A stretch of 64,000 bases of DNA, taken from positions 3,100,001 to 3,164,000 of the forward strand of contig NZ_CP101988.1 of the NCBI RefSeq assembly GCF_024508335.1, in the 5' to 3' direction. Below, one piece after another: positions 1 through 64,000 of this stretch (position 1 is the first letter of the stretch; every line of letters starts with the position of its first letter). Made by a program: the position numbers and the translations under genes. Origin of the DNA: Cellulomonas chengniuliangii (GTDB taxonomy: Bacteria > Actinomycetota > Actinomycetes > Actinomycetales > Cellulomonadaceae). The notes beneath the pieces were generated by a model. That model saw only the letters and a list, made by a program, of their open reading frames with translations. It did not search any database and was not told the origin of the DNA.

Positions 1-2
1 TG

Positions 3-506
3 GTCAGCTACCAGCGCAAGCGCGTCCCCGACATGCAGTCGCTGGGCACGGAGGTGCTCGACCTGCCGGCCCGCACCCTGCACACGTCGTCGGTGTGGTG
101 GACGGCGCCCGCCGAGGTGCTCGAGGCGGCGGGCGTCACCGCGGAGACCGCGCCGGGCGCCCTGCACGCGGCCGAGCACGCCTCGATCGGCCTGCTCCCC
201 CTGCTCGCCACCTGCGACCGCTGGGACCTGGGCGGCGTCTCCACCGCCCTGCACGTCGACACCGAGCAGGCGACTGTGTTCGTGCACGACGCCTACCCGG
301 GCGGCGCGGGGTTCGCCGAGCGCGGGTACGAGCTCGGGGAGACCTGGCTGCGCGCCACCCGGGAGGCCATCGCCACGTGCCGCTGCGCGAGCGGCTGCCC
401 GGCCTGCGTGCAGTCGCCCAAGTGCGGCAACGCCAACAACCCGCTCGAGAAGGCGGCCGCCATCAGGCTGCTCGACGCGGTGCTCGCGCACTCCCCCGGG
501 AGCTGA
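3..506 (+). CDS. C-terminal part of a DEAD/DEAH-box helicase (DUF1998 / MrfA-like), cut by the window start
   Basis: Only the last 167 residues are in the window; the frame is open from base 3. Near the end is a four-cysteine cluster (CRCASGCPACVQSPKCG, about residues 126-142), followed by a helical tail. This is typical of the DUF1998 metal-binding C-terminus of MrfA/YprA-type superfamily 2 helicases. In actinobacteria such a helicase regularly sits beside a tad-like pilus locus, as it does here on the opposite strand, which supports the call. No ATPase motif is visible because the N-terminal part lies upstream. Members of the family are linked to DNA repair; that role is known for relatives and is not shown here. 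Confidence 0.8.
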   Translation, partial: VSYQRKRVPDMQSLGTEVLDLPARTLHTSSVWWTAPAEVLEAAGVTAETAPGALHAAEHASIGLLPLLATCDRWDLGGVSTALHVDTEQATVFVHDAYPGGAGFAERGYELGETWLRATREAIATCRCASGCPACVQSPKCGNANNPLEKAAAIRLLDAVLAHSPGS

Positions 507-637
507 CCCGCCGCGCCTGGGTCGTCCGGCCGTCCTCGGATTGCCCCACCGGTCGAAAGCTCGCCGGCTCCGCCGGTCGCCACGGCTCCACGATGGGTCA
601 CATGCTCCCGTCGATCGTCAGGTGCGCCATCGCCCAA

Positions 638-1102
638 TCACCGGCCCCACCGGGCTGTCGTGGGCCCTGCGCGGGCCGTCGCGTGAGCTCGGCCCGCCGG
701 GGTGGAGCAGTCGACCGCGACACCCAGCACCCCTGCCCCCTCGTGCGCGCAGTCGCGGAGCACACCGCCGTTGCGCTCGACCGCTTCTCGGGCCACTGCG
801 CACGCCCCGTCGACGTCGCCCGACGCGCCGAGGAGGTGCTCCGCGCCCGCGAGCGCGGCCAGGTCCGCCGCAGTCTGGGCGCGCCAGCGACCGCCCTGGG
901 CGCCGGCCATCAGGCCGAGCGCGAGCATGAGGAGGACGACCACCGCGATCAGCCCCAGCGCGAGCACCGTGCCAGACCCGCGCTCGCCGTCCTCGCGGTG
1001 GAGGGCCACCGGCGGGCGCGCCCGCTGAGCCTGGAGCAGGGACGCGCCGCAACGGGCCCGCCCACGCCATGAGGACGCACGGGCGTCGCCGCGCGGCGTC
1101 AC
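638..1102 (-). CDS. TadE-like pseudopilin of the helicase/secretion neighbourhood
   Basis: A small protein (154 residues from this start) with one hydrophobic segment directly after ERGSGTVLALGL, the pattern of TadE-like pseudopilins, followed by a short secreted-type domain with two cysteines (RDC, VDC) that could form a disulfide. It is the last gene of the tad operon. The GTG at 1100-1102 overlaps the stop of the upstream tadE gene (GTGA), so translational coupling favours this start. However, the first 30 or so residues are Arg-rich and atypical, and a GTG at 1007-1009 would give a more usual N-terminus. It fits the actinobacterial Rv3654c-type family; its role in the pilus or secretion apparatus is inferred from position. 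Confidence 0.65.
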   Translation of the reverse strand: MTPRGDARASSWRGRARCGASLLQAQRARPPVALHREDGERGSGTVLALGLIAVVVLLMLALGLMAGAQGGRWRAQTAADLAALAGAEHLLGASGDVDGACAVAREAVERNGGVLRDCAHEGAGVLGVAVDCSTPAGRAHATARAGPTTARWGR

Positions 1103-1461
1103 GGCTCGACCCATGCCGTGGCGGAGGCGGCGACCCGCACGGGGGCCAGGTGCAGCGCGCCCACCGTCGACGGGCTGGTGACCGAGACCGTCACCCAGTC
1201 GCCGTCCCGCCCGAGCTCGACCTCGGCGCGCGCGCCCGCCAGCCGGGTCACCACCTCGTCGACGGCAGCCTCGTCCTCGCCCAACGCCGCGATGCGAGCC
1301 CCGGCCCGTGCCGCGTCGGCGCATCGGAGCTGGGTGGTGGCAGCCGACGCGAGGACGAGCAGGGCGACCAGCAGCACGACGACCGCTGGCAGCGCCACGG
1401 CCAGCTCGGCCGTGGCGCTGCCGCGCTCGCGCTCATCGTGCGACGCCGGGCGGTGGGTCAT
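1099..1461 (-). CDS. tadE: TadE family pilus-assembly pseudopilin
   Basis: A 120-residue protein with the TadE signature: a short polar N-terminus, ERGSATAELAVALPAVVVLL with the conserved Glu in the processing region, one membrane helix (about residues 16-40), then a small extracytoplasmic domain. TadE proteins are minor pseudopilins of Flp/Tad pili. The ATG at 1459-1461 overlaps the stop of the pilin gene before it (ATGA), and its own stop overlaps the next start, so it is the middle of a coupled chain. The only free cysteine is in the exported part (LRCADAARAG). Confidence 0.8.
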   Translation of the reverse strand: MTHRPASHDERERGSATAELAVALPAVVVLLVALLVLASAATTQLRCADAARAGARIAALGEDEAAVDEVVTRLAGARAEVELGRDGDWVTVSVTSPSTVGALHLAPVRVAASATAWVEP

Positions 1462-1772
1462 GTCGAGAGCGCCGTGCGGATGATGCCCTGCAGCAGGGCC
1501 TGCACCTCGGCGCTGCGCAGGACCACGACCAGCAGGCCGGCCAGGCCGACGGCCGCGATCGTCGCGATCGCGTACTCGGCCGTGGCCATGCCCCGATCCC
1601 CTGCGGCGTCGCGGGCCTCCGCCCAGCGTGTCGACATCCGTGCGAGCCGCCCACGCCGCACGGTCCCCTGTGCCGCACGGACCGGCGTGGCATCTCCGCA
1701 CCGCTCCGGGCGCCCGTCTGCTTGCTGTGCCGGGTCCGCCCGCCGCGCCGCGTACTCCGTCTGTGCCGTCAT
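1458..1772 (-). CDS. Flp-like pilin (DUF4244 family)
   Basis: A 104-residue protein whose last 45 residues carry the pilin-like motif DRGMATAEYAIATIAAVGLA (Gly-Met-Ala-Thr-Ala-Glu-Tyr, with the Glu found at position 5 of mature pilins) and one hydrophobic helix. This is the DUF4244 family, the probable major Flp-type pilin of actinobacterial tad loci. The start at 1770-1772 is chosen because AGGAGGAG lies just upstream (1777-1784); a second ATG at 1637 would drop the long, Arg-rich leader and remains possible. The long pre-sequence before the processing site is unusual for an Flp pilin. It sits between tadC and tadE. Confidence 0.75.
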   Translation of the reverse strand: MTAQTEYAARRADPAQQADGRPERCGDATPVRAAQGTVRRGRLARMSTRWAEARDAAGDRGMATAEYAIATIAAVGLAGLLVVVLRSAEVQALLQGIIRTALST

Positions 1773-1943
1773 GTCGCTCCTCCTATCTGGTGCGGCCCAC
1801 GGGGCGTGGGCCGCGAGTGACACCACCGTCCCGTCGACGGGCTCGGCGCTGGCAGTCCCGCCGCGCGACCACGGAGCGCCGACGACGCCCCGGCTGGCTG
1901 TGGGTGGCCGAGACACGCGATCGGCCCGCTCCGACGGAGCACG

Positions 1944-2519
1944 TCACTGGAGCAGCCCTTCGGCGAGGGAGAGCATCACCGGGGCCAGTCCCAGCAGCAC
2001 GAACGCCGGGAGGAAGCACAGGCCCAAAGGCAGCACGAGGTGCACGCCCATGCGCGCGGCGGCCTCACGAGCGGCCCGCTGGCGTCCGCGGCGCACCGCC
2101 GCGGCTTGCGAGCGCAATGCAGCGCCGGGCGCCGAGCCCGCGCTCCAGGCGGGCTCCAGGCAACGGGCCACCGCCTCCAGGCGGCGCGGCGCCCGCGCCC
2201 ATGCCTCCTGCCACGACGAGCCGAGCACGAGCATGGAGCCGGTCCGCTCGAGCGCCTCGCCGTCGCGGCCCCCGACCGCCGCGCCGACGGCCTGCAGCGC
2301 GTGCGGGACGCTGACACCCGTCGCGAGCGCGACGTCGACCAGCTCGAGCACCAACGACACGTCGAGCGGCGCGACGGCTCTCGCATCGCGGTCTCGGCCC
2401 GCGCCGCCTGCCCGAGGGGCCGCGACCGCGGCACGTCGCACGCACGGGCCCAGCGCCCAGCCCGCGCCGGCCCCCACCAGCAGGACGGAGACGAGCACGC
2501 CGACCCCGATCGGGGTCAT
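1944..2519 (-). CDS. tadC: TadC-like inner-membrane platform protein (type II secretion F domain)
   Basis: A 191-residue protein with an N-terminal membrane segment (IGVGVLVSVLLVGAGAGWAL), a cytoplasmic helical region typical of the T2SSF/GspF fold (LVLELVDVALATGVSVPHAL), and two closely spaced C-terminal membrane helices (LVLPLGLCFLPAFVLLGLAP). It matches TadC of Tad pilus machines, which with TadB forms the platform that contacts the TadA ATPase. The ATG at 2517-2519 overlaps the tadB stop (ATGA). There is a gap of about 170 bp to the pilin gene, which has its own strong ribosome binding site. Confidence 0.8.
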   Translation of the reverse strand: MTPIGVGVLVSVLLVGAGAGWALGPCVRRAAVAAPRAGGAGRDRDARAVAPLDVSLVLELVDVALATGVSVPHALQAVGAAVGGRDGEALERTGSMLVLGSSWQEAWARAPRRLEAVARCLEPAWSAGSAPGAALRSQAAAVRRGRQRAAREAAARMGVHLVLPLGLCFLPAFVLLGLAPVMLSLAEGLLQ

Positions 2520-3280
2520 GCGTCGGCCCCCGCCGCCCGGGCGCCCGCGAGCATGCGCGCCGTCCACCAGCGCCCGGCGAGGAGGAGCGCGCCACCGAGG
2601 ATCGCCGCGAGGGAGCCCGCCCCACCGCCCAGCACCACCTGCAGCGGGTCCGCGCCCAGTGCGTAGCCGAGGACGAGCCCGAGCGCCGGCAGCCAGGCCA
2701 AGACTGTCGCGGTCGAGCGCGGCCCCGCGAGGATGGTCCGGCGCTCGGCCTCGATCTCGTCCTCCGCCACGATGCCCTCCGCGACGCGCTCGAGCACCGG
2801 GGCGAGCGGGGCTCCCAGGCGGACTGCGAGCACGGCCGCGGCGCGCACGGCCTCCACGTGGCGCGCGCTCCGCTCGCCTGATCCCGAGGACCTCATGGCT
2901 CGCCCCGGGCCGGGGCCGACCACGGAGAACAAGGCGCCGAGATCGGGGATGCCGTCGGGCGACGTCGGCACGCCGACCGCCCGCCACGCCTCGACCGGCG
3001 GGCGACCGGCCCGGAGGGCGGCGCTCACGACGCCCACGAGCTCGACCAACGGAGGCGCCGTGGGACCTGCCTGCCGCCCGGAGACCCGCTCCACGAGGCC
3101 GCGCCACCCCGCGCCCCGGGCGCCGTCCGCCGCCCTCGCCAACCGGCCCGCCTGGAGCTCGATCCGCGCGGCGCGTCGACCCACTCCCCGACGGGCCGGC
3201 GACGAGGGCGCTCTGCGCCCGCCGGGGCCCCGGGCAGCGAGGACTGTCGCGGCGACGAGCAGCGCCAGCAGCGTGCTCAC
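2516..3280 (-). CDS. tadB: TadB-like inner-membrane platform protein (type II secretion F domain)
   Basis: A 254-residue protein with a short N-terminal membrane helix (STLLALLVAATVLAA), a central T2SSF-type helical domain (HVEAVRAAAVLAVRLGAPLA) and two C-terminal membrane helices (VLAWLPALGLVLGYALGA; GSLAAILGGALLLAG). The GTG at 3278-3280 overlaps the tadA stop (GTGA), which fixes the start well. It pairs with the TadC-like protein downstream as the polytopic platform of a Tad pilus or secretion system. Confidence 0.82.
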   Translation of the reverse strand: MSTLLALLVAATVLAARGPGGRRAPSSPARRGVGRRAARIELQAGRLARAADGARGAGWRGLVERVSGRQAGPTAPPLVELVGVVSAALRAGRPPVEAWRAVGVPTSPDGIPDLGALFSVVGPGPGRAMRSSGSGERSARHVEAVRAAAVLAVRLGAPLAPVLERVAEGIVAEDEIEAERRTILAGPRSTATVLAWLPALGLVLGYALGADPLQVVLGGGAGSLAAILGGALLLAGRWWTARMLAGARAAGADA

Positions 3281-4569
3281 GCGCCGAGCCTGCGGGCCAG
3301 CGCCTCCCAGCCGCTGGCCTGGGTGGGGACGCCGCCGGGCGAGACGCTGAGCGCGGTCTCGACCATCAGCGCGCCAGACCTGTCGCGGCGCACCACGGCG
3401 ATCTCCGCGACATAGCGGCGGCCGTGGTCCCGGCGCAGGTGCAGCACCGCCTCCAGGGCGCTCGCCGCCTGGGCCGCGAGTGTGGCGCGGTCCATGCCCG
3501 CGAGCGCAGCGAGCGCCTCGAGCCGGGCCGGGACGTCCGCGGCGGTGTTGGCGTGCACGGTCGCGCAGCCGCCGTCGTGCCCGGTGTTGAGCGCTGCGAG
3601 GACCTCGCGGACCTCGGCCCCGCGGCACTCTCCGAGCACGATGCGGTCGGGGCGCATGCGCAGGGCTTGCCGGACCAGCTCGGCGAGGCCGATGTCGCCC
3701 GCCCCGTCGACGTTGGCGGCTCGGGCCAGGAGCCGCACGACGTGGGGATGCGCGGGAGCGAGCTCCCCGGACTCCTCGATGCACACGATCCGCTCGTCGG
3801 CAGGGGCGAGCGACAGGAGCGCGGAGAGCAGTGTCGTCTTGCCGCTGCCCGTCGCCCCCGAGACCAGGAAACTGACCCGGGCGGCCACGAGCGCCCGGAG
3901 CACCGGCGCCAGCCCGGGAGCGACGCCGCCCGCCGCGACGAGCTCCTCGAGGGTGAAGGCCCGTTGGCGCAGCGCCCGAAGGGACAGGAGCGTGCAGGCG
4001 CCAGCTATCGGGGGCAGCACGGCGTGCAGTCGCGTGCCGTCGGGCAGGCGCGCGTCGACCGTGGGCCTGGCGTCGTCGAGGCGCTGCCCGCCCGCGGCGG
4101 CGAGCCGCACCGCGAGCTCGCGGACCTGGGCTGTCGTCCCGAGGTCCACCGCGACCCGTTCGAGCCTCCCGGCACGCTCGACCCACACCTCGTCCGGCGC
4201 GTTGACGAGCACGTCGGTCACGGCGGGGTCGTCCAGGAACGGCTGGAGGGGCCCGGCGCCGAGCACCTCGGCGCGCACCGCGGCGCCGAGCTCGGCGAGC
4301 GCCCGGCTGCCCAGCACCGATCCTGCGGCCCGCACCGCCGCGGTGACGTCCGCCTCGGTGGGTGGGGCGCCCTGGCGGGCGAGCCGGGTCCGCACGTCGT
4401 CGACGAGCACAGGATCGGGAGCCCGGCGGGTGATCCGCGCGTCACGGCCGTCGTAGTCGCCATCGCGGTCGCTGCGGGCGTCGCTGGGCGGGACCAGCCC
4501 AGGGTCCCGCCCTCCCGCGCCGGCTCGGGCCTCGACGGCCGGGCGGGCGCCCGGCGTCGCCGGCCTCAT
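3277..4569 (-). CDS. tadA: TadA/CpaF secretion ATPase
   Basis: A 430-residue type II/IV secretion NTPase. Visible motifs: the N-terminal domain LGAGPLQPFLDDPAVTDVLV typical of CpaF/TadA; Walker A VSGATGSGKTTLLSAL (about residues 234-249); Asp/Glu box with RIVCIEESGEL (about 257); Walker B and His boxes MRPDRIVLGECRGAE and GCATVHANTAADVPARLEAL. It powers assembly of the Tad/Flp pilus at the cytoplasmic face. The ATG at 4567-4569 overlaps the stop of the CpaE-like gene. All catalytic motifs look intact, so the machine should be active. Confidence 0.93.
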   Translation of the reverse strand: MRPATPGARPAVEARAGAGGRDPGLVPPSDARSDRDGDYDGRDARITRRAPDPVLVDDVRTRLARQGAPPTEADVTAAVRAAGSVLGSRALAELGAAVRAEVLGAGPLQPFLDDPAVTDVLVNAPDEVWVERAGRLERVAVDLGTTAQVRELAVRLAAAGGQRLDDARPTVDARLPDGTRLHAVLPPIAGACTLLSLRALRQRAFTLEELVAAGGVAPGLAPVLRALVAARVSFLVSGATGSGKTTLLSALLSLAPADERIVCIEESGELAPAHPHVVRLLARAANVDGAGDIGLAELVRQALRMRPDRIVLGECRGAEVREVLAALNTGHDGGCATVHANTAADVPARLEALAALAGMDRATLAAQAASALEAVLHLRRDHGRRYVAEIAVVRRDRSGALMVETALSVSPGGVPTQASGWEALARRLGA

Positions 4570-5300
4570 GCGAGCTCTCGGGTGAGGGAGGCGACCGCCC
4601 GGGCCAGCGGGCCCCGGCGTGCGGACGGCCCGGCGCCGCGCTCGACCGCGGCGGCGATGCGCCGGTCGGGGCCCATGCTGGCCGCGACGGGCAGGTCCAC
4701 CACGTGCGCGAGCTCGAGCACCCCGAGCCCGCCGGGAGCCGGCCCGCGGACCACGAGTCGCACGTCGGGCACGATCCCGAGGATGGCCGCGCGCAACGCG
4801 AGCACCCCGGCGACGCCGCGGAGGTCGCGCGGCACGACGACCAGCGCGGTGCGGCAGGCCGCCAGGCCAGGGCCCCGGGCCAGCACGTCGGCCCGGTCCA
4901 GGTCGATCACGACGTGCGCGTGGTGCGGGGCGAGCGCGCTCAGCACGTCGGGCACGGCGTCGGCGGGAGGCGGGCCGGGCCTGGTGCGGTCGGCGCTCAG
5001 CACGGCGCACGATCCCCACCGTGGGAGCAGCGCGGCCAGCTCGTCTCCGGCGACGGCGCCCCGGGCGTCGGCGAGGTCGGGCCAGCGCAGGCCGGTCGAG
5101 TCCTCGAGCCCGACCAGCACGTCGATCCCGCCCCCGGCATGCTCCAGATCGACCAGGCAGGTGGGGCCGTGGCGGGCCAGCCGTCGGGCGAGGGCGGCGG
5201 CGAGCGTCGACGCCCCCACGCCACCGCGCGCCCCGACCACCCCGATCGCCCCACCACTGTTCCCTCTGACACCGCGCGACCCGACGTCGTCCCACCCCAT
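4566..5300 (-). CDS. CpaE/Ssd-like ParA-family protein of the tad locus
   Basis: A 244-residue ParA/MinD-fold protein. The P-loop region reads GVVGARGGVGASTLAAALAR, so the Lys residues of the deviant Walker A motif (KGGxGKST) are replaced by Arg and Ala. From memory, loss of this lysine also occurs in mycobacterial Ssd-type proteins of the same gene neighbourhood. The start at 5298-5300 is chosen because GGGAGG lies 5 bases upstream; an ATG at 5315 is also possible. The N-terminal domain of about 80-100 residues seen in many relatives is missing. It begins the tad operon and probably localises or gates the apparatus rather than hydrolysing ATP like MinD. Confidence 0.75.
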   Translation of the reverse strand: MGWDDVGSRGVRGNSGGAIGVVGARGGVGASTLAAALARRLARHGPTCLVDLEHAGGGIDVLVGLEDSTGLRWPDLADARGAVAGDELAALLPRWGSCAVLSADRTRPGPPPADAVPDVLSALAPHHAHVVIDLDRADVLARGPGLAACRTALVVVPRDLRGVAGVLALRAAILGIVPDVRLVVRGPAPGGLGVLELAHVVDLPVAASMGPDRRIAAAVERGAGPSARRGPLARAVASLTRELA

Positions 5301-5539
5301 CTGCGCCTCCCGCATTCGCCTCGCGCGCCGTGGGTCGGGGCGCCGCCTCCAGCCGTGAGGATCATGAGTGGCGGGGACCACCCGATCCTTGGAGCCCTCA
5401 GGCGCCGCGGGACGGTCCTGCCCCCTCACCCGTGGTGGACCGGGTGGGCGGGCAGGGCTGTGGGTGGCGCGCACGCGCGAGGCTGACTATGCGGATGGCC
5501 CACCCGTCCCCTGCGACTCCCCTGCCGGTCGTGTCCCAC

Positions 5540-5569
5540 CTGACCAAGGCCTGCCAGGGCCGTTAGGCT
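5540..5569 (+). promoter_or_regulatory. Candidate promoter for the HAD-IB phosphatase gene
   Basis: CTGACC (5540-5545) and TAGGCT (5564-5569) lie 18 bases apart in the roughly 300-base gap between the divergent tad operon and the HAD gene. They resemble actinobacterial housekeeping -35 (TTGACC-like) and -10 (TAnnnT) elements. The -10 is 30 bases before the ATG, which leaves room for the GAGGAGC ribosome binding site. The rest of the gap (5301-5539) shows no gene that I can support. Confidence 0.4.
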
Positions 5570-5599
5570 CGGCGGGGCGAGGAGCGGACGAGGAGCGGC

Positions 5600-6454
5600 A
5601 TGGCGACGGACGCGGCAGGCGCCGATCACGGGGCACACGAGGGTGCGCGCCCCACAGCGCCGCGCGCCCAGCCCAAGACCGCCGCCTTCTTCGACCTCGA
5701 CAAGACGATCATCTCGACGTCCTCCGCCACCGCGTTCTCGCGGCCGTTCCTGGCGGGCGGCCTCCTGACCAAGCGTGCTGTGCTGCGCACGGCGTACGCC
5801 CAGTTCTTCTACCTGGTCGGGGCGGCTGACGCGAACCAGACCGAACGCCTGCGCCGCGAGCTCTCCCGGATGGTCGCCGGCTGGGAGGTCGCGCAGGTCT
5901 CGGCCATCGTCGAGGACACGCTGCACGAGTCGATCGACGCCGCGGTCTACGCGGAGGCCGTCGCGCTGATCGACGAGCACCACGCGGCCGGCCGGGACGT
6001 CGTGATCGTCTCGGCGTCAGGCGGCGAGGTGGTGCGCCCGATCGCGGCGCTGCTCGGCGCGGACCACGTCATCGCCACCCGCATGGGAGTCGCCGACGGC
6101 CGGTACACCGGCGAGATCGACTTCTACGCGTACGGCCCCCACAAGGAGGTCGCGATCCGCGAGCTCGCCGCGAGGAACGGCTACGACCTCGAGGCGAGCT
6201 ACGCCTACTCCGACTCCATCACCGACGCCCCGATGCTCGGCGCCGTGGGAAACGCCTCGGCCGTGAACCCGGATCGGGCGCTGCGCCGGCTGGCCGCGCA
6301 GGAGGGGTGGGAGGTGCTGACCTTCACCCGGCCTGTGCCGCTGCACGCGCTGCTGCGCCCCGGCCGGCCGGCGGCGCTCACGGCCGGGCTCGTGCTGCTC
6401 GGCGCCGCTCTGCTGGCATGGCGGCTCGTGGTCAGGGCCCGGCGCCGCGGCTGA
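5600..6454 (+). CDS. HAD-IB family phosphatase with C-terminal membrane anchor
   Basis: A 284-residue HAD hydrolase of the SerB/CicA-like IB subfamily. Motif I is AAFFDLDKTIIST (Asp32 nucleophile, Asp34), motif II VIVSASGGEVV, and motif III/IV YAYSDSITDAPML with the Asp pair. The stretch GEIDFYAYGPHKEVAIRELA supplies the conserved Lys. After residue 250 comes a hydrophobic helix (LTAGLVLLGAALLAWRLVV) ending in RARRRG, so the enzyme is probably held at the inner face of the membrane. The substrate is unknown; relatives act on phosphoserine or on lipid phosphates. A GAGGAGC ribosome binding site precedes the ATG. Confidence 0.85.
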   Translation: MATDAAGADHGAHEGARPTAPRAQPKTAAFFDLDKTIISTSSATAFSRPFLAGGLLTKRAVLRTAYAQFFYLVGAADANQTERLRRELSRMVAGWEVAQVSAIVEDTLHESIDAAVYAEAVALIDEHHAAGRDVVIVSASGGEVVRPIAALLGADHVIATRMGVADGRYTGEIDFYAYGPHKEVAIRELAARNGYDLEASYAYSDSITDAPMLGAVGNASAVNPDRALRRLAAQEGWEVLTFTRPVPLHALLRPGRPAALTAGLVLLGAALLAWRLVVRARRRG

Positions 6455-6745
6455 GGTCCGCCATCCGGACGCCCGATCCGCGATGTGGCCCGCGACTCCG
6501 GACATTCCGCTCAGATTGCGCACGGTCCTTGAAATGCGCTGCCCTCAGGAGTACCAAGGAATCACAACAGAATGACGTGAGGGAACCCACGCGCGAACAG
6601 TCCCCGTACGGACAGGTCGGCCGGGGCATCGCCCCCAACGACACCTTGTGCACGCTTGATATCTCTCACGTCGTTTGTTCGGCAGCGGCGTCCGCAAGGG
6701 CGCCGTTGTCCTGTCTGGAGACGTTCCCCGTGCGGCGCGGGGCCC
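6455..6745. other. Intergenic stretch without a supported gene
   Basis: This gap separates the 3' ends of the HAD phosphatase (+) and the Fic-like gene (-). The middle (about 6530-6690) is noticeably richer in A and T than its surroundings. A 73-codon frame on the minus strand (6432-6653) has no ribosome binding site and no recognisable protein features, so I do not call it. Nothing else is identifiable. Confidence 0.4.
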
Positions 6746-7633
6746 TCAGCCCTGACCGGCGTCTGATTGCTCGCCGTCCAACCGCCCCGCGAGCACCGCG
6801 TCAGCGATGTCGCGTGCCCGCCCCGCTCCCTCCACCACCGCCTCGGCGCACACCTGCACCCACCGCGCGACACCCTCAGGGGCGCCGGTGGCGAACCCGG
6901 CGGCCGCCCCCAGGTAGGGGTTGGCCGCCTGCGCCCAGGCGGCCTCTGCCACCACGGAACCGGTGGGGTCGAGCCCGCGGGCGGTGAGCAGGACACGCGC
7001 GACCGCGCGGGCCACCACGCCGTTGCCGGCGGCGAACGGGCGCAACGTGAGCAGCTCCCCATGCGTTACGGCGGCCACGACGAGCGCGGGGGCGGCCGTG
7101 TCCCGCACCACCTGGCCCAGCAGGTCGAGGCGCGCCGCCAGCTCCGGCCCGGCGACGGCGGGCCCCAGCCCGCGCAGGTCCGCCGGGCCCTCGTCCAGCC
7201 GCAGCCGTCCGAGCTGGTCGTCGGGGAGCCATCCCGCCGCGGCGGCGCTGTGCACCCCGGCGACGAGCTGGCCGAACGGTGGGAGCCGCGTGGCGCCGCG
7301 GGCTCCGAGGTCGGGCATGAGGCGCTCCACGTGGGCGCCCGCGCGCAAGGCCCCGAGGGCGATCAGATGCTCCTGGCCACCGGCCGGCTCCGCGCCGACG
7401 AGCATCGCCCGCACCACCTCGAGGGGCACGCGCGCGCCCTCCAGCGCGGCGCTGGACCGGGCGCTGCGCACGGTCGCCTCAGCGCGCACCCCTCGCCACC
7501 GCCGGCGGTAGGCCTCATGCCACCGCAGCTCCTCGCAGGCTGCGCGCGCGGCGTCGACTGCCTCGGGGACGCCTGGCAGCGCGGCGATCCCCGCGAGCGC
7601 GTCCGGGCCTGTGTCCTGCGCTGCTGCTCCCGC
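6746..7633 (-). CDS. Fic-fold protein with a degenerate catalytic motif
   Basis: A 295-residue all-alpha protein with a Fic core. The canonical motif HPF-x-(D/E)-GNGR-xx-R appears as RPFAAGNGVVAR (about residues 199-210): the catalytic His is Arg, the metal-binding acidic residue is Ala, and the first phosphate-binding Arg is Val. Upstream, SSAALEG (about 61-67) matches the inhibitory (S/T)xxxE(G/N) helix of class II Fic proteins. Typical AMP transfer is therefore unlikely. The GTG at 7631-7633 is the most sensible start, as the frame further upstream overlaps the divergent malic enzyme gene. It probably represents a conserved actinobacterial pseudo-Fic group. Confidence 0.7.
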   Translation of the reverse strand, partial: AGAAAQDTGPDALAGIAALPGVPEAVDAARAACEELRWHEAYRRRWRGVRAEATVRSARSSAALEGARVPLEVVRAMLVGAEPAGGQEHLIALGALRAGAHVERLMPDLGARGATRLPPFGQLVAGVHSAAAAGWLPDDQLGRLRLDEGPADLRGLGPAVAGPELAARLDLLGQVVRDTAAPALVVAAVTHGELLTLRPFAAGNGVVARAVARVLLTARGLDPTGSVVAEAAWAQAANPYLGAAAGFATGAPEGVARWVQVCAEAVVEGAGRARDIADAVLAGRLDGEQSDAGQG

Positions 7634-7711
7634 CACAGGCTCAACCCTAAGGCGACGCGCCCGGGCGCCGGGCCTGGGCGCCGGGCGATGGTCCAGGCCA
7701 CACTGTGCGCC

Positions 7712-9103
<1,392 letters not shown>

Positions 9104-9175
9104 GCCCCCGCCCGGGCCCTCCGCCCCGCTGGGACGTGTATCGCGTCTCGGCGGCCATGATCGGGCTTTCGTCCC

Positions 9176-10315
9176 ATGACTAGCCCTGAAAACGCGCGCA
9201 CGATGTGTCCCATGCTCAGCATCTCGGAGACGCTCGACCAGCAAGGCGCTGCTGCCAAGAAGAAGGCGGCCCTCACCCGGACCCCGGGCGTCTATCTCGT
9301 GCACACCATGCTCGCCGGGGCGTACATCGGCATCGGGGTCGTCATCATGACCACCGCCGGCGGCCCGCTGGCGGTGGCGGGGTCGCCGTGGGCCCCGCTG
9401 GTGCAGGGCCTGGTCTTCGGGGTCGCGCTGACCATCGTCGTGGTGGCCGGCGGCGAGCTCGCGACCTCCGCGATGATGACGCTGACCCAGGGCGCCCTCG
9501 GCAAGTCGATCAGCTGGGGCCGCGCCGCCGCGACCCTGGTCTTCTGCCTGGCGGGCAACTTCCTGGGCGCGCTGCTGTTCGCGACGCTGGTGCACCTCTC
9601 GGGCGCGCTCGGCCCCGCCACGGACGCCGGCCGCACGATCGCGTGGATGGTGGAGCACAAGGCCGCCGAGACGACCACCCAGCTGTTCTTCCGCGGCATC
9701 CTGTGCAACCTCCTGGTCTGCCTCGCGATCTGGTCGGCGGCGCGGCTGCGCTCGGAGGGAGCGAAGATCGCGATGATCTTCGCCTGCGTCATGGTGTTCA
9801 TCACCTCGGGCTTCGAGCACGTCGTCGCCAACATGACCACGTTCTCGCTGGGCCTGCTCGGTGGCCTGCCGCACGCCTCGTGGATGGAGCTGGGCCGCAA
9901 CGTCGCAGCCGTGGGCCTCGGCAACCTCGTCGGCGGCGGGTTGCTCGTCGGCGCCGCCTACGCCTACGCGGCGGGCCGCCCGGCGCCCCTCGAGGCCCCT
10001 GCCGTGGACCCGGCGCCCGCCGCCACCTCCGTCCCGGCGGGCGGCGCCCCGGCCGTGGCCGCCACGGCCGCGATGGCCACCGCCACATCCCTGGCCGCCA
10101 CCGCGAGCGCGACCTCCCCGGCGGGCATGGGCGCGGTCTCGACCGTGGGCACCGTGGGCGGCGTGGCCGCCGTGGGCGTCATCGCCCCCGTCGGTTCCGC
10201 CGCCTCCCGGCACGACGTCCCGCTGGTCCGCCGCCCTGGGCCGCTGGTCGCCGAGACGCCCGCAGCCGGTCGGCACGCCGACGGGGCGGGACGACGGACG
10301 CCGACCCGCCCCTGA
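9176..10315 (+). CDS. Formate/nitrite transporter (FNT) family channel with a long low-complexity tail
   Basis: A 379-residue protein. Residues about 30-275 hold six membrane segments typical of the FNT family (LVHTMLAGAYIGIGVVIMTT; GELATSAMMTLTQGAL; CLAGNFLGALLFATLVHLSG; FRGILCNLLVCLAIWSA; ACVMVFITSGFEHVVANM; LGNLVGGGLLVGAAYAYA). FNT channels pass small monovalent anions such as formate, nitrite or lactate. Beyond residue 275 there are about 105 extra residues rich in Ala, Val, Pro, Thr and Gly that the family lacks, probably disordered. A start at the internal ATG 9212 (MLSISETLDQQ) is equally plausible. The neighbouring OFA carrier suggests a shared theme of C1/C2 acid transport. Confidence 0.85.
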   Translation: MTSPENARTMCPMLSISETLDQQGAAAKKKAALTRTPGVYLVHTMLAGAYIGIGVVIMTTAGGPLAVAGSPWAPLVQGLVFGVALTIVVVAGGELATSAMMTLTQGALGKSISWGRAAATLVFCLAGNFLGALLFATLVHLSGALGPATDAGRTIAWMVEHKAAETTTQLFFRGILCNLLVCLAIWSAARLRSEGAKIAMIFACVMVFITSGFEHVVANMTTFSLGLLGGLPHASWMELGRNVAAVGLGNLVGGGLLVGAAYAYAAGRPAPLEAPAVDPAPAATSVPAGGAPAVAATAAMATATSLAATASATSPAGMGAVSTVGTVGGVAAVGVIAPVGSAASRHDVPLVRRPGPLVAETPAAGRHADGAGRRTPTRP

Positions 10316-10320
10316 CGGCG

Positions 10321-10527
10321 TCAGCCGCCGAAGAGCGCCCCCGCCTTCATCACGGTCTGCACGACCCCGTAGACCAGCAGGCCTCCCACGACGCCCCACA
10401 GGCCCAACGCCAGCATCCGCACCTTGGCGTTGCCGGCCGCCACGGGCGCCGGGACCGCCATCACCGGCGCCGGCTCGACGGGCTCTGCCTGCTCGTGCGT
10501 CACGGCTGACTGCTCGCGCGTGCTCAT
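10321..10527 (-). CDS. Small single-span membrane protein paired with the OFA MFS carrier
   Basis: 68 residues: a polar, Glu/Pro-rich N-terminus of about 35 residues and one membrane helix (MLALGLWGVVGGLLVYGVVQ). Its ATG at 10525-10527 is one base after the stop of the OFA-family carrier gene, so the two are cotranslated. Tiny one-helix proteins are annotated beside OFA-type MFS carriers in other actinobacteria as a 'small subunit'; the function is not known to me. It converges with the FNT gene, with 5 bases between the two stops. Confidence 0.7.
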   Translation of the reverse strand: MSTREQSAVTHEQAEPVEPAPVMAVPAPVAAGNAKVRMLALGLWGVVGGLLVYGVVQTVMKAGALFGG

Positions 10528-10528
10528 G

Positions 10529-11917
10529 TCATGACTCCTTCGTGGCGGCGGCGAGCTCGGGCTCGGTGGACTGGGGCTGGATCGACTCGGACTCGACGGG
10601 CACGGCCTCGGTGGGCTCGTGGTGCCGCGGATTGACGGCGCGGACCAGGATGTTGGCGACGAAGCCGATCACCAGCACCCCCGTCATGACCAGCAGCGAC
10701 GGCAGGTAGAGCGCGGCGCCCTCGACCCCTTGGGCGGCCCGGGCGTCGGCGATGCGGTTGACGATGAGCGGCCCCGCGATGCCGGCCGCCGACCACGCGG
10801 TCAGCAGGCGGCCGTGGATGGCGCCCACCTCGAAGGTGCCGAACAGGTCCTTGAGGTACGCCGGGATGGTGGCGAAGCCGCCGCCGTAGAAGCTGACGAT
10901 GAAGAAGGTCAGGACGACGAACAGCGCGACGGCCTGGCCGCCGATGGCCGCGAGGCCGCCGTACAGCAGCGCGCCGACCCCCAGGTAGATCACGTACATG
11001 CGCTTGCGGCCCAGCACGTCGGAGGTGGTCGACCACACGAAGCGCCCGCCCATGTTGGCCAGCGACAGCAGGCCCACGAACCCCGCGGCCGTGGCCGCGG
11101 TCACCGCCGGGAAGAAGTCCTGGATCATCGGCGACGCCTGCTCCAGGATGCCGATGCCGGCCGTCACGTTCGTGAACAGCACGATCCACAGCAGGTAGAA
11201 CTGCGGGGTCCGCACCGCGTTGCCCACCCGCACGTCGGCGTGGCTCTGCAGCGAGTTCTTCTTGGGCTGCGGCGTCCACCCCTCGGGCTTCCAGCCCGGC
11301 GCGGGAACCCGGATGACGATGGCGCCGCAGGCCATCAGGACGGCGTAGATGGCCGACAGCGTGAGCAGGGTGGGCACGATCGCGTCGGCCGGGTTGTCCG
11401 CGTAGGCGCCGAGCAGCCGGGCCGTGAGCGGGGAGGCGACCATCGCGCCTCCGCCGAAGCCCATGATCGCCAGGCCCGTGGCCAGCCCTGGGCGGTCGGG
11501 GAACCACTTGATGAGGGTGGACACCGGCGAGATGTAGCCGATGCCGAGCCCGATCCCGCCGAGGAATCCGTAGCCGAGGTAGACGACCCACAGCTGCTCG
11601 AGGGACACGCCGAGGGCGGCGACGAGGAAGCCGCTGACCCAGAACACGGCCGAGAGCACCATCGCCTTGCGAGGGCCGTTCCGTTCCATCCACTTGCCGC
11701 CGAACGCAGCGGAGAGCCCCAGCATCACGATCGCGATCGAGAAGATCACCGCGATGGAGGTGTGGCTCGAGCCGAACCGCTCGATGAGCGGGTTCTTGAA
11801 GACGCTGAACGCGTACACCTGCCCAATCGAGAGATGCACTGCAAGCGCAGCGGGCGGCACGAGCCACCGGTTGAAGCCGGGGGGAGCCACCGTGCGGCTC
11901 CTGTCGAGCAGGTTCAT
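10529..11917 (-). CDS. OFA-family MFS carrier (oxalate/formate antiporter-like)
   Basis: A 462-residue MFS protein with 12 predicted helices. It carries the OFA-type start WLVPPAALAVHLSIGQVYAF, the long first half with VYLGYGFLGGIGLGIGYISP, the WFPDRPGLATG motif and a SFYGGGFATIPAYLKDLFG segment, which characterise the oxalate:formate antiporter family. It exchanges or imports small carboxylates; the substrate cannot be read from sequence. GGAAGGA lies 6 bases before the ATG. Upstream (11990-12008) is an inverted repeat that could be an operator. The gene forms a two-gene operon with the 68-residue membrane protein. Confidence 0.85.
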   Translation of the reverse strand: MNLLDRSRTVAPPGFNRWLVPPAALAVHLSIGQVYAFSVFKNPLIERFGSSHTSIAVIFSIAIVMLGLSAAFGGKWMERNGPRKAMVLSAVFWVSGFLVAALGVSLEQLWVVYLGYGFLGGIGLGIGYISPVSTLIKWFPDRPGLATGLAIMGFGGGAMVASPLTARLLGAYADNPADAIVPTLLTLSAIYAVLMACGAIVIRVPAPGWKPEGWTPQPKKNSLQSHADVRVGNAVRTPQFYLLWIVLFTNVTAGIGILEQASPMIQDFFPAVTAATAAGFVGLLSLANMGGRFVWSTTSDVLGRKRMYVIYLGVGALLYGGLAAIGGQAVALFVVLTFFIVSFYGGGFATIPAYLKDLFGTFEVGAIHGRLLTAWSAAGIAGPLIVNRIADARAAQGVEGAALYLPSLLVMTGVLVIGFVANILVRAVNPRHHEPTEAVPVESESIQPQSTEPELAAATKES

Positions 11918-11989
11918 CGATGTCCTTCCACGTTGAAGGCCAGGTCAACCAGACCGGTTCCGGACATCCTCTGGGAGCGCGCAACGCTC

Positions 11990-12008
11990 TGACCAGGGAC
12001 TTTGGTCA
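11990..12008. promoter_or_regulatory. Inverted repeat in the divergent promoter region (candidate GntR-type operator)
   Basis: TGACCA (11990-11995) and TGGTCA (12003-12008) form a perfect 6-base dyad with a 7-base spacer. It lies between the OFA carrier gene (-) and the membrane protein gene (+). The half sites resemble those of FadR-subfamily GntR regulators. No regulator gene is adjacent, so this is only a candidate. Confidence 0.25.
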
Positions 12009-12098
12009 CGACGAGCGGTAGATGACCCTCCCCCCTACGGTGAGTGGCGACGGCTGCGCCGTGACCTGGCGCCCGCATGGCCGACCAAGGAGCACACC

Positions 12099-12938
12099 AT
12101 GAGCACCTCCGACCCGGAGCGCCCGACCCCGCCGGAATCCCCTGGCCGTCCCACCACCGGGCGCCTCTCGTCGAACGAGCCCGCGACCCGCGACGCGGGC
12201 GCCGCGCCGGACGTCGGCGCGGCGTCGGACCCGCCGTCGGACCGCCCGGTCGGGGCGCCGTCGGACCGCCCGGTCGGCGCGGTGCGGGGCACGACCCCGA
12301 CGCACGCGGTCGGGCCGGCCGTCGCCCACGACACCGCCGCTCCCCCGGCCACGAGCGCCCCGGTCCCCCACGACCACGGCACGCCGAACCCGCGCGAGCA
12401 GACGGCGCCGAGCCCTCGCGAGCAGACGGCGCCCGAGCCCCTCACCGAGCACCCCACGGAGGACGAGCCGCACGGCGCCGGGTTCGGGGGCCACCTGCTC
12501 GGCGTGCTGGTCGGCGCGGTGCTCTCGGTCTTCGCGTTGGTCCTGCTGCTGCTCGGCCAGTCGCGCATCCTGGGCTCCGACGACCCGACGGTGGCGAACG
12601 GCGTGGGCATCGTGCTCGTGACCCTCGCTGTGCTGCTGTTCGCCACGATCGCCTACCTGGGCGTGTGGACGGCGGCGCTGCCGATCACCGGCGGGGTGGT
12701 GCTGACCGTCATCGGCGGCTTCTACCTGTACTTCCCCTCCGCGGCCAGCGACGAGACGCTGCGCCTCCTGGCGACCGACGCGTCCCGGACCACGGTGATC
12801 TACGGCGTCATCGCCAGCACTGTGGGCGTCACGTTCGTGGTCGGCGTGCTGCTGCTCGCGGCCGGATGCGCGCTCGTGGTGGCCCGTCGACGAGGCCGGG
12901 CGCTGGGCGTGGCGCGGGAGCGGCTGCGGACGCCATGA
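12099..12938 (+). CDS. Integral membrane protein with a disordered repetitive N-terminus
   Basis: 279 residues. The first 125 or so are Pro/Ala/Thr-rich and contain short direct repeats ([32 protein letters not shown]). The second half has four membrane helices ([79 protein letters not shown]) and a basic C-terminal tail. AAGGAG lies 6 bases before the ATG. I do not recognise the family; similar proteins are common uncharacterised actinobacterial membrane proteins. It is transcribed towards acs, with a gap of over 100 bases. Confidence 0.7.
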
Positions 12939-12985
12939 CGCGTCTCAGATGTCCGGACCAGCAGACGAACCGGGACGCTCCCCCC

Positions 12986-12991
12986 TAGAGT
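12986..12991 (+). promoter_or_regulatory. Candidate -10 element upstream of acs
   Basis: TAGAGT fits the actinobacterial -10 pattern TAnnnT and ends five bases before an in-frame ATG at 12997. If transcription starts six to seven bases after it, the message is either leaderless for the 12997 start or has a leader of about 54 bases carrying the AGGAGG used by the GTG at 13051. No convincing -35 element is visible. Confidence 0.3.
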
Positions 12992-13050
12992 GCGACATGG
13001 CACTCGAAATCCCACGCCGCACCAACGTCGTTGCGCAGGAGGTATTTTCC

Positions 13051-15120
<2,070 letters not shown>

Positions 15121-15123
15121 TCT

Positions 15124-16572
15124 GTGGCGGTGCTGGAGTCCTCCGGCGCGCCCAGCGAGGCCCACCCGCTCCAGGACGGCGATGGCGCGAGCCAGCCGTC
15201 CTGGCGGCGGGTGGCTCGCGGGCCGTGGGTCGTGGCGGCGGCGGCCGGGGCTCTCTATATCGGGTTCTCGTGGTCCCAGTGGCGCCGCTTCGAGTCCCTG
15301 TCGTGGGACCTGGGCATCTTCACCCAGCTCGCGCAGCGGTACGCGGGCCTGGAGGCGCCGATCGTCACGATCAAGGGCGAGGGCTTCAACCTGCTCGGCG
15401 ACCACTTCCACCCGTTGCTCGTCCTGCTCGGCCCGGTGTACGCGGTGTTCCCCAGCGCGCTGACCCTGCTGGTGGTCCAAGGGCTCCTCCTCGCCGCGTC
15501 GGTGCTCGTGATCGCCCGGGAGGCGGCCCGCCGGCTCGAGCCGGCCGCTGGCGTGGCGATCGGGGGCGCCTACGCGGTGAGCTTCGGGGTGGTCGGGGCG
15601 ATGGCCGCCCAGTTCCACGAGATCGCCTTCGCGATGCCGCTGCTCGCCGTGGCGCTCGTGGCTCTGCTGCGCCGACGCTGGCTGGCGTGCGCGCTGTGGG
15701 CGGCCCCGCTGGTGCTGGTCAAGGAGGACCTGGGGCTCACGGTCGCCATGCTGGGCGCGGTCCTGGCCTGGCGCAGCCGGCGGCCGGTCGGCGTGCTGCT
15801 CCTGGGATGGGGCCTCGGATGGTTCATCCTCACGACCTACGTGCTCATCCCCGCGCTGAGCACCCGCGACCAGTGGGACTACGGCAGCAGGGTCGACGTC
15901 GGGGCGTTCGCCTCCCAGCCGTGGTTGGCGGCGTTGGCGCTGGTCGACGACAGGGACAAGGTCGCCACGTTGGCGATGCTCGTCGCGGTGACGGGCCTGA
16001 TCGGGCTGCGGTCGCCGATCCTCCTGGTGGCGGCCCCCACGATCGCCTGGCGTTTCCTCGCCGACTACGAGGGGTACTGGGCGCACACCTGGCACTACAG
16101 CGCCGTGCTGATGCCCATCGCGTTCGCGGCACTGATCGACGGGATCCGGCGAGCCCGGGTCTCGCCCCGGCGCTGGCTGCGGCGGTACAGCGTGATGGCG
16201 GTCCCGGTGGCAGTCACCGTCGCGGTGATGCTGACGCCCCGGCTCGCCCTCAACCAGCTGTCCCACGCCGCGTTCTACCAGTCGCCGCCCCGCGCGGCGG
16301 AGGCGCGGGCAGTGCTCGGGAAGGTGCCCGAGGACGTGGTCGTCGCGACGGACGTGGGCCTGATGTCGTACCTCGTGGACGACCGACAGGTCTACTTCGT
16401 GGGCGCGGCGGGCAACCCCGCGCCCGACTACGTGCTGATCGACGCCCAGGGCGGCGGTTGGACCCCGGCGCCGCCGGACGCGGCGGCGTACGCCGAGCAG
16501 CTGCATCCCGGCGTCAACTACTGGCTGGTCCACGACCAGGGCGGCTTCCAGCTCGCCGAGCGCCACCACTAG
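15124..16572 (+). CDS. DUF2079 polytopic membrane protein
   Basis: 482 residues. After a polar N-terminus it has about ten membrane helices and the DUF2079 hallmarks: WDLGIFTQLAQRYA in the first loop, GDHFHPLLVLLGPVY, AMAAQFHEIAFAMPLLAVAL and LVKEDLGLTVAMLG, which resemble the acidic loop pattern of GT-C glycosyltransferases. A soluble C-terminal part contains a VVVATDVGLMSYLVDDRQVYF segment. The biochemical role of the family is unknown to me; a lipid-linked sugar transferase is a guess from the fold pattern. The GTG starts 3 bases after the acs stop, so the two are probably cotranscribed, though they share no obvious pathway. Confidence 0.75.
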   Translation: MAVLESSGAPSEAHPLQDGDGASQPSWRRVARGPWVVAAAAGALYIGFSWSQWRRFESLSWDLGIFTQLAQRYAGLEAPIVTIKGEGFNLLGDHFHPLLVLLGPVYAVFPSALTLLVVQGLLLAASVLVIAREAARRLEPAAGVAIGGAYAVSFGVVGAMAAQFHEIAFAMPLLAVALVALLRRRWLACALWAAPLVLVKEDLGLTVAMLGAVLAWRSRRPVGVLLLGWGLGWFILTTYVLIPALSTRDQWDYGSRVDVGAFASQPWLAALALVDDRDKVATLAMLVAVTGLIGLRSPILLVAAPTIAWRFLADYEGYWAHTWHYSAVLMPIAFAALIDGIRRARVSPRRWLRRYSVMAVPVAVTVAVMLTPRLALNQLSHAAFYQSPPRAAEARAVLGKVPEDVVVATDVGLMSYLVDDRQVYFVGAAGNPAPDYVLIDAQGGGWTPAPPDAAAYAEQLHPGVNYWLVHDQGGFQLAERHH

Positions 16573-16660
16573 CGGAGTGCTCAGCCGTCCGCCTGCCCCA
16601 CCACCATGCCCTCGATCGCCCCGCGCGCTGTCTGACGACCGCCTTCCCAGCGCCGAGGGT

Positions 16661-16703
16661 GAAGCGTTTCGCGCCATGGGGCGCGTCCGATTCCTCTGAT
16701 AAT
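16661..16703 (+). promoter_or_regulatory. Candidate promoter and LacI-type operator of the mannanase gene
   Basis: The gap before the mannanase (16573-16844) holds GAAGCGTTTC (16661-16670), a CG-centred dyad with one mismatch as recognised by LacI-family regulators, and an AT-rich TGATAAT (16697-16703) that looks like an extended -10 element. This would let a sugar-sensing LacI-type repressor control the gene. The rest of the gap shows no gene. Confidence 0.3.
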
Positions 16704-16844
16704 TCTGTGGCCGAAGAAAGTCCCCGGCGCACTGCTGCGCAGCGGACCGCCGACGGTGGACCACCACCGCGCCTCGACGAAGAGCCGCCCCCGAGGACGT
16801 GGACCGCCGGCCCCCTCTCGAGCGGCCCCCGGAACGAGGACGCC

Positions 16845-18230
16845 ATGAGAACGCGACTCTCCGTGCTGGCCGGAGCCTTCGTGGCTGCGACCGCACTGGC
16901 GCTGGGCGGGATCACCGCGGCCAACGCCGCGACCCCGGTCGGCCTGCACATCGAGGACGGCAGGCTCGTCGAGCGGAACGGCACACCCTTCGTGGCCCGC
17001 GGCGTGAGCCACGCCCACACCTGGTACGCCGGCCAGACCGGCGCCTTCGCCGACATCAAGGCGGCGGGCGCCAACGCTGTGCGCGTGGTCCTGTCCAGCG
17101 GCGACCGGTGGACCAAGAACGACGCCGCCGATGTGGCCGACGTCGTCAGCCGGTGCAAGGCCAACAAGCTCGTCTGCATGCTCGAGGTGCACGACACCAC
17201 CGGCTACGGGGAGGAGGGCGCCGCGATCACGCTCGACCAGGCCGTGGACTACTGGGTCAGCGTCAAGTCGGCGATCGAGGGCCAGGAGGACTACGTCCAG
17301 CTCAACATCGGCAACGAGCCCTACGGCAACAGCGAGTCGGTCAACGCGGGGTGGGCGTCCGACACCTCCGCCGCGATCAAGCGCCTGCGGGCCGCCGGCT
17401 TCAAGCACAACATCGTGGTCGACGCGCCGAACTGGGGCCAGGACTGGCGCGGCATCATGCGGGACAACGCGGCGACCGTCTTCGCCGCCGACCCGGACGC
17501 GAACACGCTGTTCTCGGTGCACATGTACGGCGTGTACGGCCAGGCCTCGACCATCACGTCGTACCTCAAGGCGTTCACCGACGCCCGGCTGCCCCTCGTC
17601 ATCGGCGAGTTCGGCTTCGACCACTCGGACGGAGACGTCGACGAGGACACGATCATGTCCGAGGCGCAGCGCCTGGGCATCGGCTACTACGGCTGGTCAT
17701 GGTCGGGCAACGGCGGCGGCGTGGAGTACCTGGACCTCGTCACCGGCTTCGACCCGAAGCGGTTGAGCCCGTGGGGCCAGCGGCTCATCAACGGCGCCAA
17801 CGGCATCGCCGCCACCTCCCGGCAGGCCACGGTGTACGGCGTCAACCCGACCAGCCCGCCGCCCACGACTCCCCCACCGACGACTCCCCCGCCCACCACG
17901 CCGCCGCCGACCACCCCGCCGCCGACTGGGCGCGCCTGCGCCGCGACGCTCGTCGTGCAGAACTCCTGGCCGGGCGGCTTCCAGGGCGCCGTCACCGTCA
18001 CGGCCGGCCCAGCCATGCTGAGCGGCTGGTCCACGTCCTTCACCCTCCCGTCGGGCTCGAGCGTGGCCCAGGCCTGGAACGGCGTGGCGACCACGGCGGG
18101 CGGGGTGACGACGGTGCGGAATGCCGCCTGGAACGGCCTGCTCGACGCCAACGGATCGGCGGCCTACGGGTTCATCGGCTCCGGCGCGGCCCCGACCGGG
18201 ATCGTGCCGGTCGGCTGCACCGCGAGCTGA
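16845..18230 (+). CDS. Secreted GH5 beta-mannanase with C-terminal CBM2
   Basis: 461 residues. A signal peptide (MRTRLSVLAGAFVAATALAL, then AANAA) ends near residue 29. The catalytic domain (30-333) has RGVSHAHTWYAG, typical of GH5 subfamily 8 mannanases, the acid/base Glu158 in LNIGNEPYG and the nucleophile Glu255 in LVIGEFGF. A linker of repeated PPTTP (335-362) leads to a family 2 carbohydrate-binding module (363-461) with its Cys pair (ACAATL, GCTAS) and the aromatic motifs NSWPGGFQ and NAAWNG. It should cut beta-1,4-mannan outside the cell while bound to cellulose or similar polymers. GAGGA precedes the ATG. Endoglucanase activity is a less likely alternative. Confidence 0.9.
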   Translation: MRTRLSVLAGAFVAATALALGGITAANAATPVGLHIEDGRLVERNGTPFVARGVSHAHTWYAGQTGAFADIKAAGANAVRVVLSSGDRWTKNDAADVADVVSRCKANKLVCMLEVHDTTGYGEEGAAITLDQAVDYWVSVKSAIEGQEDYVQLNIGNEPYGNSESVNAGWASDTSAAIKRLRAAGFKHNIVVDAPNWGQDWRGIMRDNAATVFAADPDANTLFSVHMYGVYGQASTITSYLKAFTDARLPLVIGEFGFDHSDGDVDEDTIMSEAQRLGIGYYGWSWSGNGGGVEYLDLVTGFDPKRLSPWGQRLINGANGIAATSRQATVYGVNPTSPPPTTPPPTTPPPTTPPPTTPPPTGRACAATLVVQNSWPGGFQGAVTVTAGPAMLSGWSTSFTLPSGSSVAQAWNGVATTAGGVTTVRNAAWNGLLDANGSAAYGFIGSGAAPTGIVPVGCTAS

Positions 18231-18241
18231 CTCCCTGATCT

Positions 18242-18341
18242 GATCGCCGCACGGATCTCGCGGCGATCACCGAGACAGGGCCCGCAGGCGTGGTGGAGCC
18301 CAACCCCCTGGGGCTCCACCACGCTCCGCGGGCCCTGTCTC
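18242..18341 (+). terminator. Double hairpin terminator region after the mannanase gene
   Basis: Two inverted repeats stand in series. The first has perfect 9-base arms GATCGCCGC (18242-18250) and GCGGCGATC (18260-18268). The second (18272-18341) has arms of about 30 bases, GAGACAGGGCCCGC plus GCGTGGTGGAGCCC on the left, with only a small bulge. There is no T-run. Stable hairpins without T-runs are usual at actinobacterial gene ends, and mshD follows. Confidence 0.75.
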
Positions 18342-18417
18342 ATGCCGTCCCGCGCGGTCGTGGTCCGGCAGGGCGTCGCGGCAGCACGGGCACGAGCGGC
18401 TGTGGTGGGATGGGCCG

Positions 18418-19413
18418 ATGGTGGACATCCGCACAGTTCGGGACCCTCTCGCGGCCCCCGTGGCCCAGGCCGTGCGCTCACTCGCGGCGCGCGCCCACGA
18501 GGTCGACGGGGTGCCGCCCTTGTCCGAGCAGCCGCTGCTGTGGCTGTCCGACGCGGCCGCTCCCGCCGTCCATCTGCTCGCGCAGGGGCCCGACGGCGCC
18601 CTCCTGGGCTACGCGCAGCTCGACCTGCGCGCCCCCGAGGGCGCCACGGCCGAGATCGCGGTCGATCCCGCCGCACGACGCCAGGGCGTCGGGCGATCGC
18701 TCGTCGAGCACGCGCAGGCCGTCGCCGCGGAGCGAGCCGGGCGGCTCGACGCCTGGGCGCACGGCGACCTGCCCGCGGCCCGGGCGCTGGCGGAGGCCGT
18801 CGGCATGGAGCCGGTCCGGGAGCTGTGGCAGATGCGGATGCCCCTCGCCCGGGGCCGCGCCGCCGCGGGCGCCGAGCAGGCCGAGGAGCCCCGCCCCGGC
18901 CCCGCGACGCGGAACAGCGGCGGCGCACTCCCGGCGGGGGTCACGCTGCCTGCTGGCGTCACGGTGCGCGAGTTCGTCCCCGCCCAGGACGAGGACGCCT
19001 GGGTCCGCCTGAACGCGCGCGCCTTCGCCGATCACCCGACGCAGGGCCGCCTGACACGGACTGACCTGCTGGCCCGCGAGGCCGAGCCGTGGTTCGACGC
19101 CGCGGGCTTCTGGCTGGCGGAGCGCGACGGGCGCCTGCTGGGGTCGATGTGGACCAAGGTCGCCGAGCCGGGCGTCGGGGAGATCTACGTGCTCGGCATC
19201 GACCCCGACGCGCAAGGGCTGGGGCTGGGCGGCGCCCTGACCGCGCTGGCGGTCGAGGCGCTGCGAGACCGCGGCCTGCACACCGCCGAGCTGTACACCT
19301 CGGGCCACAACGAGCGTGCGATCCGCACCTACGCGCGGGCGGGCTTCACACGCTCCAGCCTGGACGTGATGTACGGGACGCCTGCCCCGAGCACGCCGTC
19401 AGTGACACGATGA
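18418..19413 (+). CDS. mshD: Mycothiol synthase
   Basis: 331 residues with two GNAT acetyltransferase domains. The first has the acetyl-CoA loop [15 protein letters not shown] (about residues 83-97); the second, the active one in known MshD, has [18 protein letters not shown] (about 262) and the family motifs [15 protein letters not shown] and [18 protein letters not shown]. MshD acetylates Cys-GlcN-Ins in the last step of mycothiol biosynthesis, the main thiol of actinobacteria. It begins an operon with ppk1 (gap of 4 bases) and a Nudix gene. No clear ribosome binding site is seen. Confidence 0.9.
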
Positions 19414-19417
19414 ACAT

Positions 19418-21829
19418 ATGACCGACGACACCACCCCGAGGTCCGGCCGCGGCTCGTCCCGCGGCTCCCGAGCGTCCCGCGGCGACGCCGTCTCCCTGGT
19501 CGCGCCCGAGGGCCCGTCCGCCGTGCACGCCACGCCGGACCCGGTCAGCGCCCCGGCCGGCGGGGACGAGGCGCCCCGTGCGGTGCGGACCCTTCCCCCG
19601 GAGCTGGCCGCGCACATCGCGGAGCACATCGCCGAGGACGAGGCCGGGCAGCGCCCCACGGGCGCCTCGGCGCCGCTGCCGCCCGGCAGATTCCTGGACC
19701 GGGAGCTGAGCTGGCTGGCCTTCAACCAGCGGGTGCTCGAGCTCGCGGAGGACCCGGAGCAGCCGCTGCTGGAGCGGGTGCGGTACCTGGCGATCTTCGC
19801 CTCGAACCTGGACGAGTTCTTCATGGTGCGCGTCGCAGGTCTGAAGCGGCGCATCGCCACGGGCCTGGCGGTCACGGCTGCGTCGGGGCTCAGCCCTCGG
19901 CAGGTGCTCGAGGCCATCAGCGTGCGCGCCCACGAGCTGGTCGCCCGGCACGCCCGCGTCTTCGCGGAGGACGTCCAGCCCGCCCTCGCGTCCGAGGGCA
20001 TCACCATCGTGCGCTGGGACGACCTGGGCGACGGCGAGCAGGAACGCCTGCGCAAGTTCTTCCGGCGGCAGATCTTCCCGGTGCTGACGCCCCTCGCCGT
20101 GGACCCGGCACACCCCTTCCCGTACATCTCGGGGCTGTCGCTGAACCTGGCGGTGGTGGTGACGAACCCGGCGACCGGCAAGGAGCACTTCGCCCGGGTC
20201 AAGGTGCCGCCGCTGCTCCCCCGGTACATCGCCGTCGACGCCCGCGGCCGCCCGAGCGCGCCGAGCACCCAGGCGGGCACCCTCGAGACGGGGCCCACGT
20301 CCTTCGTGCCGCTGGAGGACGTCATCTCCCAGCACCTCGACCAGCTCTTCCCGGGCATGGACATCGTCGAGCACCACACCTTCCGGGTGACCCGCAACGA
20401 GGACGTCGAGGTCGAGGAAGACGACGCGGAGAACCTGCTGCAGGCGATGGAGAAGGAGCTGCTGCGGCGCCGCTTCGGCCCCCCGGTGCGCCTCGAGCTC
20501 GCCGACGGCATCAGCCCGCGCATCCGCCAGCTGCTGGTCCGCGAGCTCGGCGTCGTGGAGGAGGAGGTGTACCAGGTGCCCGCCCCCCTGGACCACACCG
20601 GCCTCAACCTGATCGCCGACCTGGATCGCCCGGACCTGCAGTACCCGCACTTCGTGCCCTCGACCCACCGGCACCTCGCCGAGGTGGAGAGCGCCACGCC
20701 CACCGACGTGTTCGCGGCCATCCGGGTGCGCGACATCCTGCTGCACCACCCGTACGACTCGTTCTCCACGTCGGTGCAGACGTTCCTGCAGCAGGCGGCG
20801 GCAGACCCACAGGTGCTGGCCATCAAGCAGACCCTGTACCGCACGTCCGGCGACTCGCCCATCGTGGACGCCCTGATCGACGCGGCCGAGGCCGGCAAGC
20901 AGGTGCTCGCCCTGGTGGAGATCAAGGCCCGGTTCGACGAGCAGGCCAACATCTCGTGGGCGCGCAAGCTCGAGCAGGCGGGCGTGCACGTGGTCTACGG
21001 GATCGTGGGCCTCAAGACGCACTGCAAGCTGTCGCTCGTGGTGCGCCAGGAGGCCGACGGGCTGCGCCGGTACTGCCACATCGGGACGGGCAACTACAAC
21101 CCGAAGACGGCCCGCATCTACACCGACCTGGGCCTGCTCACCTGCGATCCCGATGTCGGCCAGGACCTGACCCGGCTGTTCAACCAGCTGTCGGGCTACG
21201 CGCCGAAGTCCCGTTTCCACCGGCTGCTCGTCGCCCCGCGCTCGGTGCGCACCGGCCTCATCGAGCGCATCGACCGCGAGGCCGAGGCCGCCCGCGAGGG
21301 CCGCCCCGCGTGGATCAAGATCAAGGTCAACTCGATGGTCGACGAGGCGGTGATCGACGCCCTGTACCGCGCCTCGCAGGCCGGCGTGCCGATCGACCTC
21401 GTGGTGCGCGGCATCTGCGCGCTGCGGCCCGGCGCGCCAGGGCTGAGCGAGACGATCCAGGTCCGCTCGATCCTCGGCAGGTTCCTCGAGCACTCGCGCA
21501 TCTTCGCGTTCGCCGCCAGCGGGGGCGTGATGACCGGCACGGGCCAGTCCACGGAGCCGGGGCCCGAGGTGTTCATCGGCTCGGCCGACCTGATGCACCG
21601 CAACCTCGACCGCAGGGTCGAGGCGCTGGTCCGCATCACCGATCCCGACCAGACCGCCGAGCTGGTGGGGCTGATCGACGAGTCCGTGGACCCGGGCACG
21701 TCGAGCTGGCACCTGGCCTCCGACGGCTCCTGGACGCGGCACTCGACCGCTCCCGACGGCTCCCCGCTGCAGGATCTGCAGGCCTCGCTCATCCGCCGTC
21801 AGCGTCGTCGTCACGGCGCGGCCCGGTGA
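19418..21829 (+). CDS. ppk1: Polyphosphate kinase 1
   Basis: 803 residues, slightly longer than most PPK1 because of a low-complexity N-terminus of about 85 residues. Conserved blocks: [19 protein letters not shown] (about 88-106), [19 protein letters not shown], the autophosphorylated His region [20 protein letters not shown] (about 550-570) and the second His region [16 protein letters not shown] (about 727). It reversibly makes polyphosphate from ATP. It sits between mshD and a MutT1-like gene; its stop overlaps the next GTG (GTGA). The nearby Pit and DUF47 genes on the other strand fit a local phosphate theme. Confidence 0.96.
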
Positions 21830-22800
21830 GCCCAGCCCACCCGCCCGTCGTCCAGTCCGCTGGCGCGCTCGTGTGGCGCGTGCGCCAGGGCAGGTTGCAG
21901 GTGGTGCTGGTGCACCGGCCCCGCTACAAGGACTGGTCCTGGCCCAAGGGAAAGCTCGAGCCTGGCGAGTCGCTGGTCGCGGCCGCCACCCGCGAGGTCG
22001 CGGAGGAGACCGGCCATGACGTGGTCCTGGGCATGCGCCTGCCCAGCGTGCGCTACCGGCTGGGCGACGGCCGCCGCAAGCACGCGCACTACTGGGCCGC
22101 GCAGGTCGCCGGGCGGCCGGACGCGCCCGCACTGCTGGCCCGCCCCCCGGTGCCGCCTGCCTCCACCGACGAGATCGACACGCTGCGCTGGATGGACGTG
22201 TCCACGGCGGAGAAGAAGCTGACCCGGCCCGACGACCTTGAGCCGCTGGTGGCGCTCGTCGACGCGTTCGCCAAGGGCCGCCTCGACACCCGAGCCTTGG
22301 TGGTCGCCCGGCACGGCAAGGCCGTGCGCAGGGCCGCCTGGGACGGCGAGGAGGCGCTGCGCCCGCTCACCCCGCTGGGCCGGCGGCAGGCGAAGGCCCT
22401 TGTCCCGGTGCTCTCCGCCTTCGGGGTGACCCAGGTGGTGACCAGCCAGTGGGCCCGCTGCCAGGAGACCGTCGCCCCGTACCTGGCCGCTATCGCGGGC
22501 GAGCCGGTGGTCAACGAGCGGCTCACCGAGGCCTCGCACCAGAGCTCGCCGAGCCAGGTCGCCGCCGAGGTGGAGGACCTGCTGACGAGCCGTGCGGACT
22601 CGGTGCTGTGCACCCACCGGCCGGTGCTCCCCACCGTGCTCGACGTGCTCAGCGGCCACTCGCGCCGCAAGGTGGCCGACACCCTGCCGACCGCCGACCC
22701 GTTCCTGGCGCCCGGCGAGGTGCTCGTCGCGCACGTGGCCCTCACGGTGAAGGGCCCGCGGGTGGTCGCCGCAGAACGACACCTGCCCGCGGCCGATTGA
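21826..22800 (+). CDS. MutT1-like Nudix hydrolase fused to a histidine phosphatase domain
   Basis: 324 residues. The N-terminal Nudix box is complete: G42-x5-E48-x7-REVAEE (56-61)-x-G. The C-terminal half (about 155-324) is a phosphoglycerate-mutase-like domain with [11 protein letters not shown] and later [11 protein letters not shown] giving the second catalytic His. This two-domain layout matches mycobacterial MutT1, which degrades oxidised nucleotides and diadenosine polyphosphates. The GTG at 21826 overlaps the ppk1 stop, so the pair is translationally coupled, which suggests a joint role in (poly)phosphate and nucleotide housekeeping. The exact substrate is inferred. Confidence 0.88.
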
Positions 22801-22815
22801 CGGCTCGCGGGCAGG
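22782..22815. terminator. Bidirectional hairpin between convergent genes
   Basis: CCTGCCCGCG (22782-22791) and CGCGGGCAGG (22806-22815) are perfect 10-base arms, extended inside by GCCG/CGGC. The stop codon of the Nudix gene lies in the loop. The hairpin is symmetric and sits just before the end of the convergent phosphate transporter gene, so it can serve both directions. Confidence 0.7.
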
Positions 22816-22836
22816 CGGTGGTGCGGTGCGGGGCGC

Positions 22837-23841
22837 TCAGGAGAGCAGCGGGTTCAGCATCCAGAAGAAGACGGCCGCGACCAGCGCCGCCGCCGGGATG
22901 GTCAGCACCCAGGCGAGCCCGATGTTCTTGGCGACGCCCCAGCGCACGGCCGACAGCCGCTTGGTGGCCCCGACGCCCATGATCGCCGAGGTGATCGTGT
23001 GCGTCGTGGAGACCGGCGCGTGCAGGACGAAGGCGTTCACGTAGAGCACGACCGCCGAGACCGACTCGGCGACGAAGCCGCGCGCCGGGTCCAGCTCGAT
23101 GATCTTGCGCCCGAGCGTGCGCATGATGCGCCAGCCGCCGGAGTAGGTGCCCGCGGAGATCGCCGCGGCCGCTGCGAGCTTGACCCACAGCGGGATCCCC
23201 TCGCCCGGGGCGGCCCAGCCGACGGTCAGCAGCGCCAGGTAGATCACGCCCATGGTCTTCTGCGCGTCCTGCAGGCCGTGGCCCAGCGCCATCGCGGCGG
23301 CCGAGGCGGTCTGAGCGAGGCGGAACCGGCGCGTGGTGCGCGAGGGGGAAGCGTTGCGGATGAGCCACAGCAGGCCGACCATCACGAAGAACGCGAGCCC
23401 GAAGCCGACCACCGGCGAGATGATCATCGGCAGGACGACCTTGTCGACGATCGCGCTGCCGTAGATGCCCAGTCCGCCGGCGAGCCCGGCGCCGACCAGG
23501 CCGCCGATGAGGGCGTGCGTGGAGGACGACGGCAGGCCGAACCACCACGTGATGAGGTTCCACGTGATGGCGCCGACCAACGCGCAGAGCACCACCACGA
23601 GGGCGGAGTGCGGTGAGGCGTCCTGCAGGTCGACGATCGAGGTGGCGATGGTCTCGGCCACCTCCGTGCCGAGCAGCGCCCCGGCGAAGTTCATCACCGC
23701 GGCCATGATCAGCGCCGCGCGGGGCGTCAGGGCGCGGGTCGAGACCGAGGTGGCGATGGCGTTCGCCGCGTCGTGGAAGCCGTTCGTGTAGTCGAAGCCG
23801 AGTGCGAGCGCGACGACGAGGATGACAAGTGCGAGTTCCAC
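22837..23841 (-). CDS. Pit-family inorganic phosphate transporter
   Basis: 334 residues, about ten membrane helices. The duplicated Pit signature is visible: GFDYTNGFHDAANAIATSVS near the N-terminus and VNAFVLHAPVSTTHTITSAI in the second half, with PSSSTHALIGGLVGAGLAGG between. It imports metal-phosphate with protons at low affinity. The ATG starts 6 bases after the stop of the DUF47 gene, forming the widespread DUF47-pit pair. It is convergent with the mshD-ppk1 operon, which stores phosphate as polyphosphate. Confidence 0.93.
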   Translation of the reverse strand: MELALVILVVALALGFDYTNGFHDAANAIATSVSTRALTPRAALIMAAVMNFAGALLGTEVAETIATSIVDLQDASPHSALVVVLCALVGAITWNLITWWFGLPSSSTHALIGGLVGAGLAGGLGIYGSAIVDKVVLPMIISPVVGFGLAFFVMVGLLWLIRNASPSRTTRRFRLAQTASAAAMALGHGLQDAQKTMGVIYLALLTVGWAAPGEGIPLWVKLAAAAAISAGTYSGGWRIMRTLGRKIIELDPARGFVAESVSAVVLYVNAFVLHAPVSTTHTITSAIMGVGATKRLSAVRWGVAKNIGLAWVLTIPAAALVAAVFFWMLNPLLS

Positions 23842-23847
23842 CGGGGC

Positions 23848-24468
23848 TCAGGACTCCTTGAGCGCGATGGTCTCGACGGTGTTCGCCACCTTCTCGAACG
23901 CGTCAGCGGCGTCCTCGAGCTTCTCCACGACCTCCTTGAGCTTCATCAGGAGGATCGGGTCGGAGATCTCGTCGAAGAGCTGCGCGAGCAGCTTGCGGTG
24001 CGTCTTGTCGGCCTGGTTCTCCAGGCGGTTGACCTCGACCCAGTAGTCGGCGAGGTCCTCCATCGAGCGCAGGCGCGGCATCGCGTCGGCCGTCAGCTCG
24101 GCGGCCCGCTGCAGCACCTGGACCTGGTCGGCGACCCGTGCCGGGAGCTCCTCGAGCTTGTAGAGCACGATGAGGTCGGCGGCCTCCTCCATGAAGTCCA
24201 TGCAGTCGTCCAGCGCCGAGGCGAGGCCGTAGATGTCATCCCGGTCGAACGGGGTGACGAAGGTCTGGTTGAGGCGACGCATGATCGTGTGGGTCGCGTC
24301 GTCGGCGAGGTGCTCCACCTCGACCAGCTGCTTGGCGATCGCCTTGCGGGCGGGGCGCTCGGCGCCGATCAGCTCGGCGAGCAGGTTGGCGCCCGTCACG
24401 AGGTGCGCTGCCGAGGCGGCCAGGAGGTCGAAGAACGAGGTATCGCGCGGGGTCAGGCGCAGGCGCAC
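23848..24468 (-). CDS. DUF47 (PhoU-like) accessory protein of the Pit transporter
   Basis: 206 residues, all alpha-helical, with the PhoU-like signature: LVEVEHLADDATHTIMRRLN, TPFDRDDIYGLASALDDCMDF and KLKEVVEKLEDAADAFEKVAN. Such proteins regulate the partner Pit transporter. The GTG at 24466-24468 has GGAG 6 bases upstream. A possible -10 element (TAACCT on the minus strand, 24504-24509) lies about 40 bases upstream, without a clear -35. No PhoP-type box was evident in the 247-base gap before it. Confidence 0.88.
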   Translation of the reverse strand: MRLRLTPRDTSFFDLLAASAAHLVTGANLLAELIGAERPARKAIAKQLVEVEHLADDATHTIMRRLNQTFVTPFDRDDIYGLASALDDCMDFMEEAADLIVLYKLEELPARVADQVQVLQRAAELTADAMPRLRSMEDLADYWVEVNRLENQADKTHRKLLAQLFDEISDPILLMKLKEVVEKLEDAADAFEKVANTVETIALKES

Positions 24469-24715
24469 GGCAGGCTCCGATGGGGGGGATGCAGGTCGGG
24501 CACAGGTTAGAGCAGGTACGACGGGCGTCGCACACACCGCATGTCCGGACGTGCATGGTGTCGGGGGTTGGACGGGGCAATTCGAGGGCGACGCCGGACC
24601 GCAGAGCGCCTGTCGGCGCGAAGGCCGCTCGAGGCGGCATTGTGTGGAGCCCGGGGCTACCGCGATCCGACGTCGACAAAATGATACGCCCGGCGCCTCA
24701 GGGTTCGACGACGTC
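24469..24715. other. Intergenic stretch between two minus-strand genes
   Basis: It holds the upstream region of the DUF47-pit pair. An imperfect palindrome is visible around 24540-24556 (GCATGTCCGGACGTGC). I see no gene and no strong hairpin here. Confidence 0.3.
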
Positions 24716-25363
24716 TCAGTCGAGCTTCTCAGCCCGCCAGAGCGATGCCGCCTCCTCGAGCTCTTCAGCCGTTCTGACCAGCGAGGACGCGCCACGGGTG
24801 AGCCGGCGAGCCGCCGTGTCGTCGGTCGCCTCGAGGTAGTCGGCGTCGAAGGCGGCGCCTGTGGCGAGCACCCGGCAGAAAGCCGCGCCGCGCTCCAGGG
24901 CCACCGCGAGGTCGCCCGCGTACACCCCGGACAGGACTGCGTCGGCAACTTCGCGCACCTCGTCGGGCCCGGGAGGGCTCGCGACCCCGGCCACGGCGTC
25001 GTGCACGGGCGCCGCGTCCAGGCCCAGGCGGTACCGCTCGGCGACGGTCCGCGGATCGCGCCGCACCCACTCGCGCAGCACGTACAGCCGCCACAGGGCT
25101 CCCGGCAGGGTCGCCGACGGACTGTCGGCCCACATCGCGGCCACCACGTCCAAGCCCTCGGCCTCGACGAGGCGGACTAGACGCTCGACCAACTCGGGGT
25201 CGTCGGCGCCCGTGCGCCCCTGCCGGACGATGGCGCCCGCGGTGGTGTGCGCGACCTCGGACCTGACCGCGGGGTCGATGCCGCCGGGCAGGTCCTCGGC
25301 CTGCTGCTGGTCCAGCCGGGCAGGTCGTCGCGGACGTCTCGCCGCGCCGTCTGAGGTGCTCAT
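24716..25363 (-). CDS. Conserved helical protein of unknown function
   Basis: 215 residues, acidic overall, predicted mostly helical, with no signal peptide or membrane segment. The first 40 residues are basic and Arg-rich (ARRPRRPARLDQQQ); the rest contains HTTAGAIVRQGRTGADDPEL, LPGALWRLYVLREWVRRDP and a C-terminal LVRTAEELEEAASLWRAEK. I do not recognise the family. The ATG at 25363 is chosen because the frame upstream runs into the divergent sugar porter's promoter. No ribosome binding site precedes it, so a leaderless message is likely. It is divergent from the sugar porter gene, with 87 bases between. Confidence 0.65.
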   Translation of the reverse strand: MSTSDGAARRPRRPARLDQQQAEDLPGGIDPAVRSEVAHTTAGAIVRQGRTGADDPELVERLVRLVEAEGLDVVAAMWADSPSATLPGALWRLYVLREWVRRDPRTVAERYRLGLDAAPVHDAVAGVASPPGPDEVREVADAVLSGVYAGDLAVALERGAAFCRVLATGAAFDADYLEATDDTAARRLTRGASSLVRTAEELEEAASLWRAEKLD

Positions 25364-25450
25364 CGTTACATTGTCAACGAGGCCGATGTCGGTGCACACC
25401 CCCGGGTGGAGCGCTCGTTCGGACGAGGCACGGGTCACTGGAGGCGAACC

Positions 25451-26905
25451 ATGGCGCAGTCCGCAACGGGTCCGGCACAGGAGCGTCACCCTGATCACAA
25501 CAAGGCCGTCGCGCTCGCCGTGGCGGCCGCCGTCGGCGGGTTCCTGTTCGGCTTCGACAGCTCGGTCATCAACGGGGCCGTCGACGCGATCGAGGACACC
25601 TTCGAGCTGAGCGCCACCCTGACTGGCTTCTCGGTGGCGGTGGCGCTGCTGGGCTGCGCGGTCGGCGCGTGGGCCGGTGGCCGGCTCGCCGACCGCTGGG
25701 GCCGGCCGCGCGTCATGCTGCTCGGCGCGATCCTCTTCTTCGTGTCCTCGCTGGGCTCGGGCTTCGCGTTCTCGGTGTGGGACCTGATCATCTGGCGCAT
25801 CGTCGGCGGACTGGGCATCGGCATCGCGTCGGTGATCGCGCCCGCGTACATCGCCGAGATCGCGCCCGCCGCGATGCGCGGGCGGCTGGGCTCGCTGCAG
25901 CAGCTCGCGATCACCCTCGGCATCTTCGCAGCACTGCTCTCCGACGCGCTGTTCGCGAACCTCTCGGGCGGCGCCAACGAGCCGAGCCTGTTCGGCCTGG
26001 CGGCATGGCGGTGGATGTTCCTCGTGGCCGTCATCCCGGCCGCGGTGTACGGCATCCTCGCGCTCCGCATCCCGGAGTCGCCGCGCTACCTGGTGGCCGA
26101 GGGCCGCCAGGAGGAGGCGGTCCGGGTGCTCTCCCGGGTGCTCGGCCCCGACGAGGACCCCCGTGCCCGCGTGCGGGACATCGAGAAGACCATCGAGTCC
26201 GACAAGGCCCTGGCCAACCAGGCGTCGTTGCGCGGCTCGACCTTGGGGCTGATGCCCATCGTGTGGGTGGGCATCCTGCTGTCCGTCTTCCAGCAGTTCG
26301 TCGGCATCAACGTGATCTTCTACTACTCCACGACGCTGTGGCAGGCGGTCGGCTTCGACGAGTCCGACTCCTTCATCGTCTCCGTCATCACCTCGGTCAC
26401 GAACGTGGTCGTGACGTTCATCGCCATCGCGCTGATCGACAAGGTGGGACGCCGGCCCATCCTCATGACCGGGTCGTTGGGCATGGCGGTCACGCTGGGC
26501 ATCATGGCGCTGGCGTTCACCCAGTCCGTGGGGCCCGCGGACGACGTCACCCTGCCCGGCGCGTGGGGCCCGATCGCGCTCGTCTCGGCGAACCTGTTCG
26601 TGGTCTTCTTCGGCGCCTCGTGGGGCCCGCTCGTCTGGGTGCTGCTCGGGGAGATGTTCCCGAACCGTATCCGCGCGGCGGCCCTGGGCGTCGCGGCCGC
26701 GTGCCAGTGGATCGCCAACTTCCTCATCACCGTGTCGTTCCCGCCGATGCTCGACGCGTTCGGCGCGACGGGTCCGTACCTGATGTACGCGGTGTTCGCG
26801 GCGCTGTCCTTCTTCTTCGTGTTCTGGAAGGTGCCGGAGACCAAGGGCGTCGAGCTCGAGGACATGACGGGCGCGACGCGTCAGCGCAAGCCTCGCGCCG
26901 TCTGA
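25451..26905 (+). CDS. Sugar porter (MFS family, XylE/GalP-like)
   Basis: 484 residues, 12 membrane helices. Sugar-porter signatures are present: GGFLFGFDSSVINGAV in helix 1, GGRLADRWGRPRVMLLGA after helix 2, RIVGGLGIGIASVIAPAYIAE with the second R-x-G-R loop (MRGRLGSLQQLAI), IPESPRYLV, QQFVGINVIFYYS in helix 7, DKVGRRPILMTG and PETKGVELEDM at the end. It imports a monosaccharide with protons; the neighbouring arabinofuranosidase suggests a pentose, which is an inference. GGAGG lies 7 bases before the ATG. Its stop lies inside a 15-base tandem repeat shared with the end of the convergent dehydrogenase gene. Confidence 0.92.
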   Translation: MAQSATGPAQERHPDHNKAVALAVAAAVGGFLFGFDSSVINGAVDAIEDTFELSATLTGFSVAVALLGCAVGAWAGGRLADRWGRPRVMLLGAILFFVSSLGSGFAFSVWDLIIWRIVGGLGIGIASVIAPAYIAEIAPAAMRGRLGSLQQLAITLGIFAALLSDALFANLSGGANEPSLFGLAAWRWMFLVAVIPAAVYGILALRIPESPRYLVAEGRQEEAVRVLSRVLGPDEDPRARVRDIEKTIESDKALANQASLRGSTLGLMPIVWVGILLSVFQQFVGINVIFYYSTTLWQAVGFDESDSFIVSVITSVTNVVVTFIAIALIDKVGRRPILMTGSLGMAVTLGIMALAFTQSVGPADDVTLPGAWGPIALVSANLFVVFFGASWGPLVWVLLGEMFPNRIRAAALGVAAACQWIANFLITVSFPPMLDAFGATGPYLMYAVFAALSFFFVFWKVPETKGVELEDMTGATRQRKPRAV

Positions 26906-28335
26906 CCAGCGGCCGTCTGACCAGCGGCCGTCTGACCAGCGGTGGCGTGCAGCTCGACGCCGAAGTCGACGTCGGCGAGCAGCACGGGGAGCCCGCTAGC
27001 CATCGACTGGTTCGCGGCGATGCCGACCGCGGCGGCCCGCACCCCGTCCAGGTAGCCCGCGGCCCGGCCCAGCGGGTCGTCCTGCGCCCCGCGGAACACG
27101 TCGGCGAGCAGGATGGCGTCGCCGCCCCCGTGGCTCCCGGTCCCCCGCGGGATCGGGTGCTCGTGGGCCCGGGACCAGTGTCGTTGCACCAGCAGCCGCT
27201 CGCCGTGCGGGCGCGGGCCCTCCTCGACGACGTCGGGCGTCGCGCTCGGGTCCAGCACCGCGTTGCCCTCGGCGTCGGGCTGCACGGCGCCCCGCTCGAC
27301 GACCTCGAGCTCGGCGCGGCCGGCCGTGCCGTTCACCGTGACGCGGTAGCCCTCCCAGGGGCTGTGCGCGTTGAGCGAGTAGGCGAGAGTGGCGCCCCGG
27401 GCGTAGTCCACGAGCACCGCCATGTTGTCCTCGATGGTGATGCCCGGGCCGAAGACGTCTTGATCGCGCAGGTACCCGTCGTGCTCCTCGGCGTCCAGGT
27501 AGAGCGCCGCCAGGCGGGGGTCGGCCCGCAGGTCCAGCGAGAACGGGTCGCCGGTGGCGCCGGTGCCGCGTGCGGGCCGTGGCCCCATCGACCGGGCGCG
27601 GGCGTTGTCGTCGCCGTAGAACCGGAGCCCGCCGGAGGCGAAGACTCGGGTGGGCACGTCGCCGAGCCACCAGTTCACCAGGTCGAAGTGGTGGCTGGAC
27701 TTGTGCACCAGCAGGCCGCCGGACTTCGACTTGTCCCGGTGCCACCGGCGGAAGTAGTCGGCGCCGTGCACGGTGTCGAGGGCCCATTCGAAGTGCACGC
27801 TGGTGACGTCGCCGATGGCGCCGCTCACGATGACCTCGCGCAGGGCCGAGTTCCGTGGCGAGTAGCGGTAGTTGAAGGTCATGACCACATCGCGGCCAGT
27901 GCGGGCGACGGCGTCGCTGATGCGGCGGCAGCCGGCGGCGTCGATGGTGAGCGGCTTCTCCAGGACGACGTCGGCCCCCGCGTCGAGGGCCCGGGCGACG
28001 AGCTCGGCGTGGGTGTGGTCCGGGGTGGCGATGACCACCCGGTCGACGTGCTGCTCGGCGATCATCTGCTCGAGCGCGTCGGGCTGGTAGCGGGGCAGCT
28101 CGGCGCCGATGCGCGTGTCGTAGTACGCCGCGCGGGCGGGGTTCGGCTCGCACCAGGCGACGAGCTCGGCCAGGTCTGCGTGCTCCCCGACGATGGCGTC
28201 GATGTACATCTGGGAGCGGTGCCCCGCGCCGACCACGGCGTGCCGTCGGCGCGCCGGAGTGGCGGGGGGCGGGGACCCGAGGTCCGCGGCGGGGTGGTGG
28301 GCGGTGCTGGCCGATGCGGGCGACGACGACGGCAT
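26881..28335 (-). CDS. Gfo/Idh/MocA-family oxidoreductase
   Basis: 484 residues. The Rossmann part has AVVGAGHRSQMYIDAI (about residues 33-48, GxGxxx), VVIATPDHTHAELV (about 100) and VVLEKPLT (Glu126-Lys127-Pro128), the family signature. The C-terminal domain includes SGGLLVHKSSHHFDLVNWWL, typical of subfamilies acting on sugars or cyclitols. A Ser/Pro-rich N-terminal extension of about 30 residues and a C-terminal GQTAA repeat are unusual. The gene runs against the sugar porter, overlapping it by 25 bases tail to tail. GAGGA precedes the ATG. The substrate is unknown; oxidation of a sugar derivative with NAD(P) is likely. Confidence 0.88.
   Translation of the reverse strand: MPSSSPASASTAHHPAADLGSPPPATPARRRHAVVGAGHRSQMYIDAIVGEHADLAELVAWCEPNPARAAYYDTRIGAELPRYQPDALEQMIAEQHVDRVVIATPDHTHAELVARALDAGADVVLEKPLTIDAAGCRRISDAVARTGRDVVMTFNYRYSPRNSALREVIVSGAIGDVTSVHFEWALDTVHGADYFRRWHRDKSKSGGLLVHKSSHHFDLVNWWLGDVPTRVFASGGLRFYGDDNARARSMGPRPARGTGATGDPFSLDLRADPRLAALYLDAEEHDGYLRDQDVFGPGITIEDNMAVLVDYARGATLAYSLNAHSPWEGYRVTVNGTAGRAELEVVERGAVQPDAEGNAVLDPSATPDVVEEGPRPHGERLLVQRHWSRAHEHPIPRGTGSHGGGDAILLADVFRGAQDDPLGRAAGYLDGVRAAAVGIAANQSMASGLPVLLADVDFGVELHATAGQTAAGQTAAGQTARGLR
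26901..26942. repeat. 15-base tandem repeat across two convergent gene ends
   Basis: The unit TCTGACCAGCGGCCG occurs at 26901-26915 and 26916-26930, with a third partial copy to 26942. Read forward, the first copy contains the stop of the sugar porter gene (TGA at 26903-26905); read backward it encodes the GQTAA repeats at the C-terminus of the dehydrogenase. Unit length divisible by three keeps the frame. Confidence 0.9.
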
Positions 28336-28365
28336 GGTGTCCTCAGCGTTCTCTCGGCGCGATGC

Positions 28366-28444
28366 GCCGCTCCATTGGGAAAGCGCGTTCCGTGCACGTC
28401 ACACTAGTCCGCGCGTGGGGCGGCATCTAGGCTCTACAACGTTG
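28366..28444. promoter_or_regulatory. Divergent promoter region with two LacI-type operator candidates
   Basis: Between the dehydrogenase (-) and arabinofuranosidase (+) genes lies GGGAAAGCGCGTTCC (starting near 28378), a near-palindrome like actinobacterial LacI operators (GGAAAGCGCTTTCC type). Further along, a -10-like TAGGCT (28428-28433) is followed by CAACGTTG (28437-28444), a perfect CG-centred palindrome that would overlap the start of transcription. No LacI gene is adjacent; the nearest regulator is the FadR-type one at 30.1 kb. Confidence 0.45.
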
Positions 28445-28488
28445 GAAGAGTTGGCGATGACGCCGACACGAGTCACTCAGGAGAACTG

Positions 28489-30027
28489 ATGCCCCACCCG
28501 CGCGCCCAGGTCGTGCTGCACCCCGACTTCCAGGTCGGGGAGATCGACCGCCGTCTGTTCGGATCCTTCGTCGAGCACCTCGGCAGGGCCGTCTACACCG
28601 GGATCTACGAGCCGGGCCATGCCACCGCCGACGAGCACGGCTTCCGTCGCGACGTCGCCGACCTCACCCGCGAGCTCGGGGTGAGCGTGGTCCGCTACCC
28701 CGGCGGCAACTTCGTCTCGAACTACGTCTGGGAGGACGGCGTCGGCCCCCGGTCCGAGCGCAAGCCGTTCATCGACCTGGCATGGCGCACCATCGAGCCC
28801 AACGACATCGGCACCGACGAGTTCCTGCAGTGGGCCGAGCGCGAGGGCATCGAGCCGATGATGGCCGTGAACCTCGGCACCCGGGGCGTCGCCGCGGCCG
28901 CAGCGCTCGTCGAGTACTGCAACGGCGAGGCGGGCAGCCGCTGGGCCGACCTGCGCATCGCGAACGGCCGTGTGAAGCCCTACGGCGTGCGGCTGTGGTG
29001 CCTCGGCAACGAGATGGACGGCCCGTGGCAGATCGGGCACAAGGATGCCGAGTCCTACGGGCGGCTCGCCGCCGAGGCCGGGAAGGCCATGAAGCTCGTG
29101 GACCCCAGCATCGAGCTGGTGGTGTGCGGGTCCTCGTCGATGCAGATGGACACCTTCGGCTCGTGGGAGCGCACCGTCCTGGAGCACACCTACGACATCG
29201 TCGACCACCTGTCGATGCACGCGTACTACGAGGAGCTCGACGGCGACCGCGCGAGCTTCCTGGGCTCCGGCACGGCGATGGACCGCTTCATCCGCCGGGT
29301 CGTGGCCTCCGCCGACGCGGTCGGGGCCGAGCGCCGCTCCGACAAGCAGATCACCATCTCGTTCGACGAGTGGAACGTCTGGTACCTCGCCAGCCGGTTC
29401 CCCGGCGAGAAGAACCTGCCGCTGCAGCGCGACGCTCCGCGCATCATCGAGGACGTCTACTCCGGGCTCGACGCCGTCGTCGTGGGCGACCTGCTGGTCA
29501 CGCTGCTCAACCACGCCGACCGGATCCCCGTCGCGTGCCTGGCGCAGCTCGTCAACGTCATCGCCCCGATCATGACCGAGCCCGGCGGGGCGTCCTGGCG
29601 CCAGCCGACCTTCCACCCGTTCGCCGAGACCGCCCGGCTGGCCCGCGGCGCGGCGCTCGACCTGCGCGTCACCGCCCCCACCACGAGCACCCGGCAGCAC
29701 GGCGACGTCCCGATCGTCACCGCCGCCGCCACGTGGGACCAGGGCGCGGACGGCGACGGCGACGTGGCCCTGTTCCTCGTGAACCGCTCCTCCGAGCCGG
29801 TCGAGGTGGACATCGCCCACCCCGGCCTCACCCTCGCGCTCACCGGAGGCGTCCAGCTCGTGGCCGACCACGAGCCGGCCGTGCCCGGACCCGAGCACGC
29901 CGCCCGCGTGATCGACCGGTGCCTGTCCTCCGTGGCCGCGCCCGACGCGGGCCAGGACGGCGCCCGCACCACGCTGACCCTCGCGCCGGAGTCCTGGACG
30001 GCCTACCACGGGACCGCCCGCCGCTGA
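28489..30027 (+). CDS. GH51 alpha-L-arabinofuranosidase
   Basis: 512 residues, the usual length, without a signal peptide and so intracellular. The acid/base Glu175 lies in WCLGNEMDGPWQIGH and the nucleophile Glu294 in ISFDEWNVWY, numbering that coincides with the well-studied Geobacillus GH51 enzyme. RLFGSFVEHLGRAVYTGIYE and VRYPGGNFVSNYVWEDGVGP are further family blocks. It releases arabinose from imported arabino-oligosaccharides. AGGAGA precedes the ATG. The gene is followed by a FadR-type regulator and lies divergent to a Gfo/Idh dehydrogenase, in a locus for hemicellulose sugars. Confidence 0.95.
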   Translation: MPHPRAQVVLHPDFQVGEIDRRLFGSFVEHLGRAVYTGIYEPGHATADEHGFRRDVADLTRELGVSVVRYPGGNFVSNYVWEDGVGPRSERKPFIDLAWRTIEPNDIGTDEFLQWAEREGIEPMMAVNLGTRGVAAAAALVEYCNGEAGSRWADLRIANGRVKPYGVRLWCLGNEMDGPWQIGHKDAESYGRLAAEAGKAMKLVDPSIELVVCGSSSMQMDTFGSWERTVLEHTYDIVDHLSMHAYYEELDGDRASFLGSGTAMDRFIRRVVASADAVGAERRSDKQITISFDEWNVWYLASRFPGEKNLPLQRDAPRIIEDVYSGLDAVVVGDLLVTLLNHADRIPVACLAQLVNVIAPIMTEPGGASWRQPTFHPFAETARLARGAALDLRVTAPTTSTRQHGDVPIVTAAATWDQGADGDGDVALFLVNRSSEPVEVDIAHPGLTLALTGGVQLVADHEPAVPGPEHAARVIDRCLSSVAAPDAGQDGARTTLTLAPESWTAYHGTARR

Positions 30028-30137
30028 CCACCGCCCCGGTGGACGTCGCCCGATCGGCGTCCACCGGGTGGTCCGGGCGGCGGATCGCGACGCCCATCGA
30101 CGGATGGCGGCTCCCCCGCTGCGGCACACTCGTGCCT

Positions 30138-30878
30138 ATGTCCCGTCCCATGTCCCGCACCGACGAGGTCGTCGACGGCGTCAAGCGCATGATCCTCGAC
30201 GGCCGGCTGCGGCCCGGCGACCGGCTCCCCGTCGAGAAGGAGCTGGCCGCGGAGCTCGGGGTGTCCCGCGGCTCCCTGCGGGAGGGCGTGCGCGCGCTGT
30301 CGATCCTCGGCGTGCTCGACACGCGGCAGGGCGACGGCACGTACGTCACGAGCCTGGACCCCGAGCGGCTCCTCGCGCCGATGGGCTTCGTGATCGACCT
30401 GCACGGCGAGAGCGACGCCGAGTCCTTCCACGCGGTCCGCCGGCTGCTGGAGACCGAGGCGGCGGCGCTCGCGGCCCGCTCGATCGACGAGAGCGGGCTC
30501 GCCGAGGCTCGCCGCCTGCTCGACACGGCCGCCGGCGCGCTGCACGAGGAGCCCTTGGACCACGAGCGCCTGCTCGAGACCGACATCGCCTTCCACCGCG
30601 CCATCGCCACAGCGGCGGGCAACCCGGTGCTCGCCGCGCTCGTGGAGACGCTCGCGAGCCGCACCGTGCGGGCCCGGCTGTGGCGCAGCCGCACGGACGA
30701 CGACGTGGTCCGCCGCACCCACAGCGAGCACGAGGCGATCCTCGACGCCCTCGCCGCGGGCGACCCCGACCGCGCGCGCCTGCGCATGGCCATGCACCTG
30801 ATCGGGGTGGAGGACTTCGTCCACTCCGCCGGGTCCACCGGGGCCGGGGGGACGGGGCACCCCTCGCAGGGCGGATGA
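30138..30878 (+). CDS. FadR-subfamily GntR transcriptional regulator
   Basis: 246 residues. A winged helix-turn-helix (residues about 8-72; PVEKELAAELGVSRGSLREG then RQGDGTYV) is followed by an FCD effector domain (about 85-230) with the conserved metal-site residues in ETDIAFHRAIATAAGNPVL and HSEHEAILDAL. FadR-type regulators sense carboxylates or sugar acids. It starts 110 bases after the arabinofuranosidase gene and ends 4 bases before the convergent GH95 stop; it may control either. A second ATG at 30150 is possible. Confidence 0.88.
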   Translation: MSRPMSRTDEVVDGVKRMILDGRLRPGDRLPVEKELAAELGVSRGSLREGVRALSILGVLDTRQGDGTYVTSLDPERLLAPMGFVIDLHGESDAESFHAVRRLLETEAAALAARSIDESGLAEARRLLDTAAGALHEEPLDHERLLETDIAFHRAIATAAGNPVLAALVETLASRTVRARLWRSRTDDDVVRRTHSEHEAILDALAAGDPDRARLRMAMHLIGVEDFVHSAGSTGAGGTGHPSQGG

Positions 30879-30882
30879 CGCG

Positions 30883-33348
30883 CTAGCCGGCCGGGACCGC
30901 CTCCCCGACCAGCGCCGCCGCCACGACAGCCGGGGCGCCCCGGCGCAGCTCGAGCCCCAGCCGCAGGCTCCCGCAGCGCAGCGCGACCGCGGCCACGTCC
31001 GCCGGGTCCTCCGCCTCCTCCAGGTCGGGCGCGTCCGCGTCGCGCGCGTCCCGCCGCTCGTCGAGGGTGAGGACCGCCTCGACGAGCTCGCCCTCAGCCC
31101 AGGACAGGTCGACCGTGATCCCGCCGCGCACCCGCAGGCCGCGGGCCGACCCGTCGCGCCACCCCGGAGGGAGGGCCGGCAGCAGGTGGACCTCGCGGAT
31201 CCCGTCGACCACCCGGTGCCCCTGCACGAGCAGCTCGACCACGCCGGCCGTGAACCCGAGGTTGCCGTCCACCTGGAACGGCGGGTGGGCGCTGAACAGG
31301 TTCCGGTACACCCCGGCCCCGTCGCCCGCCGGGGCCAGCAGCGCGTGCACGAGCGCCTCCGCGCCGACGCCGTCCTGCAGTCGGGCCCGCAGGGCGAGCC
31401 GCCAGGCGAGGGCCCAGCCGGTGGACCGGGGGCCCCGGGCGTCGAGGGTCGCCGCGGCGGCACGGGCCAGCTCGGGGGTGCTCTCCGGGTGCACCCACCC
31501 TCCGGGGTGCACGCCGATCAGGTGCGAGGTATGGCGGTGCTCGGGCTCCGCGTCGACGAGGTCCTGCGACCACTCGGCGAGGCGCCCGTCGGGGCCGACC
31601 CGCTCCGCCGGCAGCCGGTCCAGGGCGGCGACGACCTCGGCCCGCCACGCGTCCACGTCCACGGGCTCCTCGGTGTCCGGGTCCAGGTGGTCGACCCTGT
31701 CCTCCAGCACGCCCAGCGCCGCGAGGGTGCAGGCGAGCGTCCCGCGCACGAGCGCCAGGTCGGAGGTCGTGGAGGTCGACACCGCCGCCGGGGCGCCGTC
31801 CTCGGCCACGAAGTGGTTCTCCGGGCTCGTGGCGGGCGACGTGCCCAGGGACCCGTCCGGCTGCTCGACGAGCCAGTCCAGGCAGAACCGGGCGGCGCCG
31901 TGGAGCAGCGGCCAGGCCCGCTCGAGGGCGGCCGCGTCACCGGTGTACTCGTAGTGGTCCCACACGTGCTGGACGAGCCACGCGCCGCCCAGCGGCCACG
32001 CCGTCCAGGACGGGTCCCCGTCGCCCTCCCCCGCCGGCAGCGTGAACGCCCACGCGTCCGAGTTGTGGTGCGCGGCCCAGCCGCGGGCGCCGTACAGCTC
32101 GCGGGCGGTCGTGGTCCCCGAGGCCGCGACCCCCGGCAGCCAGGCCAGCAGCGGCTCGGCGCACTCCGCCAGGTTCGCGGGCCCCGCGGGCCAGTACGCC
32201 ATCTCCAGGTTGATGTTGGTGGTGTACGCGGAGCTCCACGCCGGGCGCACGTCCTGGTTCCAGATGCCCTGCAGGGTCAGGGGCATCGTCCCGGGCCGGG
32301 AGCCCGCGATCATCAGGTACCGCCCGTACTGGAACAGCAGCGCGGCGAGGGCGGGATCCCCACCCATGACGGCGTGCCGCGCGACACGGGAGTCGGTGGT
32401 CAACGCGTCATGACCCGAGTTCCCGCCCAGGTCGAGCTCCACCCGGTCGAACAGCGCCGCGTGGTCGGCGACATGCTCGGCGCGCAGCGCCCCGACAGGC
32501 CGCTCGGCCGCCGCCGCGACGGCGCCCCGGGCCCGACGGAGCAGCTGCCCGACGTCCCCGTGCGGCGGGCGCATCGCCCCGGCGTAGTCCGTGACCGAGG
32601 TGAGCAGCACCGTCACCTCCCGGGCGCCGTGGACGGTCAGGCCGTCGTCCCGCACCCGCAGCGTGCCGTCCGTGACGACCCGCATCACCACGGCGGCCGT
32701 GATCGCGACGCCCGGGCTGTCGTCGTAGACCACCGGCTCCGGGGCGTCCTCGTGCGGCGGGTGGACGTGCGAGGGCATGCGCACCGTCCCGGCCCACAGG
32801 TCCACGTCGCCAGGCGCCAGCTGCACCGGATGCGGGGAGGTGACGCGCACCAGCAGGTCGACGGGCACCTCTGAGGCACGGTGCACCACCAGCACGCCGG
32901 CGGGCGCGCTGACGAACGCCTCCTGCGTGGTGCGCTCGCCCTCCTCGCCGAACCGATGGCCCGCGACCGCCTCGCCCAGGTCGAGCCACCGCCGGTAGCC
33001 GGGCGGAACCTCGTCCTCCGGGCGGCCCGGCTGCTCCACGACCAGGTCCACGAGCGGCTGGTACGCCTGCGCATGACCGTGCTGCAGTCGCCGCACCAGC
33101 TCCTCGGCGCGACGCACGTCCCCCTCGGCGAGGGCGTCCCGCGCGGCCCGCACCACCTCCGGCCCCTCCCCGGGCGCCAGCAGCGGCCGACCGGAGGCGG
33201 TCGCCGGCGACCCGGACCAGCAGGTGTCGTCGTTCACCTGGAACCGGTCGCGGCGGACCCCGCCGAAGCACATGGCCCCGAGCCGCCCGTTGCCCAGCGG
33301 CAATGCGTCGGTCCACAGATCGGCGGGTCGGTCGTCGTGTATGCGCAC
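30883..33348 (-). CDS. GH95 family glycoside hydrolase (alpha-L-fucosidase type)
   Basis: 821 residues, intracellular (no signal peptide). Family blocks: ALPLGNGRLGAMCFGGVRRD and QVNDDTCWSGSP at the N-terminus; TTNINLEMAYWPAGPANL with the Asn pair that assists catalysis (about residue 378); SPATSPENHF with the general-acid Glu (about 511); PPFQVDGNLGFTAGVVELL with the catalytic Asp (about 693). GH95 enzymes hydrolyse alpha-1,2-L-fucosides, some alpha-L-galactosides, with inversion. The GTG start has AAGGGGGA upstream. In this plant-polysaccharide context, xyloglucan or pectin-derived fucose or L-galactose is a likely target; that is inference. Confidence 0.9.
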   Translation of the reverse strand: MRIHDDRPADLWTDALPLGNGRLGAMCFGGVRRDRFQVNDDTCWSGSPATASGRPLLAPGEGPEVVRAARDALAEGDVRRAEELVRRLQHGHAQAYQPLVDLVVEQPGRPEDEVPPGYRRWLDLGEAVAGHRFGEEGERTTQEAFVSAPAGVLVVHRASEVPVDLLVRVTSPHPVQLAPGDVDLWAGTVRMPSHVHPPHEDAPEPVVYDDSPGVAITAAVVMRVVTDGTLRVRDDGLTVHGAREVTVLLTSVTDYAGAMRPPHGDVGQLLRRARGAVAAAAERPVGALRAEHVADHAALFDRVELDLGGNSGHDALTTDSRVARHAVMGGDPALAALLFQYGRYLMIAGSRPGTMPLTLQGIWNQDVRPAWSSAYTTNINLEMAYWPAGPANLAECAEPLLAWLPGVAASGTTTARELYGARGWAAHHNSDAWAFTLPAGEGDGDPSWTAWPLGGAWLVQHVWDHYEYTGDAAALERAWPLLHGAARFCLDWLVEQPDGSLGTSPATSPENHFVAEDGAPAAVSTSTTSDLALVRGTLACTLAALGVLEDRVDHLDPDTEEPVDVDAWRAEVVAALDRLPAERVGPDGRLAEWSQDLVDAEPEHRHTSHLIGVHPGGWVHPESTPELARAAAATLDARGPRSTGWALAWRLALRARLQDGVGAEALVHALLAPAGDGAGVYRNLFSAHPPFQVDGNLGFTAGVVELLVQGHRVVDGIREVHLLPALPPGWRDGSARGLRVRGGITVDLSWAEGELVEAVLTLDERRDARDADAPDLEEAEDPADVAAVALRCGSLRLGLELRRGAPAVVAAALVGEAVPAG

Positions 33349-33522
33349 CCTGGTCCCCCTTCGCTCGGGCCGGCCAGACGGCCAGGTCCCCCACGTCGCG
33401 GACCGCCGTCGTGCACCTGACCGAAAGGTCCGATCCTGTCAGGAAGATCGGCCGCCGTCCTGCGGGAACGCGTCGGAGGCGCCATCTCCGCGGCGAGATC
33501 GGGCGGGGTGCGCCCAGACATG

Positions 33523-33559
33523 CCTCGACCCGGGACCGACGTGCGGTCCCGGGTCGAGG
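33523..33559 (-). terminator. Hairpin terminator of clpC
   Basis: Perfect 15-base arms CCTCGACCCGGGACC (33523-33537) and GGTCCCGGGTCGAGG (33545-33559) with a 7-base loop, placed 16 bases after the clpC stop. There is no T-run. Confidence 0.8.
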
Positions 33560-33575
33560 GGGTGGTGCTGGTGGC

Positions 33576-36158
33576 TCAGGCCTGCTTGGGCAGCGGGCCC
33601 GTCCCGGCGTCAGCCGAGCCGGTGGCCGGCGCGGCCGGCGGCAGGTCCGTGCCCGAGCCCGGCGTGCCGACGGCGCCCACGTGCGCGGGCTCCTTCGACA
33701 GCGAGTCGTTGGCGACGCCCTTGAACGTGAACTCGCCGAGGATGCCCTCGCCCTCCGCGTCCACGATCACCTTCTGGCCGGACTTGATCTCCCCGAACAG
33801 GATCTTCTCGGAGAGCTGGTCCTCGATGTCGCGCTGGATCGCGCGACGCAGCGGACGGGCGCCGAGCACCGGGTCGTAGCCCTTCTCCGAGAGGAGCTTC
33901 TTCGCGGCGTCGGTGATCTCGATCGACATGTCCTTGTCCCGCATGCGGGCGTCGAGCTTGGCGATCATCAGGTCGACGATCGCGAAGATCTCTGGCTGCG
34001 AGAGCTGCGGGAACACCACGACGTCGTCGACACGGTTCAGGAACTCCGGGCGGAAGTGCTGCTTCAGCTCGTCGTTGACCTTCGCCTTCATCCGGTCGTA
34101 GGACGTCGACAGGTCGCCGCCGGCCTGGAAGCCGGTCTGCAGGCCCTTGGCGATGTCCCGCGTGCCGAGGTTCGTGGTCATGATGATCACGGTGTTCTTG
34201 AAGTCGACCACCCGGCCCTGCGAGTCGGTCAGGCGACCGTCCTCGAGGATCTGCAGCAGCGAGTTGAAGATGTCGGCGTGGGCCTTCTCGACCTCGTCGA
34301 ACAGGACGACCGAGAACGGCTTGCGGCGCACCTTCTCGGTGAGCTGGCCGCCCTCGTCGTACCCGACGTAGCCGGGGGGCGAGCCGAACAGCCGCGAGAC
34401 GGTGTGCTTCTCCGAGAACTCCGACATGTCGAGCTGGATCAGCGCGTCCTCGTCCCCGAACAGGAACTCGGCGAGCGCCTTGGCCAGCTCCGTCTTCCCG
34501 ACGCCCGTGGGCCCCGCGAAGATGAACGACCCACCGGGGCGCTTCGGGTCCTTGAGGCCCGCACGCGTGCGGCGGATGGCCTGGGACAGCGCCTTGATGG
34601 CCGCCTCCTGGCCGACGACCCGCTTGTGCAGCTCGTCCTCCATCTTGAGCAGGCGGCTGGACTCGGCCTCGGTCAGCTTGAACACCGGGATGCCGGTCGC
34701 GATCGCCAGCACCTCGGCGATGAGCTCCTCGTCCACCTCGGCCACGGCATCGAGGTCGCCCGACTTCCAGGCCTTCTCCTTCTCGATGCGCTTGAGCCCG
34801 AGCTGCTTCTCGGCGTCGCGCAGGCGAGCGGCCTTCTCGAAGTCCTGCTCGTCGATCGCGGACTCCTTGTCGCGGCGCGTCTCGGCGATCTGCTCGTCGA
34901 GGTCGCGCAGCTCCGGCGGAGCCGTCATGCGGCGGATGCGCAGGCGCGCGCCCGCCTCGTCGACCAGGTCGATGGCCTTGTCGGGCAGGAACCGGTCGTT
35001 GACGTAGCGGTCCGCGAGCGTCGCGGCGGCCACCAGGGCCCCGTCCGTGATGGACACGCGGTGGTGCGCCTCGTAGCGGTCGCGCAGGCCCTTGAGGATC
35101 TCGATGGCGTGCTGCAGGTTCGGCTCGGAGACCTGGATCGGCTGGAAGCGGCGCTCCAGGGCCGGGTCCTTCTCGACGTACTTGCGGTACTCGTCGAGCG
35201 TGGTCGCGCCGATGGTCTGCAGCTCGCCGCGCGCCAGCATCGGCTTGAGGATGCTGGCCGCGTCGATCGCGCCCTCCGCGGCGCCCGCCCCGACGAGGGT
35301 GTGGATCTCGTCGATGAACAGGATGATGTCGCCGCGCGTGCGGATCTCCTTGAGGACCTTCTTCAGGCGCTCCTCGAAGTCACCGCGGTACCGGGAGCCG
35401 GCCACGAGCGCGCCGAGGTCCAGCGTGTAGAGCTGCTTGTCCTTGAGCGTCTCCGGCACGTCCCCGCGGACGATGTCCTGCGCGAGGCCCTCGACGACGG
35501 CCGTCTTGCCGACGCCGGGCTCGCCGATCAGCACCGGGTTGTTCTTGGTGCGGCGGGACAGCACCTGCATGACCCGCTCGATCTCCTTCTCGCGCCCGAT
35601 CACCGGGTCGAGCTTGCCGTCGCGCGCGGCCTGCGTGAGGTTCCGACCGAACTGGTCGAGCACCGCAGAGCCCGAGGGCTGGCCCTCGGCCGGGCCGCCC
35701 GAGGCGACCGGCTCCTTGCCCTGGTAGCCGGACAGCAGCTGGATGACCTGCTGGCGCACGCGGTTCAGGTCGGCGCCCAGCTTGTTGAGCACCTGGGCGG
35801 CGACGCCCTCGCCCTCGCGGATGAGGCCGAGCAGGATGTGCTCGGTGCCGATGTAGTTGTGGCCGAGCTGCAGCGCCTCGCGCAGGCTCAGCTCCAGGAC
35901 CTTCTTGGCCCGCGGCGTGAACGGGATGTGCCCGCTCGGCGCCTGCTGCCCCTCGCCGATGATCTCCTGGACCTGGGCGCGCACGGCGTCCAGCGAGATG
36001 CCGAGGGACTCCAGGGCCTTGGCCGCGACACCCTCACCCTCGTGGATCAGGCCCAGGAGGATGTGCTCGGTGCCGATGTAGTTGTGGTTGAGCATCCGCG
36101 CCTCTTCTTGGGCGAGGACGACCACGCGACGGGCTCGGTCCGTGAATCTCTCGAACAT
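33576..36158 (-). CDS. clpC: ClpC AAA+ protease chaperone
   Basis: 860 residues. The N-terminal Clp repeat domain ([20 protein letters not shown], then two [13 protein letters not shown] repeats), first AAA module with [19 protein letters not shown] (about 208), the UVR/M domain ([20 protein letters not shown], about 425) and second AAA module with [20 protein letters not shown] (about 547) are all intact. It unfolds substrates for the ClpP protease. The ATG at 36158 has GAGGAG about 6 bases upstream, better placed than the GTG two codons earlier. The C-terminal 40 residues are Pro/Gly-rich. A candidate ClgR box lies 113 bases upstream. Confidence 0.97.
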
Positions 36159-36270
36159 GTGCACTCCTCACGAGCGACGTGCTTGGTCGGTTGCCCGGGC
36201 AGGGCCGCGGGCCCGACAAGGCGGCGTTGTTCGATGCTAACGGCGGCGCCCCGCCCAACCTGCCCGTGTT

Positions 36271-36281
36271 CGCCGCAGGCG
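36271..36281. promoter_or_regulatory. Candidate ClgR box upstream of clpC
   Basis: CGCCGCAGGCG matches the recalled ClgR consensus CGCYNANRGCG except at the central position, and is flanked by TT and TGA. It is 113 bases upstream of the clpC start, a reasonable place for this activator of actinobacterial clp genes. High-GC background makes chance matches likely. Confidence 0.25.
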
Positions 36282-36295
36282 TGACGCCGGCAGGG

Positions 36296-36763
36296 TCACC
36301 AGCCCCGCAGCTGGGGCGACTCCTCGAGGTAGGCCTCGTACAGGGCGCGCTCCTCGGGGGTGAAAGCCCGCGCCGCGTGGGTGGCCTGGTCGAGCTGGAC
36401 CATGCGGGAGCGGGCGCGCAGGTAGACCGTGGCGGAGTCGGCCGCGTCCACGATCTCGTAGGCGAAGTCGACCGACGAGCGGCCGATCCGGGACACCCAC
36501 ACCTCGACGGCGAACGGCGCGGGGCGGAACGTCAGCGGGGCGACGTAGTCGATCTCGTGCTTGACGACCACGAGCAGCGACGCTGTGAGCGCCCCGAGCT
36601 CGTCCACGCCCATGGAGGGGAACAGGGTGAACCGGGCGTCGTCGAGGTAGCGCAGGTAGGCGGCGTTGTTGACGTGCCCGAACAGGTCGACGTCCGACCA
36701 GCGCACCGGCATCTCGACGCGGCCCCGGTGCGTCCTGGTGGTCTGTGGCGCTGTCGTGTCCAT
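36296..36763 (-). CDS. Hotdog-fold acyl-CoA thioesterase (4HBT family)
   Basis: 155 residues, single hotdog domain. The active-site segment MPVRWSDVDLFGHVNNAAYL (about residues 18-37) carries the conserved Asp and the Gly-His-Val-Asn-Asn motif, followed by ARFTLFPSMGV and KHEIDYVAPLTFRPAPFAVE. It hydrolyses an acyl-CoA of unknown chain. It stands 55 bases downstream of the argJ-like gene on the same strand and could be the last gene read from the long urease operon, or have its own promoter. Confidence 0.85.
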   Translation of the reverse strand: MDTTAPQTTRTHRGRVEMPVRWSDVDLFGHVNNAAYLRYLDDARFTLFPSMGVDELGALTASLLVVVKHEIDYVAPLTFRPAPFAVEVWVSRIGRSSVDFAYEIVDAADSATVYLRARSRMVQLDQATHAARAFTPEERALYEAYLEESPQLRGW

Positions 36764-36818
36764 GGCGGCAACCCTACGACCGGCGGCTCGACGTCCGGGC
36801 GCAGGGCTGCCGCGCGGG

Positions 36819-37964
36819 TCAGGTGGTGTAGTCCGCGTTGATGCGGATGTACCCCTCGGTGAGGTCGCACCCGTACACGGTGAACGCCCCCTCGGCGATG
36901 CCGAGGTCGACCTCGATGACCACCTCGTCGTTCCTCAGGTACGCCTCGAGCTGCGACCGTGCCTCGGGCGTGGGGAGCCGGGGGTAGGTCTCGAGCCCGC
37001 CGAACGCGATGCGGACGGCCTCCTGGCGGATGTCCTCCTCGGTCGAGCACTTCCCGATGGCCATGGCGACCCGGCCCCAGTTCGGGTCGGCGCCGTGCAC
37101 CGCGGTCTTGACGAGCGGGGAGTTCACGATGGCCTTGCCGACCAGCTTGGCCTGGGCGTCGTCGCGCGCGCCCGTGACCCGCACCTCGATGAGCGTCGAG
37201 GCGCCTTCGCCGTCGGAGGCGATCATCCGCACCAGCTCGGTGCAGACCTCGAGCAGCGCGGCCTCGAGCTCGTCCAGGTCGACCGGCCCCGCGGCGCCGG
37301 AGGCGAGGATCGCGGCGGTGTCCGAGGTGGACGTGTCGGTGTCGACGCTCACCGCGTTGTACGTCCGGGCGACCACGGCGCGGAAGACCCGGTCCAGGTC
37401 CGCGGCGGGGACCTGCGCGTCGGTGTAGACGAAGGACAGCATGGTCGCCATGTCGGGCTCGATCATGCCCACGCCCTTGGCGACGCCGACGACGGTCGCG
37501 GCGCCCACCTGGCGGGAGGCGGCCTTGGGGTGCGTGTCCGTGGTCATGATGGCGCGGGACACCGCGTCGAGGTCCACCGGCGCCGCCGCGGGCAGGGCGG
37601 CCAGTCCGTCGCGCAGCGCGTCCATCGGGTACGGCACGCCGATGACGCCGGTCGAGGCGACGAGCACCTGCTCGGGCGCGCAGCCGGCGCGATCGGCGGC
37701 CCAGGACTGCAGCTCGCGGGCGTCGGCCAGGCCGGCGTCCCCGGTGGCGACGTTCGCGTTGCCGGACACCACGACCACCGCGCGCAACCCCGCGAGGTCG
37801 CCCGCGCGGCTGAGCGTCACGCTCGGGCCCGAGAACAGCGACCGGGTGAACACGGCGGCCGACGTGCTGGCGCCGGTGGCGTGCACCAGGCTGACGTCCG
37901 GCCGGCCGTCCTTGACGCCCGCGTTGCCGGTGACGCCGACGAACCCGGCGACGGTGGTGGTCAT
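36819..37964 (-). CDS. argJ: ArgJ/OAT2-like ornithine (glutamate) N-acetyltransferase
   Basis: 381 residues, N-terminal-nucleophile fold. Self-cleavage site EPDMATMLSF places the nucleophile at Thr174; the oxyanion segment is ASTGVIGVPYP (103-113), and the end reads AFTVYGCDLTEGYIRINADY. The enzyme would move the acetyl group from N-acetylornithine to glutamate. From memory it resembles the OAT2 protein of the clavulanate cluster more than ordinary ArgJ (FTRSLFSGPSVTLSR; DTDTSTSDTAAI). The ATG at 37962-37964 overlaps the ureD stop (ATGA), so it is the last coupled gene of the urease operon. No other arginine-biosynthesis gene is nearby, which is odd for a housekeeping ArgJ. Confidence 0.85.
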   Translation of the reverse strand: MTTTVAGFVGVTGNAGVKDGRPDVSLVHATGASTSAAVFTRSLFSGPSVTLSRAGDLAGLRAVVVVSGNANVATGDAGLADARELQSWAADRAGCAPEQVLVASTGVIGVPYPMDALRDGLAALPAAAPVDLDAVSRAIMTTDTHPKAASRQVGAATVVGVAKGVGMIEPDMATMLSFVYTDAQVPAADLDRVFRAVVARTYNAVSVDTDTSTSDTAAILASGAAGPVDLDELEAALLEVCTELVRMIASDGEGASTLIEVRVTGARDDAQAKLVGKAIVNSPLVKTAVHGADPNWGRVAMAIGKCSTEEDIRQEAVRIAFGGLETYPRLPTPEARSQLEAYLRNDEVVIEVDLGIAEGAFTVYGCDLTEGYIRINADYTT

Positions 37965-38761
37965 GCGAACTCCTTGGTGTGGGTGGTGCGGAGGGGGACG
38001 GGTTCTGGGGTTGGCGACGCGTCGCCGCGCGGCTGGGCGAGCTCGGCCGCCCACGCGGCGAGGCAGCGGTCGCCGACGGTGTCCTGGTGCAGCTCGCGGC
38101 CGAGCCAGCGCAGCATCGCGCCAGGGCGCTCGAGCTCGAGATAGGTCACCCAGGGGTCGGACGGGCCGGCCAGCGGCGTGGGCCGCCAACCGAGGGCCAG
38201 CACGGTGTCCACCACGGTCAGCGGCGCGGCGCCCGAGCCGCCGCTGACGACCCCCGGCAGGGCCCGCGCGGGCCGGGACAGGTCCAGGTCCTCGACCTGC
38301 AGCGGTCCGACGGCGTCGTGCGCGGCCAGCTCGCTCCACAGGTCGCCGCCCGCCTGGCCGGCGCGCCCGAGCACCAGGGTCTCGCGGAGCAGGGCCCGCG
38401 CCCCCTCGCCCAGGCGCGCCCGGGTGCGGCGGTGGGTGCGGGCGCCGTCGGACACCACGAACGGGAGCGCGCCCCAGGTGAGCGTGGCGCCGGCGCCCAG
38501 GCGCACGTCGACGTCCCACCGCGAGCGCTGCTCCCCGCCGTACGCCACCGTGCCGGTGGTCTCCACGACCTCGAGCCAGGCGCCGTCCGCGACGTCCACC
38601 TCGACCTCGACGACGTCGCCCGCCAGGAGCAGGGCGCCGTTGGCGACCAGGGCCACGCGCGCGCCGGTCGCGTCCTGCTCGAGCACCCGCGCCGCCAGCG
38701 CGCCGGACCGCAGCTCGAGCATGGACCGCCCGGGCCCCGGCGCGACGACGATCCGGGTCAC
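37961..38761 (-). CDS. ureD: Urease accessory protein UreD
   Basis: 266 residues. UreD family features: [40 protein letters not shown], then [29 protein letters not shown] and an [18 protein letters not shown] segment. With UreF and UreG it forms the complex that loads nickel into apo-urease. Start and stop overlap ureG and the argJ-like gene respectively (both ATGA). Sequence conservation of UreD is low in general, so the position between ureG and the operon end adds much to the call. Confidence 0.9.
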
Positions 38762-39570
38762 GCCGGCTCGCCCACCGCGGCGCCCTGCGGCGCGTCGTCG
38801 TGGTCGTGGTCGTGCGTGTGGGTGAAGCCGCCGTCGGGGTGCTCCTCGTCGGCGTGGAAGTGCGGCGCCATCGGCCCCGGGTCCACCGCGACGTGGCCGC
38901 CCGCCCGGTACCCGGCGAGGGTCTCCAGCACCCAGGCGACGAGCTCGTCCACCGACGCCTCGTCGTGCCGGGACAGCGCCACCACGGGGCGCCCGTCACG
39001 CGCGGCGACGCCCTCGCGGACCATGCGCTCCACGTCGACGCCCACGTACGGGCCCAGGTCCGTCTTGTTCACCACGAGCAGGTCGGCGCGGGCGATGCCG
39101 GGGCCGCCCTTGCGGACCACGTCGCCGCCGCCGGCCACATCCAGCACGAAGATCTGCGCGTCCACGAGCGCCGGGGAGAACGTCGCGGTGAGGTTGTCCC
39201 CGCCGGACTCGACGACCACCAGGTCGAGCGGCGCGAAGTCGGCCTCGAGGTCCTCGACGGCCAGCAGGTTCGCGGTCACGTCGTCGCGGATCGCGGTGTG
39301 CGGGCAGGCGCCTGTCTCCACCGGGCGGATCCGATCCGGGTCGAGCACCCCGGCGGAGCGCAGGAACCGCGCGTCCTCGTCGGTGTAGATGTCATTCGTC
39401 ACCACGGCCAGCGAGAGCTGGTCCGCGAGCCGGCGGCACAGCGTCGCGATGAGCGAGCTCTTCCCTGTGCCGACCGGGCCGGCGACGCCCAGACGCATGG
39501 CCCGGGCAGGCTCGGCGGAGGCGGGCGCGGCAAGGGCGGCAGGGGCGGCGGGTGTGATGTCCTCAGGCAC
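38758..39570 (-). CDS. ureG: Urease accessory GTPase UreG with C-terminal histidine-rich tail
   Basis: 270 residues. P-loop [20 protein letters not shown] (31-50), [27 protein letters not shown] with the Cys-Pro-His metal motif, [17 protein letters not shown] and the NKTD guanine motif ([14 protein letters not shown]). A tail of about 30 residues ([12 protein letters not shown], then [10 protein letters not shown]) is His/Asp-rich and should bind nickel. No ureE gene is present, so this tail may replace UreE as nickel donor. The GTG at 39568-39570 overlaps the end of ureF by 8 bases. A 25-residue Ala/Pro-rich extension precedes the conserved domain. Confidence 0.95.
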
Positions 39571-40297
39571 TGAACAGCCTCTCGGTCGTGGCGGCGTGGG
39601 TCTGCGCCCACCGTTCCATGAGCGGCGCGCCGCCTGCAGGGATTTCCACGGGGTGGCGCAGGTGCGACACCCGCGCGGCGAGCGCGTCGATCTCCGGCAG
39701 CAGGTCCACGACCATGCCGGTGGTCTCGAGCGGGTCGGCAGGCTCGAGCTTGAGCAGCGCGGCGACGACGGTCTGCACGTCGTCGTAGCCGACGAGCCGC
39801 CCCAGGTCCCACGCGTCCAGCCCGGCCCGGTGCGCCAGCACGCCGAGCACCACAGGACGCGGCCAGGCGCGCGCCGCCGGCTGGCCGAGCGGGTCCGGGC
39901 GACCGGGGGCGACCGGCCACAGCGTCCGGGCGACCCGCAGCTGCCCGCGGCCCAGCCGCCGCGCGTTGGCCCGGAGCGCCGGCGACGGCGTCCGGGCGGC
40001 CCACGCGGCGTCGACGGCGGCCAGGTCCTCCCCCGCGGCGGCCACGGCCCGCGCCACGACGGCCGTGCCCGCCTCGACCGCGGTCACGGTGCGCAGCCGG
40101 GCACGGGCGTAGTCGGCGACATCGCCCGCCCGCAGGCCCGCTCGCAGCGCGGGCTCGAGCCCGCCGGACTGCGTGTGCCCGCCGGAGGGCAGGCGGGCGT
40201 CGGCGAGCAGGGTCAGCAGCAGGGCGGAGGGGACGGCGAACGACCCAGGGGCGGGCGGCGCCTCGCCCGCGGCCCCGGCGCCAGTCGGAGCAGCCAT
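39563..40297 (-). CDS. ureF: Urease accessory protein UreF
   Basis: 244 residues, all helical. UreF signatures: [29 protein letters not shown] near the N-terminus (shown here in part; residues about 26-54), and [14 protein letters not shown] in the second half. It bridges UreD and UreG during nickel insertion. The ATG at 40295-40297 overlaps the ureBC stop (TGATG). His in GGHTQSGG replaces the Phe or Tyr common at that position in some relatives. Confidence 0.9.
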
Positions 40298-42432
40298 CAG
40301 AACATCGAGTAGAGCCGGCCGAGCGGCACCTCGTCGACGGGGGCGGGCTCCACACGCTCGCCGTCCACGTCGATCTGGAAGGTCTCGGAGTCGATGTCGA
40401 TGCGGGGGCACACGTCGTTGTTCCGCATCTCCGCCTTGGTGACCGCGCGGGTGTCCGCGACGCCCATCAGCCGGCGCCGCAGCCCCAGGCGCTCCGCCAC
40501 GCCGTCCTCGAGCGCCCGCGGCGCCACGAAGGACACCGACACGTCCGCGCCGATCGCGTCCGCCAGGGCCGGGCGCATCAGCACCGGCTGCGGAGACGGG
40601 ATCGAGGCGTTCGGGTCGCCGAGGGCTCCCCAGACGAGCGCGCCGCCCTTGATCACCACCTGCGGCCGCACCCCGAAGAACCGGGGGTCCCACAGCACCA
40701 GGTCGGCGAGCTTGCCGACCTCGACCGACCCGATCTCCGCGTCGACGCCGTGGGCGATCGCCGGGTTGATCGTGTACTTGGCCACGTACCGGCGCGCGCG
40801 CTCGTTGTCCGCCGGGAGGCTCGACGAGAGCGGCCCACGACGGTGCTTCATCACGTGCGCGACCTGCCAGGTGCGGGTGACCACCTCGCCGATGCGGCCC
40901 ATCGCCTGCGCGTCCGAGGACGTCATGGAGATCGCGCCCATGTCGTGCAGCACGTCCTCGGCGGCGATGGTCGTCGCCCGGATGCGGGACTCCGCGAAGG
41001 CCAGGTCCTCAGGGACCCGGGGGTTCAGGTGGTGGCAGACCATGAGCATGTCCAGGTGCTCGGCCACCGTGTTGCGGGTGTGCGGCAGCGTCGGGTTGGT
41101 GGACCCCGGCAGCACGTACGGCTCGCCCGCCAGCCGCATGATGTCGGGCGCGTGGCCGCCCCCGGCCCCCTCGGTGTGGAACGCGTGGATCGAACGGCCC
41201 GCGATCGCCGAGACCGTGGACTCCAGGAAGCCGGCCTCGTTGAGCGAGTCCGAGTGCAGGGCCACCTGCAGGCCCCAGTCCTGCGCGGCGCGCAGCGCGG
41301 CGTCGAGAGCCGCCGGGGTCGAGCCCCAGTCCTCGTGCACCTTGTACCCGGCCGCCCCGTTCAGCGCCTGCTCGGCGAGGCCCGCCGCGCTGACGGTGTT
41401 GCCCTTGCCCAGCAGCAGCACGTTGACGGGCAGGTGGTCCAGGCTGCGGTGGATGGCGCGCAGGTGCCAGGCGCCGGGCGTGACGGTGGTGGCCTTGGTG
41501 CCCTCCGAGGGGCCGGTCCCGCCGCCCGCGATGGTGGTGATGCCGGTGGCGAGCGCCTCGACCACCTGCGACGGCGAGATCAGGTGGACGTGCGCGTCGA
41601 ACCCTCCGGCCGTGAGGATCTTGCCCTCGCCGCTGATCACGTCCGTGGACGGGCCGATGCGCAGCGCCGGGTGGACGCCGTCGGCCACGTCGGGGTTGCC
41701 CGCCTTCCCGAGGGCGACGATCCGCCCGTCGCGGATGCCGACGTCGGCGCGCACCACGCCCCACCAGTCGAGCACCACGACGTTGGTGATCACGGTGTCG
41801 GGAGCGCCCTCGGCGCGGGACGTGGACCCCTGCAGCATGGACTCGCGGATCGACTTGCCGCCGCCGAACACCGCCTCGTCGCCGCCGGCGGTGCGGTCCT
41901 CCTCGACCTCGATCCACAGGTCGGTGTCGCCCAAGCGCACCTGGTCGCCGACCGTCGGGCCGTACAGCGCCGCATAGCGGGCCCGCGGGACCACGAGGGC
42001 GGGCACGTGCGGGGCGGTGGCGGCCCCCGTGGCCGCAGCCATGCGCGCCGTGCCCGCGCTGCGCGGCGCGTCGTCCTCCGGCGCCACGACGTCGCCCAGC
42101 GCGCCGCCGTCGTCCTTGCCGCGCTGGATCCCCGGGACGCGCCGCGCGCCGCGCAGGGTGACCGCGGTGACGGTGCGCGAGGCCCCCGGCTCGAACCGCT
42201 GCGAGGTGCCCGCCATGACGTCGAGACGGAAGCCGTGCGCGGCCTCGCGGTCGAACCTCAGCGCCGGGTTGGCGTCCGGCAGGTGCAGGTGCGAGCCGAT
42301 CTGCACCGGGCGGTCGCCCGTGTTGAGCACCACGAGCTCGATCCGCTCGTGCGGGGCGCGATCGGCGTTGAGCTCGACGTCGCCCTCGGCGACGCGAACG
42401 GCGCCCGGGCCGGTGGTGGAGTGGCTGGCCAT
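40297..42432 (-). CDS. ureC: Urease beta-alpha fusion (UreB-UreC)
   Basis: 711 residues combining two subunits that are usually separate. Residues 1-105 are UreB ([20 protein letters not shown]), 106-145 an Ala/Asp-rich linker, 146-711 UreC. All nickel ligands are present: His281, His283, carbamylated Lys364 ([12 protein letters not shown]), His393, His419, Asp507, a constant +147 from Klebsiella numbering. The flap is [20 protein letters not shown]. It hydrolyses urea to ammonia and carbamate. GAGGAG precedes the ATG, 40 bases after ureA. Met131 (ATG near 42042) in the linker could serve as an internal start and give a separate UreC. Confidence 0.95.
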
Positions 42433-42472
42433 GGTTCTCCTCAGGGCTGCGGCAGGACGGCGGCGGGCTCGG

Positions 42473-42775
42473 TCAGGCGATGGGCTGGTGGATGGTCACG
42501 AGCTTGCGGCCGTCGTCGAACGTCGCCTCGACCTGGACGTCCGGCAGCAGCTCCGCGACCCCGGGCATGACGTCGTCACGGCTCAGCACGGTGCGGCCGG
42601 CCTCCATGAGCTCGGCCACGGTCGCGCCCTCGCGGGCCCGCTCGATGACCCACGTCGCGAGCAGCGCCACGGTCTCGGGGTGGTTGAGCCGCACGCCTCG
42701 GGAGAGGCGGTCGCGGGCCACCATGCCCGCGACGCTGAGCAGCAGCTTCTCCTGGTCGGCAGGGGTCAGGTGCAT
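42473..42775 (-). CDS. ureA: Urease gamma subunit UreA
   Basis: 100 residues, exact family length: [60 protein letters not shown] and [14 protein letters not shown]. It is one of the three chains of urease. Its start overlaps the end of the fused ABC ATPase gene upstream by 10 bases, which ties urease production to that transporter. It stays separate from UreB although in many other bacteria UreA and UreB are the ones that are fused. Confidence 0.97.
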
Positions 42776-44400
42776 GGGTTCTCGGCGCCTTTCCGGACGG
42801 AGGTCGGGGACGTGGGCGACAGCGGTGGCACGACGGTCGGCGGTGGCGGCGACGTCTCGAGGACGGAGCCTGCGTCCGCAGGCCGCAAGAACAGCACACG
42901 GTCGGCGACGGCGTGCAGCGCCGTCACATCGTGGCCCACCAGGAGCACGCCGACCCCGGAGCGGGCCAGGTCGTGGACCAGGTCGAGCACATCGGCGGCG
43001 GTCCGGTCGTCGAGCATGGACGTGGCCTCGTCGAGCACCAGGAACTCTGGTTCCAGCGCCAGGGCCCGCGCCACGCACGCGCGCTGCAGCTCGCCGCCCG
43101 ACACCTCGTGCGGGCGGCGGCCGAGCAGCGCGGGGTCCAGCCCGACAGCCGCCGCGAGCGCGTCGGCGTCGACCTCCCGGCAGGCCAGCCGGGCGGGCAG
43201 CTCGATGGCCCGGCGGAGCGTCATGCGCGCGTCCACCGCCATGCGGGGATGCTGCGACACCCAGCCGACGCGCCGGCGCTGCGCAGGTGGAAGCGCCAGC
43301 CCGGCGCCGGCCACCCGCTGGCCGCCGAGGCTCACGCGCCCGGCGTCGGGTGACTCGAGCTGGGCCAGCACCGCCGCAAGGGTCGACTTCCCGGCGCCGG
43401 ACGGGCCGGTCAGGCCCACCACCTCCCCGGCGCGCACCTCGAGGTCCGTGGGAGCGAGCACCGGCCGGCCGCCGCGCGTCACGACGACGCCGCGGGCCGC
43501 GAGCGCCGCCGCGTCGGGGCTGACGGCGGGACGGGGCCGGGCGGCGGGGGCGGCGTCGCGCAGCACCTCGTCGGGGGCGCCGTGCGCGACGACGCGTCCG
43601 GCGGCGACCCGCGTCACGGTGTGGGCCACCTGGCGGGCGAGGGCGGTGTCGTGCGTGATCACCAGGACGGTGTGCCCTGCCCGCGCGTAGGACGCGAGCA
43701 GCACCCCGACGGTCCGCGACGCCTCCGCGTCCAGGCCCGAGGTGGGCTCGTCGGCGAGGAGCACGGGCGGGTGGTTGACCATCGCCGCCACGAGGTTGAG
43801 CCGCCCGAGCTGCCCGCCCGAGAGCTGGTGCGGGAAGCGGCCGAGCCAGGCCGGGTCCACCCCGGCCGCGTGGGCGAGCTCGACGAGCTGCTCTGCCTCG
43901 CCTGCGGCGCGGTGCGGATGCGCCGCGCCGAGGCGGGTCCGGCGCCGGCCAGCGACGCGCTGCGCCTCGCGGAGCTGGGCCGCGATGGTCCTGGTGGGAG
44001 TGAACGCGCCGCCGGCGCCCTGGGCGGCGGCGCCGATGACCCGGCCCCGCAGCCCGCGCACGCGCCGCGAGCCGTCCAGCAGGTCGATCGCCTCGCCGTC
44101 CGCGTGCAGGGTGGCGGCGCCCGTGGCGGTCGAGCCGGCGGGAAGCGTCCCGGTCAGCGCGGACACGACCGTGGACTTGCCCGCCCCGGAGGCGCCGAGC
44201 AGCACGTGGACCTGCCCGGGCAGCAGGTCCAGGTCGAGGCCGTCGAGCACGAGCGTGCTCCCATGGGCGACGGACAGCCCGCGGACCGCGACGCTCGCCG
44301 ACCCGTGGGCCTGCTCCTGCGGGCGGCCGGGCGCAGGCGACTCCTCCGGCGCCACGGCGAGCATCGGCTCGGAGGTCGGCAACAGCGTCGGCTCAGGCAT
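42766..44400 (-). CDS. Fused double ABC ATPase (NikDE/DppDF-like) coupled to urease
   Basis: 544 residues with two complete ATPase domains. Domain 1: Walker [17 protein letters not shown] (about 68), signature [13 protein letters not shown], Walker [13 protein letters not shown]. Domain 2: Walker [17 protein letters not shown] (about 343), signature [17 protein letters not shown], Walker [14 protein letters not shown]. It energises the two permeases encoded just before it. The C-terminal peptide-family extension (oligo-HPY) is absent from both halves, as in shorter NikD/NikE-type proteins. With the overlap into ureA this favours nickel or a nickel chelate as cargo; peptide transport remains possible. 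Confidence 0.88.
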
Positions 44401-45319
44401 GGTGGCCCTCCTCGCGACCGGCGAGGCAGCCGGCCAGGCAGATGGTGACGGCGACGAGCAGGCCCGCGGGGGCGGCCAGCGTCCACCACGCCTGGGACAG
44501 CAGCGCCTGCTGCCCCAGGTCCAGCAGCGCGCCGAGCGACGGTTGGTGCGGCGGAAGGCCGAGGCCCAGGAAGGTGAGCGTGGACTCGTGCCAGACGGCG
44601 TGCGGCACCAGCAGCCCGAACGCCACCGTGAGTTGCGTGGCCAGACGGGGGGCGGCGTGGTGGCGCAGCAACTGGCGCCGGGTGAGTCCGAGCGCGATCG
44701 CGGCCCGGTAGAAGTCCTGGCCGCTCAGGGTGAGCAGCTCGGCCCGCACCAGCCGGGCCGTCTGCGTCCAGTGCGTCGCGGCGACCACCAGCACGATGGT
44801 GACGAGGGACCCGCGCAGCGCGGCGGCGACGACGATGCCGAGCAGCAGGTGCGGCACCGCGTTGACCCCGTCGACCAGGCGCATGCCCCAGCGGTCGACC
44901 CGACCGCCGAGCAGCGCGCAGGCCGCCCCGACCACGGCGCCGACCACCACCGCGCCGAGCGCCCCGGCGAGCGCGGCGACCAGCGACACCCGCAGCCCGT
45001 GGGCCGAGCGGACGAACAGGTCCCGGCCGGCGAGGTCCGTGCCGAACGGGTGGGCGGGCGACGGGCTGGTGGCCCCGACGCCGTAGTCGACGTGGTCGAG
45101 GTCCACCTGGAGCAGCATCGGGACCAGCACGGCGTACGCGACCAGCAGCACCAGCCCGGCGGCCGCGACCCGGCGTGCGGGCAGGCGCGGGAGGCGGCGG
45201 CCAGGCGAGCGCCCGGCGGGGGCGCTCCGCGGCAGGGCGGCCGGCTCGGCGGGCGCGGGGACGGGAAGGGCGCGAGCCGCTGCCGCCGAGGGGACGTCGA
45301 CCAGGTTCTCAGAGCGCAT
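44393..45319 (-). CDS. ABC permease, DppC/NikC type (system B)
   Basis: 308 residues, six membrane helices after a Pro/Ala-rich N-terminus of about 45 residues. The DppC/NikC hallmark AHPFGTDLAGRDLFVRSAHGLR is followed by the permease loop FYRAAIALGLTRRQLLRHHAAP (EAA-like) and TFLGLGLPPHQPSLGALLDLGQQ. It overlaps the permease before it by 11 bases and the ATPase after it by 8, so the whole system B is translated as a chain. Cargo as for the ATPase: probably nickel or an oligopeptide-like chelate. Confidence 0.88.
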   Translation of the reverse strand: MRSENLVDVPSAAAARALPVPAPAEPAALPRSAPAGRSPGRRLPRLPARRVAAAGLVLLVAYAVLVPMLLQVDLDHVDYGVGATSPSPAHPFGTDLAGRDLFVRSAHGLRVSLVAALAGALGAVVVGAVVGAACALLGGRVDRWGMRLVDGVNAVPHLLLGIVVAAALRGSLVTIVLVVAATHWTQTARLVRAELLTLSGQDFYRAAIALGLTRRQLLRHHAAPRLATQLTVAFGLLVPHAVWHESTLTFLGLGLPPHQPSLGALLDLGQQALLSQAWWTLAAPAGLLVAVTICLAGCLAGREEGHHA

Positions 45320-46400
45320 CGGGGTCCGTCCTCGGGTCGATCCGCACCAGGCAGAGGTCGGCGAGCAGCCCGCCGAGCACCGCCACGGCGGAGAGCAGCA
45401 CGGTGGACGCGGCGAGCAGCGCGAAGTCCTGGGCGAGCGCCGCGCTGACCAGCGACTGGCCGAGCCCGGGCCAGGAGAAGACCTCCTCCACCAGCACCGA
45501 CCCGGCGACGACCTCCGGCAGCCGGGCGCCGGCGATGGCCAGCGTCGGCACCGCGGCGGTCGGCAGCACGTGCCTGGCCAGCACCTGCCGCTCGGGCACG
45601 CCGCGCAGCCGGGCCGCCTCGGTCGCGGGGCTGCGCAGCTGCGCGGTGACGGCGCGGTGCAGGTGCAGGGTGATCCAGGGCAGCTGGGCCAGCGCCACCG
45701 ACAGCACGGGCAGCACGAGGTGCCGACCCACCTGCCCGGGCGTCACGGCGGCGCCGGCGTCGGTGAGGCCGCCTGTGGGCAGCCAGCCCAGGCCGACCGC
45801 CAGCACCGCCATGAGGCCCATCGCGACGAGGAAGGCCGGCACGGCCGACAGCGCCCACAGCCCCGAGGTGAGGACCCGGGCCAGGAGCCCGTGCGGCTGG
45901 CGTGCCGCGATGAGCGCCAGCGGGACGGCCACTGCGGCGCCCAGCGCGAGGCCCAGCACCATGAGCAGCAGCGTCCACGGCAGCCGGGCGGCCACGACGT
46001 CCGCGACGGGCATCCGCGCCGATGTGGAGACGCCCAGGTCGCCGCTCACCAGGCCGGACGCCCACCGCCACCACGCCTCGGCCCAGTGGGCGCCGGCGCC
46101 GTGGGCGCCCGTGACGACGTCCTCGACGGAGGCCCGCGCGGCGCCGCCGGTGAACTCGTCGCGGGCGCCCAGGAACGCCGCGGCGGCGTCCGTGGGCGAG
46201 GCGGCGGCCAGCGCGAACACGGCCAGGCTGATGACGCCCATCAGGGGCGCCGCCCACAGGAGCCGGCGCCGGACCAGTCGCAGCACGGCCACGCGGCGCC
46301 CCGACGCGGCGCCGCGCGGCGCCGGGGCGACCAGGGGCATGCCGTCACCGGGCGCCGGCGCCACCGGCGCCTCCCGTCCCGTGTCGGAAATCAGAGTCAT
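45309..46400 (-). CDS. ABC permease, DppB/NikB type (system B)
   Basis: 363 residues. The first membrane helix (LWAAPLMGVISLAVFALAAA) is followed by the long periplasmic loop and WASGLVSGDLGVSTSARMPV, the DppB-type signature, then VVAARLPWTLLLMVLGLALG and the coupling loop EAARLRGVPERQVLARHVLP. Near the end, LVEEVFSWPGLGQSLVSAAL is another family marker. A 35-residue polar N-terminal extension is unusual. The ATG overlaps the binding-protein stop (ATGA). Confidence 0.88.
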   Translation of the reverse strand: MTLISDTGREAPVAPAPGDGMPLVAPAPRGAASGRRVAVLRLVRRRLLWAAPLMGVISLAVFALAAASPTDAAAAFLGARDEFTGGAARASVEDVVTGAHGAGAHWAEAWWRWASGLVSGDLGVSTSARMPVADVVAARLPWTLLLMVLGLALGAAVAVPLALIAARQPHGLLARVLTSGLWALSAVPAFLVAMGLMAVLAVGLGWLPTGGLTDAGAAVTPGQVGRHLVLPVLSVALAQLPWITLHLHRAVTAQLRSPATEAARLRGVPERQVLARHVLPTAAVPTLAIAGARLPEVVAGSVLVEEVFSWPGLGQSLVSAALAQDFALLAASTVLLSAVAVLGGLLADLCLVRIDPRTDPDAL

Positions 46401-48004
46401 CGCCGCGTCCAGTCCTGCACGTTGAACCACGGGCCCCACGCGACGCCGTGCTCGTGGGGCTCGAGCACGTGCTCGACGCCATCCCAGTCGTCCAGCCCCC
46501 GGGCCACGTAGGTGTGCTCGAGCGCGAACACGGCGACCAGCGGCGGGTTCGCCACCAGGACCGTCTGGAGCTCGCGGTACAGCGCGGAGCGCGCCGCCGG
46601 GTCGGGCTCGGTCCGCGCCGCGTCGAGCAGCCTGTCGACGTCGGGGTCGGCGTAGCCGGACGGGTTGGAGTAGGCGTCGTCCTCGTCGAACACGGCGAAG
46701 TCCGAGTGGAGCTGCCGGTAGGCCTGGGCGTCGGGGTCGTATGGCATGTCCCCGCCGCCGAGCACGAAGGCCTTCTCGTCCATCGCGGTCACGGCGTGGC
46801 GGCGGTCGACGCCCTCGAGCGCCACGTCGATCCCCAAGGGCGCCATGTCCGAGGCGAAGGCCTGCGCGACGTCCCGGCGCAGCGTGTCCTCGGCGAAGTA
46901 CATGAGGGTGAACGCGAACCGCACGCCGTCCTTGGCCCGGACCCCGTCGGGGCCCACGGCCCAGCCCGCGTCGTCGAGCAGCGCGGCGGCCGCGGCCGGA
47001 TCGTGCGCGAACACGGCCGACGGCTCGAAGGCGTCGCCCTGGGCGGGGGTGAACGGCGTGGCCACCGCCGTGCCGTGCCCCGCGAGGATGCCGTCGATCA
47101 TTGCCTGCCGGTCCGTGCCCAGGTTGACGGCCACCCGCACCGCCGGGTCCGCGAAGAAGGGCAGGGTGACCGGCAGCGAGATCGCCCGGAAGTCGCCCGA
47201 GGAGTTCGCCACCAGCTCGAGCCCGTCGGAGCCGGCGATCTGGGCCGCGATCCGCGGCGAGACCTGCGCCCCGTCGACCTCGCCTGAGCGCACCCGCTGG
47301 GCGCGGGCGTTCTCGTCCGCGACGAACGCCAGGTGGATCGTCCGCACCTGCGGCTCGCCGCCCCACCAGCCCTCGCGCGCCCGCAGCGTCATCGACTCGC
47401 CTTTGCGCCACTCGGCGAGCACGTACGGCCCGGTGCCGACGGGCTCGCTCGCCAGCGGCGAGCCGACCACGTCCCCGCCGAGCGCCTCGGACGCGGGGAT
47501 GCCCAGGGTCAGGCGCGCGGGCAGCCCGGCGTACGGGTACGCCAGGTCGAACCGCACGGTCAGCGGGTCGATCGCGGTGACCTGCTCGACCATCTCGTAG
47601 TCCGCGGCCATCCAGGAGCCCACCGCCGGGTCGCGCACCGCGTCGAACGCCGCGACGACGTCCTGCGCGTCGAACTCGGAGCCGTCGCTGAACGTGACGC
47701 CCTCGCGCAGCCGGACGGTCCACGACGTGAGGGTCGCGTCGGCCTCCGGCATCGCGACGGCGAGCCCCGGCTCGAGCACCCCGTCCGCCCCCACGGCGAC
47801 CAGGCCGTCGTAGAGCTTGGACGTGATGCCCAGCGGGTACTCGAGCGGGTGCAGCGAGCCGTACTCGCCCGTCTCGGCGAGGCGCAGCGTGGCCGCGTCG
47901 TCGGAGGCGCCCGCGGCCGCGCCCGAGACCGCCGCGGAGCAGCCGGACGCGGCGAGCACGAGCGCTCCGAGGAGGACGGCGGGCCGAGAGTGGCGCAGGC
48001 GCAT
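46397..48004 (-). CDS. Lipoprotein substrate-binding protein, SBP family 5 (system B)
   Basis: 535 residues. A lipoprotein signal (PAVLLGALVLAASGCSAAVS) places the acylated Cys at about residue 22. Family 5 blocks: LYDGLVAVGADGVLEPGLAV, SWTVRLREGVTFSDGSEFDA with AQDVVAAFDAV, EPVGTGPYVLAEWRKGESM and AVRVAVNLGTDRQAMIDGIL. It would bring a peptide, nickel chelate or similar solute to permeases B. Similar proteins bind nickel through His or a chelator; His-containing C-terminal stretch VEHVLEPHEHGVAWGPW is notable. It starts 11 bases after the system A permease gene, so systems A and B are contiguous. Confidence 0.88.
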   Translation of the reverse strand: MRLRHSRPAVLLGALVLAASGCSAAVSGAAAGASDDAATLRLAETGEYGSLHPLEYPLGITSKLYDGLVAVGADGVLEPGLAVAMPEADATLTSWTVRLREGVTFSDGSEFDAQDVVAAFDAVRDPAVGSWMAADYEMVEQVTAIDPLTVRFDLAYPYAGLPARLTLGIPASEALGGDVVGSPLASEPVGTGPYVLAEWRKGESMTLRAREGWWGGEPQVRTIHLAFVADENARAQRVRSGEVDGAQVSPRIAAQIAGSDGLELVANSSGDFRAISLPVTLPFFADPAVRVAVNLGTDRQAMIDGILAGHGTAVATPFTPAQGDAFEPSAVFAHDPAAAAALLDDAGWAVGPDGVRAKDGVRFAFTLMYFAEDTLRRDVAQAFASDMAPLGIDVALEGVDRRHAVTAMDEKAFVLGGGDMPYDPDAQAYRQLHSDFAVFDEDDAYSNPSGYADPDVDRLLDAARTEPDPAARSALYRELQTVLVANPPLVAVFALEHTYVARGLDDWDGVEHVLEPHEHGVAWGPWFNVQDWTRR

Positions 48005-48015
48005 GGGACGGCCCT

Positions 48016-49011
48016 TCAGGAGACGGAGATGCGAGGGTCGGCGGCGGACTGCAGGACGTCGGCCACCGCGTTGACGACGACGTACAGGCCGCCCAGCACG
48101 AAGGTGACGCCGGCGATCGCCGGGAAGTCGGAGACCGGCAGGCTCGCCAGAAGGTACGAGCCCAGGCCGCCCCAGGTGAAGACCCCCTCGATGAGCAGCA
48201 CGCCCCCGAACATGAAGCCGAGCTGCAGCGCGCCCATCGACAGCGTCGCGTTGAGCGAGTTGCGCAGCACGTGCTTGCGCAGCACCTGCAGCTCGCCGAG
48301 GCCCTTGGCGGTGGCGGTCCGCACATGGTCCGAGCGCAGCGTGTCGGTGAGGCTCGACCTGAGCACCCGCCCGATCGCCAGCGCCGGCCCGACGGCGAGC
48401 GCGAGCGCCGGCAGGGCGACGTGCGCCAATGCGTCGCCCGCGGCGGGCAGGTCCCCGGCCAGCAGGCTGTCGAGGATGCTCAGGCCGGTGGGCCCGCCCT
48501 CGACGCCCCCGCGCCCCGACGCGGGCAGCCAGCCCAGCATCTTGTAGAAGACGATCAGCCCGACGATGCCGAGCATGAACGTCGGCGCCGTGGAGCCGAG
48601 GAACAGCAGGCCGCGGAAGGGGCCCGACAGCGGCCAGCGCAGCATGCTGGAGACGGCGAACGCGAGGCCGAGCAGCAGGGCCACCGCGAACGCGACCAGG
48701 ACGAGCTCCATGGTGGCGGGCAGGTACGCCGAGATGTCCTGCATCACGGGACGCCGAGTGCGGAACGACGTCCCCAGGTCCCCGGTGGCGATGCCGGTGA
48801 CGAAGGAGAGGTACCGGGCCAGGGCCGGCTCGTCGAGCCCCAGGCGGGCGCGCGCCGCCGCGACGGCCTCCGGGGAGGCGTTGGCGCCGATGGTCGCCGC
48901 GACGGGGTCGGCTCCGGATACCTCCTGCAGCAGGAACAGCACGAAGGACAGGACTAGGAGCAGGCCGAGCAGCGAGGCCAGGCGGATGCCGATGAAGCGC
49001 AGGTGGGGCAT
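48016..49011 (-). CDS. ABC permease, DppB type (system A)
   Basis: 331 residues, six helices. Signatures: RFIGIRLASLLGLLLVLSFV at the N-terminus, LGLDEPALARYLSFVTGIAT, TGDLGTSFRTRRPVMQDISA and the coupling loop RSDHVRTATAKGLGELQVLRKH. GGAGGTGA lies before the ATG and includes the stop of the upstream permease (5-base gap). It pairs with the DppC-type protein encoded upstream as transporter A of the cluster. Confidence 0.9.
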   Translation of the reverse strand: MPHLRFIGIRLASLLGLLLVLSFVLFLLQEVSGADPVAATIGANASPEAVAAARARLGLDEPALARYLSFVTGIATGDLGTSFRTRRPVMQDISAYLPATMELVLVAFAVALLLGLAFAVSSMLRWPLSGPFRGLLFLGSTAPTFMLGIVGLIVFYKMLGWLPASGRGGVEGGPTGLSILDSLLAGDLPAAGDALAHVALPALALAVGPALAIGRVLRSSLTDTLRSDHVRTATAKGLGELQVLRKHVLRNSLNATLSMGALQLGFMFGGVLLIEGVFTWGGLGSYLLASLPVSDFPAIAGVTFVLGGLYVVVNAVADVLQSAADPRISVS

Positions 49012-49016
49012 GGCGG

Positions 49017-49961
49017 TCACCTCCGGTGGGCGAGCCGGTTGCGCACTGCGTCGCCGGCGAGGTTGGACAGGAGGCTGAGCAGCATCACCGCGAGCCCGGG
49101 GACCAGCGGGATCCACCACGCGTCGAGGATCTCGACGAGCCCGCGCGAGGTGTCTGCCCCGAGCTCGGGCGCCGGGGCGGGCTGCCCCAGGCCGAGGAAG
49201 GACAGCGACGCGAGCACCATGACGACGTTGCCGATGTCGAGGCTCGCGGTGATGACGGCCGTGGGCACCACGCCCGGCAGCACGTGCCGCCACATGACCC
49301 GCATCCGGCCGACGCCCGCCATCCGGGCGGCCTCGACGTGGGGCCGGGCCATGATGCCGCGCACCTCGCCGCGGATGATCCGCGCGTAGTACGGCCACCA
49401 CACCACGATCACGGCGAGGAACGTGTTGAACAGGCCCGGGCCGAGCGCGGCCGCCACGGCCACCGCCACGAGCATCGACGGCAGGGCGAGGAACACCTCC
49501 GTGGTGCGCATCAGCAGCGCGTCCACCCACCCGCCGAACATGCCCGCGACGAACCCGACGACGGCGCCCACCACCAGCCCCACCGCGGTGACCACCAGGG
49601 CCAGCAGCCAGGAGGTGCGCAGCCCCACGAGCACCCGCGAGAGCGTGTCGCGGCCGATCTGGTCGGTGCCCAGGATGTGCTCGACGTCGGTGAAGGGCGT
49701 GAGCTTGGGCGCGGCGACCGGCTGCACCGGGTCGTGCGGGGCGAGGAGCGGGGCGAGCACCGCGATGACGGTCACCAGGACGAGCAGGCCGATGAGGATC
49801 CAGTCGCCGATGCGGCGGCCCCTCGTGTCGACGCCCGAGCCGCGGGGACGGCGGGCGAGCCGCCAACGCGGCGCCGGGCCGGGCGACGGCGCGGCGGCGG
49901 CAGGGCCCCCGCCTCCCGCCGGAGCGGGCAGCGGTCCCGCCGGGACCATGACGTCGGTCAT
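49017..49961 (-). CDS. ABC permease, DppC type (system A)
   Basis: 314 residues. After a Pro/Ala-rich 45-residue start come LLVLVTVIAVLAPLLAPHDP, EHILGTDQIGRDTLSRVLVG (the DppC signature), the coupling loop RPHVEAARMAGVGRMRVMWR and ASLSFLGLGQPAPAPELGAD. The ATG overlaps the ATPase stop (TGATG). Together with the downstream DppB-type protein it forms the membrane pore of system A, for a peptide-like or guanidino cargo that cannot be read directly. Confidence 0.9.
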   Translation of the reverse strand: MTDVMVPAGPLPAPAGGGGPAAAAPSPGPAPRWRLARRPRGSGVDTRGRRIGDWILIGLLVLVTVIAVLAPLLAPHDPVQPVAAPKLTPFTDVEHILGTDQIGRDTLSRVLVGLRTSWLLALVVTAVGLVVGAVVGFVAGMFGGWVDALLMRTTEVFLALPSMLVAVAVAAALGPGLFNTFLAVIVVWWPYYARIIRGEVRGIMARPHVEAARMAGVGRMRVMWRHVLPGVVPTAVITASLDIGNVVMVLASLSFLGLGQPAPAPELGADTSRGLVEILDAWWIPLVPGLAVMLLSLLSNLAGDAVRNRLAHRR

Positions 49962-51988
49962 CAGAACTCCCCCCTGCGCACGCACGCCACCTCGTGGCGC
50001 AACGTGACGTCGTTCGTGGGACGGTCCCCCACCGCGGCCAGCTGGACGCCGACGACGGTGCTCGCGCACTCCGGCAGGGCCACCGGGCAGCGGGGATGGA
50101 AGGCGCACCCGGTGGGCGGGTCGAGCGCGCTCGCCGGCTCGCCGGCCAACGGCAGGACGGTGCGGCCCGGCTGCGGCACCGCCGCGACGAGGTTGCGGGT
50201 GTACGGGTGCCGCGGGGTGGCGATCACGTCCTCCGCCCGGCCGACCTCGACGATCCGGCCCAGGTACATCACCGCGATGCGGTCCCCGATGATCCGGGCG
50301 ACCGCCAGGTCGTGCGTCACGAACATGACGGCGATGCCGAGGTCGCGCCGCAGCTCGTTGATCAGGTTGAGCACGTTCGCCGCGACCGACACGTCGAGCG
50401 CGCTCGTCGGCTCGTCGCACAGCAGCACCTGGGGCGGCACGATCGTCGCGCGGGCCAGGGCCACGCGCTGGCGCTGGCCGCCGGACAGCTCCCCGGGCAG
50501 GGCGTCCAGCACCGAGCCGGGCAGGCCCACCCGGTCGAGGATGGCGAGCGCCTTCTCCTCCTTCTCCGCTGTGGGGGTTCGCCGCGGCAGGCGCTCGTGC
50601 AGCACCTCGCGGATGGTCAGCCAGGGGGTCAGGGACGAGCCCGCGTCCTGGAACACCATCTGCACGTCGGTGCCGCGCGGCCCGCGCAAGGCGCCGGTGT
50701 GGCGCTTCTCGAGCTGGCCGGCCACCCGCAGCAGGGTCGACTTCCCCGAGCCGGACTCCCCCACGATCGCCACCGACTCACCGGGCTGCAGGTCGAGGGT
50801 GACGCCCCGCAGCGCCGACAGCGTGGCCCGCCGCCCGCGCTCGTCGCGCACCTGGAACGAGCACTCGAGGTCGGCGGCCTGCACCAGCGGCGCGCCGCGC
50901 TGGGGGGTGGGCGCCGGCGGCAGCGGGGGCAGCAGCTCCTGGGCCGACTCGAGGGCGCCGAGCTCCTCCGCACGCCGACACGCGGCCAGGTGGGAGTGCT
51001 CCACGTCGTCGGGGGCCCCCGCCGCGCGTAACGCGGGCTCCTGCTCGTGGCAGGCCTCCTCGACGAACCGGCAGCGGGAGGCGAACGGGCAGCCGGTCGG
51101 AGCGGCGCCGGCGGACTCCGTGGGCAGCGCCCACAGCGGTCGGGTGCGGTCGGAGTCCAGCGACAGCCGCGAGCCCAGCAGCCCGCGGGTGTACGGGTGA
51201 CGGGGCGACTCGAGCACCTGCCGCGTGGTCCCGGTCTCGACGATCCGGCCGCGGTACATCACCGCGATCCGGTCGGCGATCTGCGCGGCCACGCCCAGGT
51301 CGTGGGTGATGAGGACGATCGAGCAGCCCAGCTCGTCCCGCATGCCGGCCAGGAGGGTGAGCACCTGCGCCTGCACCGTGACGTCCAGGGCCGTGGTGGG
51401 CTCGTCCGCGACCACCAGCTCGGGGTCGCCCGCGACGGCCATGGCGATCATGACGCGCTGGCGCAGGCCGCCGGACAGCTCGTGCGGGTACGAGCGGTAG
51501 CGCCGCTCGGGCTGCGGGATGCCGACGGCCCGCATCAGCCGGATCGCCTCCTCGGCCGATCCGGCCTTCTCCGCGACCTGCGTGCCGACGTGCATGGTCG
51601 GGTTGAGGGACGTCATCGGGTCCTGGAACACCACGCCGAGCCGGCTCCGACGCGCCTGGCGCAGCTGCTGCGGAGACGCGGTGCGCAGGTCCAGGCCGGC
51701 GACCTCGAGCGAGCCGTCGATGCGGGGCCGCGAAGACTCCGGGAGCAGGCCCAGCATCGACATGCTCATCACGCTCTTGCCGGACCCGGACTCGCCGACG
51801 ATGCCGACGATCTCGCCCCGCCCGATCTCCAGGTCGACGCCGTGCAGGATCTGGGAGCGGACGCCGTTGCGCTCGAGGCTCACGTCCAGCCCGCGCAGCC
51901 GGGCCACCACGCCCCGCGGGCTGGCGACGGGCGCCTCGACGGCCTGCGCCTCGGTGAGCGGTGCGGCGAGCGATGCGGCTACATCCAT
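49961..51988 (-). CDS. Fused double ABC ATPase, DppD-DppF type (system A)
   Basis: 675 residues, two ATPase domains in one chain. Domain 1: IVGESGSGKSVMSMSMLGLL (about 64), HELSGGLRQRVMIAMAVAGD, LVVADEPTTALDVTVQAQ, then the oligopeptide C-terminal motif RHPYTRGLLGSRLSL and a Cys cluster (TGCPFASRCRFVEEACHEQE). Domain 2: IVGESGSGKSTLLRVAGQLE (about 410), GELSGGQRQRVALARATIVP, LLCDEPTSALDVSVAANVLN, RHPYTRNLVAAV and GCAFHPRCPVALPEC. Both Cys clusters are the iron-sulfur-type sites of peptide transporter ATPases. AAGGAG lies 9 bases before the ATG. Confidence 0.92.
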   Translation of the reverse strand: MDVAASLAAPLTEAQAVEAPVASPRGVVARLRGLDVSLERNGVRSQILHGVDLEIGRGEIVGIVGESGSGKSVMSMSMLGLLPESSRPRIDGSLEVAGLDLRTASPQQLRQARRSRLGVVFQDPMTSLNPTMHVGTQVAEKAGSAEEAIRLMRAVGIPQPERRYRSYPHELSGGLRQRVMIAMAVAGDPELVVADEPTTALDVTVQAQVLTLLAGMRDELGCSIVLITHDLGVAAQIADRIAVMYRGRIVETGTTRQVLESPRHPYTRGLLGSRLSLDSDRTRPLWALPTESAGAAPTGCPFASRCRFVEEACHEQEPALRAAGAPDDVEHSHLAACRRAEELGALESAQELLPPLPPAPTPQRGAPLVQAADLECSFQVRDERGRRATLSALRGVTLDLQPGESVAIVGESGSGKSTLLRVAGQLEKRHTGALRGPRGTDVQMVFQDAGSSLTPWLTIREVLHERLPRRTPTAEKEEKALAILDRVGLPGSVLDALPGELSGGQRQRVALARATIVPPQVLLCDEPTSALDVSVAANVLNLINELRRDLGIAVMFVTHDLAVARIIGDRIAVMYLGRIVEVGRAEDVIATPRHPYTRNLVAAVPQPGRTVLPLAGEPASALDPPTGCAFHPRCPVALPECASTVVGVQLAAVGDRPTNDVTLRHEVACVRRGEF

Positions 51989-52094
51989 GGTGACCGGCTC
52001 CTTCGTTGCTGGTGCGGGCGGGGGCGGCGACCTTCGGAGAGCGTCGCCCAGCGGTGTCTCCGGAGCGTCTCGATGAGATGTCCGGCCGATGTCG

Positions 52095-53450
52095 TCACGT
52101 GCGGGCCAGCGACGCGACCTGGGCGGATTTCGCCCTGGCGGCGGCGTCCGCGGCCAGGACCTCCGCGATCCGCCGTTGACGGGACTTCGACGTCACCGCC
52201 ATCAGCACGGCGACCACGAGCGACAGCCCTGACGCCCCCAGCCACAGCGCCTTCGCGCCGTGGTGGTCGAGCACCAGGCCGCCGAGCACGGGGCCCACGG
52301 CCATCGCCAGGGAGTGCGTCACGCCGTACACGCCCTGGTAGCGGCCACGCCGCTCCGGGTGGGCCAGGTCGGCGGTGATCGAGGTCGCCTGGGGGTGCGA
52401 GCCCATCTCCCCGAGGGTCCAGATCGCGACTGCCACGAAGTACATCGCCAGGGACGCGGCCGCCGCCTGCAGGCCCACCCCCACCGCGGTGAGCGTGATG
52501 GCGACCGCGATGACGATGTCCCGCGACCACCGGTTGAGCAGGCGGGCGGTGGGCAGCTGGAGCACGCACAGCAGCAGCCCGTTGAGCGTGAGCAGCAGCC
52601 CGAAGTGGCTCGACGGGTGCCCCTGCTGCGTCATGACCAGCGGCAGCGTGGTGGTGGACTGCACGTACACCACGGAGTACACGAACATCACGGCCGCGAA
52701 GGTCATGAACACCCTGTCCCCCAGCACGGCCACCAGGCCGCCGCCACGGCCGCCCGCGCCGCGCTCGGCGCCCCGTGCGGTCGGCGGGGCCGGGGTGACC
52801 GCGAGGTCGGCGGGGTCCGCGGCGCCGGCCGGGCGCTCCGGGCCCACGGCGTCGGGCACGGCGAGCCGGGTCTCCGGCACCTTCACGGCGAGCACCGCGG
52901 TGGAGACCAGCACCAGCGCGGCCTGGCACCAGAACAGCAGCGAGAACGAGTACATGGCCATGAACCCGGCCGCGAGCGGGCCGATCGCGTAGCCGAGGTT
53001 CACGGCCCAGTAGTTGTAGTTGAACGCCGCCCGGCGGTGCCGCGGCTCGACCAGGTCGCCCACCATCGTGTGGATGACCGGCCCGGCGGCCCCGTTGAAC
53101 AGGCCGTACACCGTCAGCAGCGCCGCGATCAGCAGCGCGCCGTCCACGAGCGGGATCGCCACGAGCACCAGGACCGACAGCAGCTCGCTGCCCAGCAGCA
53201 CCTTGCGGCGCCCGATCCGGTCGGCCAGCACCCCGCCCGCCAGGGAGGACACCACCACGCCGACGCCGTACGCGGCGACGACCAACCCCGCCCCGGCCGC
53301 CGACATGCCGATCGACGAGGTGAGGAAGATGGTCATGTAAGGGACGACGAAGCGGCCGATCCACACCACGAGCTGGGCGGTCCACAGCCACCAGAACGTG
53401 GCGGGGAGGTCGCGCAGCCGGGTGTGCGCAGCGGTCTCGACCGGGGTCAT
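52095..53450 (-). CDS. MFS efflux-type carrier in the urease/ureohydrolase cluster
   Basis: 451 residues, 12 helices with a polar central loop rich in Pro and Ala (about 205-240). The loop GGVLADRIGRRKVLLGSELL is the DHA1-type motif; RRAAFNYNYWAVNLGYAIGP and GSHPQATSITADLAHPERRG recall YceL/MDR-like members. It may export or import a small solute; the direction cannot be read. It lies between the ureohydrolase-binding protein block and ABC system A and has AAGGA 7 bases before its ATG. A strong terminator precedes it, so it probably has its own promoter. Confidence 0.82.
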   Translation of the reverse strand: MTPVETAAHTRLRDLPATFWWLWTAQLVVWIGRFVVPYMTIFLTSSIGMSAAGAGLVVAAYGVGVVVSSLAGGVLADRIGRRKVLLGSELLSVLVLVAIPLVDGALLIAALLTVYGLFNGAAGPVIHTMVGDLVEPRHRRAAFNYNYWAVNLGYAIGPLAAGFMAMYSFSLLFWCQAALVLVSTAVLAVKVPETRLAVPDAVGPERPAGAADPADLAVTPAPPTARGAERGAGGRGGGLVAVLGDRVFMTFAAVMFVYSVVYVQSTTTLPLVMTQQGHPSSHFGLLLTLNGLLLCVLQLPTARLLNRWSRDIVIAVAITLTAVGVGLQAAAASLAMYFVAVAIWTLGEMGSHPQATSITADLAHPERRGRYQGVYGVTHSLAMAVGPVLGGLVLDHHGAKALWLGASGLSLVVAVLMAVTSKSRQRRIAEVLAADAAARAKSAQVASLART

Positions 53451-53555
53451 CGGGGATTCCTTCGTCCTGAGGGGTCGCCGAGCCGCGCCCGGGCGCTCCG
53501 GGGCGGGTGGCGGGATGGTGGGGCGCGCGAGGCGGGGCCGGTCGCGGCGCCCGCC

Positions 53556-53586
53556 GCCTCACCGCACGGAGCCCGTGCGGTGAGGC
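53556..53586 (-). terminator. Hairpin terminator after the first binding-protein gene
   Basis: Perfect 14-base arms GCCTCACCGCACGG (53556-53569) and CCGTGCGGTGAGGC (53573-53586) with a 3-base loop, 7 bases beyond the stop of the binding-protein gene. It separates the ureohydrolase transcript from the MFS/ABC/urease genes or reduces read-through between them. Confidence 0.8.
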
Positions 53587-53593
53587 GGTCGGG

Positions 53594-55225
53594 TCACTTC
53601 GAGGCCGCGGCCTCGGCGACGGTGAGCGTCGCGAAGTCGAGCGTGGCCGGGGCCGCGATCGAGTGGGACTCCTCGACCCCTTCGAGCCAGGCCTGGGCGA
53701 CCATGAAGTCGGTGGTCCAGGCGAAGGTCGGGGCGCACCCGGAGTCGTACGCCGACTTGCCGGCCGTCACGTACGCCTCGTCCGAGCCGGTGGTCACGGC
53801 CTCGCGGAGCAGCGCCGTGGTGGTCTCGTCCGAGCACTGCAGGTGGTTGAGCCCGCCGTCCGGGTCCCAGAACACGTGCCCGTGCATGAACGCGTTGTTG
53901 GAGTCCGGCCACGTCTCCGGGGAGACCATGACGTCCGGGGCGCCCTCCGGGTTGGACGGGAAGTCGCCGAAGACCTCAGACGCCTGGTGGCTCGTGACCG
54001 TGGCCTTCAGGCCGAGCGCCTGGAGCTGCGCCGCGATGATGTTCGCCATCTGCGCGGCATCGGCGCCGCCCGCGCTGTGCCCGATCTGGATCGCGGTGCC
54101 CGCCGGAAGCGAGGACACCCACTTCTCCAGGGCCGCGGGATCGTGCACGAGCTCACGGGAGTCGACGTCGCCGGGCAGCGCGCCCTTCGGGTAGTAGCCC
54201 TCGGCGGGAACCGACCCCACCCCGCTGACCTGGTCGATCAGGGCCTTCCAGTCGATGCCCTCGAACAGGGTGCGGCGCGCGTCGGCGTCGGCGAGCAGCT
54301 CCCGGTTCGGGTTCATGTACATGACCCCCACCTGGAAGGACGGCAGCGCGTACGCCTCGAGCCCGTCGGAGTCGAGGTACTTCTGGCGCGAGGCCGTCGG
54401 GACCGCGGAGAGCAGCGCGTGCAGGTCGCCCTTCTCGAGCTCGAGCTGCATCGCCGAGATCTCCGTGTACACCGGAAGCTTCACGGTGGTGAACACCGGC
54501 TCCAGGCCGGCCCAGTGGTCCTCGAAGTACGTGAGCTCGTACCCCTCGCCCACCACGGCCTTCGTCAGCACGTACGGGCCCGTGCCGGCCGAGGTCGTCG
54601 ACAGGTACGTCTGCGCGAAGTCGTCGCCCGCCTGCTCGGTGATCACCGTGGGGCTGATCATGCGCGGCCCGTACGGGGAGGCGAGGTAGTCGAGGAACGC
54701 CGAGTTCGGCTCGGCCAGGGTGATCCGCACCGTGTGGGAGTCGATCTCCTCGACGTCCGCGACGTCCTGCACCATGTACGCCGGCCCGGCGTCCACGGCC
54801 AGGCGCCGCTGGAACGACGCCTCGACGGCGGACGAGTCGAAGGCTGTGCCGTCGTGGAACGTCACGCCCTTCCGCAGCACGAACGTGTACTCGGTGAAGT
54901 CGCTGCTGACCTCCCACGACTCCGCGAGCGACGGGACGATCGTCGCCTCGTCATGGTTGCCCGCCTCGTAGCGGACCAGGCCCTCGTAGGCGTTGGTGGT
55001 GATCGCCAGGCCGTTGCCGGAGTAGTACACGTCCGGGTCCGGCGGCTGGCCGATGTCGTTGAGCACGCCGAGCCGCAGGACGCCGTCAGTGGGCGCGGCG
55101 TTGGAGCCGCCGCCACCGCCGGAGGACTCGCCGCCCGCGCAGCCCGAGAGCAGCAGCGTGCCGACGGTCAGGAGGGCGAGCGGCAGGCGCGCGGCCTGTC
55201 GCCGGCGCATCGTTCGTGGGGTCAT
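53594..55225 (-). CDS. Lipoprotein substrate-binding protein, SBP family 5 (probably system A)
   Basis: 543 residues. The signal peptide ends in LLTVGTLLLSGCAGGESSGG (acylated Cys about residue 29). Family 5 blocks: NAYEGLVRYEAGNHDEATIV, YTFVLRKGVTFHDGTAFDSS, TSAGTGPYVLTKAVVGEGYE and ADARRTLFEGIDWKALIDQV. It is cotranscribed with the two ureohydrolases (41-base gap after them), so its ligand is probably their substrate or a precursor. ABC system A downstream lacks its own binding protein and is the natural partner. GAGGGA lies 8 bases before the ATG. Confidence 0.9.
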   Translation of the reverse strand: MTPRTMRRRQAARLPLALLTVGTLLLSGCAGGESSGGGGGSNAAPTDGVLRLGVLNDIGQPPDPDVYYSGNGLAITTNAYEGLVRYEAGNHDEATIVPSLAESWEVSSDFTEYTFVLRKGVTFHDGTAFDSSAVEASFQRRLAVDAGPAYMVQDVADVEEIDSHTVRITLAEPNSAFLDYLASPYGPRMISPTVITEQAGDDFAQTYLSTTSAGTGPYVLTKAVVGEGYELTYFEDHWAGLEPVFTTVKLPVYTEISAMQLELEKGDLHALLSAVPTASRQKYLDSDGLEAYALPSFQVGVMYMNPNRELLADADARRTLFEGIDWKALIDQVSGVGSVPAEGYYPKGALPGDVDSRELVHDPAALEKWVSSLPAGTAIQIGHSAGGADAAQMANIIAAQLQALGLKATVTSHQASEVFGDFPSNPEGAPDVMVSPETWPDSNNAFMHGHVFWDPDGGLNHLQCSDETTTALLREAVTTGSDEAYVTAGKSAYDSGCAPTFAWTTDFMVAQAWLEGVEESHSIAAPATLDFATLTVAEAAASK

Positions 55226-55266
55226 GGGGTGGTCCCTCTCTCGGTGGGGGTGCGGGGAGGAGCGGG

Positions 55267-56472
55267 TCAGGCGCGGCGGAACACCTGGTTGCGGCGGTTG
55301 CCGTCCGCGTCCAGGCCGATCGCGTAGGGGTGCAGGAAGTCCGGCTCGGTGACGCCCTGGCGGTGCATCGCGATCCCGGTCATCGCCTCGCGGATGGCGC
55401 GGTTCGCGAGCAGCGCGGTGATCTCGCCGCGGTCGTCGTAGGGCGGGGACACCTCGACGACGTCCATCGCGACGATGCCCACCTCGGCGGCCAGCCGTCG
55501 CACGGCCCGCAGGATGTCGTTCGACGTGATGCCGCCCGGCTCCGGCGTGCCCGTGCCCGGGGCGTAGGCCGGGTCGCACACGTCGATGTCGAGGGAGATG
55601 TACAGGTGGTCGGCCTGGTCGAGCGCCTCGTCGACCGCCCGCTCGAGCACCTTGTCGAACCCGTCCCGGATGATCTCGGCCATGAAGTGCGTGCGCATCC
55701 TCTGGTCGTCCATCCAGTCGAGCGTCTCCTGCTCCGGCCAGTAGCCGCGCAGGCCCACCTGCACGAAGTTCTTGCCCGGCACGGCGCCCGAGTTGATGAG
55801 GTGGCGCATCGGGGTGCCGTGCGACGCCAGCGAGCCGGGCATGTCGTTCCCGGTGTCGGCGTGCGCGTCGAAGTGGACGATGCCGACCTTGCCGTAGCCG
55901 TAGTGGTCCGCCACGGCCGTCGCGGCCGGCCACGTGATGGCGTGGTCGCCGCCCAGGATGATCGGGATCGCCCCCGACGTGACCACCGTGCCGATGAACT
56001 TGCGGATGTCCTCGAAGGTCCGCGCGGTGTTGCCGACCGAGATCGGCGCGTCCCCGTAGTCGGCCATGACCAGCTCGTCGAACGCGTCGACGTGCGTGTC
56101 GAGCGAGAAGTGGGGGCGCCCGTATCCGCCCTTGTAGTCGCAGGACCGGATCGCGAGGGGGCCGTGGTTGGTGCCGCTGCGGCCGGTGGCGGTCGAGTCC
56201 CACGGCACGCCCAGCACCGCCACGTCGACCTTCGCGGCGACCAGGTCCTCGGGGGTCAGCGCGACGGGGAGCTTCGCGAACGTCTGGATGCCCGAGAACC
56301 CGCCCTCGGCCTTCCGGTTCGGGAACAGGAGGCCCGGGGCGCGGCCCTCGTTGAAGTCGTCGGTGGCGCCGTGGCCCTCGAGCCCTTCGCCGAGGCGGCG
56401 CGGCTGCTCCCAGAAGCCGTCCGGCCACTTGTCGTGGTGGTGGTCGTTGTCGTGGTCATGGTCGTGGGACAT
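55267..56472 (-). CDS. Ureohydrolase with His-rich N-terminus, guanidine-hydrolase-like (copy 1)
   Basis: 401 residues. Metal ligands of the arginase/agmatinase fold are all present: His177 (GGDHAITWP), Asp202, His204, Asp206 (HFDAHADTGND), Asp295, Asp297 (SLDIDVCDPAYAPGTGTPEP). The substrate loop reads GRSGTNHGP (98-105) where agmatinases usually have GARxGP, and an extension KWPDGFWEQPRRLGEG (15-30) precedes the domain. From memory these features recall the Ni-dependent guanidine hydrolase family. MSHDHDHDNDHHHD at the start should bind nickel. It would release urea plus ammonia or an amine. GAGGA lies 6 bases before the ATG. Agmatinase is the main alternative. Confidence 0.78.
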   Translation of the reverse strand: MSHDHDHDNDHHHDKWPDGFWEQPRRLGEGLEGHGATDDFNEGRAPGLLFPNRKAEGGFSGIQTFAKLPVALTPEDLVAAKVDVAVLGVPWDSTATGRSGTNHGPLAIRSCDYKGGYGRPHFSLDTHVDAFDELVMADYGDAPISVGNTARTFEDIRKFIGTVVTSGAIPIILGGDHAITWPAATAVADHYGYGKVGIVHFDAHADTGNDMPGSLASHGTPMRHLINSGAVPGKNFVQVGLRGYWPEQETLDWMDDQRMRTHFMAEIIRDGFDKVLERAVDEALDQADHLYISLDIDVCDPAYAPGTGTPEPGGITSNDILRAVRRLAAEVGIVAMDVVEVSPPYDDRGEITALLANRAIREAMTGIAMHRQGVTEPDFLHPYAIGLDADGNRRNQVFRRA

Positions 56473-56568
56473 GTGGGTCCTCGCGTTCGTGCGGGCCGGA
56501 GGTCCGGCGGGTGGGGCGGGCGGGTCGGCGGCGCTGGTCGGCTGGCGCCGCTGGTCTGGCGCTGCGGG

Positions 56569-57927
56569 TCAGTGCTCCGGGGTGCGGAAGACCTGGGTGC
56601 GCTGGGCGCCGTCGGCATCGAGGTTGAGCGCGTGCGGGTGCAGGTAGTCGGGGCCCGTGATGCCCATGCGCCGCATCGCGATCCCCGTCATCGCCTCGCC
56701 GATCGCCCGGTTCGCCAGCAGCACGGTGATCTCGCCGTTGTTGTCGTAGGGCGGGGCGACCTCGACGACGTCCATCGCCACGATGCCCACCTCGGCGGAG
56801 AGCCTCCGGACCGCGCGCAGGATGTCGATCGAGGTGATGCCGCCGGCCACGGGGGTGCCGGTGCCGGGCGCGAATGCGGGGTCGCACACGTCGATGTCGA
56901 GGGAGATGTACAGGTGGTCGGCCTGGTCGAGCGCCTCGTCGACCGCCCGCTCGAGCACCTTGTCGAAGCCGTCGCGGTCGATCTCCGCCATGAAGTGGGT
57001 CCGCATCTGGTGCTCGTCCATCCAGTCGAGCGTCTCGCGGTCCGGCCAGTACCCCCGCAGGCCCACCTGGACGAAGTTGCGCCCCGGCACGGCGCCCGAG
57101 TCGATGAGCTTGCGCATCGGCGTGCCGTGCGAGGCGAGCGCCCCGTTCATGTCCTCGCCGACGTCCGCGTGCGCGTCGAAGTGGACGATGCCGACCTTCC
57201 CGTGGCCGTAGTGGTCGGCGACGGCGGTGGCCGCGGGCCACGTGATCGCGTGGTCGCCGCCCATGATGATCGGGATCGCCCCGGACGTGACGACGGTGCC
57301 GACGAACTTGCGGATCGACTCGAACGTGCCGGGGGTGTTGCCCACGTGGATGGGCGCGTCGCCGTAGTCGCACATCGTCAGGACGTCGAACGGGTTGACC
57401 CGGACGTCGAGGTGCTGGCTGGGGAAGCCGTAGCTGCCGAAGTGCGGGATGGTGCGCAGCGCGAGGGGGCCGTGGTTGGTGCCGGAACGGCCCCCGGCCG
57501 TGGAGTCCCACGGCACGCCGAGGACGGCGACGTCGACCTTGGCCGCGACCAGGTCCTCGGGTGTCAGGGCCATGGGCAGTTTCGCGAAGGTCCGGATGCC
57601 CGAGTGGCTGCCGCCGTGCTTGCGGTTCACGTGGAACAAGCCGGGCGCGCGGCCCCCGTTGTGGTCGTCCACGGCCCCGTGCCCCTCGAGCCCCTCGCCC
57701 AGGCGGCGCGGCTGCTCCCAGAACCCCTCGGGCCACAGGTCGTGGCTGTGCGCGTGGCCCTCGCCCTCGCCGTCGTGCGCGTGGGCGTCGTGGCTGTCGC
57801 CCTCGTGCGCGTGGTCGTGGGCGTCGTGGCCCTCGTGCCCCTGCGGGCTCGCGGCGCTGGGGGTGTCGGGGCCGTCGCTGGCATGCCCGGCGGACGGGTC
57901 CGTGGTCTCGGCGTGCTCGCTGCTCAT
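56569..57927 (-). CDS. Ureohydrolase with long His-rich N-terminus, guanidine-hydrolase-like (copy 2)
   Basis: 452 residues, a close paralogue of the next gene with the same order of motifs shifted by 49 residues: GRSGTNHGP (147-154), His226, Asp251, His253, Asp255, Asp344, Asp346, all intact. Its N-terminal 63 residues include 11 His between positions 31 and 62 (HEGHDAHDHAHEGDSHDAHA), like the nickel stores of HypB or UreE. The two copies differ mostly at the N-terminus and around residues 157-180 (IPHFGSYGFPSQ against CDYKGGYGRPHF), which may change the substrate or make a mixed hexamer. It is the first gene of the ureohydrolase transcript; no ribosome binding site is visible. Confidence 0.78.
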   Translation of the reverse strand: MSSEHAETTDPSAGHASDGPDTPSAASPQGHEGHDAHDHAHEGDSHDAHAHDGEGEGHAHSHDLWPEGFWEQPRRLGEGLEGHGAVDDHNGGRAPGLFHVNRKHGGSHSGIRTFAKLPMALTPEDLVAAKVDVAVLGVPWDSTAGGRSGTNHGPLALRTIPHFGSYGFPSQHLDVRVNPFDVLTMCDYGDAPIHVGNTPGTFESIRKFVGTVVTSGAIPIIMGGDHAITWPAATAVADHYGHGKVGIVHFDAHADVGEDMNGALASHGTPMRKLIDSGAVPGRNFVQVGLRGYWPDRETLDWMDEHQMRTHFMAEIDRDGFDKVLERAVDEALDQADHLYISLDIDVCDPAFAPGTGTPVAGGITSIDILRAVRRLSAEVGIVAMDVVEVAPPYDNNGEITVLLANRAIGEAMTGIAMRRMGITGPDYLHPHALNLDADGAQRTQVFRTPEH

Positions 57928-57947
57928 GGCAGGAACGTAGGGCGCTG

Positions 57948-58064
57948 CCTAATCGTTTTTCCACGATCGCCGTCATGCGCAACACGGGTTTTACACAGCG
58001 GGCCACCAGGCGAGACCAGGAGACGCGCGAGCACCGCGCCGGAAACAATGGTGAAACGATTTGT
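57948..58064 (-). promoter_or_regulatory. Control region of the ureohydrolase genes with paired operator-like sites
   Basis: Two copies of the motif AATCGTTT stand in opposite orientation: CCTAATCGTTTTTCC (57948-57962, plus strand) and ACAAATCGTTTCAC (58051-58064, minus strand). They flank the probable promoter between the LacI-type regulator and the first ureohydrolase. The gap is unusually rich in A and T for this window. I found no guanidine riboswitch fold by eye. Confidence 0.4.
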
Positions 58065-59113
58065 CAGGCCATGGCCCGCGTGAGGGCTCCCGCCGTGGAG
58101 GCCCTCAGATGCACCGGGGCGGGAACGGTCTGCACCGTGCCGAGGGCGGCGGCCGGCCCGCGATCGTCCTCGAGGATCGCCACCAGGCGTTCCACGCACG
58201 CGACGCCCAACGCGTAGGCCGGCAGCTCGACGGCCGTCACCGGCGGATCCTCGGCCAGCAGCGCGGGCTCGTCGGCGCACGCCGCCACCAGCACGTCCCG
58301 GCCCGGCTGGCGACCCATGCCGCGCAGCACCGCCATGGCCGCCTGCGCCGCGAACGGCGACGCGGCCAGCACCAGGTCCACCTCGGGGCGATCCGCCAGC
58401 ACCGGCGCCAGCAGCTCCTCATGGCGGTCCACCGACAGCTCGCCGAACCGGCTCGCCACCAGCACGGGCGTCAGGCCCCGCTCCGCGGACCACGCGCCCA
58501 CGACGTCCCGCAGCACCTCGCCCCAGCCACTGTTCTCGTCCGGCGCCACCAGCATCGGGTGGCGCACGCCCTGCCGCGCGGCCGCGTCCAGCACCGCGCG
58601 CACCGCCGTCGCGTGATCCGCCGCCACCACGGCGCACGGCGGCATCGACGAGGGCACATGCTCCCCCGCCACCACGGGCACCGGCAGCGCCATCAGCTCG
58701 CGGGCGCGCAGGTCGTCCGCGATCGGGTCCACCACCACCACACCGTCGACGCGCGGCGCCGTGGTGCGCGGCCGGGAGGTGTCCGACGACAGCACCACGA
58801 GGTCGTGGTCGTGGCGATGGGCGGCCTCGACGGCCCCGGCGAGGAAGTCGCGGAAGTACGGCGTCCGCAGGTTCGCCGCGGCCCGCTCGTGGTGCACGCC
58901 CAGCGCCCGCGTCCGGCCGGTCCGGAGCCCTTGCGCCAGGGCGTTCGCGAGGTAGCCCAGGTCCTCGGCGGCGCCGCGCACGCGCTCACGGGTCGCGGGG
59001 GTCATCCGCCCCCGGCCGGAGAGGGCCTGCGAGGCCGTCGCCACGGACACCCCGGCGGCGGCAGCCACATCCTTGAGCGTCACGGCGCCCGCGCCGCGCC
59101 CTCTCGGAGTCAT
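58064..59113 (-). CDS. LacI-family transcriptional regulator
   Basis: 349 residues. Helix-turn-helix and hinge: VTLKDVAAAAGVSVATASQA (11-30) followed by LSGRGRMTPATRERV and LGYLANALAQGL. The periplasmic-binding-like effector domain (65-340) has VDGVVVVDPIADD, HPMLVAPDENSGWGEVLRD and VLVAACADEPALLAEDPPVT. It ends 136 bases before the first ureohydrolase gene on the same strand and is the only regulator in the 22 kb array, so it probably controls the array; its ligand may not be a sugar. The start has only a weak GGGTAGGG upstream. Confidence 0.88.
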   Translation of the reverse strand: MTPRGRGAGAVTLKDVAAAAGVSVATASQALSGRGRMTPATRERVRGAAEDLGYLANALAQGLRTGRTRALGVHHERAAANLRTPYFRDFLAGAVEAAHRHDHDLVVLSSDTSRPRTTAPRVDGVVVVDPIADDLRARELMALPVPVVAGEHVPSSMPPCAVVAADHATAVRAVLDAAARQGVRHPMLVAPDENSGWGEVLRDVVGAWSAERGLTPVLVASRFGELSVDRHEELLAPVLADRPEVDLVLAASPFAAQAAMAVLRGMGRQPGRDVLVAACADEPALLAEDPPVTAVELPAYALGVACVERLVAILEDDRGPAAALGTVQTVPAPVHLRASTAGALTRAMA

Positions 59114-59214
59114 GGGCCGACCCTACCCGTAGGCGCCTCGGAGGGCTGGCGGAATCGGGACTGCAGGGATACGACGTGACCGCGCAGGAATCCGGCGGAC
59201 GACCACGCGCCGGC

Positions 59215-59682
59215 TCAGCTCGACGCGCTGGCCAGGGCGGCGCGCACCCGCTGCGACAGCGCCTTGCCGTCCACCCGCCCGAGCGGCGCCGCGGCGGCCG
59301 TGGCCGCCCTCATCACGGCGCCCATGTCCTTCATGCTGCTGGCGCCCGTGGACACGATGGCGTCCGCGACGATCGCGTCGAGCTGCTCCTCGCTGACCGC
59401 GGCGGGCAGGTAGGCCTCGATCAGGTCGGCCTCGGCCGTCTCGGTCTCGGCGCGCTCGGCGGCGCCGGCGCCGGTGTAGATCTCAGCGCTCTCCCGGCGC
59501 TTCTTGACCTCGCGGACCAGGACCTCCTGCACCTGCTCCTCGGTCAGCTCGACGGCCATGGGCCCTGCCTTCTCCGCGGCGCGGACGGCGCCGATCGCCT
59601 GCCGCAGCGTCCCTGTGCGGAACGCGTCGCGGGCCTTCATGGAGGTGGTCAGGTCGGACGTCAGCCTCTCGAGTGTGCTCAT
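59215..59682 (-). CDS. GatB/YqeY domain protein
   Basis: 155 residues: STLERLTSDLTTSMKARDAF, RTGTLRQAIGAVRAAEKAGP, REVKKRRESAEIYTGAGAAE and MKDMGAVMRAATAAAAPLGR are the YqeY blocks. The family shares a helical domain with the tRNA-binding tail of the GatB amidotransferase subunit; its role is unclear. The ATG at 59682 fits the family N-terminus; an upstream ATG at 59691 adds three residues. It ends about 100 bases before the LacI-type regulator starts. Confidence 0.85.
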   Translation of the reverse strand: MSTLERLTSDLTTSMKARDAFRTGTLRQAIGAVRAAEKAGPMAVELTEEQVQEVLVREVKKRRESAEIYTGAGAAERAETETAEADLIEAYLPAAVSEEQLDAIVADAIVSTGASSMKDMGAVMRAATAAAAPLGRVDGKALSQRVRAALASASS

Positions 59683-59758
59683 GGGAGCCATCGTCCCCCA
59701 TCAGGACGGCAGACGTCAGGCCGGGCCCGCGCCGTCACGCCCTGACCGCGCCTGGGCC

Positions 59759-59764
59759 TACCGT
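59759..59764 (+). promoter_or_regulatory. Candidate -10 element of a leaderless alpha/beta hydrolase gene
   Basis: TACCGT fits TAnnnT and ends 5 bases before the GTG start at 59770, so transcription would begin at or next to the start codon. No clear -35 element is seen. Confidence 0.25.
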
Positions 59765-59769
59765 GGGGG

Positions 59770-60372
59770 GTGCCCCGCGAACACCCCAACCAGGAGCCCG
59801 CCCCGACCACGCCGCCGGGGCCGGTCGCCGGGCTGCTGCTCTTCCCCGGGGCCGGGGCCGACCGGGACCACCGCACCCTGGTCGCCGTCGAGCAGGCCCT
59901 GGCCCCGCTGCCGGTGCGCCGTGCCGACTTCCCCGGCCGCGCGGCGGGCCGCAAGGCGCCTGAGCGCGCGCCCGTGGCCATCGCGCACGTGCGGGCCGAG
60001 GCCGACCGGTTCGCGTCCGACCTGGGCGTCAACCCGGACCGCGTGCTGCTCGGCGGCCGCTCGTTCGGCGGCCGGATGGCGTCGATGGCCGTGGCCGAGG
60101 GGCAGCCCGCCGCCGGCCTGGTGCTGCTGTCCTACCCGCTGCACCCGCCGGGCAAGCCGGACCGCTTGCGCGTCGAGCACCTGCCGGACGTCGACGTCCC
60201 GGTGCTGGCCGTGTCCGGCGAGCGGGACCCGTTCGGCACTCCCGCCGAGCTCACCGCCCACCTGGCCACGCTCGGCGGCCCGTTCGAGCTCGTCCTCGTG
60301 CCCGGCGACCACGCGCCGCGGGACGACGGGCGGGTCGCCGACGCGGTCGCCCGCTGGATCGCGCGGGCGTAG
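59770..60372 (+). CDS. Small alpha/beta-hydrolase (KANL3/Tex30-type dienelactone-hydrolase-like)
   Basis: 200 residues. GLLLFPGAGADRDHRTLVAV gives the oxyanion-hole segment; the nucleophile elbow is LLGGRSFGGRMASMAVAEGQ (GxSxGG, Ser about residue 99). Asp in VSGERDPFGTP and His in VPGDHAPR complete a plausible catalytic triad. It matches the group of short hydrolases related to the KANL3/Tex30 family, whose substrate is unknown. The GTG start lacks a normal ribosome binding site. It is convergent with the macrodomain gene. Confidence 0.8.
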   Translation: MPREHPNQEPAPTTPPGPVAGLLLFPGAGADRDHRTLVAVEQALAPLPVRRADFPGRAAGRKAPERAPVAIAHVRAEADRFASDLGVNPDRVLLGGRSFGGRMASMAVAEGQPAAGLVLLSYPLHPPGKPDRLRVEHLPDVDVPVLAVSGERDPFGTPAELTAHLATLGGPFELVLVPGDHAPRDDGRVADAVARWIARA

Positions 60373-60382
60373 CGCCCCCCGG

Positions 60383-60907
60383 CTACGCGCCGAGCGCCCG
60401 CTCGAACTCGGCCAGCGCGTCGGCCGTGAGCAGCACGAACCGCACGAGCGCCGGCCTGCTCCCGGGCTCCGGTGGCTGCCAGCCGCGCACCGCGGCGACC
60501 GCCACCTCCGCGACCTGCGCCATCGGCCAGCCGTAGACGCCCGCGCTCACCGCCGGGAAGGCCACGCTGCTCGCGCCCAGCCCAGCGGCCACGTCGAGGG
60601 ACCGTGTGAAGCAGGACGCCAGCAGGGCCGGGTCGCGCTCGCCGGCGTGCGCGTTCGGCCCGACGGTGTGGACCACCCATCGCGCGGGCAGCCGGCCAGC
60701 CCCGGTCGCGACGGCCTCGCCGGTGGGCAGACCGTCCGGCCATGTGTCGCGGCGGACCTGCCGGCAGGCGGCCAGCAGCGCGGGACCCGCTGCGGCGTGG
60801 AGGGCGCCGTCCACGCCGCCCCCGCCGAGCAGCGACGAGTTCGCCGCGTTGACGACGACGTCGACGTCCTGGGTGGTGAGGTCTCCTCGCACGGCTTCGA
60901 TGCGCAT
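60383..60907 (-). CDS. Macrodomain protein (O-acetyl-ADP-ribose deacetylase type)
   Basis: 174 residues, single macrodomain. VVVNAANSSLLGGGGVDGAL (18-37) holds the ADP-ribose loop with catalytic Asn and the Gly-rich turn; PTGEAVATGAGRLPARWVVH and AFPAVSAGVYGWPMAQVAEV form the remaining binding loops. MacroD-type proteins remove acetyl groups or mono-ADP-ribose from their targets. The ATG at 60907 has AGGA 7 bases upstream. It stands alone, divergent from the leader of the YeiH pair. Confidence 0.92.
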   Translation of the reverse strand: MRIEAVRGDLTTQDVDVVVNAANSSLLGGGGVDGALHAAAGPALLAACRQVRRDTWPDGLPTGEAVATGAGRLPARWVVHTVGPNAHAGERDPALLASCFTRSLDVAAGLGASSVAFPAVSAGVYGWPMAQVAEVAVAAVRGWQPPEPGSRPALVRFVLLTADALAEFERALGA

Positions 60908-61030
60908 CACGACATCCTGGCTTCCTGGGCTGACGGCGTGCGGTACCGGGGCGCCCGCCCCGGCACCGCAGATAGGACGAATGTCCACGATTCGGATAGC
61001 GGTGGGCAGCGTGCGCGCCCCCCCTCCAGG

Positions 61031-61114
61031 ATGGCGCACATGACGACGCTGGCGGCTCGCGCACGGGGACTCGTCCCCGCCGCGCCCCGCGCGGCCGCCT
61101 GTCGCTGTCGGTAG
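61031..61114 (+). CDS. Putative cysteine leader peptide of the YeiH operon
   Basis: A 27-codon frame, or 24 codons from the better placed ATG at 61040 (AGGA 8 bases upstream). It ends Ala-Cys-Arg-Cys-Arg-stop. Both Cys codons are TGT (61100-61102, 61106-61108), a rare choice in this GC-rich genome. It is followed by inverted repeats that could form alternative structures. Short Cys-rich leader frames upstream of sulfur genes are known in actinobacteria. Stalling at the Cys codons under cysteine shortage would decide expression of the downstream putative sulfate exporter. The function is inferred from layout. Confidence 0.5.
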   Translation: MAHMTTLAARARGLVPAAPRAAACRCR

Positions 61115-61215
61115 CCGAGAGGACCGCCGCGCCGCCCCCCAAGGGGCGCTGACGCGGCGCCGAGCCACGACCCCGGCGCCCCGCCGCGGGCTGGCCTCTG
61201 CCACCTCCTCTCGGC
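61114..61215 (+). promoter_or_regulatory. Candidate attenuator between the Cys leader and the YeiH pair
   Basis: GCCGAGAGGA (61114-61123), starting at the last base of the leader stop codon, is exactly complementary to TCCTCTCGGC (61206-61215). Between them lies a competing hairpin with arms GCGCCGC (61129-61135) and GCGGCGC (61154-61160). A ribosome at the leader end would cover the first arm. There is no T-run, so control could act on termination (Rho or hairpin) or on folding. The gap from 60908 to 61290 holds no other feature that I can support. Confidence 0.45.
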
Positions 61216-61290
61216 GCCCCCGCCCCGCTCCTCCGCCCGTGGCTCGCGCGTGCGTCGCCGCCGAGCCGGCTCACCCATCCAAGGACCGAC

Positions 61291-61455
61291 ATGACCCACA
61301 TCCCGCACGACTCCGATCCCGCGCCCCACGCGGGCGCATCCCCCGACCTCCGCCCTCGACGGCGGCTCTCCGAGGACTGGATCGCCACCGCCCTCGGGCT
61401 CGCCCTGCTCGCGCTCGTCCTCGCCGGCGTCCTCACCGACGGGCTGGTGCCGTGA
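61291..61455 (+). CDS. Small one-helix membrane protein paired with the YeiH transporter
   Basis: 54 residues: a His/Asp/Pro-rich N-terminus and one membrane helix (WIATALGLALLALVLAGVL) near the C-terminus. Its stop overlaps the ATG of the transporter gene (TGATG), so translation is coupled. AAGGACCGAC lies before the ATG. The family is unknown to me; a helper or regulatory subunit of the transporter is the simplest reading. Confidence 0.65.
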   Translation: MTHIPHDSDPAPHAGASPDLRPRRRLSEDWIATALGLALLALVLAGVLTDGLVP

Positions 61456-62603
61456 TGAGCACCGCCGACGCCACAGCGCTCGACACCGCGGGCGCCCCGC
61501 GCCCCCAGCCCGACCCCGACACCCGGCCTCCCGGCGCCGCCTCGACCGTCGCCGGGCTGCTGCTCGTGGTGCTGCTCGCGGCGCTGACGCGGTTCCTCGA
61601 GCTCAACGTGCCCGGGTGGACGGAGGGCACGCCCCTGGCCCGCATCGCCAAGCCCGTCGAGTTCCCTGTGTACGCCATCGCGCTCGGCCTGCTGGGCAAC
61701 GCGGTGCTGGTGGCGGCCAACCTCAAGGACAAGCTGGCCGCCGCGTTCCGCACCGAGCTGTTCATCAAGACGGGCGTGGTGCTGCTGGGCGCGTCGGTGA
61801 ACCTCAGCCTGATCGTCACGGCGGCGGCGCCCGCCATCGTGCAGGCCCTGGTGCTCATCTCGAGCGTGTTCCTGTTCACCTGGTGGGTGGGCGGCAGGTT
61901 CGGGCTCGACGACAAGCTGCGCGCGCTGCTCAGCTCCGCGGTGTCCATCTGCGGGGTCAGCGCGGCCATCTCGGCGGCGGGCGCCGTGCAGGCCAAGCGC
62001 GAGCAGCTCGCCTACGCCGCCAGCCTCGTGATCGTGTTCGCCCTGCCGTCGATCTTCGTGCTGCCGTGGCTGGTGGACCTGCTGGGCCTGAGCCCTGCCG
62101 TCGCGGGCGCCTGGATCGGCGGCAACATCGACACCACGGCGGCCGTCGCGGCGGCGGGGACGCTCGCCGGAGAGGACGCGCTGGCCCTCGCGACCATCGT
62201 CAAGGCCACCCAGAACGCGCTGATCGGCGTGGTGGCGATCGCCCTCACCGCCTACTTCGCGTTCAAGGTGGAGCGCCGCCCGGACGCGCGAGGGCCGGGC
62301 GCCGGCGAGCTGTGGCGGCGGTTCCCCAAGTTCGTGCTGGGGTTCCTGGCAGCGTCGGTGATCGGCACCGTCTACCTGGCCCAGGTGGGCTCGGACGTCG
62401 GCAAGCCCGTCCTCGCCGTGGCCAACGACCTGCGGACGCTGTTCTTCATCCTGGCGTTCGTCAGCATCGGGCTCGAGCTGCGGGTCAAGGCGCTGCGAGC
62501 CGCCGGCTGGCGGCCCGTGGCCGTCTTCGGCCTGGCCACCGTGTTCAACCTGGTGGTGGGGCTGGCGTCGGCGTCCGTGCTGTTCGCGGGCTTCGAGCTC
62601 TGA
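61455..62603 (+). CDS. YeiH/UPF0324-family putative sulfate exporter
   Basis: 382 residues, about ten membrane helices. Family blocks: FPVYAIALGLLGNAVLVAAN, FIKTGVVLLGASVNLSLIVT, SAVSICGVSAAISAAGAVQA, GAWIGGNIDTTAAVAAAGTL, ATIVKATQNALIGVVAIALT and TLFFILAFVSIGLELRVKAL. Members are annotated as putative sulfate exporters, and in other bacteria are linked to sulfonate breakdown and sulfur regulons. The N-terminal 30 residues are Pro/Asp-rich. Together with the Cys leader upstream this suggests export of sulfite or sulfate, or import of a sulfur compound, under cysteine control. Confidence 0.85.
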   Translation: MSTADATALDTAGAPRPQPDPDTRPPGAASTVAGLLLVVLLAALTRFLELNVPGWTEGTPLARIAKPVEFPVYAIALGLLGNAVLVAANLKDKLAAAFRTELFIKTGVVLLGASVNLSLIVTAAAPAIVQALVLISSVFLFTWWVGGRFGLDDKLRALLSSAVSICGVSAAISAAGAVQAKREQLAYAASLVIVFALPSIFVLPWLVDLLGLSPAVAGAWIGGNIDTTAAVAAAGTLAGEDALALATIVKATQNALIGVVAIALTAYFAFKVERRPDARGPGAGELWRRFPKFVLGFLAASVIGTVYLAQVGSDVGKPVLAVANDLRTLFFILAFVSIGLELRVKALRAAGWRPVAVFGLATVFNLVVGLASASVLFAGFEL

Positions 62604-62665
62604 CCCGGCGTCGGGCGTCGGGCGGCGTGCTCGTCGCGCCCCCGGCGCCCGGACGGGCCGCGCGG

Positions 62666-63106
62666 TCAGCCGGCGGCGGGGTCCGACTCGACGAGCAACG
62701 TCACCGGCCCGTCGTTGACGAGCTCGACCTGCATGTCGGCGCCGAACCTGCCGGTGGCGACCTCGAGCCCCCGGGCGCGCAGCGCGTCGACCACGGCGTC
62801 GACCAGCGGCTCGGCCACCGGGCCGGGCGCCGCCGCGTTCCACGTCGGGCGGCGGCCCTTGCGGGTGTCCCCGTACAGCGTGAACTGGCTGACCACCAGC
62901 ACGGGCGCCCCCGCGTCGGTGGCGCTGAGCTCGCCGCGCAGGATGCGGAGATCGGCGATCTTCCGGGCGACGAGCTCGACCTGCGCTGGCCCGTCGCCGG
63001 GCGTGACGCCCACCAGGGCGACGAGTCCGGGCCGGTCGATGGCTCCCACGACCTCGCCGTCGACGGTGACGCTGGCCCGCGCCACCCGCTGCACCACCGC
63101 CCTCAT
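62666..63106 (-). CDS. dtd: D-aminoacyl-tRNA deacylase
   Basis: 146 residues, full length. [20 protein letters not shown] starts the family fold; [20 protein letters not shown] (71-90) holds the conserved SQFTL active-site motif and [10 protein letters not shown] the Gly-cisPro motif that selects the D-enantiomer. It removes D-amino acids from mischarged tRNA. Its ATG overlaps the stop of the asparaginase gene upstream (ATGA). Confidence 0.95.
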
Positions 63107-64000
63107 GCGCGGTCCGCACCGCCGAAAGCCGCGACCACGGCGCCCACGGGCCGCCCGTGGCCCAGCACGTCGACCCGCCCGGCCCTGTCGAGGGCGCCGA
63201 CGTCGACCCCCGCCATCTGGTCCGCGCCGGCCACCCGCAAGGCTGCGCGGAGGATCGCCGGCCGAGGCCGGGCGCTGCCGTCAGCCACCTTGAACGCGAG
63301 CGCCGAGCCGTCGGGCAGCGCGGCCGCGTACACGCCCTCGGCGCCGTCCTTCGCGACAAGGCCGGGCGCCGCGCGCATCACGTCGGTGGCGTCGCGGCCG
63401 GTCCCGGCGACGTGCCACGGGTGCGCGCTCATCGCGGCGGCCACCCGGGCCTCGGGGGTCCCGGGGGCTGCCTGCGGCGCGCGGGCGATCGTGGCGAAGG
63501 CGCGCGCGAGGCCGCTCAGTGACGTCGAGAACAACGGCGCGCCGCAGCCGTCCACGGTGGGGTCGCCCGCGGGGCCGCCCGTGAGCTCGGCCAGCGTCTG
63601 GCGCACGGCGCGCTGCAACGGGTGGTCCAGCTCCCGGTAGGCGCCGGTGTCCCAGCCCGCGGCCACGCAGGTCGCGAGCATCGCGGCGTGCTTGCCGGAG
63701 CAGTTCTGCGCCACCGGCTCCGGCCCGCGGCCGGCGCGCTGCCAGTCCAGCGCCGCGGCGGGGTCCAGCGGCAGGGTCGGCGTGTTCTGCAGCGCGGACT
63801 CGTCGAGGCCCGCCCCCGCGAGGATCGCCCGGACCTCCTCGAGGTGCCCCGGCTCCGCGTTGTGGCTCGCGGCGGCCAGCGCGAGCTGGGCTCCGCGCAG
63901 GTCCAGGCCGCTGCGCAGCATCGCGACGGCTTGCAAGGGCTTCAACGACGAGCGCGCGTACACGACCTTGTCCGGGTCGCCCAGCGCGAGCCGCACCGCG
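63103..64000 (-). CDS. Asparaginase II family protein (N-terminus outside the window)
   Basis: About 299 residues are visible and the frame is open through the window end, so the N-terminus is missing. Conserved blocks: [60 protein letters not shown] and [20 protein letters not shown]. These match the AnsA-like, serine-lactamase-fold L-asparaginase II family of rhizobia and actinobacteria, which hydrolyses asparagine to aspartate and ammonia. It is translationally coupled to dtd. Confidence 0.88.

Follow-up and report, generated by a model that had tools for sequence, protein, structure and literature searches.

The tandem genes uhA and uhB of Cellulomonas chengniuliangii most likely encode a pair of nickel ureohydrolases that act on guanidine or a compound closely derived from it. 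They lie in a 64,000-nt stretch of DNA, hereafter the window, near one end of a long gene run. The two binuclear-metal paralogues would be the first enzymes encoded in an operon for scavenging nitrogen, in which importer 1 (SBP1/ABC1/PerB1/PerC1) takes up guanidine or a small derivative, UhB and, with a shifted pocket, UhA release urea from it, and the urease of the run converts urea to ammonia. Importer 2, which is NikA-like, would bring in nickel for the urease and probably for UhA and UhB, whose His/acidic leaders would retain Ni(II) beside the enzyme and help with loading. We put the probability of this proposal as a whole, from guanidine import to the Ni-holding leader, at about 0.5.

While the targets of guanidine riboswitches are being assigned one at a time, the Uh proteins point to a second actinobacterial ureohydrolase lineage that does without the accepted specificity residue, has a distinct Opp-type importer and stands behind guanidine-I riboswitches in two relatives. 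With this pair one could test directly which features determine guanidine specificity and by what route a nickel ureohydrolase receives its metal in the absence of HypA; the pair also bears on intact ureohydrolase pairs already in print with no assigned function. In the boldest version, nickel guanidine-type hydrolases would have a second lineage that lacks the Trp and bears an N-terminal nickel store, in a self-contained operon that needs no HypA, HypB or UreE, and an old duplication would have given two enzymes or subunits with different pockets. We regard this version as rather unlikely; if true, substrate uptake, nickel uptake, urea release and urea splitting would all be found together.

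Catalytic cores and family placement

UhA, the derived paralogue (56569..57927, minus strand; 452 amino acids), and UhB, the ancestral-like one (55267..56472, minus strand; 401 amino acids), both align with the complete set of metal ligands (H, D, H, D, D, D) and with the catalytic His and Glu, confirming the six arginase-fold ligands of the original prediction. The common extension claimed ahead of the catalytic domain was likewise borne out by the block WP[DE]GFWEQPRRLGEGLEGHGA, which precedes that domain in both proteins. GTNHGP, also common to the two, had been offered as a motif setting them apart from agmatinases and toward nickel guanidine hydrolases. It does separate the pair from the agmatinases compared, which carry GARLGP or GGRHGP, and is present in 18 of the 24 rows of the pair's own clade, but it is no GdmH signature: none of the 14 GdmH rows has it (13 read GTRFGP and one GARFGP). 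GTNHGP was thus ruled out as a guanidinase mark.

The best PDB sequence matches of the Uh proteins are the guanidinases 7esr and 9fek; fold, ligands and the catalytic His and Glu are as in GdmH/Sll1077 (7esr, 7oi1) and the guanidinase of N. inopinata (9fek). Identity to GdmH is 36 to 37%, and in the tree the GdmH clade (14 rows, support 100/100) and the Uh clade (24 rows, 99/96) are separate, a joint Uh and GdmH clade being rejected (AU p 0.016). Joining Uh with the agmatinase, guanidinobutyrase (GbuA), guanidinopropionase (GpuA) and proclavaminate amidinohydrolase (PAH) rows was rejected as well (AU p 0.0013), which places the pair outside verified agmatinases and guanidinobutyrases. UhA and UhB form part of an uncharacterized actinobacterial clade, related to GdmH but distinct from it.

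The original claim of guanidine hydrolases rather than agmatinases fares unevenly in this light. Its negative half agrees with the rejected agmatinase/GbuA/GpuA/PAH grouping, while the rejected GdmH grouping weighs against its positive half. The latter is favored by the guanidinase PDB matches, by a urea-splitting, nickel-linked operon and by the guanidine-I riboswitch before two relatives, and disfavored by the Thr that replaces W305 (see below). In addition, both Uh proteins pass the cut-off of TIGR01230, the NCBIfam agmatinase model (183.2 and 189.3 bits against 174.3), which a guanidine-hydrolase reading did not predict and which counts against our best explanation; the current model gives both UhA and UhB the name agmatinase.

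The nearest outgroup in the trees consists of actinobacterial "agmatinase" homologues of 48 to 54% identity (L028 to L056; also Streptomyces NZ_CP108847). Some of these share a short His start, but unlike Uh none (0/29) has the GFWxQP block. Eight genomes hold both such a homologue and a guanidine-I riboswitch, on other contigs or more than 400 kb apart. The two other ureohydrolase genes of genome G000 were judged by eye to be arginase-family proteins, and the GdmH query gave no further match in that genome at E<=1e-15. Literature searches returned only apparently unrelated papers on His-rich agmatinases and none on ureohydrolases in Cellulomonas.

The gene run from LacI to UreD

The run covers about 21 kb on the minus strand, no gap exceeding 143 nt, in the order LacI, UhA, UhB, Opp-type importer 1, MFS, NikA-like importer 2 and urease. 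We take as its first gene a LacI-type regulator (58064..59113), whose NCBIfam matches are below the cut-offs. Importer 1 comprises the family-5 solute-binding lipoprotein SBP1 (53594..55225), the fused double ATPase ABC1 (49961..51988; above the cut-offs for NikD and the dipeptide ATPase PRK11308) and the permeases PerC1 (49017..49961) and PerB1 (48016..49011); the MFS transporter is at 52095..53450. SBP1 had no match that fixes a substrate, which is a point against the best explanation. In importer 2, the NikA-like solute-binding lipoprotein SBP2 (46397..48004; below the NCBIfam cut-off) is joined by the permeases PerB2 (45309..46400) and PerC2 (44393..45319) and by a second fused double ATPase, ABC2 (42766..44400), with NikE as its best match, below cut-off. 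The urease genes are ureA (gamma; 42473..42775), ureBC (fused beta-alpha; 40297..42432), ureF (39563..40309), ureG (38758..39570) and ureD (37961..38761).

The order LacI-UhA-UhB-importer 1-MFS-importer 2 is complete in all seven pair loci with enough sequence; the eighth, L077, ends at a contig edge and was left out of this count. Urease follows directly in four of the seven and does not in the other three, again a point against the best explanation. C. aerilata has a single Uh, a second, agmatinase-like ureohydrolase within the same operon, and ureABCFGD beyond LacI, on its other side. Among the 17 relatives' loci, a LacI match adjoins Uh in 10, on the opposite strand in L005 to L008 and in L017.

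An operator-like site (57950..57958; TAATCGTTT on the plus and AAACGATTA on the minus strand) lies 31 nt before the UhA start and recurs in 8/8 pair genomes; in L082, where extra sequence is inserted ahead of the ATG, it stands at -79. A second such site, about 103 nt from the first (58054..58061; AAACGATT on the plus strand), is found by pattern in six of the eight, L076 and L082 being the exceptions. Six nucleotides before the ATG of UhA, a TAnnnT box (TACGTT; 57934..57939, minus strand) may possibly represent a leaderless promoter. No riboswitch was detected in the window at the gathering score, near the promoter at a permissive threshold, or in any scanned relative that shares the His/acidic leader ("tailed" relatives), which counts against our proposal. 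The permissive scan near the promoter returned one snoRNA match (E 2.8), taken as chance.

His/acidic leaders and nickel loading

Both proteins start with a His/acidic leader that ends at GFWEQP. That of UhB (56419..56472, minus strand) has six His in residues 1 to 18, as originally counted, and that of UhA (57727..57927, minus strand) has 13 in residues 1 to 67 rather than the 11 first given. Compared with the rest of the protein, His is enriched in the first 62 residues of UhA (hypergeometric P 1.7e-4) and the first 15 of UhB (P 2.6e-5). Among the 66 protein entries derived from the window, some of them duplicated, a density of six or more His per 20 residues is confined to UhA, UhB and the run's own UreG; UreG shows it in its C-terminal tail, with six in 20, and has a similar tail in C. 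aerilata. Across the tailed subclade, all 18 counted leaders, UhA and UhB included, are His-rich, with 5 to 13 His, 0 to 2 Lys/Arg and divergent sequences over 16 to 67 residues. Because this composition holds in 18 leaders despite their differing sequences, we consider the leader to be beyond chance. The riboswitch-bearing subclade has no such leader.

Most likely, the disordered His/acidic leader holds Ni(II) near the enzyme and aids its loading. The alternative, a low-complexity tail with no role in loading the enzyme with nickel, strikes us as somewhat doubtful, but several observations suit it: the leader varies in length, is predicted to be disordered (pLDDT below 50 for UhB residues 1 to 40) and is missing from untailed relatives of UhA/UhB, and certain homologues at about 50% identity, with no tie to nickel here, also begin with shorter His runs (L028, L035, L036, L037). 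What stands against it is that the composition is maintained in 18/18 leaders while the sequence drifts, and that UreG carries a comparable tail in both the window run and C. aerilata. These same His-starting homologues, which have no GFWxQP, show that a His leader is not exclusive to the UhA/UhB clade.

The original prediction went further and saw the nickel chaperone function built into the enzymes as a His-rich tail. HypA gave no match in the window's genome and was found in 0/9 Uh-bearing genomes of the host's family, and no gene of the run passed the HypB cut-off in a profile search; cobW-family matches in the window's genome are two UreG-type places and a weak one below cut-off. Moreover, HypA is present in one of 13 tailed genomes (L009) versus 5/5 untailed ones (Fisher p 0.0007), although the two sets are separate clades and no completeness figure comes with the genomes of the 17 relatives. 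However, HypA occurs in just 14 of 221 genomes of the host's family, a background that also suits a tail with no loading role. Since HypA is rare there anyway, its absence is no demonstration that the tail stands in for chaperones, and we rejected it as proof. An active guanidinase has been reported although its host has no detected nickel chaperone (PMC11410670).

Substrate and the paralogue pair

The substrate link comes from two Streptosporangiaceae relatives, L011 and L015, whose Uh proteins are about 64 to 65% identical to the pair. In both, a guanidine-I riboswitch precedes ABC1-PerC1-PerB1-Uh, at 75.7 bits in L011 (Rfam cut-off 63) and at 59.0 bits, below that cut-off, in L015 (E 5.5e-8). 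The importer ATPase of L011 and L015 is closer to ABC1 (56% and 54% identity) than to ABC2 (32% and 35%), and a third riboswitch operon, L118, has SBP1-, ABC1- and PerC1-like genes. Only two of the five untailed relatives have the riboswitch, a point against our proposal, and as the tailed and riboswitch-bearing subclades differ, the substrate link extrapolates between proteins that share about 64% identity. Both genomes, G011 and G015, also encode a true GdmH (68% and 67%) behind a separate guanidine-I riboswitch; this likewise counts against our proposal, in that Uh may have another substrate there.

W305 of Sll1077 has been linked to guanidine specificity (PMC11410670). Together with T97 it is present in 12/12 actinobacterial GdmH adjoining riboswitches. 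Thr takes its place in UhA and UhB, as in all 59 non-GdmH rows of the alignment, which tells against our proposal. With W305 absent from 24/24 rows of the Uh clade, the pocket is not closed as in GdmH. The T97 site is Thr in 8/8 UhB and Gly in 8/8 UhA of the pair genomes (Thr also in GpuA and others), and 8/8 UhA have Val at both the T204 and the E307 site. Met at position 161, a GbuA specificity site, is present in UhA and UhB, but several relatives have Ser or Thr there. UhA is the paralogue that diverged at pocket sites.

These pocket changes would also suit a guanidine that is larger or carries a substituent (guanylurea, for example, or an N-alkyl- or N-acylguanidine) as the substrate, with free guanidine a signal or by-product and the paralogues cutting two compounds, a reading we hold to be doubtful. 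Opp-type importers usually serve larger solutes, and importer 1 is of this type; the true GdmH under its own riboswitch and the second ureohydrolase in the C. aerilata operon point the same way. The untailed relatives' operon also contains two hydrolases, one of the isochorismatase family and the other with an MBL fold; these could serve to trim an acylated guanidine. Against this reading, the window run has no carbon-skeleton catabolic gene, and the guanidine-I riboswitch, where tested, binds guanidine and not methylguanidine (PMC12508155).

UhA and UhB derive from one old duplication that is present in eight genomes, and both occur in tandem in 8/9 Uh-bearing genomes of the host's family. 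Median dN/dS values of 0.15 (UhA) and 0.11 (UhB), from 28 comparisons each, indicate purifying selection; by hand count, and with no clustering claimed, 3 of the 13 fixed UhA/UhB differences fall within two residues of ligand or specificity sites. The original suggestion that the two split two substrates would fit such a long-kept pair with a fixed difference at the T97 site. One obligate mixed hexamer, as in metformin hydrolase, would be consistent with the tandem order and joint retention and has precedent in MefH and DmgH (PMC11399263), but it seems unlikely to us: UhA and UhB both carry the full ligand set, unlike the degenerate MefH beta, and single-Uh loci occur in Streptomyces and others, so that homomers are probably functional in this clade. 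Mn-dependent agmatinase- or guanidinobutyrase-type enzymes with His tails as incidental metal buffers are quite improbable in view of the rejected tree grouping, a run with no putrescine or GABA gene and the guanidine-I riboswitch before Uh in two relatives.

Among known systems, GdmH also has an adjoining importer. The window differs in its His leader, its urease within the run, its LacI and its lack of a riboswitch, and in having T97 in UhB only; its importer is Opp-type, whereas that of Synechocystis is of the SsuA/TM_PBP2/NrtD-SsuB type (PMC8390497). Nor was a HypB-like gene seen in the window's genome beyond the UreG type, in contrast to the GdmH system. Metformin hydrolase (MefH/MfmAB/MetCaCb) and the dimethylguanidine hydrolase DmgH resemble Uh as tandem ureohydrolases near nickel-related genes, but the Uh pair has no degenerate second subunit, its run has no hypA/hypB, and the matches are distant (E about 1e-27 to 1e-30, versus 1e-50 to 1e-57 for guanidinases). 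Arginase-family pairs with ligands intact in both members, Actinomycetota included, have been described with no function given (PMC11271267); they match UhA/UhB by description only, and the section on them makes no mention of a His tail, riboswitch or urease link. In the annotated regions of two plasmids with homologues, which played no part in our assessment, the genes next to them encode a cytosine permease and a GABA-aldehyde dehydrogenase.

Phylogenetic position of the ureohydrolase pair

UhA (57927..56569, minus strand) and the adjoining ureohydrolase UhB (56472..55267, minus strand) are 79% identical. As predicted, both keep all six metal ligands, carry the GTNHGP motif and share an extension ahead of the catalytic domain, WP[DE]GFWEQPRRLGEGLEGHGA; the catalytic His and the Glu are present in both as well. 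The proposal that they are nickel guanidine hydrolases rather than agmatinases was half right: the pair falls outside the agmatinase group by tree, but also outside GdmH, the known Ni-dependent guanidine hydrolase (Sll1077 type). We regard UhA and UhB as an uncharacterised, guanidine-linked and probably nickel-dependent relative.

In a 73-row tree, to which 12 actinobacterial GdmH were added, the Uh clade of UhA/UhB homologues (24 rows) formed one side of a branch (99/96), as did GdmH (14 rows; 100/100) and the agmatinase/GbuA/GpuA/PAH group (6 rows; 100/98); the 29 homologues at 48-54% identity did not form one group. Uniting Uh in a single clade with GdmH or with the agmatinase group was rejected (AU p 0.016 and 0.0013, respectively), p values that are limited by long branches among the reference rows and weakened because the groups were named once the first tree had been seen.

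PMC11410670 links guanidine specificity to residues T97 and W305 of Sll1077. Riboswitch-adjacent actinobacterial GdmH have Thr and Trp at these sites in 12/12 cases. The W305 site is Thr in all 59 non-GdmH alignment rows, while the T97 site is Gly in 8/8 UhA and Thr in 8/8 UhB. The latter is among 13 fixed UhA/UhB differences across eight pairs. UhA carries Val at both the T204 and the E307 site, with Thr and Glu there in UhB and in each of the ten non-pair rows; UhA therefore appears to be the derived paralogue. Median dN/dS values of 0.15 (UhA) and 0.11 (UhB; 28 comparisons each) indicate purifying selection on both. A single old duplication explains the pair, since the UhA rows (5) and the UhB rows (5) each form one side of a branch in a 61-row tree (100/99 and 85/87, respectively). 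Two Uh copies flanking SBP1, the binding-protein gene of importer 1, in a Propionibacteriaceae bin are sisters in that tree and reflect a separate duplication.

Metformin hydrolase, according to PMC11399263 and PMC11271267, is likewise a ureohydrolase pair, forming a mixed hexamer; one of its members lacks its ligands, whereas UhA and UhB both keep them. Pairs of this kind, and for some members even the link to a riboswitch, may already have been published, because PMC11271267 mentions intact pairs without assigned function, Actinomycetota being among its pairs, and PMC8390497 describes Sll1077 analogues under guanidine riboswitches as widespread. His tails and a urease/importer operon were not found in the open-licence literature searched.

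Gene run and its conservation

The pair lies in a minus-strand run (59113 to 37961, gaps ≤143 nt) in the order LacI, UhA, UhB, SBP1, MFS, ABC1, PerC1, PerB1 (including the Opp-type importer 1), then SBP2, PerB2, PerC2, ABC2 (the NikA-like importer 2), UreA, UreBC, UreF, UreG, UreD. Two operator-like sites, ~103 nt apart, precede UhA; the proximal one occurs in 8/8 pair genomes and the distal one, by pattern search, in 6/8. A TAnnnT box (57934-57939) ends 6 nt ahead of the UhA ATG, and the transcript may therefore be leaderless.

Within the GTDB family, UhA matches at E≤1e-120 occurred in 9 of 221 genomes, eight with the pair arrangement. The complete LacI-to-ABC2 order was seen in all seven pair loci long enough (the window, L076, L078-L082; at L077 the contig ends), with urease directly after ABC2 in four (the window, L076, L079, L080). 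Among 17 relatives' loci from a scan of genome contigs, LacI was present in 10, and all 17 genomes encode urease somewhere. A single Uh characterised the fetched loci of Streptomyces, Quadrisphaera, Nesterenkonia, C. aerilata and the untailed group, i.e., relatives lacking the His/acidic leader. C. aerilata, whose operon includes just one Uh, has an extra agmatinase-like ureohydrolase within that operon, between PerB1 and SBP2 (L017 16817-18448; L083 8768-9616).

In the Kineosporia-type loci L012-L014, the Uh operon is flanked on one side by an allophanate hydrolase-like gene, preceded in L013 and L014 by a urea carboxylase-like gene (by eye), and on the other by allantoinase-like, racemase and allantoicase genes; these surroundings are a wider urea and purine-nitrogen island.

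The window's genome (single contig, 3.57 Mb) has four ureohydrolase genes: UhA, UhB and two judged by eye to encode arginase-family proteins. Urease alpha matched in two places, one within the window; the second cluster (G000:C1:350651-351019) is ~46-52% identical to the window's.

Guanidine-I riboswitches near relatives

The Uh clade is tied to guanidine, as substrate or only as signal, because of riboswitches in relatives and their ligand: the guanidine-I riboswitch tested in PMC12508155 binds guanidine, not methylguanidine. In two Streptosporangiaceae bins, an Rfam scan placed such a riboswitch directly ahead of ABC1-PerC1-PerB1-Uh: L011 (870-978; 75.7 bits, cut-off 63) and L015 (4760-4896; 59.0 bits, below cut-off, E 5.5e-8). 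Each of these genomes additionally encodes a true GdmH that is preceded by a separate guanidine-I riboswitch, and both Uh operons contain isochorismatase-family and MBL-fold hydrolase genes.

No guanidine-I riboswitch was detected in L012 and L013 at gathering score, in L014 even at a permissive threshold, or in the tailed loci L001-L010, L016, L017, L078, L079, L080 and L082 (gathering score; L016 also permissive). Class-wide, it occurred at E≤0.001 in 35/394 genomes. Neighbourhoods were checked for 20 of 37 listed places; in 12 of these a true GdmH adjoins the riboswitch, and the coordinates put six of the genes downstream on the same strand and six in divergent orientation. In one region, L118, the riboswitch (G032:C366, 7836-7942, minus strand) precedes an operon whose SBP1-, ABC1- and PerC1-like genes represent the importer-1 type and in which no ureohydrolase was matched; by eye, this operon also includes a creatininase-type and a glutamine-synthetase-type gene, together with class-26 peptidase-type and SDR genes.

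Nickel and the His/acidic leader

UhA and UhB are probably nickel-dependent. Three features support this reading: importer 2 with its NikA-like character, the presence of urease, and the conserved leader. The top PDB matches of SBP2, 8efz and 5u4o, are named only solute-binding, followed by 4oet (a named putative peptide-binding protein, which we take to be NikZ) and 4oer, a NikA; NikA was also the best NCBIfam model, at a score below cut-off.

The original prediction counted 11 and 6 leader histidines. With the leader taken as the residues ahead of GFW, the count holds for UhB (6 in 18 residues), whereas UhA has 13 in 67. All 18 leaders counted in the tailed subclade are His/acidic (5-13 His, 0-2 Lys/Arg each); two counted untailed rows have no leader His, and three more were classed untailed by eye, their starts being uncertain. 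AlphaFold predicts UhB residues 1-40 at pLDDT <50. A His-rich start is wider than the Uh clade, because some ~50%-identity homologues also begin with shorter His runs; these lack the GFWxQP block. Such starts, e.g. MGHDHGHH and MSHGHHH, were seen in L028, L035, L036 and L037 (family f11; ~52-53% identity).

Neither HypA nor UreE_N gave a match in the window's genome. Three points speak against the original proposal that the leader replaces nickel chaperones: HypA is scarce family-wide (14/221 genomes), it is present in one tailed genome, and PMC11410670 describes an active N. inopinata guanidinase from a host in which no chaperone was found. The window's UreG (38758-39570, minus strand) has a His-rich C-terminal tail of its own, also seen in C. 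aerilata.
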